Below, in pieces: positions 1 through 37,750 of a stretch of 37,750 bases of DNA (its first letter is position 1; the number at the start of each line of letters is the position of its first letter). The notes under the pieces were generated by a model. The model searched no databases, was not told where the DNA came from, and worked only from the letters and a program-made list of their open reading frames with translations. Where the stretch lies: positions 1 through 37,750 of IMG/VR virus record IMGVR_UViG_3300047550_001190. One strand, written 5' to 3'. The DNA is from a virus. The position numbers and the translations under genes are program-made.

Positions 1-163
1 GAACCCGTAATATCATATATTTATTGAATGTCTTTTGTTCAGATTCAGACAACGAATCATAATAGTCAGGCGATTGAACTTGACGAATATGTTTAACATG
101 ATCAAACAACCCTTTACTCTTGATTGTGGTTTCTACGTTGGTGGACTTGCCTTTTCGTTTCAT
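1..163 (-). CDS. Clamp-loader small subunit gp62-like protein, 5' part only
   Basis: This gene runs off the left edge, so only its first 54 codons are present. The frame opens with ATG at 163-161 and stays open to base 1. The peptide has a basic start (MKRKGKSTNVETTIKSKG) followed by GLFDHVKHIRQVQSPDYYDS and then a segment ending TFNKYMILRV. From memory, this FDH-I...Y-DxLs..-KtF..YMI-R pattern is typical of the N-terminus of T4-family gp62 proteins, which with gp44 load the sliding clamp; no alignment was run. The start overlaps the last 50 nt of the upstream membrane-protein gene in another frame, suggesting translational coupling. No clear Shine-Dalgarno sequence is visible. The reading frame is convincing, the family assignment only moderate. 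Confidence 0.5.
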   Translation of the reverse strand, partial: MKRKGKSTNVETTIKSKGLFDHVKHIRQVQSPDYYDSLSESEQKTFNKYMILRV

Positions 164-404
164 TACCATACATTCTAACACGACGCTTGAGTTCTTCAAG
201 ATCTTTTATCATTTTACTACGTTCACTAGAAAGCAATTCAAATGCTTCAGTTATCGCTGTAAATAGTTTGTCTGATTCTGTCTTCGTTTCTTCCGATTTT
301 TCTTTAAGATTGTTGATTTGTTTACGAAGACCAGTATAAAAGAAAAATGTGGCTGCCGTTGAAAGCAGCCACATTACAACAATCAATGTTGTTGTTACTG
401 TCAT
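114..404 (-). CDS. Small membrane-anchored coiled-coil protein
   Basis: A 96-aa protein of unknown function. Residues about 4-24 form one hydrophobic segment (TLIVVMWLLSTAATFFFYTG), followed by a long charged helix rich in K, E and L (about 27-75) that looks coiled-coil, and a very basic C-terminus (KRQVHQRRNHNQE). The topology suggests an inner-membrane anchor with a cytoplasmic or periplasmic helical arm. The ATG lies three bases after the stop of the 67-aa gene, and the sequence AAGG of that gene's last codons could act as its ribosome binding site, so the two are probably cotranscribed from the promoter at 675-702. The C-terminal coding part overlaps the start of the gp62-like gene. Confidence 0.7.
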   Translation of the reverse strand: MTVTTTLIVVMWLLSTAATFFFYTGLRKQINNLKEKSEETKTESDKLFTAITEAFELLSSERSKMIKDLEELKRRVRMYGNETKRQVHQRRNHNQE

Positions 405-407
405 CGA

Positions 408-611
408 TTAGGCCTTGTAACCAGCGGCGAGAACGTCACGAAGAGCCTTGATCTGGCGACCATTGAGGTCTAGACGGGTATCACCAGCACGGACGGTCAA
501 ACGGGCAGCCTTCTTGGCGCCAGAGAACGGAGTGGAGAGGTAAAGCTCAACACCAGTGGAGTTGTGGCCGACGAAGTTAGTCTTGTTACGAGTATTCTTA
601 CGAGTATACAT
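408..611 (-). CDS. Small basic protein of unknown function, strongly expressed type
   Basis: A 67-aa basic protein (MYTRKNTRNKTNFVGHNS... ending LAAGYKA) with no family I can name. The C-terminal half reads RLDLNGRQIKALRDVLAAGY, an amphipathic helix-like stretch of a kind seen in short phage proteins. Expression signals are excellent: a sigma70-like promoter at 675-702, an unstructured A-rich leader with repeated CAAAAA units, and AAAGGA a few bases before the ATG. Third codon positions are clearly richer in G and C than in neighbouring genes, as expected for a highly translated gene or one of different origin. The 96-aa membrane protein gene follows immediately. Confidence 0.75.
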   Translation of the reverse strand: MYTRKNTRNKTNFVGHNSTGVELYLSTPFSGAKKAARLTVRAGDTRLDLNGRQIKALRDVLAAGYKA

Positions 612-674
612 ATTTATTTTCCTTTATTTTTTGTTTTTGTTTTTGTTTCGTTAGTAGTTATCTAACTTGAGATT

Positions 675-702
675 ATCTTAACACGAAGTTTCAAAGTGTC
701 AA
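675..702 (-). promoter_or_regulatory. Sigma70-type promoter for the 67-aa gene
   Basis: On the minus strand: TTGACA (702-697), a 16-bp spacer ending in TGT, then TAAGAT (680-675). The TGn before the -10 box makes it an extended -10 promoter. It nearly matches the promoter before the AAA+ gene (GTGTTAAGAT in both). Confidence 0.75.
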
Positions 703-717
703 CAACTTTGCCTTTTT

Positions 718-1629
718 TTATTTTTGTAGCTTATCTTGAAAATATTCAATCGCATAGTCCTTTGCTTTGAACTCAAATTCTAGATCAATATCTTCGCCAA
801 CAAATTCGCTGGGAAACATTGTAGGATAGTCCGCATGCGCACGAGGATTGCGATTTTTTGTATCATTATCGCTATAGTGAAACAGCGGCCGAAACTTACC
901 CCATGTATTCTTAGCAATACTCAGTGCTTCTTTAGAAGTCAACTTGCCAGGATTACAGCGGTAGTGTAAATTATCATAAGTAATAGGAATGCCAGTATTT
1001 TGATAGATGTGTTCATATAATTCTTCAGTTTTCCAACTATTGGGTTTGTCTTCATTTTCTAATACGAGACGCTTTGTAACACCCTCTGGAAGTTGTTTAA
1101 AAACCTCTATAAACCGTTTTGCCGTATCTTTGATATCTCCCTTGTAACAATTCATATGAATGTTTATAGGCGCCTCGTAGGAACGGGGAAGACCCAATCT
1201 ATCCATGATGTCCGCATGATAGGTTAGTTCCACAATAGATTTTTGAGCTACTGTGGGATTTGCACTAGCTGGAACCACAAATTGATCTGGGTGTGTGCTG
1301 CAACGAATATTACTATTTTTAATCAAAATAGAACATTCTTGAAATAATTTATCGATTTTATCTTTGTCTGGAAGACATTCAAACGACAAATCTGCTTCTG
1401 GTAGGGTTTTTAGAGGAAATAAATCGCTACTTACACGATAATTCCAACCTTTATCTATACAATATTTGATGGTTTGACGGGTTACGTCTACGTTGTTCAT
1501 TACTCTTTTACTAAGAATTGATAATGAATCAACACGTTCCAATGCAATAAACCGTGATTTGGTCATCGTATTGGCTTTTACACCACGTTCTTGAAGTTTG
1601 AGGGATATGCAACAAAGACTTTTTCTCAT
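718..1629 (-). CDS. uvsE: UV damage endonuclease UvsE (UVDE family)
   Basis: A 303-aa TIM-barrel endonuclease that nicks DNA 5' of UV photoproducts and other lesions, starting an excision repair route independent of UvrABC. The family's metal and active-site residues are visible in order: H113 (THPDQF), H158 (NIHMN), E191 (VLENEDK), D219 and H222 (TYDNLHY), H251 (LFHYSDN), H265 (AHADYP) and E286. The family HH after DxL is HY here, so the second His is replaced. The first ATG fits the family N-terminus (LCCISLKLQERG, compare bacterial UvsE), so the start at 1629 is preferred over the internal Met22. Its own promoter at 1637-1665 puts the transcription start within a base or two of that ATG, implying a leaderless message. 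T4 uses DenV for pyrimidine dimers; this phage uses an unrelated enzyme. Confidence 0.9.
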   Translation of the reverse strand: MRKSLCCISLKLQERGVKANTMTKSRFIALERVDSLSILSKRVMNNVDVTRQTIKYCIDKGWNYRVSSDLFPLKTLPEADLSFECLPDKDKIDKLFQECSILIKNSNIRCSTHPDQFVVPASANPTVAQKSIVELTYHADIMDRLGLPRSYEAPINIHMNCYKGDIKDTAKRFIEVFKQLPEGVTKRLVLENEDKPNSWKTEELYEHIYQNTGIPITYDNLHYRCNPGKLTSKEALSIAKNTWGKFRPLFHYSDNDTKNRNPRAHADYPTMFPSEFVGEDIDLEFEFKAKDYAIEYFQDKLQK

Positions 1630-1636
1630 GGTATGT

Positions 1637-1665
1637 AGATTACCACAAGAATTTTAGAAAGTCAA
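1637..1665 (-). promoter_or_regulatory. Sigma70-type promoter for uvsE, nearly leaderless
   Basis: Minus strand TTGACT (1665-1660), 17-bp spacer ending TGG, then TAATCT (1642-1637). Only seven bases separate the -10 box from the uvsE ATG (1629), so transcription should begin at or next to the start codon. Confidence 0.65.
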
Positions 1666-2070
1666 TTAAAAGCTACCAGATGGACTAAATGAAGACGTAA
1701 CACAACAATCAATACCCAATATTGGACAAAAATAGCCTACTAGTTTCCATGATGATGGACCGGATGCAGTTTTAACCCAAGATGCTCTTTGATTAACACC
1801 TTGGGTCAAAGCATATTGAGTTTTTTTAGTTAACTCTGGATATTGATCTGATAATGAAATAAAATCCGAATCTGAATTTGATCTATAATAAATTAAATTG
1901 TCTGTTTTAGTTAATAAATCACCAGTTTCACCTGTAAAAATGCCGTCAGGAGAATTATCTTTTTCCTTAGAAGTTCGTGCGTTTTTAGCAAATTGCACCA
2001 AGCTAGATACAAATTTTTGATATCTATCAGCAAAAGTATAATTTACGTTCGGATCGTTACTTTTTCCCAT
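1666..2070 (-). CDS. Hypothetical protein, 134 aa
   Basis: I do not recognise a family. The protein is mostly polar with an early helical segment (TFADRYQKFVSSLVQFAKNA), a central TGETGDLLTKTDN stretch, and a C-terminal part containing three cysteines (YFCPILGIDCCVTSS) followed by a Ser/Gly/Phe tail. No signal peptide or clear membrane span is evident. The ATG at 2070 is preceded by the TATTTATT motif 11 nt upstream, the signal seen before virion genes in this window, so it may be a late gene. It sits between uvsE and the DUF4338 gene, and its stop codon lies at the -35 box of the uvsE promoter. Confidence 0.6.
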   Translation of the reverse strand: MGKSNDPNVNYTFADRYQKFVSSLVQFAKNARTSKEKDNSPDGIFTGETGDLLTKTDNLIYYRSNSDSDFISLSDQYPELTKKTQYALTQGVNQRASWVKTASGPSSWKLVGYFCPILGIDCCVTSSFSPSGSF

Positions 2071-2081
2071 GTCTTTACTAT

Positions 2082-2089
2082 AATAAATA
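2082..2089 (-). promoter_or_regulatory. TATTTATT motif, 11 nt before the 134-aa gene
   Basis: Coding-strand TATTTATT between the DUF4338 stop and the next ATG. One of the thirteen copies of this intergenic motif. Confidence 0.5.
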
Positions 2090-2098
2090 GTAAAAACC

Positions 2099-3277
2099 TC
2101 ATCTTCCTACCTCAGCAAAGTAAAGTTTTTTAGCTTCATCGTAAGGCATTCCAATCATTTTGTTGTAATACAACACATCTGGCTTAAGTCGATGTTCGGA
2201 TTTGAGTGTTTTGTATCGTGATATAGCCTTTTGTTTCCACCAATCTATGATATAGTTTTCAGTATAAATTGAATTTGGTTTCAACATATCTTCAAGAATT
2301 TCTCCTTTTAAGAATTCTCTACTATTATGATATGGACAAGCATAATACGTGCCTCTTTCAAAACCATGAACATAATCAGACGACTTGATATTACATTGTG
2401 AAAATATCATACTGAGAACTCTATTTTTAGCACCAGTAACAGGCCCTGATACACCTTCACGTTGCGTCATCGCCTTTTGATATTTTTCTGCTTTATTCTC
2501 TTTAATCCAGTCATGCCAGATCTTGTAAATACCATCATCTGGTTTAATAGTCATTTTACCAGCGCTAGTTCCACACTTATGCCACCATTTAAGACTATTA
2601 TACATGCTATAACTACCATACAAACTGGTAGTTGTAATACCTGCTAAGGTTTGACCATACAATTGTTTCCACAAATTTCTAATAGTTTCACCGGTGACCA
2701 ATCCCGCTACCAACTTACCCCCCAAGAAATTATATCCAAATGGTTGGGTAGACATAATACAGCTACCAATCGCACTATTGTTTAGTTTCTTGGCTTTAAG
2801 TTTTGCATCTGGAGTCCAACCAATATAATTATCTCTATCAGTAATAGTAATAACATCACTAGACATACTAATTACTCCAAGATATCTAGGATTATCTACA
2901 TTGCCGTCACTAATTAATAGTTTGATAAATCTACCAGGTGTTTGGTCATATGCCATAGTATGGACAAATGTCCGCAACATTACCCAATCATTATCTAATA
3001 TAGAGTCATTTACATACACCACTGTGGGTTTGAGATTTTCAATTTCTTTGATTGTCTTTTTCTCATCGTTTAGATCTTCTGGAAGCCAAATCTTATTTTT
3101 AGCAATTGCAGCTCTGTCTCTATAATTCTGTAGTTCCTGCACCTCAATCCACTTTTTGTAGAAAGTTTGTTCTTCTACTGACATTGCTTTGAGGTGGTTA
3201 AGATTATCAATAAGTTTTTTCTTATTTCCCTCGTAGTCAAACTCGGCAATATCAAAGTATTCAGACAATGTGTTCAT
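2099..3277 (-). CDS. DUF4338 (DruA-related) protein
   Basis: A 392-aa protein whose central part resembles DUF4338, the domain of DruA from the Druantia anti-phage system. Visible hallmarks are a strand ending in LGVISMSSDVI, then RDNYIGW (148-154), LNNSAIGSCIMSTQPFGYN (166-183), LGGKLVAGLV, and ITTTSLYG. These correspond to the family's RDxxIGW, NN-x-FLI-P, LAS-x-LG and VETFVD-like blocks. The biochemical role of DUF4338 is not known to me. The N-terminal 110 residues are helical and charged; the C-terminus carries several Cys and His (YYACPYHNS). A promoter at 3290-3317 reads into it, with a leader of only about six bases. A phage copy could serve competition with other phages, counter-defence or DNA modification; the sequence does not decide. 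Confidence 0.65.
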   Translation of the reverse strand: MNTLSEYFDIAEFDYEGNKKKLIDNLNHLKAMSVEEQTFYKKWIEVQELQNYRDRAAIAKNKIWLPEDLNDEKKTIKEIENLKPTVVYVNDSILDNDWVMLRTFVHTMAYDQTPGRFIKLLISDGNVDNPRYLGVISMSSDVITITDRDNYIGWTPDAKLKAKKLNNSAIGSCIMSTQPFGYNFLGGKLVAGLVTGETIRNLWKQLYGQTLAGITTTSLYGSYSMYNSLKWWHKCGTSAGKMTIKPDDGIYKIWHDWIKENKAEKYQKAMTQREGVSGPVTGAKNRVLSMIFSQCNIKSSDYVHGFERGTYYACPYHNSREFLKGEILEDMLKPNSIYTENYIIDWWKQKAISRYKTLKSEHRLKPDVLYYNKMIGMPYDEAKKLYFAEVGR

Positions 3278-3284
3278 ATTTATA
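3277..3284 (+). promoter_or_regulatory. TATTTATA motif, 13 nt before the only plus-strand gene
   Basis: TATTTATA on the plus strand in the 20-bp gap between two divergent starts. Here the motif lies on the coding strand of the plus-strand gene, the same relative orientation as before minus-strand genes. Confidence 0.45.
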
Positions 3285-3289
3285 ACTAG

Positions 3290-3317
3290 AGTATACCATG
3301 AAGTTCAAAAAAATCAA
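3290..3317 (-). promoter_or_regulatory. Sigma70-type promoter for the DUF4338 gene
   Basis: Minus strand TTGATT (3317-3312), 16-bp spacer ending TGG, then TATACT (3295-3290): an extended -10 promoter. The -35 box and spacer lie inside the first codons of the divergent plus-strand ORF. Confidence 0.55.
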
Positions 3318-3537
3318 TCCAAAAGAATCTACTTTTTTTGTATTTGAAACTAGTCAAAGATCATTTAGTGTATTTGACAGTCAATTAGATGATCCAATTT
3401 ATTATGGAAGTTGGAATATGTGTGAGGGTATTGTTAAAAATATTAAAAAACACATGAAAAATGCTTCCATATATTATTATTCAAAAGAAAAAAGCGGAGA
3501 GTTAAAACTCAGTCCGCTTTGGTCTCACAATATTTGA
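3298..3537 (+). CDS. Small plus-strand protein, 79 aa, tentative
   Basis: The only candidate gene on the plus strand. It encodes a hydrophilic 79-aa protein (MKFKKINPKESTFFVFETSQ... ending LSPLWSHNI) with mixed charges and aromatic residues, plausible as a small cytoplasmic protein; no family recognised. In favour: it fills an otherwise empty 267-bp gap, has a natural-looking composition, and carries the TATTTATA motif 13 nt upstream of its ATG. Against: the same DNA holds the promoter of the DUF4338 gene at one end and the terminator of the 121-aa gene at the other, both read on the minus strand, and no Shine-Dalgarno is visible. Confidence 0.42.
   Translation: MKFKKINPKESTFFVFETSQRSFSVFDSQLDDPIYYGSWNMCEGIVKNIKKHMKNASIYYYSKEKSGELKLSPLWSHNI
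3487..3520 (-). terminator. Rho-independent terminator of the 121-aa gene
   Basis: Minus strand: AAAGCGGA pairs with TCCGCTTT, with an inner GAGTT/AACTC helix and a two-base bulge, followed by a T-rich tail (TTTTTTCTTTT). It lies about 25 bp after the stop at 3545 and inside the plus-strand ORF. Confidence 0.75.
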
Positions 3538-3544
3538 ATTACGT

Positions 3545-3910
3545 TTAAGCAGTAATCTTACTTGAAGTTACCATGGTAGATTCAGTATTGACCGTTTCAA
3601 CCTTAGTAGGAATAACATTCAAAACGTTAACAGTCAATCCATCCTTCAATACAACACCCTTACTCTTGGCATCAGCAATATGTTCTTGATTAATTGGATT
3701 ACATGCGAGAACAACACGGGGACGACCCTTGCCATTGTGAAGATATCCAATCTCTGATACCATATTATCAGTAATTGCCTTCTTGATACGAACCCTCAGT
3801 GTAATATTGACAAACTCGGGATTCTTCTCATTAAGTTCCTCAATTGTAAAAATATTGGTAGGCCAATTAACAGTGAGGTTTGTCTTGTTCTTTCTATCAG
3901 TCTTTTTCAT
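3545..3910 (-). CDS. Small winged-helix-like protein, 121 aa
   Basis: A 121-aa protein. Residues about 14-70 (NWPTNIFTIEELNEKNPEF, ITLRVRIKKAI, then GYLHNGKGRPRVVLACNP) look like a winged helix-turn-helix: a helix-turn-helix 'FTIEELNEKNP...ITLRVRIKKA' followed by a hairpin with the basic GKGRPR wing. That fold assignment is by pattern only. The Thr/Val/Ser-rich C-terminus is probably flexible. It has a near-consensus promoter (3963-3990), AAAGGA ahead of the ATG and its own terminator, so it is an independent, strongly expressed unit. A DNA-binding regulator or a small abundant nucleoid-type protein are both possible. Confidence 0.65.
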   Translation of the reverse strand: MKKTDRKNKTNLTVNWPTNIFTIEELNEKNPEFVNITLRVRIKKAITDNMVSEIGYLHNGKGRPRVVLACNPINQEHIADAKSKGVVLKDGLTVNVLNVIPTKVETVNTESTMVTSSKITA

Positions 3911-3962
3911 TTTTTATCCTTTCTTGTTTTATGTTTGTTTAGGTAACTATACCCATGTTTAA

Positions 3963-3990
3963 ATTATATCACACGCTTCTTATATGTCAA
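3963..3990 (-). promoter_or_regulatory. Consensus sigma70 promoter for the 121-aa gene
   Basis: Minus strand TTGACA (3990-3985), 16-bp spacer ending TGA, TATAAT (3968-3963). Both boxes are perfect and the -10 is extended. It overlaps the 3' end of the vWA gene. Confidence 0.85.
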
Positions 3991-6064
3991 TACTTTCCAA
4001 CATCTTTTTATTCATAGTCTTAACAATATCATTAACATTATCAACGTTAACAAAATTGCTGTCTTCGCCATACATGATCTTGAAGAAGTTGGACAATCCC
4101 TCATTTTTATATTCAGAGATGAAATAAGAAATGATCTTATAATTCGCCATTTTGATTTTGTTTACCTGCTTCTTGGTATGACGTGCAGCATCTTCGCCAC
4201 TGTAACTTACAATGTAATCCGCGTTATCACCACTATAATGATAACAAGGTTCTCCATCAGAGATGTTAATAAAGTAATTCTCAGACTCAGCGTCAGCCTT
4301 TGGAATTTCCCTTAAAATTGCCTCAAATGCCAATCCTTCAGGAGTCAAACCCTCTGGATGAATATAGGCAAACAAATTTTTGATCTTACAAATCTTATCC
4401 TTCTTGGAATCATATGCAACGACCACATAAGGAAGTTTTTCCATGGTAGCACGAAAACTAATAGTAACACGAATATTTTCAAGCATACTAGCTGCCTTGG
4501 CAATCGCCGTGCATAGCTTCATAGTCTTGTGCCACTTAGCTCCCCTCATACTAGAACTAGCATCAACGCTAATGTGGAAATTCATACTCTTATACTTGCT
4601 GGTCATCGTTGTATAAAAAATATTTTCTGCATCAAATCCTAACTCATGAATGATTCGCTTGTCTAGCTTACCAGTCTCACGACGACTAAACTTCTCAGTA
4701 TTGATTTCATTCCGAAATTGAAGTCTGCGGCCAAGTTTGATTCCCATCGTAATACCAGCATCAACAGTCTTTTGAAGATCCACAACATTGGGAATAGAAC
4801 TAATGTCCTTATATCCATAAAAAGATCGTGAAGGACCAAGGGGAAATTCCTCAGAAGTAGCAAGTTCTCTAGTAAGATTCTTGACCAAAATACACTCAAT
4901 AGCGCCAACGTTGTTTTGACTGACGAGATATTCGTTACCAACGTCAACCAAATCAATCTGGCTCTTTTCAAGCACGGTCAAGATCTGGTTCTCCTTCTTG
5001 GAAACCTTCTTCTTCTTTAGATTGTGATCAACAAAATCTTTCTGTTTGGCAAATGCCTTCTGAATCTTTGTCTTCTTGGTGCTAGAGATTTTAGGATCTT
5101 CACCAATATCGTTGGTCTTTTCATCCTTCCCGGACGTATCAACAGACGTAGTATCTCCACCAAGAATGTCATCAATAGACTTTTCTCCATCCTTACTATC
5201 ACTTTGTTTGTCGTCTTGGTTACTATCAGACTTATCATTAGGTGAAGAAGGCTGGCCAGGTCCATTCTGAGTCTTCATCTTGAAGTCAGTTTCAACCTCA
5301 GTAATGTTTTTGAACATAATCAGAGCAATGTCCAAAGCACATTCAAGACGAGACTTTGCAGTAGACAGACGACTGATGTTGGAAAGATTCAGAGTCTTGG
5401 CAATATCATACAAACCAGGCAAAGCATCCAAATCAGTGTGCTTGTTGGTAATATTGATAATACGATACATGTATGATTCAATACTCAAAGTGCGATACAA
5501 ATTACTCTTGAGACCATCATCAATTACAGCAGCATTGAAATACTTGTCATAAAGAGACTGATAGTATCCACGATAGCCAGGAGCATTGTTGTAGATGGTA
5601 TAATCAATATAACGATCCTCGACAATGTTAAACAATGTCTTACACACCTCGGCAACTTGTTCCTTGGACAGTCCAACCTTGGAAGAATACTCATAGATAT
5701 CTCTAGGAATCTTCTGCCAAAGTGTCTTATACAAGTCAAAATCAGAGTAACAGATGTGGCTGCCTTCATGTAGTGCCAATCCGACAGCCACATCAAAGTT
5801 ACCCTTTTCATTGATATCAGCACCAATATAAACAGTCTTACCATCAGTCATGCTTATATTTTGATCATTAAACATGACTGGCACGTTGATACCAGTGAGA
5901 ATATTAACATAATTACCCACAGCTCTGCGAGCAGCAGACAGACGAATCAGATGGGCAGTTCGTTGAGTCTGAGCATTTGAAATATCAACATCGTTGGATT
6001 CATCGGAAAAATCCCAATCAATATCATATTCATCCAACCAGAAATCACTGTGGTAATTTGACAT
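3980..6064 (-). CDS. vWA-domain protein with HEGSH motif (CobT-like partner of a MoxR ATPase)
   Basis: A 694-aa protein with three parts. The N-terminal third carries HEGSH (99-103) in ALHEGSHICYSDFD, matching the HExxH zinc-peptidase motif, with NIVEDRYID about 45 residues later as possible third ligand. Residues about 270-345 are a polar, Asp/Ser/Lys-rich linker. The C-terminal third is a von Willebrand A domain with a complete MIDAS site: DASSS (501-505), T574 (GLTPEG) and D603 (ISDGEP). It follows the AAA+ gene directly and probably shares its promoter. MoxR-type ATPases paired with vWA proteins act as metal-chelatase or protein-remodelling machines (CobS-CobT, RavA-ViaA). CobS-like genes occur in cyanophages. 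Here a peptidase- or chaperone-like role is inferred; no cobalamin genes are nearby. Confidence 0.75.
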   Translation of the reverse strand: MSNYHSDFWLDEYDIDWDFSDESNDVDISNAQTQRTAHLIRLSAARRAVGNYVNILTGINVPVMFNDQNISMTDGKTVYIGADINEKGNFDVAVGLALHEGSHICYSDFDLYKTLWQKIPRDIYEYSSKVGLSKEQVAEVCKTLFNIVEDRYIDYTIYNNAPGYRGYYQSLYDKYFNAAVIDDGLKSNLYRTLSIESYMYRIINITNKHTDLDALPGLYDIAKTLNLSNISRLSTAKSRLECALDIALIMFKNITEVETDFKMKTQNGPGQPSSPNDKSDSNQDDKQSDSKDGEKSIDDILGGDTTSVDTSGKDEKTNDIGEDPKISSTKKTKIQKAFAKQKDFVDHNLKKKKVSKKENQILTVLEKSQIDLVDVGNEYLVSQNNVGAIECILVKNLTRELATSEEFPLGPSRSFYGYKDISSIPNVVDLQKTVDAGITMGIKLGRRLQFRNEINTEKFSRRETGKLDKRIIHELGFDAENIFYTTMTSKYKSMNFHISVDASSSMRGAKWHKTMKLCTAIAKAASMLENIRVTISFRATMEKLPYVVVAYDSKKDKICKIKNLFAYIHPEGLTPEGLAFEAILREIPKADAESENYFINISDGEPCYHYSGDNADYIVSYSGEDAARHTKKQVNKIKMANYKIISYFISEYKNEGLSNFFKIMYGEDSNFVNVDNVNDIVKTMNKKMLESIDI

Positions 6065-6088
6065 ATTATTATCTAATTAATTTTTGTA

Positions 6089-7066
6089 TTAAAACGGAGG
6101 TTGATTGGCTTCCTTGACAGGATCGTTGAACAAGTTGGTATTGGTCTCAGTCTTAACATACTTCTGAACAAGCTGTTTCATGTAGGTTCGTTCACTATCA
6201 ACGCCACCATCCTCACTGAAATTAGGATAAATGGTAGTCTCGGCAATTTCAAGCAAATTAAATCCATCAACAATAAGTTCAGCAATTTCCACCGTAGAAC
6301 GAGTAGGAATAAAATTAGTGATCTTACTATCCTCCAACTTGACCTGCTTGCGAGTATGATCAGCAATATCACAAACAGCATTCAATAAATCCAAATGATT
6401 TGTATCAGTAATGTTAAACCGTTCCTTCAACAGATTGACTTCGCTATTCTTGTCCAAAGGACTCATTTCAATCTTGACAGGAAAACGTGAAAGAAGAGCA
6501 CGATCCATAACACGGGTAGCGGTGTATTCATTACCAATATTAGCGGTAGCAATGAACGTAACACCGTCGGCAACCTTTACCACTTCGTTGTCTTCCTTTT
6601 CATCAAGTCGAAGATAACGTTGAAGATCGTCCAAAACGGTCATAAGAATATTGACACCATCGTGATGACTACGAGAAATTTCGTCAAGAAGAATGATGGC
6701 GTTGGGAGTGCGAATAGCCTTGACAAAACTAGATTCCTTGAAGAAGGTTCCAGTAGACTTGTCAAAATGCGTATTTCCAATAAGAGATGCACGGGCATCT
6801 TGAGTAGCACCAAGATTAAAGTAAAAGAACTTGTTTTCCTTACCAATAACCTTTGCCACAGTCTGAGCAGCAAGAGTCTTGCCACAACCAGTGGGTCCAA
6901 GCAAAAGGATGTTCTTGCCACGAAGAGCGGAACGAACCATATACTTCCACTTAACATTATCCATGATCAAGCTTGATGGACGAAGTTCGTTGCACTTTTC
7001 AAGATATCCTTTCATATCAAAATTCTTGGACACTGTAAGATTCATTTGATTTTCTTTCTTTTTCAT
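6089..7066 (-). CDS. MoxR/CobS-like AAA+ ATPase
   Basis: A 325-aa AAA+ ATPase of the MoxR/CobS/CbbQ branch. Walker A is GPTGCGKT (57-64), Walker B IILLDE (124-129), sensor-1-like ATANIGNEY near residue 177, and the arginine-finger region DRALLSRFPV follows. Such ATPases form hexamers that remodel a target presented by a vWA partner, and the next gene encodes exactly such a partner. The gene is the first of a two-gene unit behind the promoter at 7086-7113. Two starts are possible: Met1 at 7066 or Met8 at 7045, the latter preceded by AAAGAA; I kept the longer form. Many codons end in C or G, hinting at high expression. Confidence 0.8.
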   Translation of the reverse strand: MKKKENQMNLTVSKNFDMKGYLEKCNELRPSSLIMDNVKWKYMVRSALRGKNILLLGPTGCGKTLAAQTVAKVIGKENKFFYFNLGATQDARASLIGNTHFDKSTGTFFKESSFVKAIRTPNAIILLDEISRSHHDGVNILMTVLDDLQRYLRLDEKEDNEVVKVADGVTFIATANIGNEYTATRVMDRALLSRFPVKIEMSPLDKNSEVNLLKERFNITDTNHLDLLNAVCDIADHTRKQVKLEDSKITNFIPTRSTVEIAELIVDGFNLLEIAETTIYPNFSEDGGVDSERTYMKQLVQKYVKTETNTNLFNDPVKEANQPPF

Positions 7067-7085
7067 ATTTGAAGTTGACTATATC

Positions 7086-7113
7086 ATCTTAACACACACT
7101 TTTTGTAAGTCAA
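7086..7113 (-). promoter_or_regulatory. Sigma70-type promoter for the AAA+/vWA unit
   Basis: Minus strand TTGACT (7113-7108), 16-bp spacer ending TGT, TAAGAT (7091-7086). It sits just downstream of the terminator of the secreted-protein gene, so the two units are separated. Confidence 0.75.
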
Positions 7114-7120
7114 CATCAAA

Positions 7121-7151
7121 ATAAAAAAACCGCTGAATTTCTTCAGCGGTT
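7121..7151 (-). terminator. Rho-independent terminator of the secreted-protein gene
   Basis: A perfect 10-bp stem AACCGCTGAA/TTCAGCGGTT with a four-base loop, followed on the minus strand by a T tract. It ends transcription after the gene at 7176-7511. Confidence 0.9.
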
Positions 7152-7175
7152 GATTAAATTAATTATTTTTTAATA

Positions 7176-7511
7176 TTATCTACGACCACGGTGACGATGA
7201 TGACCTCCACCTTGAGATCCGCCTACCCAAATTGTGCCTGTTACTGGAGAACGATAACAATCTTGACGATAATAGTTTACAACTGGAATAGTGCAAACTG
7301 GTTGAACTACCACAGATGGTGTATATACAACTTGTTGAACGACAACAGATTGCGACACAACTACTGGTTGGGAGACTACTACCGGAGCACATACAATTGA
7401 TGGTGCATATGCTTGTCCAATTCCAATAGAAACACCCCAACTAAACCCACCTGCGTGTGCTGTTGATGCCAAAATTAAAGCAGCGGCGACACCAACAATT
7501 GTTTTTTTCAT
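7176..7511 (-). CDS. Secreted valine-rich small protein
   Basis: A 111-aa protein with a textbook Sec signal peptide: MKKTIVGVAAALILASTAHA, predicted cleavage after AHA-GG. The mature part is dominated by Val/Pro/Ser/Gln repeats such as PVVVSQPVVVSQSVVVQQVV, has four Cys (VCAP, VCTIP, DCY among them) and ends in HHRHRGRR. I know no function. Similar composition occurs in small exported bacterial proteins, so acquisition from a host is possible. It has a strong AAGGA Shine-Dalgarno, a palindrome 18 bp before the ATG and its own terminator. Being periplasmic or surface-bound, it could act in lysis or in superinfection exclusion; both are guesses. Confidence 0.75.
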   Translation of the reverse strand: MKKTIVGVAAALILASTAHAGGFSWGVSIGIGQAYAPSIVCAPVVVSQPVVVSQSVVVQQVVYTPSVVVQPVCTIPVVNYYRQDCYRSPVTGTIWVGGSQGGGHHRHRGRR

Positions 7512-7529
7512 ATATTTCCTTTTTTATTA

Positions 7530-7546
7530 TTGTTAATTGCTAACAA
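7530..7546. promoter_or_regulatory. Palindrome upstream of the secreted-protein gene
   Basis: Inverted repeat TTGTTA-ATTGC-TAACAA, 18 bp upstream of the ATG. It could be an operator or a 5'-leader hairpin. No convincing -35/-10 pair is visible beside it. Confidence 0.35.
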
Positions 7547-7577
7547 AAATTAGACGTATGATTAGAAACAATATTCA

Positions 7578-7937
7578 TTAATGAGGTGGTGGTGTTCCAC
7601 TACCATTATTAAAAAACTTTTCTATCAAAAATGTCAACAATAACGATCCTAAAGTAGCACCCGCAGTAGCAATTCCAGTTAAATACCATTTAAAATACTC
7701 TAAAGCAATTACTTTATTATTTACTTCAGTAATACTTTTAGTCATGTGTGTTTCTAACTCCGTTATTCTTTTATATAAATTTGATTCGGAATTAGATACT
7801 TTATTTATAACTCTTTCATTGTTTTTTTCGACGGTATCTTTTACATCATCCAACGACGTTTTAACTTCTTGTAACTCGGTTTTGAGTCCAGAAAACACTG
7901 CGTCATAACTGTTGGGATTAAATTCTCCGTCACTCAT
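7578..7937 (-). CDS. Coiled-coil protein with C-terminal membrane segment (XhlA/holin-like)
   Basis: A 119-aa protein. Residues about 14-80 form a long heptad-like helix (LKTELQEVKTSLDDVKDTVE and on), then FKWYLTGIATAGATLGSLLL followed by TFLIEKFF forms one membrane span, ending in a short NNGSGTPPPH tail. This coiled-coil-then-TM layout is that of XhlA-type holin-associated proteins and of small phage membrane anchors. No lysozyme is recognised within the window, so the lysis role is unproven. It lies between the lysine-rich protein gene and the secreted valine-rich protein gene. Confidence 0.65.
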   Translation of the reverse strand: MSDGEFNPNSYDAVFSGLKTELQEVKTSLDDVKDTVEKNNERVINKVSNSESNLYKRITELETHMTKSITEVNNKVIALEYFKWYLTGIATAGATLGSLLLTFLIEKFFNNGSGTPPPH

Positions 7938-7948
7938 AACAATTTATA

Positions 7949-8590
7949 TTACTTTTTACGTGCCTTACCACCTTTAGTATATTTAACTACTAATTTTGAT
8001 AATCCTTTTGGTAATTTTGGTGGTTCGTATGATGGTTTTTTTGGTTTGTGATCTGATTGTTTTTCAAACTTATCTGCTGGACGCATAGGTTCGGTTGGAT
8101 CATCCTTTGCGTCATTCATTGGTTTGGCTTTTATACTCTTAACTACTTTATTATCTTTTTCTGGATCAACTAAATTTTGTTCTTCTGCTGCTTTGTCTGC
8201 TTTCTTACCACCTTCTTTATCTTTACTATTATCTACTGTTCTTTCGTAAGCATTGTCTACATAATTTAATTCTTTTGATCCAAGCCATTCTTTTACATAT
8301 TTCTTAACATCTTCAAATGGAACAAACATTACCTTTTGACGTTCAACACCATCTTTGAAATACTGTAAATCAAATATATCATGAACTATAGGACGAATAC
8401 TGATATGATGTGGTTCACATTGACATACATTGTAGTTGCCAGCATCATCAAAAGTAATAGGCTTTTTGATTTCTTTTGACAAAGATTCCATCATATCGGC
8501 CCATGTTCTGTCTACAGCGGTGGTTTTTTCTTCAATAACTTCTCTTACTATCTTTTTGACCGCTTTTTTGAGTTGTTCTCTATAATTCAT
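7949..8590 (-). CDS. Lysine-rich hydrophilic protein, 213 aa
   Basis: No family recognised. The N-terminus is an amphipathic basic helix (REQLKKAVKKIVREVIEEK), followed by a compact region of about 75 residues with CQCEPHHISIRP, then a long lysine/aspartate/proline-rich disordered tail ending LVVKYTKGGKARKK. Such a highly charged protein could bind DNA or be an internal virion or scaffold-type protein; this is inference only. The TATTTATA motif lies 18 nt before the ATG, which fits late expression, in contrast to the nrd genes just upstream. Confidence 0.65.
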   Translation of the reverse strand: MNYREQLKKAVKKIVREVIEEKTTAVDRTWADMMESLSKEIKKPITFDDAGNYNVCQCEPHHISIRPIVHDIFDLQYFKDGVERQKVMFVPFEDVKKYVKEWLGSKELNYVDNAYERTVDNSKDKEGGKKADKAAEEQNLVDPEKDNKVVKSIKAKPMNDAKDDPTEPMRPADKFEKQSDHKPKKPSYEPPKLPKGLSKLVVKYTKGGKARKK

Positions 8591-8608
8591 ACAATAATAT
8601 GTTCATCA

Positions 8609-8616
8609 TATAAATA
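8609..8616 (-). promoter_or_regulatory. TATTTATA motif, 18 nt before the lysine-rich protein gene
   Basis: Coding-strand CATATTTATATG in the short gap between the nrdB stop and the next ATG. Confidence 0.5.
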
Positions 8617-8646
8617 TGTTTGATATTAAAAAAATGATAATATTAT

Positions 8647-9708
8647 TTATAGTTTGAATCCATCAAAAGCATTCTCAGAAATAGTATTATCTACACCCTT
8701 TACATAACTACTCAACTCGGTTTCTTGAGGAGCCACTTGAAGCTTCTTGCTATCATAATAACTGTCCAACCATCCAGCCAGAGGATTGCTCTTAGCGTTT
8801 GGATACAACTTCTTATATCCAATACTTTGTAGTCGATTGTTACACAACCATTCAATATAGGTATTTAAACTATCATTGGTCAATCCTACGAGGTTACCCT
8901 TACTAAATAGATAGTTAGCCCAATCCTTTTCAGCCTCTACAGCAATCTTATATGCTTCGTATACCTTATCTTCAGACTTCTTAATAATATCTTGGAAACC
9001 TTCATCCTTATTCTCGGTCAAATAACGAAGAATATTTTGGGTAATAGCAACGTGTAGGTTTTCATCGCGACTGATAAACTTAATAATCTTGGCATTACCC
9101 TCCATCTTTCCACGATAACCAAAGTAGAAGCTACAAGCGAATGACACATAGAACACCAAACCTTCAGTGATCTGTGTTGCGAGAATAGCATCAAAGATCT
9201 GTTGACGAATATCATCCTTATCAGTTGCCAATAGAGCATCATACTTTTCACTAATAGCCTTGGCTCTCTTGACAATTTCTTTATCTTCAAGAATACTATC
9301 AAAAAACTTGGTAGCATCTGGATACACATTGTTCAAAATATAGGTGTAACTGTTGCTGTGGATGGTTTCAAAGAAACTCCAAGTGTTCATACAAATCTCT
9401 AGTTCTGGATTTGTTACATATTTCATCATCTGGTGAATACTACGACTTAACATACTGTCGGTCATAGTTTGAAACTTGAGATTACTATCAAATACAAATC
9501 GTTCTTCGTCAGACAAATTCTTATAGTCTGCAATGTCTTTGACCAAACTAACTTCCTGCGGTCTCCAAAAGAAATTCAACTGTTGATCATATAGATCGTA
9601 GAATTTAGGATACTTTTGTTTGTCATATCGTTGCAACGACAAATCATCTCCTAAAAAGATAGGATTTTTAGTTACGTCAATGTTGGATTTATTCAATACG
9701 GTTTTCAT
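8647..9708 (-). CDS. nrdB: Ribonucleotide reductase class Ia small subunit NrdB
   Basis: Small (R2) subunit of aerobic class I ribonucleotide reductase; it houses the diiron-tyrosyl radical that NrdA uses to make deoxynucleotides. With the start chosen here (353 aa), the iron ligands and radical Tyr align with E. coli R2: D84 (TMTDS), E114, H117 and Y121 (ETIHSNSY, E. coli ETIHSRSY), EGLVFYVSFACSF for the second helix, and RDENLH for the last Glu/His ligands. The C-terminus ends DGFKL, the expected tail that binds NrdA (E. coli NFQL). An ATG at 9735 would add nine residues but overlaps the end of nrdA; ATG 9708 has AGGA nine bases upstream and fits the family better. Confidence 0.95.
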   Translation of the reverse strand: MKTVLNKSNIDVTKNPIFLGDDLSLQRYDKQKYPKFYDLYDQQLNFFWRPQEVSLVKDIADYKNLSDEERFVFDSNLKFQTMTDSMLSRSIHQMMKYVTNPELEICMNTWSFFETIHSNSYTYILNNVYPDATKFFDSILEDKEIVKRAKAISEKYDALLATDKDDIRQQIFDAILATQITEGLVFYVSFACSFYFGYRGKMEGNAKIIKFISRDENLHVAITQNILRYLTENKDEGFQDIIKKSEDKVYEAYKIAVEAEKDWANYLFSKGNLVGLTNDSLNTYIEWLCNNRLQSIGYKKLYPNAKSNPLAGWLDSYYDSKKLQVAPQETELSSYVKGVDNTISENAFDGFKL

Positions 9709-9722
9709 ATGTAGTTTTCCTA

Positions 9723-12020
9723 TTATAGGGCACATGCTCCACTAGCACAACCACTTTCTTGTTCAATAGTTGGTTCTTGTTTTGTTACTTCAGACTTCTT
9801 TTCTTCCATTGCGGTTTGTTTATCACCATCATCAGTATTGGCATAATACAAATTCTTAATACCATACTTGTAAGCCAACAACATATCTTTAATTACTTCT
9901 TGAACTGGCACCTTGTTACTAGGATATCTTGAAGGAACATAATATGTGTTTGTGGAAATGCTCATATCAGTAAACTTCTGAATAGCAGCAGCAATCTTTA
10001 AATAGCCATCATTGTCAGGCATATCAAAAGCAAAGGTATAGTTTTCTTTAAACTTATCAATACCAGGCACAACTACAGGCAAGATGTTACTCTTACTGCC
10101 TTTAAAACTGATAGCACTACGAGGAGGTTCAATACCATTAGTAGAACTCTGAATAACACTACTTGATTCGACAGGCATACATGCGGTCAATGTTGAATGA
10201 CGCATTCCATGTTTCTTGATTTCTTCACGTAGACCTTCCCAATCCATGTGTAGTTTCTCTGTAATAAATTCATCAACATCTTTCTTATAAGTGTCAATAG
10301 GAAGAATGCCCAAATTAAACTTGGTCTTGTCAAACTTCTCACACTTACCAAGTTCTTTTGCCATTTGAACACTGGCTTCAATCAAGTAATAACTTTGTTT
10401 TTCCATCATCTTGGCAACAGCATTAGGTGCTTTTTTGTCCCAATACTTATATCCTTCACGGGCAAGATAAGCAGCCAAGTTACTTACACCAACACCAAGA
10501 CTACGACGCTTCTTAGCAAAGTTTTCAGCAGCAGGCACAAAATAATTCTGATGTTCAATTAGAGCGTCCAACATTCTAACAATAACGTCACAAACACTCT
10601 TCATTTCATCGTCATCCTTGATCTCCAACCAGTTGACGGCGGCCAAAATACAAACACCAATTTCACCATTTGGATCATTGACATCAGTAATAGGAATCAA
10701 TGGATGATTAACTTCCAAACATAGATTACTAGTATCAACTTGTTCAGTCCAACTACCATGATCGTTCGCGTGATCAACAAACATAGTATAAATACGACCA
10801 GTCTCAAGACGTTCCTTCGCCAACAAACCAATTAGTTCACGAGCAGGAATCTTCTTCTTGAATTTAATATTTTTATTAGCCTCAGCCTTTTCATACAACT
10901 CTTTGAAGTTTGAAAAACCAAAGCTATTCCACAAACTAGGACATTCATGATAACTAAACAATGTAACATCCTTGTTCTGTAGGAAACGTTCAAAGATCAA
11001 CTTATCTAATCCAATACAATAATCAAGTTTACGAACACGATTGTCATCAGTTCCTGCATTGTTCTTCAACACCATGATATCCATAATGTCATAATGAAAC
11101 CAAGCAAAATTAACGGTTGCACTGCCACCACGAATACCATTCTGGTGACAACACTTCACAGTGGACTCAAATGTCTTGGCAAAAGGAATAGGTCCAGTAT
11201 GAATAACTTCACCATTACGAATTGGAGCATTGGTGGCACGCAAACGAGAAAGGTTCAAACCAATACCATAACGACTTGCAGTGGCAAAACCTACCGCACT
11301 GTTGTTGCTGAAGATACTCTTGAGAGTGTCATCAACGGTGAATAGAGAACATGAAGCATAACTCTTCATTGGAGTTCTAACACCGGCCATAATTGGGGTT
11401 GGAAGATTAATTTTATGTTTGCTAAAATAGTTGTAAGCCTTCTTAACATAATCAAGTCTGTGATCTTTGTAGTCCTTGAAAAATGTCATGGCAATCAACA
11501 TATAAGCAAACTGTGGAGTCTCATAAATCTTCTTGGTAGATCTATTTTGGACCAAGTATTTATCACACAATTGTTTAATTCCAGCGTAAGTGAAATTAAA
11601 ATCACGGTCATGTTTCAGATATTCATCCAACTTATCAAACTCTTGCTTTGAATACCAATTTAAGATTTCATCATCATAAACCATGTGGTCAATGTTCGCC
11701 TTAACAAGGTCATACAACTTGGGAGGATTCTTTCCGCCCCAAACTTCTTTTCTCAAATGATAATTCAACAATCGTGAAGCAACATATTGATAGTTAGGTT
11801 TTTCCTCACTAATCAAATTGGCAGCTGCTTCAATCAACATGGCATGAATATCTTTTGAAGACATTCCATCAAAGAAACTGAGATGTGCATTCATCGCAAC
11901 TTCTTCAAAACCAACACCTTTTATATCTTCGGTAGACCATTGCAAAACTTTATTGATTTTGTCTGCATTGAATTTTTCTACCTTTCCACTACGCTTCTTA
12001 ATAAAAATCTCTTTATTCAT
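9723..12020 (-). CDS. nrdA: Ribonucleotide reductase class Ia large subunit NrdA
   Basis: Large (R1) subunit, 765 aa, converting ribonucleoside diphosphates to deoxy forms for phage DNA synthesis. An ATP-cone regulatory domain occupies the first 90 residues (MNKEIFIKKRSGKVEKFNAD). Catalytic residues are all present: C224, the redox partner C457, the thiyl radical C434 with E436 in SNLCLE, N432, the GIEPPR loop, and radical-transfer tyrosines Y725-Y726. The C-terminal tail ends GCASGACAL, holding the shuttle cysteines C758 and C763 (E. coli ends CESGACKI). nrdB follows directly. The closest well-known relatives by pattern are the E. coli/T4 type Ia enzymes, not class Ib. Confidence 0.96.
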   Translation of the reverse strand: MNKEIFIKKRSGKVEKFNADKINKVLQWSTEDIKGVGFEEVAMNAHLSFFDGMSSKDIHAMLIEAAANLISEEKPNYQYVASRLLNYHLRKEVWGGKNPPKLYDLVKANIDHMVYDDEILNWYSKQEFDKLDEYLKHDRDFNFTYAGIKQLCDKYLVQNRSTKKIYETPQFAYMLIAMTFFKDYKDHRLDYVKKAYNYFSKHKINLPTPIMAGVRTPMKSYASCSLFTVDDTLKSIFSNNSAVGFATASRYGIGLNLSRLRATNAPIRNGEVIHTGPIPFAKTFESTVKCCHQNGIRGGSATVNFAWFHYDIMDIMVLKNNAGTDDNRVRKLDYCIGLDKLIFERFLQNKDVTLFSYHECPSLWNSFGFSNFKELYEKAEANKNIKFKKKIPARELIGLLAKERLETGRIYTMFVDHANDHGSWTEQVDTSNLCLEVNHPLIPITDVNDPNGEIGVCILAAVNWLEIKDDDEMKSVCDVIVRMLDALIEHQNYFVPAAENFAKKRRSLGVGVSNLAAYLAREGYKYWDKKAPNAVAKMMEKQSYYLIEASVQMAKELGKCEKFDKTKFNLGILPIDTYKKDVDEFITEKLHMDWEGLREEIKKHGMRHSTLTACMPVESSSVIQSSTNGIEPPRSAISFKGSKSNILPVVVPGIDKFKENYTFAFDMPDNDGYLKIAAAIQKFTDMSISTNTYYVPSRYPSNKVPVQEVIKDMLLAYKYGIKNLYYANTDDGDKQTAMEEKKSEVTKQEPTIEQESGCASGACAL

Positions 12021-12037
12021 AAATTTGTTACAATGGT

Positions 12038-12045
12038 GATAAATA
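12038..12045 (-). promoter_or_regulatory. TATTTATC motif, 17 nt before nrdA
   Basis: A one-base variant (TATTTATC) of the intergenic motif, in the 114-bp gap between the helicase gene and nrdA. That gap shows T- and A-rich tracts but no clear sigma70 promoter or terminator. Confidence 0.35.
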
Positions 12046-12134
12046 ACTATGACTTAAAAATGCCTTCGTGAACGATCTGACAAATAATTTTTTAAACTTT
12101 TTTTGACAGGTTTTTCACGATGACATACTATGAA

Positions 12135-13520
12135 TTATTCTTCATCCTCATCAGTGTTGTGTGCATTCCATTTGTTCTTCAAAATCTTCTTGACTTGGTT
12201 TTCACCATCCATCATTTCATTTTGAAGAGCCATACCTTCACGACTATTTTCAGCATAAATCTCAATTTGACCACATCCTGCATTCATTTTGCTTGGGAAT
12301 GTCAAACCATCTGGACCGAAACGATTTTTGATAATGTGAAAACGTGCAGTGTGGTTGACTTTATCGGTAACTTTACGACTTAGACTCATTACAAAGTCGG
12401 CAGTCATGATCTTACGATAACTATCTGCGATATTGTTTGCCTGAATAATATCCTCATCCATAGCTGCTCTATTTGACTGTGAAGCACTCCAAATAGGCAC
12501 TTGAAGTTCGCCTGCAATACTTCGAAGTTCTTCATAAATACCACCAGCTTCTTGATAACTGTTACTATTGCGATCACTGTGAATTGGTCGAAGAATATCA
12601 GCATAATCAACAATAATCATATCAATTTTGGTTCCAAGTGTATGAATACGTTCACAATGTGCCTTCAAACTATGAGCTGATACCGTCTTGATTGGGAAAT
12701 ACTTGATCTTTAACTTACCAGGCACTTCGTTGATCTTTTGTTTAACAACATCAACATTGTTACGAATATTCTGGAAGTCGATACCAGTGAAACAACTGTC
12801 ATATCGAAGACCAACATAATTCTCGTTCAACTCAAGAGTAAAATGTAAAACATTCTTACCTTGTTTCATTGCTTCCGCACCCAACTTAGACAATACCCAA
12901 CTCTTACCACTACCTGCACATGCAGTAATAATACCAAGTTCGCCAGGTCCAAGACCACCATCCATAAGTGCATCAATTACTTCCCAATTGGTCTTGATTG
13001 AATTTCTTGCCATCACAGTCATACGTTTCTCAACGTCTTCTTCATATGAATGACCAAGATTACGTTCCATACCAGCCTTAAGAGCTTCATCAACCTTGCT
13101 CTTGATCTTTTCATACTCACCAGTCACCAACAAATCAACTGCTTCATTGATGGCATTCTTCAACTTTTGATTCTTACAGAATTCCAAGAACTGTTCCTTG
13201 ATATAAGTCAAGTCACCATCATTCATCTTTTGATATACCACCTTGAGATTGTTGACGATACTTGCCTTTAAAGCTTCATTGGTCACAGACTCAAGTTGAA
13301 CCTTGAATACATTTAGAGTAGGCAAATCACGATATTCATTAAAATAACTGATACTCTGTTTTACAATCCAACGATGTGCTTCATTTTCAAAGAATTCTGG
13401 TTCAACAATATCTGTCAAACGTTCGATGAATGGTCTATCAGATACAAGACCAGAGATGCACTTGATTTGAAATTCACTTCCAAACTTCTTTAGGTTATCA
13501 ATAATAATTTTCTCGCTCAT
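12135..13520 (-). CDS. Replicative DNA helicase (DnaB/gp41-like)
   Basis: A 461-aa DnaB-type hexameric helicase that unwinds DNA at the phage fork. The N-terminal domain (about 1-150) is helical. The RecA-like motor has Walker A ACAGSGKS (200-207), Walker B MIIVDYAD with D305, and the sensor segment ASQSNR (346-351). Length matches T4 gp41 (475 aa). The C-terminus ends in acidic TDEDEE, a possible protein-contact tail. It lies between the 5'-3' exonuclease and nrdA in the DNA-metabolism block. A weak promoter candidate lies in the 75-bp gap upstream. No primase is recognised in the window. Confidence 0.92.
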   Translation of the reverse strand: MSEKIIIDNLKKFGSEFQIKCISGLVSDRPFIERLTDIVEPEFFENEAHRWIVKQSISYFNEYRDLPTLNVFKVQLESVTNEALKASIVNNLKVVYQKMNDGDLTYIKEQFLEFCKNQKLKNAINEAVDLLVTGEYEKIKSKVDEALKAGMERNLGHSYEEDVEKRMTVMARNSIKTNWEVIDALMDGGLGPGELGIITACAGSGKSWVLSKLGAEAMKQGKNVLHFTLELNENYVGLRYDSCFTGIDFQNIRNNVDVVKQKINEVPGKLKIKYFPIKTVSAHSLKAHCERIHTLGTKIDMIIVDYADILRPIHSDRNSNSYQEAGGIYEELRSIAGELQVPIWSASQSNRAAMDEDIIQANNIADSYRKIMTADFVMSLSRKVTDKVNHTARFHIIKNRFGPDGLTFPSKMNAGCGQIEIYAENSREGMALQNEMMDGENQVKKILKNKWNAHNTDEDEE

Positions 13521-13538
13521 TGGTTAATTCTTTCGATG

Positions 13539-13568
13539 TGACTATGCTACACTACATGCGTAGCTTCA
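13539..13568 (-). promoter_or_regulatory. Possible promoter for the helicase gene, with hairpin
   Basis: Minus strand TTGATG, 17-bp spacer, TAGCAT; each box matches four of six consensus bases. The spacer and -10 also form a GCTAC/GTAGC inverted repeat. Tentative; positions are approximate. Confidence 0.35.
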
Positions 13569-13595
13569 TCAATTTTTTATAAACTGTTTGTTTTG

Positions 13596-14663
13596 TTACA
13601 GAACGAAACTGTTGACTTTACCCCAAGTTTCGTTTAACCATACCATGTAGTTGGGTAGGTTGTTCCACATTTTATCCTCGTTGATTAATCTACTAAATGC
13701 TAGTTTATTAATTTGAGGAATTGGTTTTTGAATAATTTCTTCTATACGAAGTTGCGTGAAAGATTGAATCTGCGTATTTTTCAATTGCATCAATTCAAAA
13801 TTTCTCTCCATTGTCAACTTTTCATTCAATACCTTTTCGTATAGTTTGTATTTACCTTTGTTGTTTTCTGAAAAGTTATAAATTTCTTGCAGTGAAGCCT
13901 GACGTTCATCGGTAAGAAATGGAAAACACTTGATGATTGTTTTTAATCCAGCGCCATTGATGCCTGGAATGTTATCACTTTCATCACCTTCCATTGTTCT
14001 ATAGAATATGAAATTATTACAAGTGATTCCATATTCATCAACAATTTCTTTACATCCAAATATTTTCTTCTTGGTAGGACTCCAAATCTTAATTTTGTCA
14101 CTGGCAAGTTGTAGGAAGTCCTTATCAGACGACATAATTGTGACATTACTGTCTTTGAAAGTTTGTTCAGCCAAATAAGCAATAGTATCATCTGCCTCAA
14201 TATTATCAATTGCCATCACAGTAATTGGTAATACATCAAGATAATTGATTAATCTCAACAACTCCATCTTGAGATTCTTTTGTTCAATATCACTATCAGA
14301 CATTTCTTCGTAGGTTCTGTTGAACTTGATACGAGTCTTACGTCCCTTCTTATATTCTGGATAAATCTTACGTCGTTTTTGACTACCACCATTACCATCA
14401 AATACAACAATAACTCTGGTAGGATTTAATAATTTAATGGCATACCCAACACTCTTCAAGAATCCAGCAATGCCACCAGTGTGCATACCATCATCATTCA
14501 TAGATGGCACAGCCATAAATGAACGGATAAAAGTATTCAAACCGTCTACAATAAGGATGTCAGAGTTGGTGGTTTTTTGAAGACCACCAACTCCAACTTC
14601 ATCCTTTATGTTCTCAAATAAAGAGAACAACTTCTTTTTTTCGTTGGAAGTAAATCCACTCAT
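13596..14663 (-). CDS. 5'-3' exonuclease / flap endonuclease (T4 RNase H-like)
   Basis: A 355-aa FEN-family nuclease that removes RNA primers and 5' flaps during lagging-strand synthesis. The acidic metal-binding residues of the family can be read in order: D40 (LIVDGLN), D89 (VVFDGNGG), E156, D158 and D159 (IEADDT), D180 and D182 (SSDKD), D227 and D230 (EGDESDNIPG). The last segment continues as INGAGLKT, the helix-hairpin-helix region. A stretch of about 28 residues precedes the first conserved block. T4 RNase H is about 305 aa. The gene starts two bases after the recA stop, so the two are translationally linked. Because the PolA-like protein lacks this domain, this nuclease presumably supplies the activity separately. 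Confidence 0.9.
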   Translation of the reverse strand: MSGFTSNEKKKLFSLFENIKDEVGVGGLQKTTNSDILIVDGLNTFIRSFMAVPSMNDDGMHTGGIAGFLKSVGYAIKLLNPTRVIVVFDGNGGSQKRRKIYPEYKKGRKTRIKFNRTYEEMSDSDIEQKNLKMELLRLINYLDVLPITVMAIDNIEADDTIAYLAEQTFKDSNVTIMSSDKDFLQLASDKIKIWSPTKKKIFGCKEIVDEYGITCNNFIFYRTMEGDESDNIPGINGAGLKTIIKCFPFLTDERQASLQEIYNFSENNKGKYKLYEKVLNEKLTMERNFELMQLKNTQIQSFTQLRIEEIIQKPIPQINKLAFSRLINEDKMWNNLPNYMVWLNETWGKVNSFVL

Positions 14664-14665
14664 GA

Positions 14666-15805
14666 TTATTCTTCAGCGCCAGCGTCTTCTTCGTCAGTAG
14701 CCACTTGAGCATCTTCAACAATCTTGCTATTAGGATCCTTATACTTCATTACAACTGCGTCACAAATCTTCAAGTAAATTTCTTCCTTGAGTTTTGAATC
14801 ACTCTGCAATGTAGCAATAAAGTCCTTAGATTGGAACTTCCAGTCGGTGCCATCAACCTTTTGATAAGTATAATAAGCACCCGCTTGTTTTACTAGACCA
14901 TTGTCCTTAAGGACTTTGATCCAACTACTATAGTCTGCAATTCCGCTATCGAAGTAGATATCGAAATTTGCAGTGCGTTGTGGTGGACCCATTCTGTTCT
15001 TAACAACCACTGCCTTACACTCATTACCGATGATTTCCTCACCTTTCTTGAGCTTGCCAGCATTATTAAGACGAACACGAACACTACAATGATAAGCTAG
15101 AGCCTTACCACCACTGACTACATACTTGTCTCCAAATGCCATAGCATTTAGATTCTGACGTAGCTGATTGGTGAAGATTGTGAGAACCTTCTGTTTACCA
15201 ATCATGTTGGTGATCTTTCTCATAGCCTTACTGATAATGATACTCTTACCAGTTGCATAACCATCCTTACCATGTTCACTCTCAAGTTCTGCCTTGGTTG
15301 AAGCAGCTGCTACAGAATCAACGATAATAGTAAGAATACGATCCTTATTGCTCTTACGAACAATAGCGATCATTTTTTCTATCTGTTCGAAAATATCTTC
15401 AACGGTTTCACATTGAACATACAACATCTTCTTGAGATCTACACCCAAACTTGTCCAGAACTCAGGCGACCCAGCATTTTCCGTATCAATAAGAACTGCC
15501 ATTCCGCCTTTCTTTTGAGTTTCCGCAACAACATGTGCCGAAATAAGACTCTTACCAGTTCCTTCCAATCCATTGAACTCAACCATTCTGCCAACTGGCA
15601 AACCACCGTGTGGTCTATTGCTAATCGCGAGATCTAGGATAGAAGACCCTGTGCTAATCCAATCTGTGATATCAGTTGGATTGTCTTTTTCATCCAGAGT
15701 ATATGCAATCTTTCCTCCATCCTTGTTAGCCTTATTAAGCTCGGTTTGGAGTAAATCGATTAGATCATCTCTGTCTGAATTTTGTGCGTTTGATTTCTTT
15801 GCCAT
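14666..15805 (-). CDS. RecA/UvsX recombinase
   Basis: A 379-aa strand-exchange protein. Walker A is GLEGTGKS (79-86) and Walker B is ILTIIVDSVAA. NQLRQNLNAMAFGDKYVVSG, then GKALAYHCSVRVRL, match RecA L2 and the following strand. The tail is acidic (DEEDAGAEE). Several blocks read more like bacterial RecA than T4 UvsX, but it occupies the UvsX position beside gp32-type SSB, and would drive recombination-dependent replication and repair. A GC-rich hairpin with a short T run separates it from the SSB gene and may reduce read-through. Confidence 0.92.
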   Translation of the reverse strand: MAKKSNAQNSDRDDLIDLLQTELNKANKDGGKIAYTLDEKDNPTDITDWISTGSSILDLAISNRPHGGLPVGRMVEFNGLEGTGKSLISAHVVAETQKKGGMAVLIDTENAGSPEFWTSLGVDLKKMLYVQCETVEDIFEQIEKMIAIVRKSNKDRILTIIVDSVAAASTKAELESEHGKDGYATGKSIIISKAMRKITNMIGKQKVLTIFTNQLRQNLNAMAFGDKYVVSGGKALAYHCSVRVRLNNAGKLKKGEEIIGNECKAVVVKNRMGPPQRTANFDIYFDSGIADYSSWIKVLKDNGLVKQAGAYYTYQKVDGTDWKFQSKDFIATLQSDSKLKEEIYLKICDAVVMKYKDPNSKIVEDAQVATDEEDAGAEE

Positions 15806-15820
15806 AACGTGTATAACTAG

Positions 15821-15851
15821 AAAACCGGTGGCGTATAAAAACCGCCACCGG
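15821..15851 (-). terminator. Terminator-like hairpin between SSB and recA
   Basis: A 9-bp GC-rich stem CCGGTGGCG/CGCCACCGG with a 9-base loop, followed on the minus strand by TTTT. The T run is short, so partial termination (SSB made in excess over RecA) is likely. Confidence 0.6.
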
Positions 15852-15865
15852 CTTAATTTAATTTT

Positions 15866-16771
15866 TTAGGAGTTGAACAAATCGTCAAACGCCTTTTCGA
15901 CATCATTCTTTGGAGCAGCTGCCTTCTTGGCTGTTGGAGAAACAACAGTCTTAGTTGGGGCAACAGGCTTTGATGGTGCCGGAGCTGATGTCGGAGCTGG
16001 TGCCGCTTTCTTAACTTCGGCAACAATCTTTGCATCAAAAGGTGCATCATCCGTCACAGCGGTTTCCTCTTCGGAAACAACTGGAGTTTCAACTTCACCT
16101 TCCGTCTCTGGATTCAACCACTTATCCATCACATCCTTGAGTTCATCGTAAGACAACTCTGGGAATAGATCAAGAATATTGGTCTGATTCTTAAGAGACT
16201 CAATCAACTGAGCATTCTTAGGGTCAACTGCTGGTGTGACACTTGGCTTCACACGAACAGTGGTTTCAGGAAAACTCTTTCCAGATTCTTCAGCTGTCTT
16301 GAATTCAACAGTAATATCACGACCATTGGCGAGGTCAGTAATATCACCATATTCTGCGTCCAAACAAACTGAGACGAGTTCTTGATAAACAGTCTTACCG
16401 AAACCCCAGAACTTCACACCTTCATTCTCTTCACCACGAACGATGACTGGAGCGAATGTGCGCATCTTGGGTTCCATCTTACGACCCATCTGCCAATCTT
16501 CCTTGGAACCAGTCTTCTTCAAACGATTAGCAAATTCCACGATAGGATCTGGACGACCAAAACTATCTGGTGAAAGATAAGTCTTGCCGTTGATATTATA
16601 ATGGAACTTGAGTTCGATGAAAGGGTTCTCAGGATTGAACTTGTAGGGAACAATACGAACGACTTGTTTTCCAGGCTTGGGTTTCCAAAGAAGATCGTTT
16701 TTCTTGTTATTGGAACCTTGGTTTGAAAGGGAGTTCAAACGACTCTTTAGCTGCGATATATTTAACGCCAT
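15866..16771 (-). CDS. Single-stranded DNA-binding protein, gp32-like
   Basis: A 301-aa protein, the same length as T4 gp32. The N-terminus (LNISQLKSRLNSL) fits the helical basic segment that makes gp32 binding cooperative. The core has KPGKQVVRIVPYKFNPENPF and a block beginning LKFHYNING. An Ala/Pro/Lys-rich linker (about 255-285) leads to an acidic tip, DVEKAFDDLFNS, the usual partner-binding tail. The T4 zinc site is absent: the only Cys is in SVCLDAEYG, outside a Cys/His cluster. gp32 coats single-stranded DNA and recruits helicase loader, polymerase and recombinase. Its leader contains a promoter, two hairpins and an AT-rich repeat tract suggestive of gp32-type autoregulation. Confidence 0.88.
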   Translation of the reverse strand: MALNISQLKSRLNSLSNQGSNNKKNDLLWKPKPGKQVVRIVPYKFNPENPFIELKFHYNINGKTYLSPDSFGRPDPIVEFANRLKKTGSKEDWQMGRKMEPKMRTFAPVIVRGEENEGVKFWGFGKTVYQELVSVCLDAEYGDITDLANGRDITVEFKTAEESGKSFPETTVRVKPSVTPAVDPKNAQLIESLKNQTNILDLFPELSYDELKDVMDKWLNPETEGEVETPVVSEEETAVTDDAPFDAKIVAEVKKAAPAPTSAPAPSKPVAPTKTVVSPTAKKAAAPKNDVEKAFDDLFNS

Positions 16772-16853
16772 AATTAGTTTAATTAGTTAATTAGTTTAAT
16801 TGGTTAATTAGTTAAATGTCTTAATTCACTTAAATTAAGATTCTTAACGAATC
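16772..16853 (-). promoter_or_regulatory. SSB mRNA leader: hairpins plus AU-rich repeats
   Basis: After the promoter, the leader folds as hairpin GATTC-GTTAA-GAATC (16853-16839), an adjoining CTTAAT/ATTAAG hairpin (16839-16820), then about 45 nt made only of repeated AATTAA/CTAATTAA units running into the ATG. The GTTAA loop can pair with TTAAC further down, allowing a pseudoknot. T4 gene 32 mRNA uses a pseudoknot followed by an unstructured AU-rich tract for autorepression by gp32. The similarity is in layout, not proven in function. Confidence 0.5.
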
Positions 16854-16864
16854 ACCATGACGAC

Positions 16865-16893
16865 ACTCTACACCATGTATAGAAGACCGTCAA
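16865..16893 (-). promoter_or_regulatory. Sigma70-type promoter for SSB
   Basis: Minus strand TTGACG (16893-16888), 17-bp spacer, TAGAGT (16870-16865). It gives a leader of about 90 nt. Confidence 0.55.
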
Positions 16894-16895
16894 GG

Positions 16896-16903
16896 TATAA
16901 ATA
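16896..16903 (-). promoter_or_regulatory. TATTTATA motif upstream of the SSB promoter
   Basis: Coding-strand TATTTATA directly abutting the SSB -35 box, about 124 nt before the SSB start. A second start point for late SSB transcription is possible. Confidence 0.4.
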
Positions 16904-16907
16904 CATA

Positions 16908-17303
16908 TCACCACGAAAGTATAGAAAACAGTTTTAGTTGGACAATTTTAACGCCTGGATCAGATATAAGAATAATACAATTTTTATATAAATCCCAGTT
17001 AAGTTGAAATGTTTTATCAAACACACCTTCATTTTCATCTACAATCAAACGATTCATAGCATTAAGTGTATAAAGCGTATTGGTTTGTTTTTTCCTATGA
17101 ACACTAATTGTATTGGGGTATTTAACTTTAGAATTAGGATCTTTGACTACATTAAAAGTCAAATATATTTCTCTTAAATTTTTCTCATTAGTAAACACAA
17201 ATATTTTGTTGTCAATTAGATCGTAGGTATTTTTAATTTCTTCTACGACTGACAAATACTTTGTGCTATCAGAAAATGTGCAAAGTAATTGTTTTTGTAT
17301 CAT
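16908..17303 (-). CDS. Hypothetical protein, 131 aa, ATGA-coupled
   Basis: No family recognised. The protein begins MIQKQLLCTFSDS and contains a block reading TISVHRKKQTNTLYTLNAMN and a C-terminal segment KNCIILISDPGVKIVQLKLF, probably alpha/beta. The frame stays open further upstream to 17366, but the ATG at 17303 overlaps the stop of the upstream gene as ATGA, the classic coupling arrangement, so I prefer the shorter form. It is the last gene before the SSB promoter and shares the transcript of the 624-aa gene. Possibly a minor virion or assembly protein; this is inference from position. Confidence 0.65.
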   Translation of the reverse strand: MIQKQLLCTFSDSTKYLSVVEEIKNTYDLIDNKIFVFTNEKNLREIYLTFNVVKDPNSKVKYPNTISVHRKKQTNTLYTLNAMNRLIVDENEGVFDKTFQLNWDLYKNCIILISDPGVKIVQLKLFSILSW

Positions 17304-19174
17304 GTCGATGTTGGTTCTACTGGCATAACATCTGGCGTAGATTGTGTTGGCATTTCCCAAGTCCAAGCTCCATCTGCTTCTCCTTGTATACCCAACATTT
17401 CAGTAAATTTCATCCATCCTTCTTGTATAATTGATTTCATGTATCTTCCAAGCTTTAGTATATCTTCATAGATACTTTGTAACCCTGCTTTTACTGATTC
17501 CCACGCCTTGGTAAAAAATTCTTTTGCTTTTCCAGTCAAAGATTGAATGTCCTTCCATACATCACCAAAGTAATTTGAAATGTATGTTCCTGCAGACTTG
17601 ATTGTGTCCATCAATCCTTCATCAAGTTGAATTTCTTCTAATTTGATATCACCACGAATAGAAATTCCACGAACGCCTCCACGATTTGAAAATCTAAACT
17701 TGATGTTATTGTCATTATCTTTTATAAACTTGGTGACGGTATAGATGTGATAATTACCAGAACAATCCCAAGTCATCATATGATCGGCAATACAATCTGC
17801 TCTAAAATTTGCTTTTCCTTGTGCAAATCGACGTTTTCCAGTTGCCAACTCTTCAATCAACATATAGCGACGTTCTGGATTAACGAAAACACTGTTCAAT
17901 GTTTCTAGTGTCTTGGTCATATCAATTGGTATTTGACCTTTTTTAACGAAACTCTTGTTTTGTTTAATAATATTTTCTACATTTTGAATATCATCTTTGA
18001 TGTCTTCCACTGAAGCGCCACGTATTACTGCTGTCAATGACTTATGAAGTTGTTCTTTGACAGAATCTTGAAGTCCAACATAAAACTTCTTCTCAATACC
18101 ATTCAATATAAATGATGATACTTGTTCCATTAATACTTTATCTTCACCAGAATCTTCTAATATTGCTGATACCACAGAGTTTACTTCAGCATTTTGAGCA
18201 CTACAAATTTGAGCACCAGTGGCTTTCAAACTGGCTCTCATTCTTTTCTTTCCACCAAAAATCAAATCGGTCTTGGATGTGCTATTCAATTGTGTAAATA
18301 ACGGATTTGTAATTGGACATGTTTTGTCACCCAACGCGTCACATGTTTTGATACCATCAATTTTACTCAATTTAGCAGCAATTAAAGCAGCAGTCTTATC
18401 GCCGGATGGTCTGTTATTTAATTCATCTGCAATGTAAAACTCCATCTTTTGAGCATTACATGATGACTTTTCAGAAATGATTACTGGACCTGCAGACTCT
18501 TTGTATACTTGTTCACCAATTAATTTTCCGTCTAACTTATACCAATTGAATCCATTTTTTACAAACCCACATTTGATTGCTTCTTCAATTGTATATTCAT
18601 CTTTATCACATTCATTACATCCACAATCTTCACATTCGTCTACTTGTTGATTAATTAGTGGAGCGTCATTTAAGATAGCATTTACAGCAACGGCATCTTG
18701 TGACTTTTCTTTTGATGTTCTATCGTCTTTTTTGTCATCACCGGTGATCTTTTTATCTAGTTCTTGATCAAGAGATACTGTGTCAGATTTGTCTGAGTCT
18801 TGTTTTTCTTCCTCAGAATCGGTCTTTTCAATATCAGCGGTTGAGAGTCCGCCTGCATCAGTAGGCGAGAATAATGTTCCAACGTTCTTTTTAGGATTTT
18901 CTGCAAAATGTGTTCCTTTATCAACTGCTCTATCACGATATTCTTTACTAGGAAATGTAACTAAAATACCGTCTTTATTGTATGCTTGACGTTCTGGGAA
19001 TTTGCCCGCCTCAAACAATTTAGCCGTATTGTTTACAATTGTTTCTAAACTAAACCCCGCTTTTTCTAGATATTCTTGTAAAACAAATACGTGTTCAGGC
19101 ACTTCTAGCCTCAACACGCCATCTTTTATACGACTGTCACAACAAACATCGTTTATAATTGAGTTGAATTTCAT
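17300..19174 (-). CDS. Large modular protein with Cys cluster, probable virion protein
   Basis: A 624-aa protein. Start: the ATG at 19174 is preferred to the TTG one codon earlier. Segments: N-terminal domain (1-100), acidic Ser/Asp/Lys linker (about 115-160), a cysteine cluster CEDCGCNEC (CxxCxCxxC, near 181-189) that could bind a metal, a central domain of about 290 residues including STSKTDLIFGGKKRMRASLK and TGAQICSAQNAE, and an amphipathic helical C-terminus with repeated Trp (DVWKDIQSLTGKAKEFFTKAW), possibly membrane-active. I have a vague memory of the KTD..I/LIF..K.R.SLK..GAQ pattern in T4-like marine phage proteins of unknown role. The TATTTATA motif is four bases before the start. 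Confidence 0.7.
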   Translation of the reverse strand: MKFNSIINDVCCDSRIKDGVLRLEVPEHVFVLQEYLEKAGFSLETIVNNTAKLFEAGKFPERQAYNKDGILVTFPSKEYRDRAVDKGTHFAENPKKNVGTLFSPTDAGGLSTADIEKTDSEEEKQDSDKSDTVSLDQELDKKITGDDKKDDRTSKEKSQDAVAVNAILNDAPLINQQVDECEDCGCNECDKDEYTIEEAIKCGFVKNGFNWYKLDGKLIGEQVYKESAGPVIISEKSSCNAQKMEFYIADELNNRPSGDKTAALIAAKLSKIDGIKTCDALGDKTCPITNPLFTQLNSTSKTDLIFGGKKRMRASLKATGAQICSAQNAEVNSVVSAILEDSGEDKVLMEQVSSFILNGIEKKFYVGLQDSVKEQLHKSLTAVIRGASVEDIKDDIQNVENIIKQNKSFVKKGQIPIDMTKTLETLNSVFVNPERRYMLIEELATGKRRFAQGKANFRADCIADHMMTWDCSGNYHIYTVTKFIKDNDNNIKFRFSNRGGVRGISIRGDIKLEEIQLDEGLMDTIKSAGTYISNYFGDVWKDIQSLTGKAKEFFTKAWESVKAGLQSIYEDILKLGRYMKSIIQEGWMKFTEMLGIQGEADGAWTWEMPTQSTPDVMPVEPTST

Positions 19175-19178
19175 CAAT

Positions 19179-19186
19179 TATAAATA
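19179..19186 (-). promoter_or_regulatory. TATTTATA motif, 4 nt before the 624-aa gene
   Basis: Coding-strand CATATTTATAATTG-ATG fills the whole 15-bp gap after the polymerase stop. As a -10 element it would start transcription at the ATG itself. Confidence 0.5.
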
Positions 19187-19189
19187 TGT

Positions 19190-20542
19190 TTAAATTGTCA
19201 CTAATTCCATTTCATTGTAATTATTTCCTTCGTAGACCTTGACTTTGAACCGTTTATTTCTAATAATATCTACAACATCCTTGATTTCCTCGGGTTTGAC
19301 ATTTTCACCAACGTCAAACAAAATACTGTCATAAATATACAAAATAGGAATTATGTCTTTTCCTCTAACATATTTGTTCACGTTACCCAAACTGTTAAGT
19401 CCATATTCAGTCTCAGTTGCTTGAATTATATAAGCAAATAACTTATTTTTGTTAGGATCGATGATATGATGACTACTAATCTTTCTTTTGTAAATTGGAG
19501 TCTTTACATATCCTTTAGTAGTAAACTCCTCCCAATATTTGTTCTTGAGTTCATCCACTTTTTGAAAGTATGGAATATGTAAATGTTTGTCACCTATCTG
19601 ACCATACAAATTGACCATCGTCTGTTTTTTAGACTTACCCAATGTTTCTGCATCAACAGTGTTAATATTATAATACTGTTTTGCCAAATGTTCATAAATA
19701 GTCTCATTCTCTGGAACTTGGTATTGTATGAGTTGTGCCACCAGATATGGATGAAACCCAGTAAAGTCTACCATCAACAATTTACCAGTTGCAAATCGTG
19801 ATGTAAAACTTGTTCTACAACCATCTTCTTTGTTTAGAGCAACATAATTGACCGAATCAAACTTGTTGCTTGGTCTACCAGTCGGATTGTAAATATAATA
19901 CTCACTATATACAGTATCATCGCTACCATTATGTTCACCACTCACAACTTTTGCATTGGAAAAGTATGATTGAAACACTGGTTTGTTTACATGAAGACCA
20001 TTGCGTTCCACCTCAAACAATGTGTCAGTCACAATATTATTAAAAAACTTGAAACAATATGATTCTACATTTTCGTCTTCATAACCGTCTACAACGTCTA
20101 CCTCCGCATCAAATTCATTTTGGTGAACAACATACGGAATCACAATGTTGATATGATTCATGTTGTGATGAACCATTTGTAGTTGAGTTGTATAAGAATG
20201 AACTGGCATTTCAACCACATTACCATCCTTGAGAAAACTAAACAAATTTACATCATACAAATCCACATTTGGAATATGATACTTGTATCGTTTCTTATTG
20301 TTAACATAAACCTTCTTATTGACCAACAGTTTCTTGAACTCTCGTAGTGAAGAATTTACAACAACATCTGGATGATTAAAGTTATAGTAGTGTGACTGTT
20401 TTGTATCAAATTCATACACAAACGCTGCAATCACCTTGTCTTGAGATGGATGTAGGTGATTGTCTCGAAATACAAACTTGAGATAAATTTTTTGATACTG
20501 TGTCACAGCTTGTAGTATATACCACAAGTTCAGTATGTCCAA
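19190..20542 (-). CDS. Compact family A (PolA-like) DNA polymerase
   Basis: A 450-aa protein with the three palm/fingers motifs of family A polymerases: motif A LLMVDFTGFHPYLVAQL with D259; motif B GKSKKQTMVNLYG (Lys305 and Tyr313-Gly314); motif C LYIYDSILFD with D405, where the usual HDE is YDS. TGRPSN (221-226) and FEVERNGLHVNK (176-187) match the conserved TGR and 'ME..G..vD' blocks. The N-terminal 170 residues could be a degenerate 3'-5' exonuclease domain; I cannot identify its acidic residues. The start is odd: no ATG before residue 112; the likely start is TTG at 20542, or GTG at codon 13. The upstream 128-aa gene ends in the same frame, with TAA followed by two sense codons and this TTG. 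T4 itself has a family B enzyme. Confidence 0.7.
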   Translation of the reverse strand: MDILNLWYILQAVTQYQKIYLKFVFRDNHLHPSQDKVIAAFVYEFDTKQSHYYNFNHPDVVVNSSLREFKKLLVNKKVYVNNKKRYKYHIPNVDLYDVNLFSFLKDGNVVEMPVHSYTTQLQMVHHNMNHINIVIPYVVHQNEFDAEVDVVDGYEDENVESYCFKFFNNIVTDTLFEVERNGLHVNKPVFQSYFSNAKVVSGEHNGSDDTVYSEYYIYNPTGRPSNKFDSVNYVALNKEDGCRTSFTSRFATGKLLMVDFTGFHPYLVAQLIQYQVPENETIYEHLAKQYYNINTVDAETLGKSKKQTMVNLYGQIGDKHLHIPYFQKVDELKNKYWEEFTTKGYVKTPIYKRKISSHHIIDPNKNKLFAYIIQATETEYGLNSLGNVNKYVRGKDIIPILYIYDSILFDVGENVKPEEIKDVVDIIRNKRFKVKVYEGNNYNEMELVTI

Positions 20543-20548
20543 CTTATT

Positions 20549-20935
20549 TTAATAACCTTGCCAAAATTGAAGGGGGTTATTCAACACCGTTTCTATTCCA
20601 GGCAATACAGACTTTGCTTTGTTGATTTGTATAAGATTATATTCTTGAACACCTGCTTCCATCAACATTTTACCTTGATATAAATTATTTTTTCTGCCAC
20701 TTATTTGCCAATCAACTTTTGTTTTGAGAAAAAACTTAATATTAATAGCATTATAATCTCTAGCACATGTTTCTATAATTTGACGTTGATTAATTCGTCC
20801 AACAAAATATCTAGTAATAAACCCATATTGATAATCATTCTTGGATGGTGTAGGTAAATAGGTGCTTGGATATGTCATTTCGTAATCTGACAATCCTAAT
20901 TTAGCCACCAATTCTGGATCTGCGTCTTGAATCAT
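20549..20935 (-). CDS. Hypothetical baseplate-region protein, 128 aa
   Basis: Unrecognised. It has a Pro/Thr/Tyr-rich start (LSDYEMTYPSTYLPTPSKND), then YGFITRYFVGRINQRQIIET, a Trp/Lys block and a C-terminus LPGIETVLNNPLQFWQGY. It begins at an ATGA overlap with the large hub-like gene upstream, so it is translated with it and is probably a small baseplate or tail component. Its stop is followed in frame by the polymerase reading frame after only two sense codons. Confidence 0.7.
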   Translation of the reverse strand: MIQDADPELVAKLGLSDYEMTYPSTYLPTPSKNDYQYGFITRYFVGRINQRQIIETCARDYNAINIKFFLKTKVDWQISGRKNNLYQGKMLMEAGVQEYNLIQINKAKSVLPGIETVLNNPLQFWQGY

Positions 20936-23900
20936 ACCAATATATATTTGTAATCTTGATCAGGAGCACATCTCAACATTGCCGTAACTACAGTTTCCCA
21001 CTTACCGGCGTTTAATTGATGGTCAACTTCATTAATCATAAATATAACGTTGCCTGGAACATATGGTTTTGGTAAGTTTGCTATAGCAATGTGTTGAAAC
21101 ATTCTAAATCCAAATATACCGTCAAATGTCAAAGTTAATGTAAAGTTGTCTGCTGGTCCTGAGTATTTGCCCGAGTTATTGATTGTGTCTCCATCATCCA
21201 ACATCTCTCTTAATTTACCTTTTAGTGTGCTTGGTAAATTCAAATATACCCATCCTAATTTTATATCTCCACTCGTTGTGTTTTCTACGAGTGCTTTTTG
21301 TTGCGCACCTTTTCTTATGCTCGAAAACCATTTATCGGTCGATTCCACAAAAGCATATGGATCTTGGCCTGGTTTTAGTGCGATCATTCGCATCACCAGT
21401 ATTTCATCAGATTGTTTACCTTGTGTTTGTAGTTGTCGTATTTCCTCGTTTTTGTCAACTATTGGTCCATGTGGCACACCATTATTTTGAGGTTCATTTG
21501 GATTTTCTTGTGTTCTTTTTTCTTCTTCTGCTATTTCTTTATCAATATCTTTTAATTTTTGTTCAATCTGTTTTTGTAACTCAAGATCATCAAATCGATC
21601 CGCATAAACTAAAGATGGTAATCCGGTTTTAATTTGCGTAATTCTATCTTTCTTTTGTTTGGCACTGATGTCCATGTTTTTTGAAACCTCGGTGATCTTT
21701 GACATTACATTTGCTGCATTTTGACCACTACCATACAATACTTGATTGACTTGTTCATTAGTCATGTTGACATTAAAGTCAATTTTTTTAATAACATTGG
21801 AAGTTGATCCGATATCAAATTTGTAAATTGCAGCTTGTCTTGGAATTTTTAAATTTTTATCAATTATAGATAAACCACCATTGTCACTTTTAACTGTTTG
21901 CAAGTTCCAAAAATTATCAACCGATTCATTTATTATACTTAAAATTTTATTAACAATTTGTTCCAACGTTTTCAATTCATTGTCTTTTCCAATTTCAATC
22001 AACTTAGACTTACTAATGTAAAGATGTTTTAAGTATCCATAATAATATGGTTGATATTTGTTCTGTGAGTTTGCGAATGGAAACGCGGCAGATGATTTAT
22101 TAGGATTATTAATATTATAATATAACCAATTTATTACAATATCTAAATTATCACGCACGGATCCTAACGTTTTGAACGTATTTCTTGCTTTTAAAGCAGC
22201 TTTCCAAATAGTTGAATCCGGTGTGTTTGGATCAATACATTCTGGATCAAGTTTACTGTTTGCTTTATTTTTTTCAGCTAATTGTCCAGCCTGTATTTCT
22301 TTGTCAAATTTTTTCCAATAAAATTGATCTATAAATAAATTTTGAGAAGCATCAATCGTTTCTAGATATCCATCAGATACTTTTTTGTTACCTGCGACAT
22401 CTCTAACTGATGGAGTTCTGCCAATACTAATTTTTGGAGCTATTGGATTTGGAATTAAAACATGTTTATCACACGAAATCAAATTAGGATGTGCTGTGAT
22501 GATGATGTCTGAGATGTCTATTTTGTTATTTTTTGTTGATTTTTCAGAACAAAACAAATTGATCAATTCAAAAACAAAGTCCAATTGATACCACACTTCA
22601 TCATTTGATCCGTCTTCATAATCAAAGTCGGTTGATTTGTCAGCAAAAGACACAATACTGCGACCTTGAAATGGTCCCTCTGATAATGATCCATATGAAA
22701 TCGTAGGCGAATCTGCTGGTTTTGGCGGTGTTGGAATTGGATTGCCACGTTGACCTGCCGCTGCTGCAGCTGCTGCTCTTGAACCCGGAGGCGATGGGTT
22801 TGTAGATAGTTGATTGCCACGTTGACCTGCAGCTGCTGCAGCTGCTGCTCTTGAACCCGGAGGCGATGGATTTCCAGGTGTGGGATTTCTACGACCGCCT
22901 CTACTTGCTGCTTCAGCACGACTTATAGTTTTTTTAGCAGCAGCTTTTGGTATTTTAGAACCTTTATATACACTTTGATAACGACCCATGAATATTCTAT
23001 TCTCTGGGTTGCCATTATAAAATAATTTTGAATTTATTGATGGTTGTGAATTGGATGACTGTGGTGTTGTTGATGGTGTTGGTTGTGATGGTGAACTACC
23101 TAACGCAGACAATTTACTCAAAAAAACTTCAGTGGTTGATTGTGTCTTTTTCGCTTCCTTTGCATCCTTACTAATTTTTTCACTAATTTTTTTAGCATTT
23201 TTAAGTATATAATTTAAAAAATTATCTCTTTCTTCAACTACTTCCTTTGTAAATTGAAGATAAGTAGAAAAAAATTCTTTTAAGTTTACATATTCGGTTG
23301 AGGAACCATCCTCTTTATCTGTTACCGTTGGATTGTCAGCACGAAAACCTGCATACATTGCTTGACGTGATATTAATTCCGTTGTGCAGTTATAAACAAA
23401 TCCATCATCTGTTGAGAAGTTGTATTTTGATATAATACCAGTTACCAATCCATAATTACCAAAAGACTTGTAATATCTTTCCAACGCTTGTTCGGGTCTA
23501 ACAATTAATTTATAACAATCTAGTTTATCTGACAGAGTAAGCAATGAGTCAATATTGAATAAGTTCCAACCAAATTCTAAAAATACATTAATTTTTGGAC
23601 TTAACCAAAAAGGCATCATATATTCAAGTTGTGCCAAACTATAACATTTCCAGTTTATAGTAGCATTTGACATCATGTCTTTATTGGTTTTAACGTTGAC
23701 TGATATTATGCCTGGAGGAGGTAGTATAGATGGAACTACAGAATTTTGAGGGAACTTTTGACCCGAAGGACAGTGTGGTCCAGAATCATAGTATGTATTT
23801 GTTCTATATTTCGTGTCTATGTAATGTGGTTTACCTGTGGCTTCATATCCAATGATTGCTTTATCTTCAACTAATGTATTTCCTTCTCGTTTGTATCCAT

Positions 23901-24264
23901 AGGCTTCGCCAAACCCAGCACCTCCTTGTAACAAAAATCCATCATACTTTGGAAGTTGGTCGTTCTTAAACAAATACTTACTAACTGGAACCGTTGGACT
24001 TCCAATCTGACCCGTTCCATTAGAAAATGCTCTAACCCACGCAGTCATTGGTCCTCTGTATGTAGCATGGTCTGTTTGAAAATTAATAACAGTATTTACA
24101 CCGGCATTTTGACCAATATTAGTATTATTACTACGTCTTCTTAACTCACGAACCAATTGCCACGGAATATTTTGCGCTTCCCACCATCTAACCTCTTCTA
24201 CAATATCATTTGTTTGTGGTGAGGCCCATGTTGGCTGTTTGTTTGGATCGGTGTCTTGTGCCAT
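20932..24264 (-). CDS. Large baseplate hub-like protein
   Basis: A 1110-aa protein. The C-terminal block (FDGIFGFRMFQHIAIANLPK, then YVPGNVIFMINEVDHQLNAG, then KWETVV) resembles the end of phage baseplate hub proteins of the gp27/gpD type: a GF..., LP..Y..., F.I..V.H...., W.T pattern. The N-terminal half has ISVNVKTNKDMMSNATINWK and LEYMMPFWLSPKINVFLEFG. In between, residues about 485-545 are low-complexity: two 24-aa repeats NPSPPGSRAAAAAAAGQRG plus flanking Pro/Ser. The protein is far larger than T4 gp27 (391 aa), so it may fuse hub and wedge functions. Its position after tape measure, baseplate and gp53-like genes supports a baseplate role. Confidence 0.6.
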   Translation of the reverse strand: MAQDTDPNKQPTWASPQTNDIVEEVRWWEAQNIPWQLVRELRRRSNNTNIGQNAGVNTVINFQTDHATYRGPMTAWVRAFSNGTGQIGSPTVPVSKYLFKNDQLPKYDGFLLQGGAGFGEAYGYKREGNTLVEDKAIIGYEATGKPHYIDTKYRTNTYYDSGPHCPSGQKFPQNSVVPSILPPPGIISVNVKTNKDMMSNATINWKCYSLAQLEYMMPFWLSPKINVFLEFGWNLFNIDSLLTLSDKLDCYKLIVRPEQALERYYKSFGNYGLVTGIISKYNFSTDDGFVYNCTTELISRQAMYAGFRADNPTVTDKEDGSSTEYVNLKEFFSTYLQFTKEVVEERDNFLNYILKNAKKISEKISKDAKEAKKTQSTTEVFLSKLSALGSSPSQPTPSTTPQSSNSQPSINSKLFYNGNPENRIFMGRYQSVYKGSKIPKAAAKKTISRAEAASRGGRRNPTPGNPSPPGSRAAAAAAAGQRGNQLSTNPSPPGSRAAAAAAAGQRGNPIPTPPKPADSPTISYGSLSEGPFQGRSIVSFADKSTDFDYEDGSNDEVWYQLDFVFELINLFCSEKSTKNNKIDISDIIITAHPNLISCDKHVLIPNPIAPKISIGRTPSVRDVAGNKKVSDGYLETIDASQNLFIDQFYWKKFDKEIQAGQLAEKNKANSKLDPECIDPNTPDSTIWKAALKARNTFKTLGSVRDNLDIVINWLYYNINNPNKSSAAFPFANSQNKYQPYYYGYLKHLYISKSKLIEIGKDNELKTLEQIVNKILSIINESVDNFWNLQTVKSDNGGLSIIDKNLKIPRQAAIYKFDIGSTSNVIKKIDFNVNMTNEQVNQVLYGSGQNAANVMSKITEVSKNMDISAKQKKDRITQIKTGLPSLVYADRFDDLELQKQIEQKLKDIDKEIAEEEKRTQENPNEPQNNGVPHGPIVDKNEEIRQLQTQGKQSDEILVMRMIALKPGQDPYAFVESTDKWFSSIRKGAQQKALVENTTSGDIKLGWVYLNLPSTLKGKLREMLDDGDTINNSGKYSGPADNFTLTLTFDGIFGFRMFQHIAIANLPKPYVPGNVIFMINEVDHQLNAGKWETVVTAMLRCAPDQDYKYILV
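22741..22872. repeat. 72-bp tandem repeat inside the hub-like gene
   Basis: Two copies with a 72-bp period (starts 22741 and 22813). The first 60 bp differ at only two positions, so the duplication is recent or homogenised. It encodes NPSPPGSRAAAAAAAGQRGN followed by a short variable end. Confidence 0.9.
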
Positions 24265-24269
24265 ATAAC

Positions 24270-24560
24270 TTAATTAGCATTTTTTAATGACTGAATTATT
24301 ATTGGTAAATTGCCTGGAATTCTTATTTGTTTTCCAAGCGGTATAGAAAGTTTTCCATTACCTAAATTATTTGCATTTGCAATAACCCACCAATATGATT
24401 CATTACCATAATATTTTTTAGCTAAACTGTCAAGGTAATCTTGTTCACCAGCAATAATATAAATGTCAGTGGTGTCTGGTTGAATAACAGGGTAATACGT
24501 AGTGTTATATACTCGTTGACCATCCCATCTTTTACTTATAGGTGTAAATTGATATCTCAT
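24270..24560 (-). CDS. LysM-like baseplate protein, gp53-like
   Basis: A 96-aa protein. The central part, AGEQDYLDSLAKKYYGNESY followed by WWVIANANNLGNGKLSIPLG and KQIRIP, is a LysM-type fold pattern: 'G-x-xDxLDxLAxKYYG...YWWVIAxANN...G...IPxGxxLRIP'. T4 baseplate wedge protein gp53 and tail proteins of the gpX type contain such a domain. It would join the wedges or the hub at the centre of the baseplate. The ATG lies two bases after the stop of the 871-aa gene, and the hub-like gene starts five bases after its stop, so all three are one operon. Confidence 0.7.
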   Translation of the reverse strand: MRYQFTPISKRWDGQRVYNTTYYPVIQPDTTDIYIIAGEQDYLDSLAKKYYGNESYWWVIANANNLGNGKLSIPLGKQIRIPGNLPIIIQSLKNAN

Positions 24561-24562
24561 AA

Positions 24563-27178
24563 TTATGGATTGGTTGTTTGTTGTGTATTATTGTTTGCGG
24601 CTGCTAAATCATTATCATAACGAACATTAACTGAAAATGTGTTCAGTCCATTTAATACATCATCATAAGTATCAACTCTTGTAACTCCATCTCTTGCCAA
24701 CTGTTGTTTATCCATTTGTAAATTATATTGAGCAGCTATTTGATTAGCAAATTCATCCACTGTGACATTTTTGACTGGAGCATCACCCCATATTGCTCTA
24801 CCTGTCTTAGGAAGATCTTTTTCAAGAACATTCATTTCAATTTGAATATCAGCTTGTCTTGGAAATTGTGCTACTCTACCCAGTGAATTAGCTTTTCTTT
24901 GGTCAACCGAACTATTCAGTAAAATATTTTCTTCGTTCCAATTAATTGCTTTTTGTGGATTAGATCCATAGTATGGACCATAATACCAATTTTGATTATT
25001 TTTTGATGCTTCTTCTGGTATTGTTTCCCAACCAGCATCTTCTGGAATAGTTACGTTACAACTATTGATAACCACGTTATGATTCTTATAGAAATCACCT
25101 AACGTAAGTTGAACCATTGGAGCCACCATAAATCCACCAAACTGTTGTAGTGTATAATTGGATGGTCTTGTCAATCCAACTAAATAATTGATTCTGTTCC
25201 ACATAGGCATCAACTCTTTGATACTATGTGCTACTACAGAGAAATTAAAGCTAACGCTACGAGTAAATCCTTTATAGTAATACAACTTGTCTGGTCGTCC
25301 TAAATATTCAATAGTTTCCCAAGTAGCATTATTATTATCATTAATGCTTTTTACTGTGGCATTGAATGGTATGTATTTCTTGTTTACAATATCATAGAAA
25401 TAAAACTTGATGATATCTGGTCCATATGATCCAAACTCTTTTGTGTTAGCATATAAAGCATCAAATTGTGGTGGTCTTAATACTTCCAATGCATTTACAT
25501 AATCAACGTTATTTGTTGGTCTGATATATCTATCATTTGGACCTTCACCAAGTCTTGTGGGAACTTCTTTGCCTGGTTGTGGATTGGCTCTAAACAATCC
25601 TTGATATGTTTTGTTGTCGATACCAGGTTGATTCTTCTTGGCAGGATCAACGGCTTTAACAAAATCCATACCAATTTCATTTGTGTTAAATTTTGCGAAT
25701 TGAAGGGGTTTTAATCCTTTACCATTTACGTTATATTTTGTTTTATTAGGTCCACCAATATCTGTTAAAACCGAATCTAAATTGTTAATAATTTTTTTAA
25801 CGTAAAGATTTTCTTCGTCAGCATACGTGTCTTTGAAATTTTTTGGTTGTTCAACTAATGCTTTATAGTTTAATAGTTGATCACTTTTTTCAATTTCAAG
25901 ATTATTGTCAATTCCTCCACCAACTAAGTCTCCATATTTTAATGAATTGCCTTGTTCCGAATTTTTACTCTTTTCGGTTCCTATTGAATTGGATTTAAAT
26001 GGTGTTCCTCCGTCATATACACCAACTTCATCAGTTGTTGAATAACTTATTGACGATTTACTTGATCTAGCCAAATTGATTGTAACTGTTGATCTTACAA
26101 CATTTGGTTTGTTACTAGACTCACCATAAAAACGTTGAGGAACAGCTTGAGAATAACTTGCTCTTTTGCCAAATCCAATCGAATTCAACAATCCACTTAA
26201 AATACCTCCACCACCTACACCGGTTGATGATGGATTAAATAATTTGCCAGCGTTTAGATACAAATCATAGGTTTGTTCGTCTGCACGGTATTTTGATGCC
26301 CACGGTTGTTTTGGGGGAAGAATGCCACCTATAGCAGTATTGTTTTGTATAAATTTTCCAATACCAGATAATAGTCTGCCAAAAAATGATCCTCCGCCTT
26401 GATTTACTAATCTTGTGTATCTAGCAGCATTATATGCATTTGTAGCAGTTTGTCCTCTCAACAGGTCTTTAACGTCACCTCTAGCTATAGGAGCGACCAC
26501 TTCATCAGCACGGTCTCCACCACCAACTAAACTGGTTAATGTGCTTAAACCAAGTCCGTTACTTGCTGTGCTAGCAACAGACGATCTTGGTGGTGGTGGT
26601 TGAGGAGGTGCGCTGCCAACCAAAGCACCAACTGTGGATACCACACTTCCAATGCCAAGTCCGTTTATAATACCTCCAAGAACATTACTGGTGTCAATAT
26701 GACGAGTTGGTCTGTCGAGTAAACCAAATGACGCGGGTCTTAATGCAGCAATTAATGGTGAACCTGGATTATATACCTTTGTTTCGTCAAATGCTTGATA
26801 TCCTTGAAGAATCAATTGTTTGACTATGAATTGTGTTCCATTACTAGATCCAAGATATTTTCTAATTAAATTTGCATCTGCGGCAGCTGCATTGACTATA
26901 TTAGTAATTTTTCCAGATCGTTGACCTTGATTTGGATTTTTATAATCATATCTTTTCTTTAAAGCATCTGCCAGACCCACATCTTCTGGTTTATTAATAC
27001 TATATAATTTTTCAGCATTTCCGTTATTTTCAAACAAAGCACGTATTTTGCCTGGGGATCTAATATTAATAAAATCAGGTGGAGGAAGTGTTAAACCAGC
27101 ACCTTGAACATTTGATAACGTGGTGATTTGGTCTGATCCACCTGTAAATCCTTCTACGAATGTATTGCTATTTGCCAT
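24563..27178 (-). CDS. Baseplate-tube junction protein (gp48/gp54-like), large
   Basis: An 871-aa virion protein. The region about 640-760, with GFTRSVSFNFSVVAHSIKEL, MWNRINYLVGLTRPSNY, GGFMVAPMVQLTLGDFYKNH and VTIPEDAGWE, resembles proteins that cap the baseplate and start the tail tube (T4 gp48 and gp54): a 'F.F.V.A.s..EL.PMW..iN.L.GL..P' pattern followed by 'P...LTLGD'. The first 440 residues are long, Gly/Ser/Pro-rich and variable. The C-terminus ends in an Asn/Thr-rich tail. It follows the tape measure gene, with TATTTATA four bases before its ATG. Family assignment is moderate; a baseplate role is more secure. Confidence 0.55.
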   Translation of the reverse strand: MANSNTFVEGFTGGSDQITTLSNVQGAGLTLPPPDFINIRSPGKIRALFENNGNAEKLYSINKPEDVGLADALKKRYDYKNPNQGQRSGKITNIVNAAAADANLIRKYLGSSNGTQFIVKQLILQGYQAFDETKVYNPGSPLIAALRPASFGLLDRPTRHIDTSNVLGGIINGLGIGSVVSTVGALVGSAPPQPPPPRSSVASTASNGLGLSTLTSLVGGGDRADEVVAPIARGDVKDLLRGQTATNAYNAARYTRLVNQGGGSFFGRLLSGIGKFIQNNTAIGGILPPKQPWASKYRADEQTYDLYLNAGKLFNPSSTGVGGGGILSGLLNSIGFGKRASYSQAVPQRFYGESSNKPNVVRSTVTINLARSSKSSISYSTTDEVGVYDGGTPFKSNSIGTEKSKNSEQGNSLKYGDLVGGGIDNNLEIEKSDQLLNYKALVEQPKNFKDTYADEENLYVKKIINNLDSVLTDIGGPNKTKYNVNGKGLKPLQFAKFNTNEIGMDFVKAVDPAKKNQPGIDNKTYQGLFRANPQPGKEVPTRLGEGPNDRYIRPTNNVDYVNALEVLRPPQFDALYANTKEFGSYGPDIIKFYFYDIVNKKYIPFNATVKSINDNNNATWETIEYLGRPDKLYYYKGFTRSVSFNFSVVAHSIKELMPMWNRINYLVGLTRPSNYTLQQFGGFMVAPMVQLTLGDFYKNHNVVINSCNVTIPEDAGWETIPEEASKNNQNWYYGPYYGSNPQKAINWNEENILLNSSVDQRKANSLGRVAQFPRQADIQIEMNVLEKDLPKTGRAIWGDAPVKNVTVDEFANQIAAQYNLQMDKQQLARDGVTRVDTYDDVLNGLNTFSVNVRYDNDLAAANNNTQQTTNP

Positions 27179-27182
27179 TGTA

Positions 27183-27190
27183 TATAAATA
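27183..27190 (-). promoter_or_regulatory. TATTTATA motif, 4 nt before the 871-aa gene
   Basis: Coding-strand TATTTATATACA-ATG in the 21-bp gap after the tape measure stop. Confidence 0.5.
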
Positions 27191-27199
27191 GTATTATAC

Positions 27200-29845
27200 T
27201 TAGAATGTTGCTTGTCCTAATGATCCTCTTGTATTAGAAGATTTAGCCAAAGCATAGTTAACCTTTTGACCATCAAGATTAACTGAGATACCACCATTAA
27301 CCATAGTTTCAGTTAAGTTATCGACTCTATCAGCAATAAATCTTAAACCTTCTTCTAGTTTTGCCATACCAGCATCTTTTGTCTCGTTCATCTTGGCTAA
27401 TACTTCAGCTCCTTTTACATCAATATTGAGTTCTGGTAGTTTAGTTCCAGACAGTTCTTTTAATGCACCAGCAGCAACTTTGATTCCAGCAGCTGCATTG
27501 CTCAATAATGACAACTGTGTTGTTATTCTGGTCAATTCTCTTGTGGGAAACAATATCATAGCAGCACCCAATATACCCAGTGAGTAACTTAGTGCTGTTA
27601 TACCTGCTGCTCCAACAAGAAGTAATGGAGCAACAAGAGCAAGTTTTATAAGTGGAGCAGAAACACCAGCTATGACCTCTGGTAGTTGTTTGAATGCTGC
27701 CAACATGGTTTCAAATGCTTTGGTAAGAACTCCGGCTACAATAGTTGCCAACCCAGTAAATATCACTCCTAAAATTGCGAGTGATGGAGCTATCATTTGA
27801 ATAGCTTTAGCAAATCCAATTGCTGCTAATGATACTATTCCTAGAGCAGCTGCAAATAATATTACCCCCACGTTTAAACCTGGTATCAACATTATTGCTC
27901 CTAGTGCTACCAGTGAAACACCAAGTATTACAAGTGCTTTGGTAAATGCCATTATTTGTTCACCGCTCACACTTCCCAACATACTAAATGCTTTGGCTAG
28001 ACCCATCACCGACAATGTTAATATTCCTAAAACCAGTGCCATTTTTATAAGTTGAGCTGGACTTATTGAACCAAATGCGGAAGCCATGCCTTTGATTCCT
28101 CTTGCCATAGACTCCAGTCCTTTACCAACACCAGTTCCGGCAGATTCTGCAGCTTTTGCCAAGGCATCTCCAAGAAAATTAAGCACCGAGGATAATGTTC
28201 CTTTTAGTAGTTTAAACGTTCCAATTACTAAAAGAATGGCCGTAACGCCTACTGCTGCCCATTTACCAAGTGGATTTTCAATATTGGTTATTAACGATAT
28301 AAATTTGAAGAAATAAACTTGAACACCCATGATCAAGTCATAAAGTGGTTTCATCAATTTACCAATATTATTCAAAGCTTCTTGTTTTGCTTGAGTTAAT
28401 TTTTGAAGTTCTGCTTCAGCAGTTTTTTGTTCAAGTATTTTTTTGAGTTCTTCTTTACGTGCTTCAAGCCCACCCTTCTGTAATTTTTCAAGCTCCTTTT
28501 GAGCCTTTTTCATTTTTTCTGCTTCTTCTGGGAACATACGTTCAGCCTCAAGCATGTTCTTACGTTGAGTTTGAATCTTTTGTAGTTCACCAAAATCTTT
28601 ACCAGTAGCTTCAGCAAGTGCTTTACGTTGGTTGTAATTCAATTTATCAAGATCACCAACACGTTCAACTTCTTTTTGTAATGCTTTTTCAGCACCAAGC
28701 AAATCACCAGCAAATGCCAATCTACGTGATTCATTAAAATTTATATTTTGACCAAGCAATGCGGAGGCTTTTAATTCTGCACCAATTGATGATTCAAAAT
28801 TTAAAAGTGCTTCGGCTGACTTGGCCATACCGTCTAATGAAGTTCCGAGTTTTCTTGCTTCAGCTGCTTGTTTGATTAACTCAGCAGTATTGCCTTTAAA
28901 GATTGTTCTAACAGCACCACTTGCACTGGCAACATCTCTCATTACTGTGCCGATTGGAACACCGGCTGCTTCGGCTGCTTTAGAAGCAATTGCGGTCATT
29001 GCTTCTTGAGCCATAACAGACGTGCCGCCTACTTCAGCAAGTGTGGTTTGAAACTTGGTTGCTTCATCAACACTCAAACCAGTCAAACGACTAATGTTTG
29101 CTGATTCTTTACCAATTGCGGCAAGTTGTGGTCCAGTAAGAGCATATTCTTTACGAATAGCAGTAACGGCAGCAAGTATTTCTTGATTTGATGCTAAATT
29201 AGTTGATAATCCAGTATTGACTTTCTGAATTTCTTTATACTGATTATTGATTTCGTCTTTGGTTGTTCCTTGTGCTTTGGCAGTGTCGCTCAACAATTTG
29301 TCATATCCTTCGGCCAATGACATGATTGTTTGATATACTCCTAAAATTTTGTCGTAAAGTTCTCTATTTCGTTTTAATGCTGATGCTTCTTGTTCAGCAG
29401 CACGTGCAGCCATTCCAGCTTGACCAGCTTTTCTACCAATCAAAAGTCTTTGTGTTTCCAAATTGTCTGCGACCAATTGGTTTAGGCGAAGTTCTTCTGT
29501 AACAGTTAAACGGACACCCGCTGATCTTTTAGCTTCTAATTCGTTTCTTTCTTTTATATATGAATTTATTCTAAAAACATCACTAAGAGCTCTTTCTTGA
29601 ACACTCTTCATTTCAAGAGCTTTGTTTTTTAATGCAGTTTCTTGAACTTGCATTTCCGCTAATTTTTTTGTAGTCAATGCAGCTGGATCAACCCAACCAT
29701 TCATTTTTTTACCAAGATCTTCAGCTGATCTAGTAATAGAATTAAGGTTCTTCATGCCTTCTTCAAGTTCTTTAGCAAATTTTTTGCCAACTCCTTGAAG
29801 TGCTTGTTCCAAACTTCTGATGTCTTTATCGAACGACGATGCCAT
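27200..29845 (-). CDS. Tape measure protein
   Basis: An 881-aa protein with the usual tape-measure design: long helical, coiled-coil N-terminal part (1-500) rich in Ala, Glu and Lys, then several hydrophobic stretches (about 530-800: WAAVGVTAILLVIGTFKLL, LVILGVSLVALGAIMLIPG and others) and a helical C-terminal end. It sets tail length and is ejected with the DNA. At roughly 1.5 angstrom per residue it would correspond to a tail of about 130 nm. It sits directly downstream of the probable chaperone frameshift ORF, the conserved order of tailed phages. A TATTTATT motif lies 16 nt before the ATG. Confidence 0.85.
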   Translation of the reverse strand: MASSFDKDIRSLEQALQGVGKKFAKELEEGMKNLNSITRSAEDLGKKMNGWVDPAALTTKKLAEMQVQETALKNKALEMKSVQERALSDVFRINSYIKERNELEAKRSAGVRLTVTEELRLNQLVADNLETQRLLIGRKAGQAGMAARAAEQEASALKRNRELYDKILGVYQTIMSLAEGYDKLLSDTAKAQGTTKDEINNQYKEIQKVNTGLSTNLASNQEILAAVTAIRKEYALTGPQLAAIGKESANISRLTGLSVDEATKFQTTLAEVGGTSVMAQEAMTAIASKAAEAAGVPIGTVMRDVASASGAVRTIFKGNTAELIKQAAEARKLGTSLDGMAKSAEALLNFESSIGAELKASALLGQNINFNESRRLAFAGDLLGAEKALQKEVERVGDLDKLNYNQRKALAEATGKDFGELQKIQTQRKNMLEAERMFPEEAEKMKKAQKELEKLQKGGLEARKEELKKILEQKTAEAELQKLTQAKQEALNNIGKLMKPLYDLIMGVQVYFFKFISLITNIENPLGKWAAVGVTAILLVIGTFKLLKGTLSSVLNFLGDALAKAAESAGTGVGKGLESMARGIKGMASAFGSISPAQLIKMALVLGILTLSVMGLAKAFSMLGSVSGEQIMAFTKALVILGVSLVALGAIMLIPGLNVGVILFAAALGIVSLAAIGFAKAIQMIAPSLAILGVIFTGLATIVAGVLTKAFETMLAAFKQLPEVIAGVSAPLIKLALVAPLLLVGAAGITALSYSLGILGAAMILFPTRELTRITTQLSLLSNAAAGIKVAAGALKELSGTKLPELNIDVKGAEVLAKMNETKDAGMAKLEEGLRFIADRVDNLTETMVNGGISVNLDGQKVNYALAKSSNTRGSLGQATF

Positions 29846-29861
29846 ATTCTGTTATTATATT

Positions 29862-29869
29862 AATAAATA
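29862..29869 (-). promoter_or_regulatory. TATTTATT motif, 16 nt before the tape measure gene
   Basis: Coding-strand AGATATTTATTAATA between the frameshift ORF stop (29875) and the tape measure ATG. Confidence 0.5.
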
Positions 29870-29874
29870 TCTAG

Positions 29875-30117
29875 TTATCCAAAACTAGGTCTATCTATTT
29901 TACCAGAACGTGGTGGTGGTTTTGATGCTGATTTTGTTTGTTCAGCCTCTTTTTCCTTGGCATCTATGAGTTTTTTGTAATAAAAGTTTCTAAGATATAC
30001 TGGTAGGTTGTATACCTCAGTCGGAAAGAATCCTCCATTACCATAATAACAGAGGTCAAATATAACTTGTTGGATGTAAACCTTATACTCTGGAGTCAGG
30101 CCAAAAAAATTGGACAG
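29875..30117 (-). CDS. Start-less ORF, probably the frameshifted C-terminal part of the tail assembly chaperone
   Basis: An 80-codon frame between the chaperone and tape measure genes, closed upstream by TGA (30120-30118) and ending in TAA at 29877-29875. It has no ATG, GTG or TTG. Yet the peptide is protein-like: GLTPEYKVYIQQVIFDLCYY, then GNGGFFPTEVYNLPVYLRNF, a Lys/Glu helix and a polar tail ending RPSFG. It overlaps the end of the upstream gene in the +1 frame at a run of seven T (30109-30103), so a +1 or -2 slip at TTT-TTT-T yields a 337-aa fusion. Tailed phages commonly make such G/GT-type chaperone pairs just before the tape measure gene. Not detected by standard start-to-stop ORF finding. 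Confidence 0.75.
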   Translation of the reverse strand: MSNFFGLTPEYKVYIQQVIFDLCYYGNGGFFPTEVYNLPVYLRNFYYKKLIDAKEKEAEQTKSASKPPPRSGKIDRPSFG

Positions 30118-30889
30118 TCATTGGCACTGCTGCCCTTTCTTCGGCACCGCACTCTTTGCAACTAAAGTCAAATGATGAATCAATATCGGGAGTAAATTCT
30201 CTTACATATTGACGTAGAGCTAAACTGTCTCTACTTTGCATATTGTCAACAAATGACTTGATCTTGACTGGATCGGCATCACCATTGACTTCTACAATCA
30301 TTTTCTTTAGACGTGATGTAATTTCAGCAGAAGCAGTCTTGTTTAATTTTGTCAAAGCGGTTGCGTCACGTTCAATAGACTTTTCGTCTTCGTCTGTCAA
30401 CAATTTGAACTTTATATTAACCTTTGAATAGGGTAAAGTATAATCAAACAAATTTACGCCTGGTTCAAATTTTGTTTCGTCCAATTCCTTTTCTTTGAGC
30501 TCACTCAGATTTACATTTACTTTGTTAACAGATTGACATTTAGGGCATGGAACATCAACTGGACCATAATTGTCACCATAAGCTATACGACGAACTGCAA
30601 AGATTACAGCATTTTTATCGCCAATAAGAAAGTCGGTTGTTTTGATGTTTTTATCAACAATAAGAGACTCAAGAAGTTTATCAATTGCCAATCCTTTCTT
30701 GAGAAGATTTGGGCTGGTAAGAATATCTTCTTCTTTAGCAGTCATCATCTTTATTTCAACTGTTCCTTTTGATAATGGATGATTTGCTGGATAAAACAAT
30801 CCTTTACTCGGAAGATCTATAACTTCAGTAGGAAACGTATTTTGTGGTTTGTTGACCGCTGTTCTTTGTAAAACAATTTCTTCGCTCAT
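30083..30889 (-). CDS. Tail assembly chaperone / gp26-like zinc-motif protein
   Basis: A 268-aa protein. It contains PCPKC (near 118) and SCKEC (near 245), two CxxC pairs that could bind one zinc. The N-terminus includes EVIDLPSKGLFYPANHPLSK and the end reads PMTVQFFWPDSRV. From memory, this layout (LPSxGLxY, CPxC, a helical acidic middle, FFWP at the end) is found in T4-family baseplate-hub or tail-assembly proteins of the gp26 group. The zero frame stops five codons after the T7 run; slippage there would continue into the 29875-30117 frame. Its position immediately before the tape measure gene fits a chaperone that keeps the tape measure soluble. Confidence 0.6.
   Translation of the reverse strand: MSEEIVLQRTAVNKPQNTFPTEVIDLPSKGLFYPANHPLSKGTVEIKMMTAKEEDILTSPNLLKKGLAIDKLLESLIVDKNIKTTDFLIGDKNAVIFAVRRIAYGDNYGPVDVPCPKCQSVNKVNVNLSELKEKELDETKFEPGVNLFDYTLPYSKVNIKFKLLTDEDEKSIERDATALTKLNKTASAEITSRLKKMIVEVNGDADPVKIKSFVDNMQSRDSLALRQYVREFTPDIDSSFDFSCKECGAEERAAVPMTVQFFWPDSRV
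30100..30112 (-). promoter_or_regulatory. Probable programmed frameshift site
   Basis: Coding strand CAA-TTT-TTT-TGG: seven T (30109-30103). Zero frame reads Gln-Phe-Phe-Trp and stops soon after. A +1 shift gives Phe-Phe-Gly-Leu-Thr and a -2 shift adds one Phe before the same product. A -1 shift would meet TGA two codons later. Confidence 0.65.
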
Positions 30890-30933
30890 AAATTATAACA
30901 ATACATAGACCAATATCTGACTTTTTAAATATT

Positions 30934-31722
30934 TTATTTTGGCTTTATTTTATTTTGAGCATCTTGAGCCGCTTTAGTCAAAATTGTAGCTCTGGTATTA
31001 ATTTTAGCAATAGCATCTTTAAATTTTGATTCTGGCCCAATTAACGCATCCATAAAACTATTGTCTTCCTTGATCATTTGTTTCACTATTTCCTTATACT
31101 TTTGTTTTTTAGCTTCATCCATAGATTTATTTTTGGTTAATATATTATAAATACTTTTGACCACACCAGTTTTTACACCTGGATAATTAGTGGTAAAATT
31201 TTCAAAATCGTTGTTTGCTAAATCTTGTCTCAATGTGCTAGCACTGATACTTTGTCCGTTTTTGTCATCAGATCTACCTTGATACAATACTGGAGCATCA
31301 TCAGTCATTTCCACAGACGATACATTTTCTGGTGCTGTTCGGCCGTCCTTTGTTGGTTTAGTTTTATAACGTTGAACAGCAGCAGAAAATATCTTGCTTC
31401 GTTTTGCGTCTTCTGGACTCTTTGAACTTGCAGCCAAAGCAATCACTTCATTACTGTCTTTTGGCAAACTAAATACATATCCAAATGCAGCGTTCATTGG
31501 ACTGTCATCATCTACTGGAACCACTTTGATCTTTGGGTTGGTAGGCAATAGGTTCCAAATGGCCACACTTTGTTGACGGTTAATGCCATCACGTTCACTG
31601 GGTCCAACCATCACAATTACTTTGCCTACATCAGCCCTACTGGCAAATTTGTTAGCTAACCCCAAATGTCCAGCATGTGGTGGTTTGAATCCGCCTGGTA
31701 GTAGCACCGTTACTTTGTTCAT
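30934..31722 (-). CDS. HxGH-motif nucleotidylyltransferase with helical tail
   Basis: A 262-aa protein of the cytidylyltransferase/NMN adenylyltransferase superfamily. Nucleotide-binding motif GGFKPPHAGHL (10-20, HAGH 16-19) and the C-terminal signature ISASTLR (159-165, family ISxSxxR) are both intact, so it is probably active. The substrate cannot be read: NMN (NAD salvage), a lipid head group or a sugar phosphate are all possible. After the catalytic domain comes about 70 residues of charged helix (DEAKKQKYKEIVKQMIKEDN), unusual for such enzymes. It lies between gp19 and the chaperone gene in the tail operon, with a TATTTATT motif three bases before the ATG, so it is expressed with virion genes. 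Confidence 0.75.
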   Translation of the reverse strand: MNKVTVLLPGGFKPPHAGHLGLANKFASRADVGKVIVMVGPSERDGINRQQSVAIWNLLPTNPKIKVVPVDDDSPMNAAFGYVFSLPKDSNEVIALAASSKSPEDAKRSKIFSAAVQRYKTKPTKDGRTAPENVSSVEMTDDAPVLYQGRSDDKNGQSISASTLRQDLANNDFENFTTNYPGVKTGVVKSIYNILTKNKSMDEAKKQKYKEIVKQMIKEDNSFMDALIGPESKFKDAIAKINTRATILTKAAQDAQNKIKPK

Positions 31723-31725
31723 ATC

Positions 31726-31733
31726 AATAAATA
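31726..31733 (-). promoter_or_regulatory. TATTTATT motif, 3 nt before the nucleotidylyltransferase gene
   Basis: Coding-strand TATATTTATTGAT-ATG, just downstream of the gp19 terminator, so it may restart transcription. Confidence 0.5.
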
Positions 31734-31742
31734 TATGAAAAG

Positions 31743-31775
31743 AAAAAAACCCCTCGCTTTTTCAGCGAAGGGTTT
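31743..31775 (-). terminator. Rho-independent terminator after gp19
   Basis: A 12-bp stem AAACCCTTCGCT/AGCGAGGGGTTT with one G-T pair and a 5-base loop, followed by a T run on the minus strand. It separates the tail tube gene from the genes downstream. Confidence 0.9.
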
Positions 31776-31797
31776 AAAGGACATAAATGAACAAGAA

Positions 31798-32289
31798 TTA
31801 GTATTGAAGGATACAGTAGTCAGGTTGAATGGTCAAGTTAATTTTCATTGCTTCACCATCATTGCTCCAGTCTAGTGAGTTGAATGATGCTTCAGTGATG
31901 AATGCTCCCTTGAGGGTCCATTCTTCAACCTTATCACCAACTGGACCTAGAACGTTGACGGTCAAGTCTTTCTTGTAAAAGTCTTGATAACCATCACGAC
32001 CAGTTACAGATTCGTGGTGTAGACGAACCCATTCCATTACAGCTTGAGCACCACTTGGAACAACTGGATCATATAGTTCCATTGTGATTGTTCCCCAAAT
32101 GCTCTTGCCTTTGTAGAAGGTTCTGATGTTGATGTGATCAAGTTCTTTTGCAGCTTGAGTTATCTTTGGACGGTCTGTCTTCTTGATAATAAATGAAGGA
32201 ATGCCGTCACAATACAAGATAAAACGATTTTGAACCTTTGGCTCAAACGCTGTGTAAAATATTTCCGATGGATTTAGTAGTTCTGCCAT
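31798..32289 (-). CDS. Tail tube protein gp19
   Basis: A 163-aa protein matching T4-like gp19, which stacks in hexameric rings to form the inner tail tube. The features are NRFILYCDGIPSFIIKKTDR, HINIRTFYKGKSIWGTITME, LYDPVVPSGAQAVMEWVRLH, ESVTGRDGYQDFYKKDLTV and ILGP-like/GDKVEEWTLKGAFITEASF, ending DWSNDGEAMKINLTIQPDYC: all are the classic tube-protein order. It has the best ribosome binding site of the late genes (AAAGGA, eight bases before the ATG), a TATTTATA motif 24 nt upstream and its own strong terminator, as expected for an abundant structural protein. Confidence 0.92.
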   Translation of the reverse strand: MAELLNPSEIFYTAFEPKVQNRFILYCDGIPSFIIKKTDRPKITQAAKELDHINIRTFYKGKSIWGTITMELYDPVVPSGAQAVMEWVRLHHESVTGRDGYQDFYKKDLTVNVLGPVGDKVEEWTLKGAFITEASFNSLDWSNDGEAMKINLTIQPDYCILQY

Positions 32290-32313
32290 AATATTATTCC
32301 TTTATGTCCTAGA

Positions 32314-32321
32314 TATAAATA
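32314..32321 (-). promoter_or_regulatory. TATTTATA motif, 24 nt before gp19
   Basis: Coding-strand CATATTTATATC. Here the spacing leaves room for a normal leader with AAAGGA. Confidence 0.55.
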
Positions 32322-32350
32322 TGATTAAGATTAAATATTTATGATTTTTT

Positions 32351-33511
32351 TTATATTTTGTTGAGCTCTTTGTCTGTGAGTTTTGTTATATTAGTTTTGA
32401 GTTTATTAACAAAACCACTACTTCTCAAAAGTTTAAAAACAATATTTTCTATACTAAATTCTCCTCCTGAGCTAAGGCCAGTTTCACGCATATCATACAA
32501 ACGTTTGACCATAGCTTTGAGTTTTTCAAGATTTTGATCATCTACAGCTTTATTGATCTTTGATACTAAATCTTTATATTTTGTTTTTACAGTTTCTGTG
32601 TCAATTTGTGGAGCTTCATATTTTGGTTTTTTTATCCATTTATTGTTTAATACACTGTAGGATGCTTGACTTCTGGTTTCATGTCCAACATCTTGAATGT
32701 AAACTTCTACTGGATGGTTGTTTATTTTTATATCATGTTTGTCATTCCATTGACTTTTATATCCATCTACCAGTTTTTGAACCAGATCTTTATTTTCGTC
32801 AATTTTTGAAAAATCAATTGCTATATGTAAATCTATATCGCTAGTTGGTGTCCAGTTATAACCGGCGGTGCTTCCAAGGAACAATATGTCTTCAATTGGA
32901 GCAGTAAGATCTGTGCTTTTGTAGAATGTTGTAGCAATATTTAACAAACGATCCAATACGTCTGGTTTAATGGCGTCGCCGTCCCATATGTCAGGGCAAA
33001 GTATACTGTTGTAAATTCTAAATGATTGTTTTACCCCAAGTAATTCCTTTAACTTGTTGATGGTATCTGTTGCGTCGGTATGTAATATTCCAATACCACC
33101 AGCATTTACAAATTCCTCAATATTGTCTTTTCGGTCATCAATTAATATTGCGTTTGGACTTGCAAATTTAGCCTTATCTTCTCTGTGTGGAACCAGATTC
33201 TGTTTAAATGTAACGTTGTGATCTGTTAACCATTTTTCTTTGCCTTGTTTACACTCTGGATCCGTTGCATGACTTAATATTTCAGTGGGAAACTCTTTGA
33301 TAAAATTATAGAGTATTTTACCATCACTCATCCACGGCATTGTAGCATAAAAATTTGGACTATGACTTTTTACTAAATTATAACGTTGTTCTTTGCCATA
33401 TTCAGCTTCATATGTTTCAACTGGAACACCGAATGTTTTTTCAAACTGTTTTTCCCAGTCCGTTAAAACGCCGTCCATGTCAACGTAAATTTTGTATTTT
33501 GATTCTACCAT
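32351..33511 (-). CDS. HAD phosphatase-nucleotidyltransferase fusion
   Basis: A 386-aa two-domain enzyme. Residues 1-160 are a HAD-superfamily phosphatase: nucleophile motif VDMDGVLTDW (D11, D13), a Ser after the second strand (ILSHATD), a Lys in the following helix and ILIDDRKDN (D125-D126). It resembles 5'(3')-deoxyribonucleotidases. Residues about 165-300 are a Pol-beta-type nucleotidyltransferase: FLGSTAGYNWTPTSDIDLHI with G213-S214 and D225/D227, and a third acidic residue probably in HPVEVYIQD. The last 90 residues are helical. Both active sites look intact. Possible roles are nucleotide or RNA-end repair, or modification of a host RNA or protein. It sits between gp19 and small late genes; TATTTATT lies four bases before its ATG. 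Confidence 0.8.
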   Translation of the reverse strand: MVESKYKIYVDMDGVLTDWEKQFEKTFGVPVETYEAEYGKEQRYNLVKSHSPNFYATMPWMSDGKILYNFIKEFPTEILSHATDPECKQGKEKWLTDHNVTFKQNLVPHREDKAKFASPNAILIDDRKDNIEEFVNAGGIGILHTDATDTINKLKELLGVKQSFRIYNSILCPDIWDGDAIKPDVLDRLLNIATTFYKSTDLTAPIEDILFLGSTAGYNWTPTSDIDLHIAIDFSKIDENKDLVQKLVDGYKSQWNDKHDIKINNHPVEVYIQDVGHETRSQASYSVLNNKWIKKPKYEAPQIDTETVKTKYKDLVSKINKAVDDQNLEKLKAMVKRLYDMRETGLSSGGEFSIENIVFKLLRSSGFVNKLKTNITKLTDKELNKI

Positions 33512-33515
33512 TTAT

Positions 33516-33523
33516 AATAAATA
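33516..33523 (-). promoter_or_regulatory. TATTTATT motif, 4 nt before the HAD-NTase gene
   Basis: Coding-strand ATATTTATTATAA-ATG, overlapping the region right after the upstream stop. Confidence 0.5.
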
Positions 33524-33525
33524 TT

Positions 33526-33861
33526 CTACTTTTTAAGAAATAAACGGTATATTACTCTTCCAAGTTCAGCGCTAAACTTTCTGACTTTATACTCTGGTAA
33601 ATCCCAAAAGAAAGCATGTGTAACCTCTTCGATTAATACATTTAACTTTCTACGAGATAGTAAATGATCACCAATTTCAATACGTGAGTTTTTTAAATTG
33701 GGATTATAACAATATCCATCAGCGGTCGTCAAAGACTTAAAATGTATCGGAATAACTTGTTTTAAGTAAGTTTCTATGCTGAGCTGCTTACTTTTATCTA
33801 ATTTTAAGCTGCTGCGCTTGATAGTGCTGCGCTTTTTGCGCTTATTTAATTTTGCATTCAT
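33526..33861 (-). CDS. Small basic protein with degenerate HExxH-like motif
   Basis: A 111-aa protein. The first 30 residues are very basic (KLNKRKKRSTIKRSSLKLDK). The C-terminal half reads KLNVLIEEVTHAFFWDLPEY, then a helix (VRKFSAELGRVIYRLF). This resembles small phage proteins with HExxH-type 'LIHEVxHAxFWDL' motifs, but the first His is Glu here (EEVTH), so a metal-dependent peptidase activity is doubtful. It may be a pseudo-enzyme or a structural homologue. Repeated AAGCGCAGC units encode part of the basic N-terminus and recur in the gap upstream. Confidence 0.6.
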   Translation of the reverse strand: MNAKLNKRKKRSTIKRSSLKLDKSKQLSIETYLKQVIPIHFKSLTTADGYCYNPNLKNSRIEIGDHLLSRRKLNVLIEEVTHAFFWDLPEYKVRKFSAELGRVIYRLFLKK

Positions 33862-33899
33862 AATTTATAAGCATATAAACAGCAAGGCTTGCTGCGCTT
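33811..33899. repeat. Four short GCTGCGCTT-type repeats
   Basis: GCTGCGCTT occurs at 33811, 33826 and 33891, with a shorter TTGCGCTT at 33836. They are GC-rich islands in an AT-rich stretch covering the start of the 111-aa gene and the gap before it. Confidence 0.6.
33871..33894 (-). terminator. Weak terminator-like hairpin
   Basis: Near-perfect palindrome CAGCAAGGCTTGCTG at 33880-33894, followed on the minus strand by TTTATATGC, in the gap after the 61-aa gene. The T run is poor. Confidence 0.35.
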
Positions 33900-33904
33900 A
33901 TACT

Positions 33905-34090
33905 TTATATATTCAGAATGTCAACAAATTTTAAACTTATACCAACAGAAATATCCAATTTTATTTTATCAGATTGATATATTTTGCTGAATAAATCTAA
34001 AAAGTCCTCTTCAATTAAAGGCTTTTCTGGCGGCTCAATAAGCGAGTCGTAGTATACAGAATCATCATACGGCTCAAATCTAACTTTCAC
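33905..34090 (-). CDS. Small acidic protein, 61 aa, GTG start
   Basis: A short acidic protein (begins MKVRFEPYDDSVYYDSLIEP, ends LKFVDILNI), function unknown. The start codon is GTG at 34090; an ATG two bases upstream is immediately followed by a stop and cannot be used. The TATTTATA motif lies exactly four bases before this GTG, the same spacing as at three other genes, which supports both the motif and this start. It lies in the run of small late genes between the fibre-like and HAD-NTase genes. Confidence 0.6.
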   Translation of the reverse strand: MKVRFEPYDDSVYYDSLIEPPEKPLIEEDFLDLFSKIYQSDKIKLDISVGISLKFVDILNI

Positions 34091-34094
34091 ATAA

Positions 34095-34102
34095 TATAAA
34101 TA
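34095..34102 (-). promoter_or_regulatory. TATTTATA motif, 4 nt before the 61-aa gene
   Basis: Coding-strand CATATTTATATTAT-GTG. With 4 nt spacing, a -10 role implies a leaderless GTG-start message. Confidence 0.5.
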
Positions 34103-34108
34103 TGTGAA

Positions 34109-34390
34109 TTATTTAGCAGCAGGCTTAAAAGTTCCGTCTTTTATATTAAGAGTTCCATCGCCATATTTTTGACTCAAGTCTTGAAGAATCTGTTGTTCTT
34201 CTTTTTGAATTTCAGACCACGATTCAAAAATCTTTTTACGAATTTCTTCAACATCTTGCAACTGTTGAGTCAAATCGACTTTGGCAAGTTCATTTTGACC
34301 AAGTTCAAATATTTTTTGTTGATATTTGCCTTGAAGTTGCGCAATTTGTTGCATTTCTGCATCTGTAAATTTTATAACATTATCACTCAT
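34109..34390 (-). CDS. Small coiled-coil protein, 93 aa
   Basis: Start corrected to ATG at 34390; the frame is open eight codons further, but only with a TTG. The protein (MSDNVIKFTDAEMQQIAQLQ and on) is almost entirely helical with Gln/Glu/Lys heptads and ends KYGDGTLNIKDGTFKPAAK. The 'KYG-G-L-I-DGTF.P' tail recalls small conserved proteins in T4-like marine phages, function unknown to me. The C-terminal strand pair may dock the helix to another virion protein. No TATTTAT motif is present before it. Confidence 0.65.
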   Translation of the reverse strand: MSDNVIKFTDAEMQQIAQLQGKYQQKIFELGQNELAKVDLTQQLQDVEEIRKKIFESWSEIQKEEQQILQDLSQKYGDGTLNIKDGTFKPAAK

Positions 34391-34426
34391 ATACAATATA
34401 TACTGTCGATCCAACTATTGCCTTTT

Positions 34427-35977
34427 TTATATTGTTTTATCAATTATAGTTTGTAGCTTATCGACATCTTTACGTTCAGCATTAATCATATAATAAAAAT
34501 CATATGATTCTTTATTAAATAACTTTTTAAACAATCCAACTTTGCGATCAACATTGATGTATACTTTGTTGTCTTTAATTTTTTCAACATAATACACATC
34601 AGGTCTACCAATTGGAGTAATGTGAATAGAAATAGAATTTTCATCAACCAACCATGGCCAATAATCTGGCAAATCTATACAAAGACTATTTGATCTACCA
34701 CGAACAAATACACCGTGTTCTGGACCTTCCAACGAAGCATGAACCAATCGTTTGGTCTCGTCTTTTTGGTGATCAATTACGAATGATTTTGTAGTAGCGG
34801 CAAACGACCCATTAACCTCTAAATTAAATTGTGGATCATCCTTGTTTATACCAACTCTACTACCCGTTACATATAAAACATTTGTTCCGTCTACTTTACT
34901 TACAACCCTAAATGGAGCTGATGAACCACTTGCAATAATTTGACGTTCAACGAGGATGTCACGTCCTACTGTTATATCATTCTCAGCAACAACATTGTTA
35001 TTAGCATGAATATCAAGAGAAGTAAGCAAATCACTTACTACGACAGTTCCAGCCATTAAATTGCCAACATCAGCATTACTAGCACTTAAACTACCACTCA
35101 GAACCAATCCAGAACTTTTATCTTCCCACACTCCGTCAACAGCATTGTAAACCAAAAATGCACCGTTTGATGGAGAAGCACTACTACTAATGTTGCTAAT
35201 TTCATCAATTGTGACTGGTTGTTTAAGATCAACAAATATACCACCATCAAATGTATCAACAACGGTTATATATCCAATTTTAACAACATCTCTAGGAGCA
35301 GATGGTTTGATATTTGTAAATGAACCAGAAACAGATGGACTTAAATATAAAACATCACCAGCACTAAAACCTGTGTTGGTATTAAGACCTTCAAGATACC
35401 CAGTTATTAATATATTACCAACAGATCCATTGAGTATAGAAACATCAGATACAACACCTAAAACATCACTGGTAACAGTTGAACCCGGCGTATGTATCTT
35501 TGATACAGCAAGATCTACTACCAATTCTCCAGACAAGTTACTTCCAATTACTTGAACTACTTGACCCCTCAACAAACTAAATCCAGCACCATTTTGAACC
35601 TTAACTAATGAAGGATTTGGACCATCACTGCCATTTAAAGCGTAAGAAGCAGTAAGTGAAGTAAGAGCATAACTACTTGTCCCCAATAATGAACCAGTAA
35701 ATGATCCACTAATACGGTCAGTTACAAACAAACTACCTGTTATAACCGCGCTACCACTGAAGGGAAACCCCGAACCGCCAGTGCCACCATTAGAAGCATA
35801 AGAAGCACTTAATGCATATGATGCGGATGTAATAACTAAAGATGATGAAGGAATTACAACTGGTAATTTATTCTCGTCAAAAGCTAACAAAGAAGCGGTC
35901 TGTGGACGAATAATTTGTTCAACAAATGAACTACCACTTCTTCTACTTAATAATAAATCCTTTTCGAGAAAAATCAT
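34427..35977 (-). CDS. Tail fibre / virion appendage protein
   Basis: A 516-aa protein. The N-terminal 130 residues carry repeated S-x-S-Y-A-L units (SASYALSASYAS, SSYALTSLTASYAL), typical of trimeric beta-structured fibres. The middle (about 130-380) is Ser/Gly/Val-rich with VLYLSPSVSGSF and IIASGSSAPFRVVSK. The C-terminal 140 residues begin KSFVIDHQKDETKRLVHASL with EGPEHGVFVRGR, a domain I know from the ends of several marine phage and algal virus fibres. It probably binds a host surface component or forms baseplate-associated spikes. The protein lies two genes from neck-like proteins; TATTTATA is 12 nt before its ATG. Confidence 0.7.
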   Translation of the reverse strand: MIFLEKDLLLSRRSGSSFVEQIIRPQTASLLAFDENKLPVVIPSSSLVITSASYALSASYASNGGTGGSGFPFSGSAVITGSLFVTDRISGSFTGSLLGTSSYALTSLTASYALNGSDGPNPSLVKVQNGAGFSLLRGQVVQVIGSNLSGELVVDLAVSKIHTPGSTVTSDVLGVVSDVSILNGSVGNILITGYLEGLNTNTGFSAGDVLYLSPSVSGSFTNIKPSAPRDVVKIGYITVVDTFDGGIFVDLKQPVTIDEISNISSSASPSNGAFLVYNAVDGVWEDKSSGLVLSGSLSASNADVGNLMAGTVVVSDLLTSLDIHANNNVVAENDITVGRDILVERQIIASGSSAPFRVVSKVDGTNVLYVTGSRVGINKDDPQFNLEVNGSFAATTKSFVIDHQKDETKRLVHASLEGPEHGVFVRGRSNSLCIDLPDYWPWLVDENSISIHITPIGRPDVYYVEKIKDNKVYINVDRKVGLFKKLFNKESYDFYYMINAERKDVDKLQTIIDKTI

Positions 35978-35989
35978 ACTTTAGTCTAT

Positions 35990-35997
35990 TATAAATA
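35990..35997 (-). promoter_or_regulatory. TATTTATA motif, 12 nt before the fibre gene
   Basis: Coding-strand CCATATTTATAATAG in the gap between the 478-aa gene stop and the fibre ATG. Confidence 0.5.
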
Positions 35998-36020
35998 TGG
36001 ACAATGATCAATATATTCAA

Positions 36021-37457
36021 TTAAAATGTTTCATCGACCATTGCTATTGGCACTCTTCTCCATTCTTTGTTTGAATATATGTAAAAATAGTTACCATCGT
36101 AGCTCATCCATCCATCTTCACCATAGTCAGTAGATTTGTATGGAACTTGATAATAATACTTCTCTGGAAACCTTTGAAATACTCTAAAAGCAGTGTTAAT
36201 TGGTCGAGTTTGGGTGGTATATACAGGGTCACCATTACAGTCATATCCACTAATATATGCACCTGAATTTGGGTCAAAATCAAATGATGCTATAGCTCTA
36301 CGTGTCCAACCAAGTGGTGATCTGTATACATAAAAATAATCACTATCATATGACAACCATCCATTTTGACCATAATCGGATGTAGAAGTTGGCGTAGGAT
36401 GAAATAATGTTTTTTCAACTTTATTTTTTGCAGTAACCCCAAGATCATTCGGTATAGTTTTTTGTTCAGATACGTATTTGACACCAATATTTTTTAAATA
36501 AGCATATGGATTTGTTGATTTTGAAGCAGACTCAACATCAAACATCTCAACCGCATTAACAACTTTATCATCAACAACAACTTTTCTGACAGTAAATGAT
36601 TTTTGAGTTGTTGATTTAACACCATCAATTGTTTTTGGTAGAAGATAAGCATTTACCACCAGATTAAAAGTAGTTTTTACATTTCGATCTTCACCGCTGC
36701 CTAATTCAACCGTATTAGTATAATCGTCTACTTTTGTTCTAAATCTGAAATCACCCACACCCCAATAATCGTGTGTAGAAAAATTAATTTTTTCCAATAA
36801 TTTATTATTTTGATCAACATAGTCTGTCCACAAAATACATTCATATGTTATGGTGACGTGATCAGGTAAGGTTACATTGTAAATTTGTTTGGTTGGTTTG
36901 TTTTTAAATGGATTATTTGAGTTAAGTATATTAAATTTATCATACTTATTTTTTTGATCAAACTGGGCAACTACTTGATATGACAAATATCTATTTAAAG
37001 TCATTAAATCTTTATTGTTACTAACTGTTGCTCGTTTGATCAAAATAGCAGGCAACAATATCTTACCTTGATTGTCACGTAAATACCCATCACGTTTCAC
37101 CGCTTTCCAACGTTCTGGGCTAGCATAAAGAACAGGAACAGTAACCAAAGAACCGTTATCCATCACAGATAACTGTATTCTTTGAGTCATATGATTTATT
37201 ATTGTAGTATCAACATCAATTAACGTGACTGAAAAATTCTCAGTCTTGTCCATATCACGTCTAATTGCATTTTCTTTATGATATGGGCCCACCAATGGAA
37301 TAGGAGTTTGTTGGTCTGTAACAAATCCAGTGTCCTCGTTTTGAACAAAAGGCTTGATAACGTCAGACAGATTTGAATTGTTCTGTTTGACGTTTGGAGC
37401 AGGGTTAATACCAAGTCCATCTTGACTTTTACCAGTTGGATTGCCTTTCCATGCCAT
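36021..37457 (-). CDS. Virion protein with repeated C-terminal domain, 478 aa
   Basis: A probable neck or tail-collar virion protein. The N-terminal 60 residues are polar and likely extended; residues about 65-290 are beta-rich (FSVTLIDVDTTIINHMTQRI, then a Lys/Tyr-rich segment with TYECILWTDYVDQNNKLLEK). The C-terminus has two copies of a roughly 30-residue unit: SDYGQNGWLSYDSDYFYVYR and TDYGEDGWMSYDGNYFYIYS, each followed by a W-x-R-x-x-I motif. Such aromatic GW-S-YD-YFY units recur in marine phage virion proteins and may bind carbohydrate or pack on the particle. It follows the partial neck-like gene with a three-base gap. Confidence 0.65.
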   Translation of the reverse strand: MAWKGNPTGKSQDGLGINPAPNVKQNNSNLSDVIKPFVQNEDTGFVTDQQTPIPLVGPYHKENAIRRDMDKTENFSVTLIDVDTTIINHMTQRIQLSVMDNGSLVTVPVLYASPERWKAVKRDGYLRDNQGKILLPAILIKRATVSNNKDLMTLNRYLSYQVVAQFDQKNKYDKFNILNSNNPFKNKPTKQIYNVTLPDHVTITYECILWTDYVDQNNKLLEKINFSTHDYWGVGDFRFRTKVDDYTNTVELGSGEDRNVKTTFNLVVNAYLLPKTIDGVKSTTQKSFTVRKVVVDDKVVNAVEMFDVESASKSTNPYAYLKNIGVKYVSEQKTIPNDLGVTAKNKVEKTLFHPTPTSTSDYGQNGWLSYDSDYFYVYRSPLGWTRRAIASFDFDPNSGAYISGYDCNGDPVYTTQTRPINTAFRVFQRFPEKYYYQVPYKSTDYGEDGWMSYDGNYFYIYSNKEWRRVPIAMVDETF

Positions 37458-37460
37458 AAA

Positions 37461-37748
37461 TTATGTCTGCCTTTCTACAACATTAAGCTTACTTAATCTG
37501 CTGTAATGAGTATTACAGATAAAGCTCCAAGACTTGTCTGGATGACCACCTAAAAATTGTTCTTGAACCACATTATCAATTTCGTAAAAACGTTCATTGT
37601 ATAACAAAATATCCCCAATTTCTGGGAAAAATCCAGTAATAATACAGTCACGTTCACGAAACTTATAGACTACAGACTGATTACGATCTGGACCAAATCC
37701 TTGATTATCATCACCCGTAATATCTTCACGTTGAATCAACGCGGTCAT
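37461..37748 (-). CDS. Neck protein gp14-like, probably partial
   Basis: At least 95 aa, with the frame reaching within two bases of the right edge. The ATG at 37748 may be internal, so treat the 5' end as unknown. The C-terminal part, FPEIGDILLYNERFYEIDNV followed by VQEQFLGGHPDKSWSF, resembles the end of T4-like neck proteins of the gp13/gp14 type, which have a 'GD-L-Y....-FEI..V..E..F...G....-W.F' pattern. These proteins complete DNA-filled heads and join them to tails. The position at the upstream end of the tail module fits. Confidence 0.45.
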   Translation of the reverse strand: MTALIQREDITGDDNQGFGPDRNQSVVYKFRERDCIITGFFPEIGDILLYNERFYEIDNVVQEQFLGGHPDKSWSFICNTHYSRLSKLNVVERQT

Positions 37749-37750
37749 GT

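Follow-up and report, generated by a model that had tools for sequence, protein, structure and literature searches.

The window, a 37.75-kb IMG/VR virus fragment, comes from a T4-like phage whose minus strand carries nearly all genes. At 15866..16771 on this strand lies the gene of a gp32-type single-stranded DNA-binding protein (SSB), identified by Pfam, PHROG, structure profiles and predicted fold. The protein matches Pfam gp32 (PF08804, E 9e-14) and PHROG ssb (E 4e-17), a profile search pairs it with the T4 gp32 structures 8gme and 1gpc, and the core of its predicted fold scores Z 14.7 against RB69 gp32 and Z 14.4 against T4 gp32, far above the Z 5 of the next structure, an unrelated one. 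The gp32-type OB-fold core, N-terminal helix and C-terminal tail are all present, and a C-terminal F(D/N)xLF is conserved. The zinc site of T4 gp32 consists of one His and three Cys. Conserved cysteines are absent from our 48-protein SSB alignment, and since the window SSB thus lacks the cysteine-rich zinc site of gp32, its RNA preferences may differ from those of gp32.

Downstream of ssb follow genes for a UvsX-like recombinase, a 5'-3' exonuclease and a DnaB-like helicase, an order common to Microcystis phage Mel-JY01 and Flavobacterium phage immuto, which are the nearest cultured relatives by SSB identity (54% and 40%, respectively). Between ssb and the uvsX-like gene, a GC-rich inverted repeat (CCGGTGGCG/CGCCACCGG) followed by TTTT at 15825-15851 (minus) looks like an intrinsic terminator, in which case ssb would be a single-gene transcript. 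The gap upstream of the ssb leader is occupied by a possible gene, a 152-aa open reading frame with a TTG start (16908-17366, minus) that overlaps the end of 17300-19177 and has no Pfam or PHROG match. Elsewhere on the minus strand, 718-1629 resembles by eye a UV damage endonuclease of the UvsE/UvdE type, and 30934-31722 a nucleotidyltransferase with a GGFKPPHAGH motif.

A preliminary description of the locus placed a promoter, two small hairpins, a loop able to pair downstream and an AU-rich tract at 16772-16893, and all of these elements are found there on the minus strand. The sigma70-like promoter TTGACG-N17-TAGAGT lies at 16893-16865, a consensus match that says nothing of its use. The named hairpins, GAUUC-GUUAA-GAAUC and UCUUAAUUU-AAGU-GAAUUAAGA, are present, a UUAAC can pair with the loop of the first, and the AAUUAA-type tract of about 45 nt ends at the ATG. 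The hairpins do lie between the promoter and the start codon, and the promoter region adds a third, longer hairpin, which we call P0 (16892-16858, minus). The window leader (16757-16858) folds more stably than dinucleotide shuffles (z -2.65, or -3.1 with the promoter region included), and its minimum-energy fold is nested, with an outer helix, P1, enclosing a hairpin, P2.

To compare this leader with those of related phages, we ran five SSB-query scans of IMG/VR viral contigs, which gave 305 usable loci and 100 distinct leaders. A promoter-like TTGA(C)-N17-TANNNT with a nearly constant spacing of 17, a hairpin about 56 nt before the ATG and UUAA repeats reaching the ATG recur among these relatives. 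The SSB proteins associated with such leaders are about 57-80% identical to that of the window, so that they constitute one clade and their leaders are not independent samples; we allowed for this kinship by using distinct rows, arm swaps between phages, non-redundant representatives and an SSB tree. Six loop-anchored rows had a misplaced hairpin (L229, L287, L181, L165, L241 and L143), of which two were re-placed and four excluded in the tree and G-U counts.

The P2 hairpin (UCUUAAUUU-AAGU-GAAUUAAGA; 16840-16819, minus) combines a conserved [G/A]NGU tetraloop with a stem that covaries among relatives. The loop letters that anchor the rows are GAGU (58), GUGU (16), AAGU (10) and GGGU (2). Over eight stem positions, 89.8% of cells in the ungapped loop-anchored rows are paired and 188 are double-change cells, whereas arms swapped between phages are on average 56% paired with 60 double-change cells (maxima, 63.7% and 81) and arms slid by one pair at 47-53%. 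Double changes are present in all eight pairs, the SSB tree implies about 47 double changes and 56 single G-U steps, and RNAalifold recovers P2 unprompted from the leader alignment. Together, these results establish the P2 helix. The hairpin and the repeats, whose conservation the preliminary description had left to be checked, both recur among the 100 distinct leaders. In one sub-clade (L085-L089, L093, L096 and L098), a UUAACUA/UAGUUAA-type hairpin occupies the P2 position, mostly without the standard [G/A]NGU loop, and P1 is ambiguous there. A kissing interaction, in which ACU/ACAC farther downstream would pair with the [G/A]NGU loop, was also considered and rejected, as GUGU loops and ACAC, inspected by eye, do not covary consistently.

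The 5' strand of P1 (UGGUGAUUCGUUAAG; 16843..16857, minus) lies just downstream of the expected start site of the promoter, and its 3' strand (UUUAACUAAUUAACCA; 16801..16816, minus) is made of the first UUAA repeats. In most leaders the 5' strand reads GUURGUUA (GGUGAUUCGUUAAG in the window), and its partner is the first repeats after P2 (UAACUAAUU). Among 24 non-redundant leaders, the duplex energy of each leader's own strands is -8.5 kcal/mol compared with -7.0 kcal/mol (sd 0.37) for swapped partners, and the own-strand value is reached in 1 of 5,000 permutations. Supplied to the alignment as a helix and then tested, P1 is 91% paired in the fitted alignment, with double changes at four pairs and otherwise mostly one-sided G-U changes; RNAalifold alone gives P2 only on the leader alignment, not P1. 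P1 is thus well supported, although less so than P2. Taken together, the two helices are 93.6% paired in the model-fitted alignment, with 146 double-change cells as opposed to 36.5 in shuffled controls.

The pseudoknot proposed in the preliminary description does not recur in this way. Apart from the window, its GAUUC/GAAUC stem occurs in just three near-identical relatives, and the conserved form is nested. Across 19 leaders the pseudoknot stem pairs at chance (35.9%, compared with 34.7% when shuffled). The covariation sought among relatives is borne out for the P2 stem. P1/P2 and the pseudoknot could form at different times in the window RNA, but the pseudoknot is unsupported there.

Each of the three helices has many more G-U pairs than A-C mismatches (P2, 38:7; P1, 62:4; P0, 44:4), indicating selection on the mRNA-sense RNA. 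The bias in P0, which overlaps the promoter, further suggests that P0 itself is transcribed and hence that some transcripts probably start upstream of it. P0 covaries in the clade of the window, where it is 92.4% paired with 34 double-change cells versus 9.7, and it is missing from the deeper clade. L101, L113, L139 and similar leaders of that clade have, in place of P0, two direct copies of TAGTTATA at about 85-60 nt before ssb, one in the -10 region and one in the P1 strand. Just upstream of P0 in the window lies TATTTATA (16903-16896, minus), which resembles an element upstream of several other window genes, this copy being preceded by G rather than A/T. It is possibly a phage late-type promoter, which would place P0 in the transcript, and P0 perhaps belongs to a second leader that is longer. 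The motif WTATTTAT has 12 copies on the minus strand of the window, of which 8 precede a gene start by 10-33 nt, with sites at, for example, 8617, 12046, 19187, 29870, 31734, 32322, 33524 and 35998 (minus), and it is a candidate phage promoter element.

The UUAA tract (16772..16816, minus) runs into the start codon and is G-free, without a Shine-Dalgarno sequence; in relatives it is conserved as UUAA repeats. UUAA occurs in the window at -44, -36, -28, -19 and -11, and again at +6 within the gene, and the tract is the second-highest-scoring tandem array of the window (score 80, period 17/8-9). The last 45 nt before the window ssb hold five UUAA, compared with at most two before other window gene starts, and the mean over 97 ssb leaders is 3.8, compared with 0.28 (maximum, 2) for 198 other open reading frames of the same loci. 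The spacing has a mode of 7-8 nt (183 of 268 intervals), which is close to the 7 nt occluded per monomer of T4 gp32 (PMC10484735). The last 35 nt are G-free in 82 of the 100 leaders, and a Shine-Dalgarno-like motif is found in none of the 100; such a motif occurs in only 9 of 32 window genes, indicating that starts without one are usual in this phage. The comparison with T4 also implied an unstructured tract, which holds only moderately in silico: the mean unpaired fraction is 0.54 for the window tract and 0.60 for those of relatives, compared with 0.47 for other genes, as P1 takes up the first 16 nt. With this first third of the tract taken up by the helix, about 29 nt remain before the ATG.

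We assessed the specificity of the element with a covariance model (R1) built from 19 leaders. The model finds matches in 59 of 74 sources at E values up to 1, every one of them immediately before ssb. Each of nine contigs that span 95-304 kb likewise yields its ssb leader, with weak extra matches in two. It has no match in T4, an RB69-genus phage, Mel-JY01, immuto, KVP40, P-SSM4, HTVC008M, Aeromonas 25 or YB07. Among cultured gp32 leaders, T4 has four UUAA in 45 nt and the others compared have 0-2. The repeats and the hairpin are both absent from five cultured relatives with a gp32-like SSB (Mel-JY01, immuto, KVP40, P-SSM4 and HTVC008M), suggesting that autoregulation by way of such a leader is not general to the family. 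A search with 4,227 Rfam covariance models gave no match at gathering score in the window and only chance-level matches at permissive E-values.

Repression of its own mRNA by T4 gp32 begins with nucleation on a pseudoknot, from which the protein coats a UUAAA-rich tract covering the start (PMC535899, PMC3014915), and both the UUAAA repeats and the 5' structure are essential for this repression (PMC535899). As a gp32-type SSB, a structured 5' element and AU-rich repeats are conserved together here, the best reading is that this leader works like that of T4 gene 32. It is probably a cis-regulatory RNA, a T4-like but pseudoknot-free operator by which the gp32-type SSB of the phage controls its own translation. 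The fold is conserved, its location is specific to ssb and the UUAA track is periodic; from these features we infer binding, cooperativity on the leader RNA and repression. SSB in excess of the available ssDNA would bind the leader at the P1/P2 border and polymerize cooperatively along the repeats, with about one monomer per repeat, and the resulting filament would hide the start codon from the ribosome. As ssDNA appears, SSB would be drawn away and translation would resume. P1 and P2 would set where the filament nucleates or has its 5' edge, which is the role of the pseudoknot in T4. The similarity between repeat spacing and SSB site size points to a way in which one mRNA could be singled out by a protein that otherwise binds ssDNA non-specifically.

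The same tract could instead be a translation enhancer, in which a G-free, AU-rich 30S site without a Shine-Dalgarno sequence is bound, for example, via S1, and the hairpins keep the site open or serve as standby, with no SSB feedback. SSB is required in large amounts, and an AU-rich tract of this kind could simply be a strong ribosome site, as the lack of Shine-Dalgarno-like motifs in the leaders, their mostly G-free last 35 nt and the commonness of such starts in the phage would allow. An S1 site, however, has no need of a 7-8-nt periodicity or of a covarying hairpin with a conserved loop, and more than two UUAA are found before none of the 198 other open reading frames of the window or its relatives, so that we consider an enhancer unlikely. 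The conserved tetraloop on a stem that is free to vary is typical of a target for a loop-reading protein, and the hairpin read by T4 gp43 (PMC3014915) provides a precedent for a different regulator, be it a phage repressor (RegA-like or of the polymerase type) or a host RNA-binding protein that recognizes the [G/A]NGU loop. This appears improbable: across the loci and contigs searched, ssb is the only gene preceded by a strong copy of the element, which fits autoregulation rather than a regulon, and the UUAA repeats match a known SSB ligand.

No more credible is that the hairpins mainly stabilize or process the ssb mRNA, by 5'-end protection or as a nuclease site, with the repeats as an incidental spacer. 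The structures do stand close to where the mRNA is expected to begin, both P0 and P2 combine stability with conservation, and T4 gene 32 mRNA is itself unusually stable and processed (PMC535899, PMC3014915); yet such a role leaves the conserved UUAA repeats and the [G/A]NGU loop unexplained, and the deeper clade has no P0. The combination of a promoter, inverted repeats and AT repeats might also be seen as a DNA-level element, either palindromic operators or an origin that unwinds at an AT-rich stretch. We give this almost no credence, as the arms covary rather than keep their sequence and G-U exceeds A-C in all three helices.

Beyond the autogenous operator as such, we tentatively propose, at somewhat short of even confidence, that these leaders represent an undescribed class of SSB-mRNA operator, in which a covarying two-helix RNA capped by [G/A]NGU sets the register of an SSB filament on a UUAA track of 7-8-nt periodicity over the start, with P0 as a promoter-dependent alternative in the clade of the window. 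The element is undetectable in T4 and the other cultured relatives compared, and non-pseudoknot autoregulation may therefore have arisen separately among gp32-type SSBs.

The closest known system is the T4 gene 32 operator, with its RB69 counterpart, in which a gp32-family SSB is likewise controlled and a folded 5' element likewise lies about 40-70 nt upstream of a contiguous AU tract with UUAA over the start (four UUAA in 45 nt in T4, five in the window leader). The T4-like layout that had been suggested for the window therefore stands for the gp32-type SSB, the structured 5' element and the AU-rich repeats over the start, but not for the pseudoknot fold. The accompanying statement that the sequence is unlike that of T4 was partly wrong, as both tracts consist of UUAA repeats (T4, TGTTAATTAAATTAAATTAA). 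The T4-type operator carries a 5' RNA pseudoknot of about 28 nt, where the leader has nested P1/P2 helices and a conserved tetraloop; UUAA recurs every 4-5 nt in T4 and as UUAA(C/A) every 7-8 nt in the leader; and T4 has the Shine-Dalgarno sequence AAAGGA, where the leader has none. The operator of T4 gp43, the DNA polymerase, is similar in that the protein recognizes a simple hairpin, conserved in its loop and about 40 nt ahead of the gp43 start, together with sequence over the ribosome site (PMC3014915), but this operator serves another protein, and its description is without UUAA repeats. The STAXI motif (Weinberg et al. 2010) is also a structured element often found near SSB genes, but it consists of tandem pseudoknots with frequent UUCG loops (PMC2864571). 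The gene 32 leader of RB49 keeps UUAA/UUAAA units without a recognizable pseudoknot (PMC535899) and in this respect resembles the leaders described here, a comparison made with its description, which mentions no covarying hairpin. The RB69 study noted that whether RB49-like phages repress their own gene 32 remains to be seen (PMC535899). The leader analyzed here is a conserved, pseudoknot-free candidate for such repression in a large clade, and its 100 natural variants and covariance model make the question of repression without a pseudoknot directly testable.

Follow-up and report, generated by a model that had tools for sequence, protein, structure and literature searches.

A conserved hidden +1 frame at the end of a T4 gp26-family gene suggests a tail assembly chaperone pair

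Comparison of viral genomes suggests that a gene of the T4 gp26 (PF12322) family likely encodes a pair of tail assembly chaperones, of 268 and 337 aa, with the longer form produced by a +1 ribosomal slip. Expression and chaperone function are inferred, and we have no expression, mass-spectrometry or RNA data. The gene lies in a 37,750-base IMG/VR record (hereafter the window, meaning the whole stretch of DNA analyzed), in which every gene discussed is on the minus strand. By comparison with relatives, we show a conserved frame, slip site and direction, selection on the frame, a family-level hairpin, and a likely homology with versions of the gene that use the -1 frame.

A hidden frame ahead of the tape-measure-position gene

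The features of the locus are as follows.
31798..32289 (-): tail tube protein gene, upstream (phrog_4542, 9.5e-26)
30083..30889 (-): gp26-like gene, candidate TAC-N, 268 aa (PF12322, phrog_150, model fold)
29875..30889 (-): inferred +1 fusion product (TAC-NC), 337 aa, TGGC read as one step, expression not shown
30114..30130 (-): hairpin GCAGU-GCCAAUG-ACUGU, 4 nt before the E-site codon, counterpart of the clade-conserved hairpin
30101..30109 (-): slip site, with E-site TTT at 30109-30107, P-site TTT at 30106-30104 and zero-frame A-site TGG at 30103-30101
29875..30117 (-): hidden +1 frame, 80 codons, from the stop at 30120 to the TAA at 29877-29875
30102..29878 (-): putative TAC-C domain, 75 codons after the slip, part of the hidden frame
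27200..29845 (-): 881-aa gene in tape-measure position (by position and annotation of counterpart genes)

The gp26-like gene sits between the tail tube and tape-measure-position genes, adjoining the latter, with one further gene between it and the tail tube gene, and 29 nt separate the end of the hidden frame from the 881-aa gene. The 881-aa gene has no Pfam or PHROGs family match above the family's own cut-off; its counterpart is annotated as tail tape measure protein in immuto and as tail length tape measure protein in LIS04. The 3′ end of the gp26-like gene reads ATG ACT GTC CAA TTT TTT TGG CCT GAC TCC AGA GTA TAA. The preliminary description, made from the sequence alone, had proposed that an 80-codon frame without ATG, GTG or TTG encodes a natural-looking peptide, that it overlaps the upstream gene at CAA TTT TTT TGG, and that only a +1 or -2 slip can join the two, giving a 337-aa product beside the 268-aa one. 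These claims held: the frame from 30117 to 29875 has none of the three codons and is conserved coding sequence in relatives, the overlap is where it was placed (CAA from 30112, TTT 30109, TTT 30106, TGG 30103), a stop at 30098 closes the -1 frame, and the arithmetic is correct for a +1 slip, in which the skipped base is 30103 (a -2 joining would, by inference, add one residue).

TTTTTTTGGCC is found once in the window, and the in-frame pattern TTY YTT T is not unique, occurring 3 times over 15,747 coding bases. A second such site, TTC TTT TGG, is in frame at 33604-33612 (-), within a small gene at 33526-33861, and a T7 run that is likewise in frame, with CT after it, is present at 23274, in a gene for a 1110-aa protein with alanine-rich repeats (RAAAAAAAGQRGN and PSPPGS units; 20932-24264 (-)). 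We also observed by eye that the protein encoded between the tail tube and chaperone genes (30934-31722 (-)) has a nucleotidyltransferase-like start, GGFKPPHAGH; in Stenotrophomonas phage Bhz51 a gene annotated nicotinamide-nucleotide adenylyltransferase is also found near gp26 (L223 416-916). Another protein (32351-33511 (-)) appears by eye to join a HAD-like half (DMDGVLTDW) to a nucleotidyltransferase-like half (GS..SDIDLHI).

Family and fold of the two domains

The gp26-like protein meets the PF12322 gathering cut-off (58.6 bits against a threshold of 24.5) and matches phrog_150 at 1.5e-18. Its AlphaFold2 model (pLDDT 91.5, 71 sequences) resembles the models of other phages' gp26 proteins (TM 0.80 for SP-15). 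Among solved structures, VIA-align placed YqbN (Z 4.7), which we take to be a chaperone relative, and the HK97 tail assembly chaperone (Z 4.5) on top. This match to known chaperones is modest, as all scores are under 8 and two other chains fall within 1 of the top, namely 5ir0 (a PICI-element protein from Vibrio, Z 4.1) and a chain of Cren7 (3.8). Foldseek ranked the HK97 tail assembly chaperone second (E 0.6) and YqbN third (E 2.3), behind an HSP33 chain, and a sequence search of the PDB with the N-domain profile found no credible relative. The zinc motif that had been ascribed to the gp26-like protein is not general, as several +1 relatives lack the cysteines (L021, L025, L112).

The C-domain belongs to no Pfam or PHROGs family. 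A match to DUF6760 was obtained for only one of 17 members (E 0.24), and that name is absent from the open-access literature searched. A plasmid search with a composite C-domain peptide gave no match, and a single-sequence fold of the 337-aa fusion was uninformative (pLDDT 33).

The hidden frame is conserved coding sequence

A first set of relatives combined 30 of 31 loci from a search with the hidden peptide, the best 80 of 206 loci with a gp26-like protein, and the window, for 111 sequences of which 60 are distinct; one peptide-search locus (L001) is identical to the window. The C-domain profile scores best in the +1 frame in 60/60 distinct sequences, with a lowest score of 29. Because some first-set search patterns covered the slip site, the test was repeated with N-terminal gp26 profile patterns. 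This second set comprised the best 80 of at least 593 viral loci, 9 genome-contig loci and one locus from a GXN1 query, and came to 85 distinct sequences after removal of one locus running off its end; 84/85 are unbiased toward the site because N-terminal patterns found them. The profile places the C-domain in the +1 frame in 83/85. Of the two misses, L137 has FFWP and, one base later, FFGL too, and L213 is a distant, weak match from the GXN1 query. The two sets combined hold 142 distinct loci. Scans of viral contigs with the SP-15 and GXN1 proteins returned one locus each, and 9/10 named or long records agree by eye with the +1 arrangement.

Substitutions beyond the gp26 stop fall mostly at third positions of the +1 frame (2066 vs 706 and 298). 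Across 125 first-set pairs, codons with a single change comprise 1667 synonymous and 435 non-synonymous cases, and omega is about 0.065 for the part beyond the gp26 stop (the pairs are not independent). The hidden frame is conserved as coding sequence far beyond chance.

A start codon is found in the +1 frame upstream of the site in 38/142 distinct loci and within 10 codons after it in 19/142, so that 57/142 have some ATG, GTG or TTG ahead of codon 11. Since many relatives have such a codon, probably by chance, its absence from the window, which had been offered as an argument for frameshifting, does not carry the case.

Slip-site variants favor +1 over -2

Codon choice at the slip site is nearly invariant. 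Among the 142 distinct loci the P-site codon is TTT in 125, CTT in 16 and TTA in 1, and the A-site codon is TGG in 131, TAC in 9, TTC in 1 and CTC in 1 (first base T in 141 loci, C in 1). The E-site codon is TTT in 138/142. The consensus is therefore YUU-U, typically TTT TTT TGG, with CTT TGG and TTC TTT TGG variants, and the presence of a P-site YTT in 141/142 loci (TTT or CTT) meets the +1 re-pairing criterion of programmed ribosomal frameshifting. The sole locus with another P-site codon is L205 (3947-3955, TTT TTA TGG). P-site Phe is encoded by TTT in 125/125 cases vs 1188/1503 elsewhere in the same genes, and P-site Leu by CTT in 16/17 vs 651/3440 elsewhere; these counts come from related sequences, and no true probability can be derived from them.

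Named phages extend the range of sites: TTT CTT TGG in immuto, TTT TTT TGG in Mel-JY01 and RM378, TTT TTT CAC in SP-15, TTC TTT CGT in GXN1, TTT TTT AGT in LIS04, CTG TTT CGC in BRock, CTG TTT CAG in LuckySocke, and TTT CTA TTC in LR756508, where the slip is placed at TTT C. Re-pairing at +1 is possible at every site except L205, and only poorly in LIS04, while -2 re-pairing is impossible at several. The base after the P-site codon, which is needed for +1, is T or C in nearly all sequences. We favor +1 over -2 because TTC TTT T, TTC TTT CGT, CTG TTT CGC and CTG TTT CAG let tRNA-Phe re-pair at +1 and break pairing at -2. Canonical -1 programmed frameshifting, with the frame at -1 after X XXY YYZ, is not met in the window or the clade. 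A slip of +1 rather than -2 is thus the likely reading, based on comparison of variants and distant phages and without expression data.

This result bears on several points of the preliminary description. Its broader proposal, that a T4-like phage uses the rarer slip direction for a G/GT-like pair with a gp26-like protein, finds good support in the comparisons, with expression inferred; it had left +1 and -2 undecided, and the variants fit +1 and disfavor -2. Its suggested check on conservation of the T7 run gave T7 at 99/117 sites and TTTCTTT at 13/117; the suggested peptide search and test of frame conservation were run, with the +1 frame found in the proportions given above (60/60 and 83/85). 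Its use of Listeria phage PSA as the precedent for a +1 chaperone failed: the +1 shifts of PSA are in capsid and tail-shaft genes (PMC5009743), and the +1 chaperone case named by that review, as “very likely,” is haloarchaeal HSTV-2 (PMC5009743).

Relatives that use the -1 frame, and the two genes of T4

In cyanophage DSL-LC02 and Aeromonas phage Ah1, gp26 ends GAT TTT TTC and a similar domain follows in the -1 frame. By eye, a -1 frame domain is also present in P-RSM1, pf16, Bhz51, OLIVR5, D508, T751 and S-SSM6a. We assembled a -1 set from the best 80 of 127 cyanophage-type loci, one of which lacked room, leaving 72 distinct. The longer open frame is at -1 in 72/72, and a profile built only from seven named -1 phages scores best in the -1 frame in 72/72 (lowest score 42). 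The sequence TTTTTC (T TTT TTC) is found in 71/72 loci. An anti-Shine-Dalgarno match lies 9–11 nt upstream of the -1 site (mean -8.7 vs -0.5 kcal/mol for shuffled codons), with GGAG, GAGG or AGGG upstream in 71/71 sites. Stimulation of -1 slips typically involves a Shine-Dalgarno element about 10 nt upstream.

Profile comparisons connect these domains. The +1 and -1 C-domains align in hhalign at 87.7% probability, the -1 C-domain matches the tail of T4 gp51 at 97.1%, and the C-domain of the group formed by SP-15, GXN1, LIS04, RM378, BRock and LuckySocke gives 93.3% against the +1 kind and 87.3% against the -1 kind. The +1 C-domain profile, when compared directly with the T4 gp51 tail, gave a negative result (probability 1%). 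When the +1 profile, which is too narrow, was run on single -1 sequences, 0/72 reached 15 bits, with 58 scoring best in the -1 frame. Because no single -1 sequence reaches 15 bits, homology of the two kinds rests on profiles and position; on that basis we consider it likely.

T4 gp26 and gp51 both belong to PF12322, gp51 consisting of a gp26-like part and a C-tail of about 48 aa. T4 has no hidden frame after gene 26, and instead has two genes (26 and 51). Two PF12322 genes are also annotated side by side in four other loci (L214, L215, L216, L218).

A hairpin adjoins the E site across the +1 clade

The 24 nt before the E-site codon fold with a mean of -6.01 kcal/mol vs -2.82 for synonymous resampling (117 +1 genes). 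The excess is -1.3 to -0.9 in overlapping windows and -0.5 to +0.3 at ≥24 nt upstream, and no folding excess is seen at the -1 site (+0.72, 60 genes), with scatter of -0.6 to +1.0 elsewhere. A stem of ≥5 pairs, including ≥2 G-C, is present in 75% of +1 loci vs 9–15% at control places, and its end lies 0–4 nt from the E codon in 82/114 loci. There are 96 distinct hairpin sequences, with stems mostly of 4–8 pairs. Where both partners are third codon positions they covary, with C-G in 7, G-C in 11 and U-A, A-U and G-U in one each (21/22 paired), and wobble-to-wobble pairs in another register are paired in 19/19; registers were picked by best stem, a choice that favors pairing. After thinning to 56 sequences the excess is -2.55 (P = 4.7e-7, Wilcoxon), and 48% of sequences fall individually below P = 0.05 vs 2–5% at controls, leaving 52% not significant. 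The hairpin is about equally strong at CTT and TTT sites (z -1.68 for 14 CTT, -1.84 for 102 TTT).

The window's own 5-pair hairpin is not significant alone (P = 0.29), and the same stem in L002 and L007 is also weak; GXN1 has no hairpin at its slip site. Conservation of a hairpin next to the E site is thus shown at the level of the clade, and its stimulating action is inferred.

A Shine-Dalgarno-like element occurs in 3/128 +1 sites at the place where 71/71 -1 sites carry one, and on these counts a Shine-Dalgarno stimulator was rejected for the +1 sites. The close spacing of RF2 was not met either, with a weak mean of -2.3 vs -0.5 kcal/mol at spacer 3; a GG-type motif lies within the last 9 nt at 29/128 +1 sites. 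Listeria phage LIS04 (L119 4682-4696) has GGAGAG directly before TTT TTT AGT, short-spaced and Shine-Dalgarno-like as in RF2, and no clear hairpin. Evidence for a downstream stimulator at +1 sites is weak (mean z -0.48, 30% below -1). Separately, a terminator-like stem of 10 pairs lies at 30055..30032 (-), inside the C-domain frame and some 45 nt downstream of the slip site; a pattern scan of the region found 2 terminator-like sites vs 0.4 expected in shuffles.

Host translation signals may be relevant. The starts of 11 window genes (20932-37457 (-)) show no Shine-Dalgarno signal (0.47 vs 0.25 shuffled), which suggests a host that does not use such signals, and none was found at 7 immuto gene starts or 59 first-set gp26 starts. 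The gene starts of DSL-LC02 show some signal (-1.87 vs -0.44, 11 genes). Bins labelled as Bacteroidota groups supply 6/9 genome-contig loci (bins being weak host evidence), and immuto infects Flavobacterium. Bacteroidota seldom use Shine-Dalgarno signals. One possibility is that phages of such hosts might be unable to use an internal Shine-Dalgarno helix and have an mRNA hairpin as a substitute. Contrary to a simple host rule, Mel-JY01 infects Microcystis, SP-15 infects Bacillus, and GXN1 has no hairpin.

Alternative explanations

The rival that survives best, although we judge it unlikely, is stem-loop-mediated transcriptional slippage, in which RNA polymerase would lose one U of the T7 run once a nascent hairpin has formed, leaving the fusion frame to be read by normal ribosomes. 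In its favor, the clade hairpin is followed by T7, mostly within 0–4 nt, close to the arrangement of a Roseiflexus IS (PMC5009743), T7 is present at most sites (99/117), and the E-site codon is nearly always TTT. Against it, realignment would produce a mismatch at the 13/117 sites that read TTTCTTT, where hairpin strength is about the same; the frame persists in GXN1, BRock and LuckySocke, which have no long T run; and the P-site codon keeps its third base even at sites with a broken T run. The criterion of a realignable run in all members is not met, although slippage is not excluded for T7 members such as the window.

We give little credence to a -2 ribosomal slip as in Mu, which would add one Phe. 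UUU UUU permits it at T7 sites and the frame is compatible, but TTC, CTG or AAC ahead of the P-site TTT cannot re-pair at -2.

A separate gene with a non-standard start (ATC, ATA, CTG) or re-initiation can be set aside almost entirely. Some observations point that way: in LR756511 (L118, just after the gp26-like match at 4001-4768) the gene is split, the C-domain starting from an ATG of its own in a different frame with a TAATG overlap, and this is the one case among ten named or long records of the kind that the preliminary description had said would refute it; short separate ORFs are annotated in immuto, Mel-JY01, SP-15, BRock and LuckySocke; and potential start codons precede codon 11 in some relatives, as counted above (57/142). 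Against this, the geometry and slip codons are fixed with no conserved start, and the T4 counterpart tail belongs to a longer PF12322 protein. The independent-gene reading was rejected on this evidence from relatives.

An assembly or sequencing error in the homopolymer, conceivable for a T7 run in a metagenome contig, is refuted to near certainty by relatives, which show this organization in 142 distinct loci and in isolate genomes, even at sites that lack a long run.

Proposed mechanism

Under the preferred reading, a chaperone pair made by a +1 ribosomal slip, most ribosomes would stop at 30083 and release the 268-aa N form. A minority, holding UUU in the P site with UGG in the A site, would slip one base forward as tRNA-Phe shifts from UUU to the UUU one base on, and would yield the 337-aa NC form, which has the C-domain in addition. 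By inference, the two forms coat the tape measure protein from the next gene, and by analogy with lambda G and GT the C-domain would recruit tail tube subunits. In most clade members the hairpin directly behind the E site would probably aid the slip, replacing an internal Shine-Dalgarno helix. That the C-domain is reached by a conserved frameshift at the 3′ end of the first frame is supported by sequence evidence only; expression, the product ratio, a ribosomal rather than transcriptional origin, the action of the hairpin and chaperone function are inferred.

A bolder reading, which we put forward with some doubt, is that the slip direction flipped between lineages together with its helper: -1 with an internal Shine-Dalgarno element vs +1 with an E-site hairpin. 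In this reading, the few host clues for the +1 clade point mostly to Bacteroidota, and the tested genes lack Shine-Dalgarno signals. If true, evolution would have produced, in the hairpin of the +1 clade, a natural equivalent of a mechanism demonstrated in reporters.

Comparison with known systems

Parts of this picture are already in the literature. Tail chaperone frameshifting is widely conserved, with T4 named as the exception (PMC5009743); a role as hub assembly chaperones is listed for T4 gp26 and gp51 (PMC3004832); both a short and a fused copy are stated to exist in some T4-like phages (the PRFect paper, PMC10885494, citing Vladimirov 2022); and poly-T -1 signals in T4-like chaperone genes have been mentioned (PMC12846349). 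The -1 and two-gene arrangements are thus likely known in part. We found no +1 shift in PF12322 genes in the titles or abstract openings of the open-access literature searched, and Vladimirov 2022 may already describe -1, or even +1, examples in this gene family. Whereas chaperone frameshifting is known, new here are the +1 direction, its reversal among relatives and a naturally occurring hairpin at the E site.

Within the T4 gene family itself a single problem is solved in three ways, by slipping back, by slipping forward and by having two genes, and viruses appear capable of exchanging a decoding trick for its mirror image. The +1 clade is large and mostly metagenomic, and in the isolate genomes examined the second protein is missing from the annotation or truncated there. 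The paired contrast at the same gene and position (Shine-Dalgarno with -1, hairpin with +1) makes the relation between slip direction and upstream mRNA structure testable with natural sequences.

Previous studies provide precedents for such upstream structures. A hairpin adjoining the E site raises +1 and lowers -1 frameshifting on 70S ribosomes in vitro, and designed hairpins at the E-site position did the same in E. coli extracts (PMC6321510). The in-vitro hairpin, with a 12-pair stem longer than those of the +1 clade, was effective on CUUUGA only when RF2 was absent, and reached ~60% of the effect of a Shine-Dalgarno element (PMC6321510). The same effect was noted for a SARS coronavirus hairpin in constructs, and T4 gene 60 has a motor-like 5′ stem (PMC5009743). 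The window clade resembles the reporters of PMC6321510 in that a hairpin adjoining the E site goes with +1, and differs in having a conserved natural stem, mostly of 4–8 pairs, in place of a 12-pair in-vitro construct.

Like lambda G/GT and the chaperones of other long-tailed phages, the gp26-like gene lies just ahead of the tape measure gene and has an N form and a frameshifted NC form (the latter inferred here); most of those systems shift -1, whereas the gene here belongs to the PF12322 (T4 gp26) family and is inferred to shift +1. The cyanophage-type gp26 genes (Kyanoviridae, Ah1, pf16, Ackermannviridae and others) share the gp26-like N part, a likely homologous C-domain and the same place, but unlike the window clade they use the -1 frame, T TTT TTC and a Shine-Dalgarno-like element 9–11 nt upstream, with no hairpin. 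T4 gp26 and gp51 share the family, and differ in being two genes with no hidden frame after gene 26. The +1 shift of RF2 (prfB) is alike in its CUU P-site codon (16/142 loci here, 15 then followed by U) and in a forward slip at a paused A site (the pause being inferred); unlike RF2, the window clade has a sense A-site codon, mostly UGG, and mostly a hairpin instead of a short-spaced Shine-Dalgarno element. A parallel in direction is the chaperone of the haloarchaeal myovirus HSTV-2, a tail gene with a very likely +1 slip (PMC5009743, PMC8211752) in a different virus lineage.
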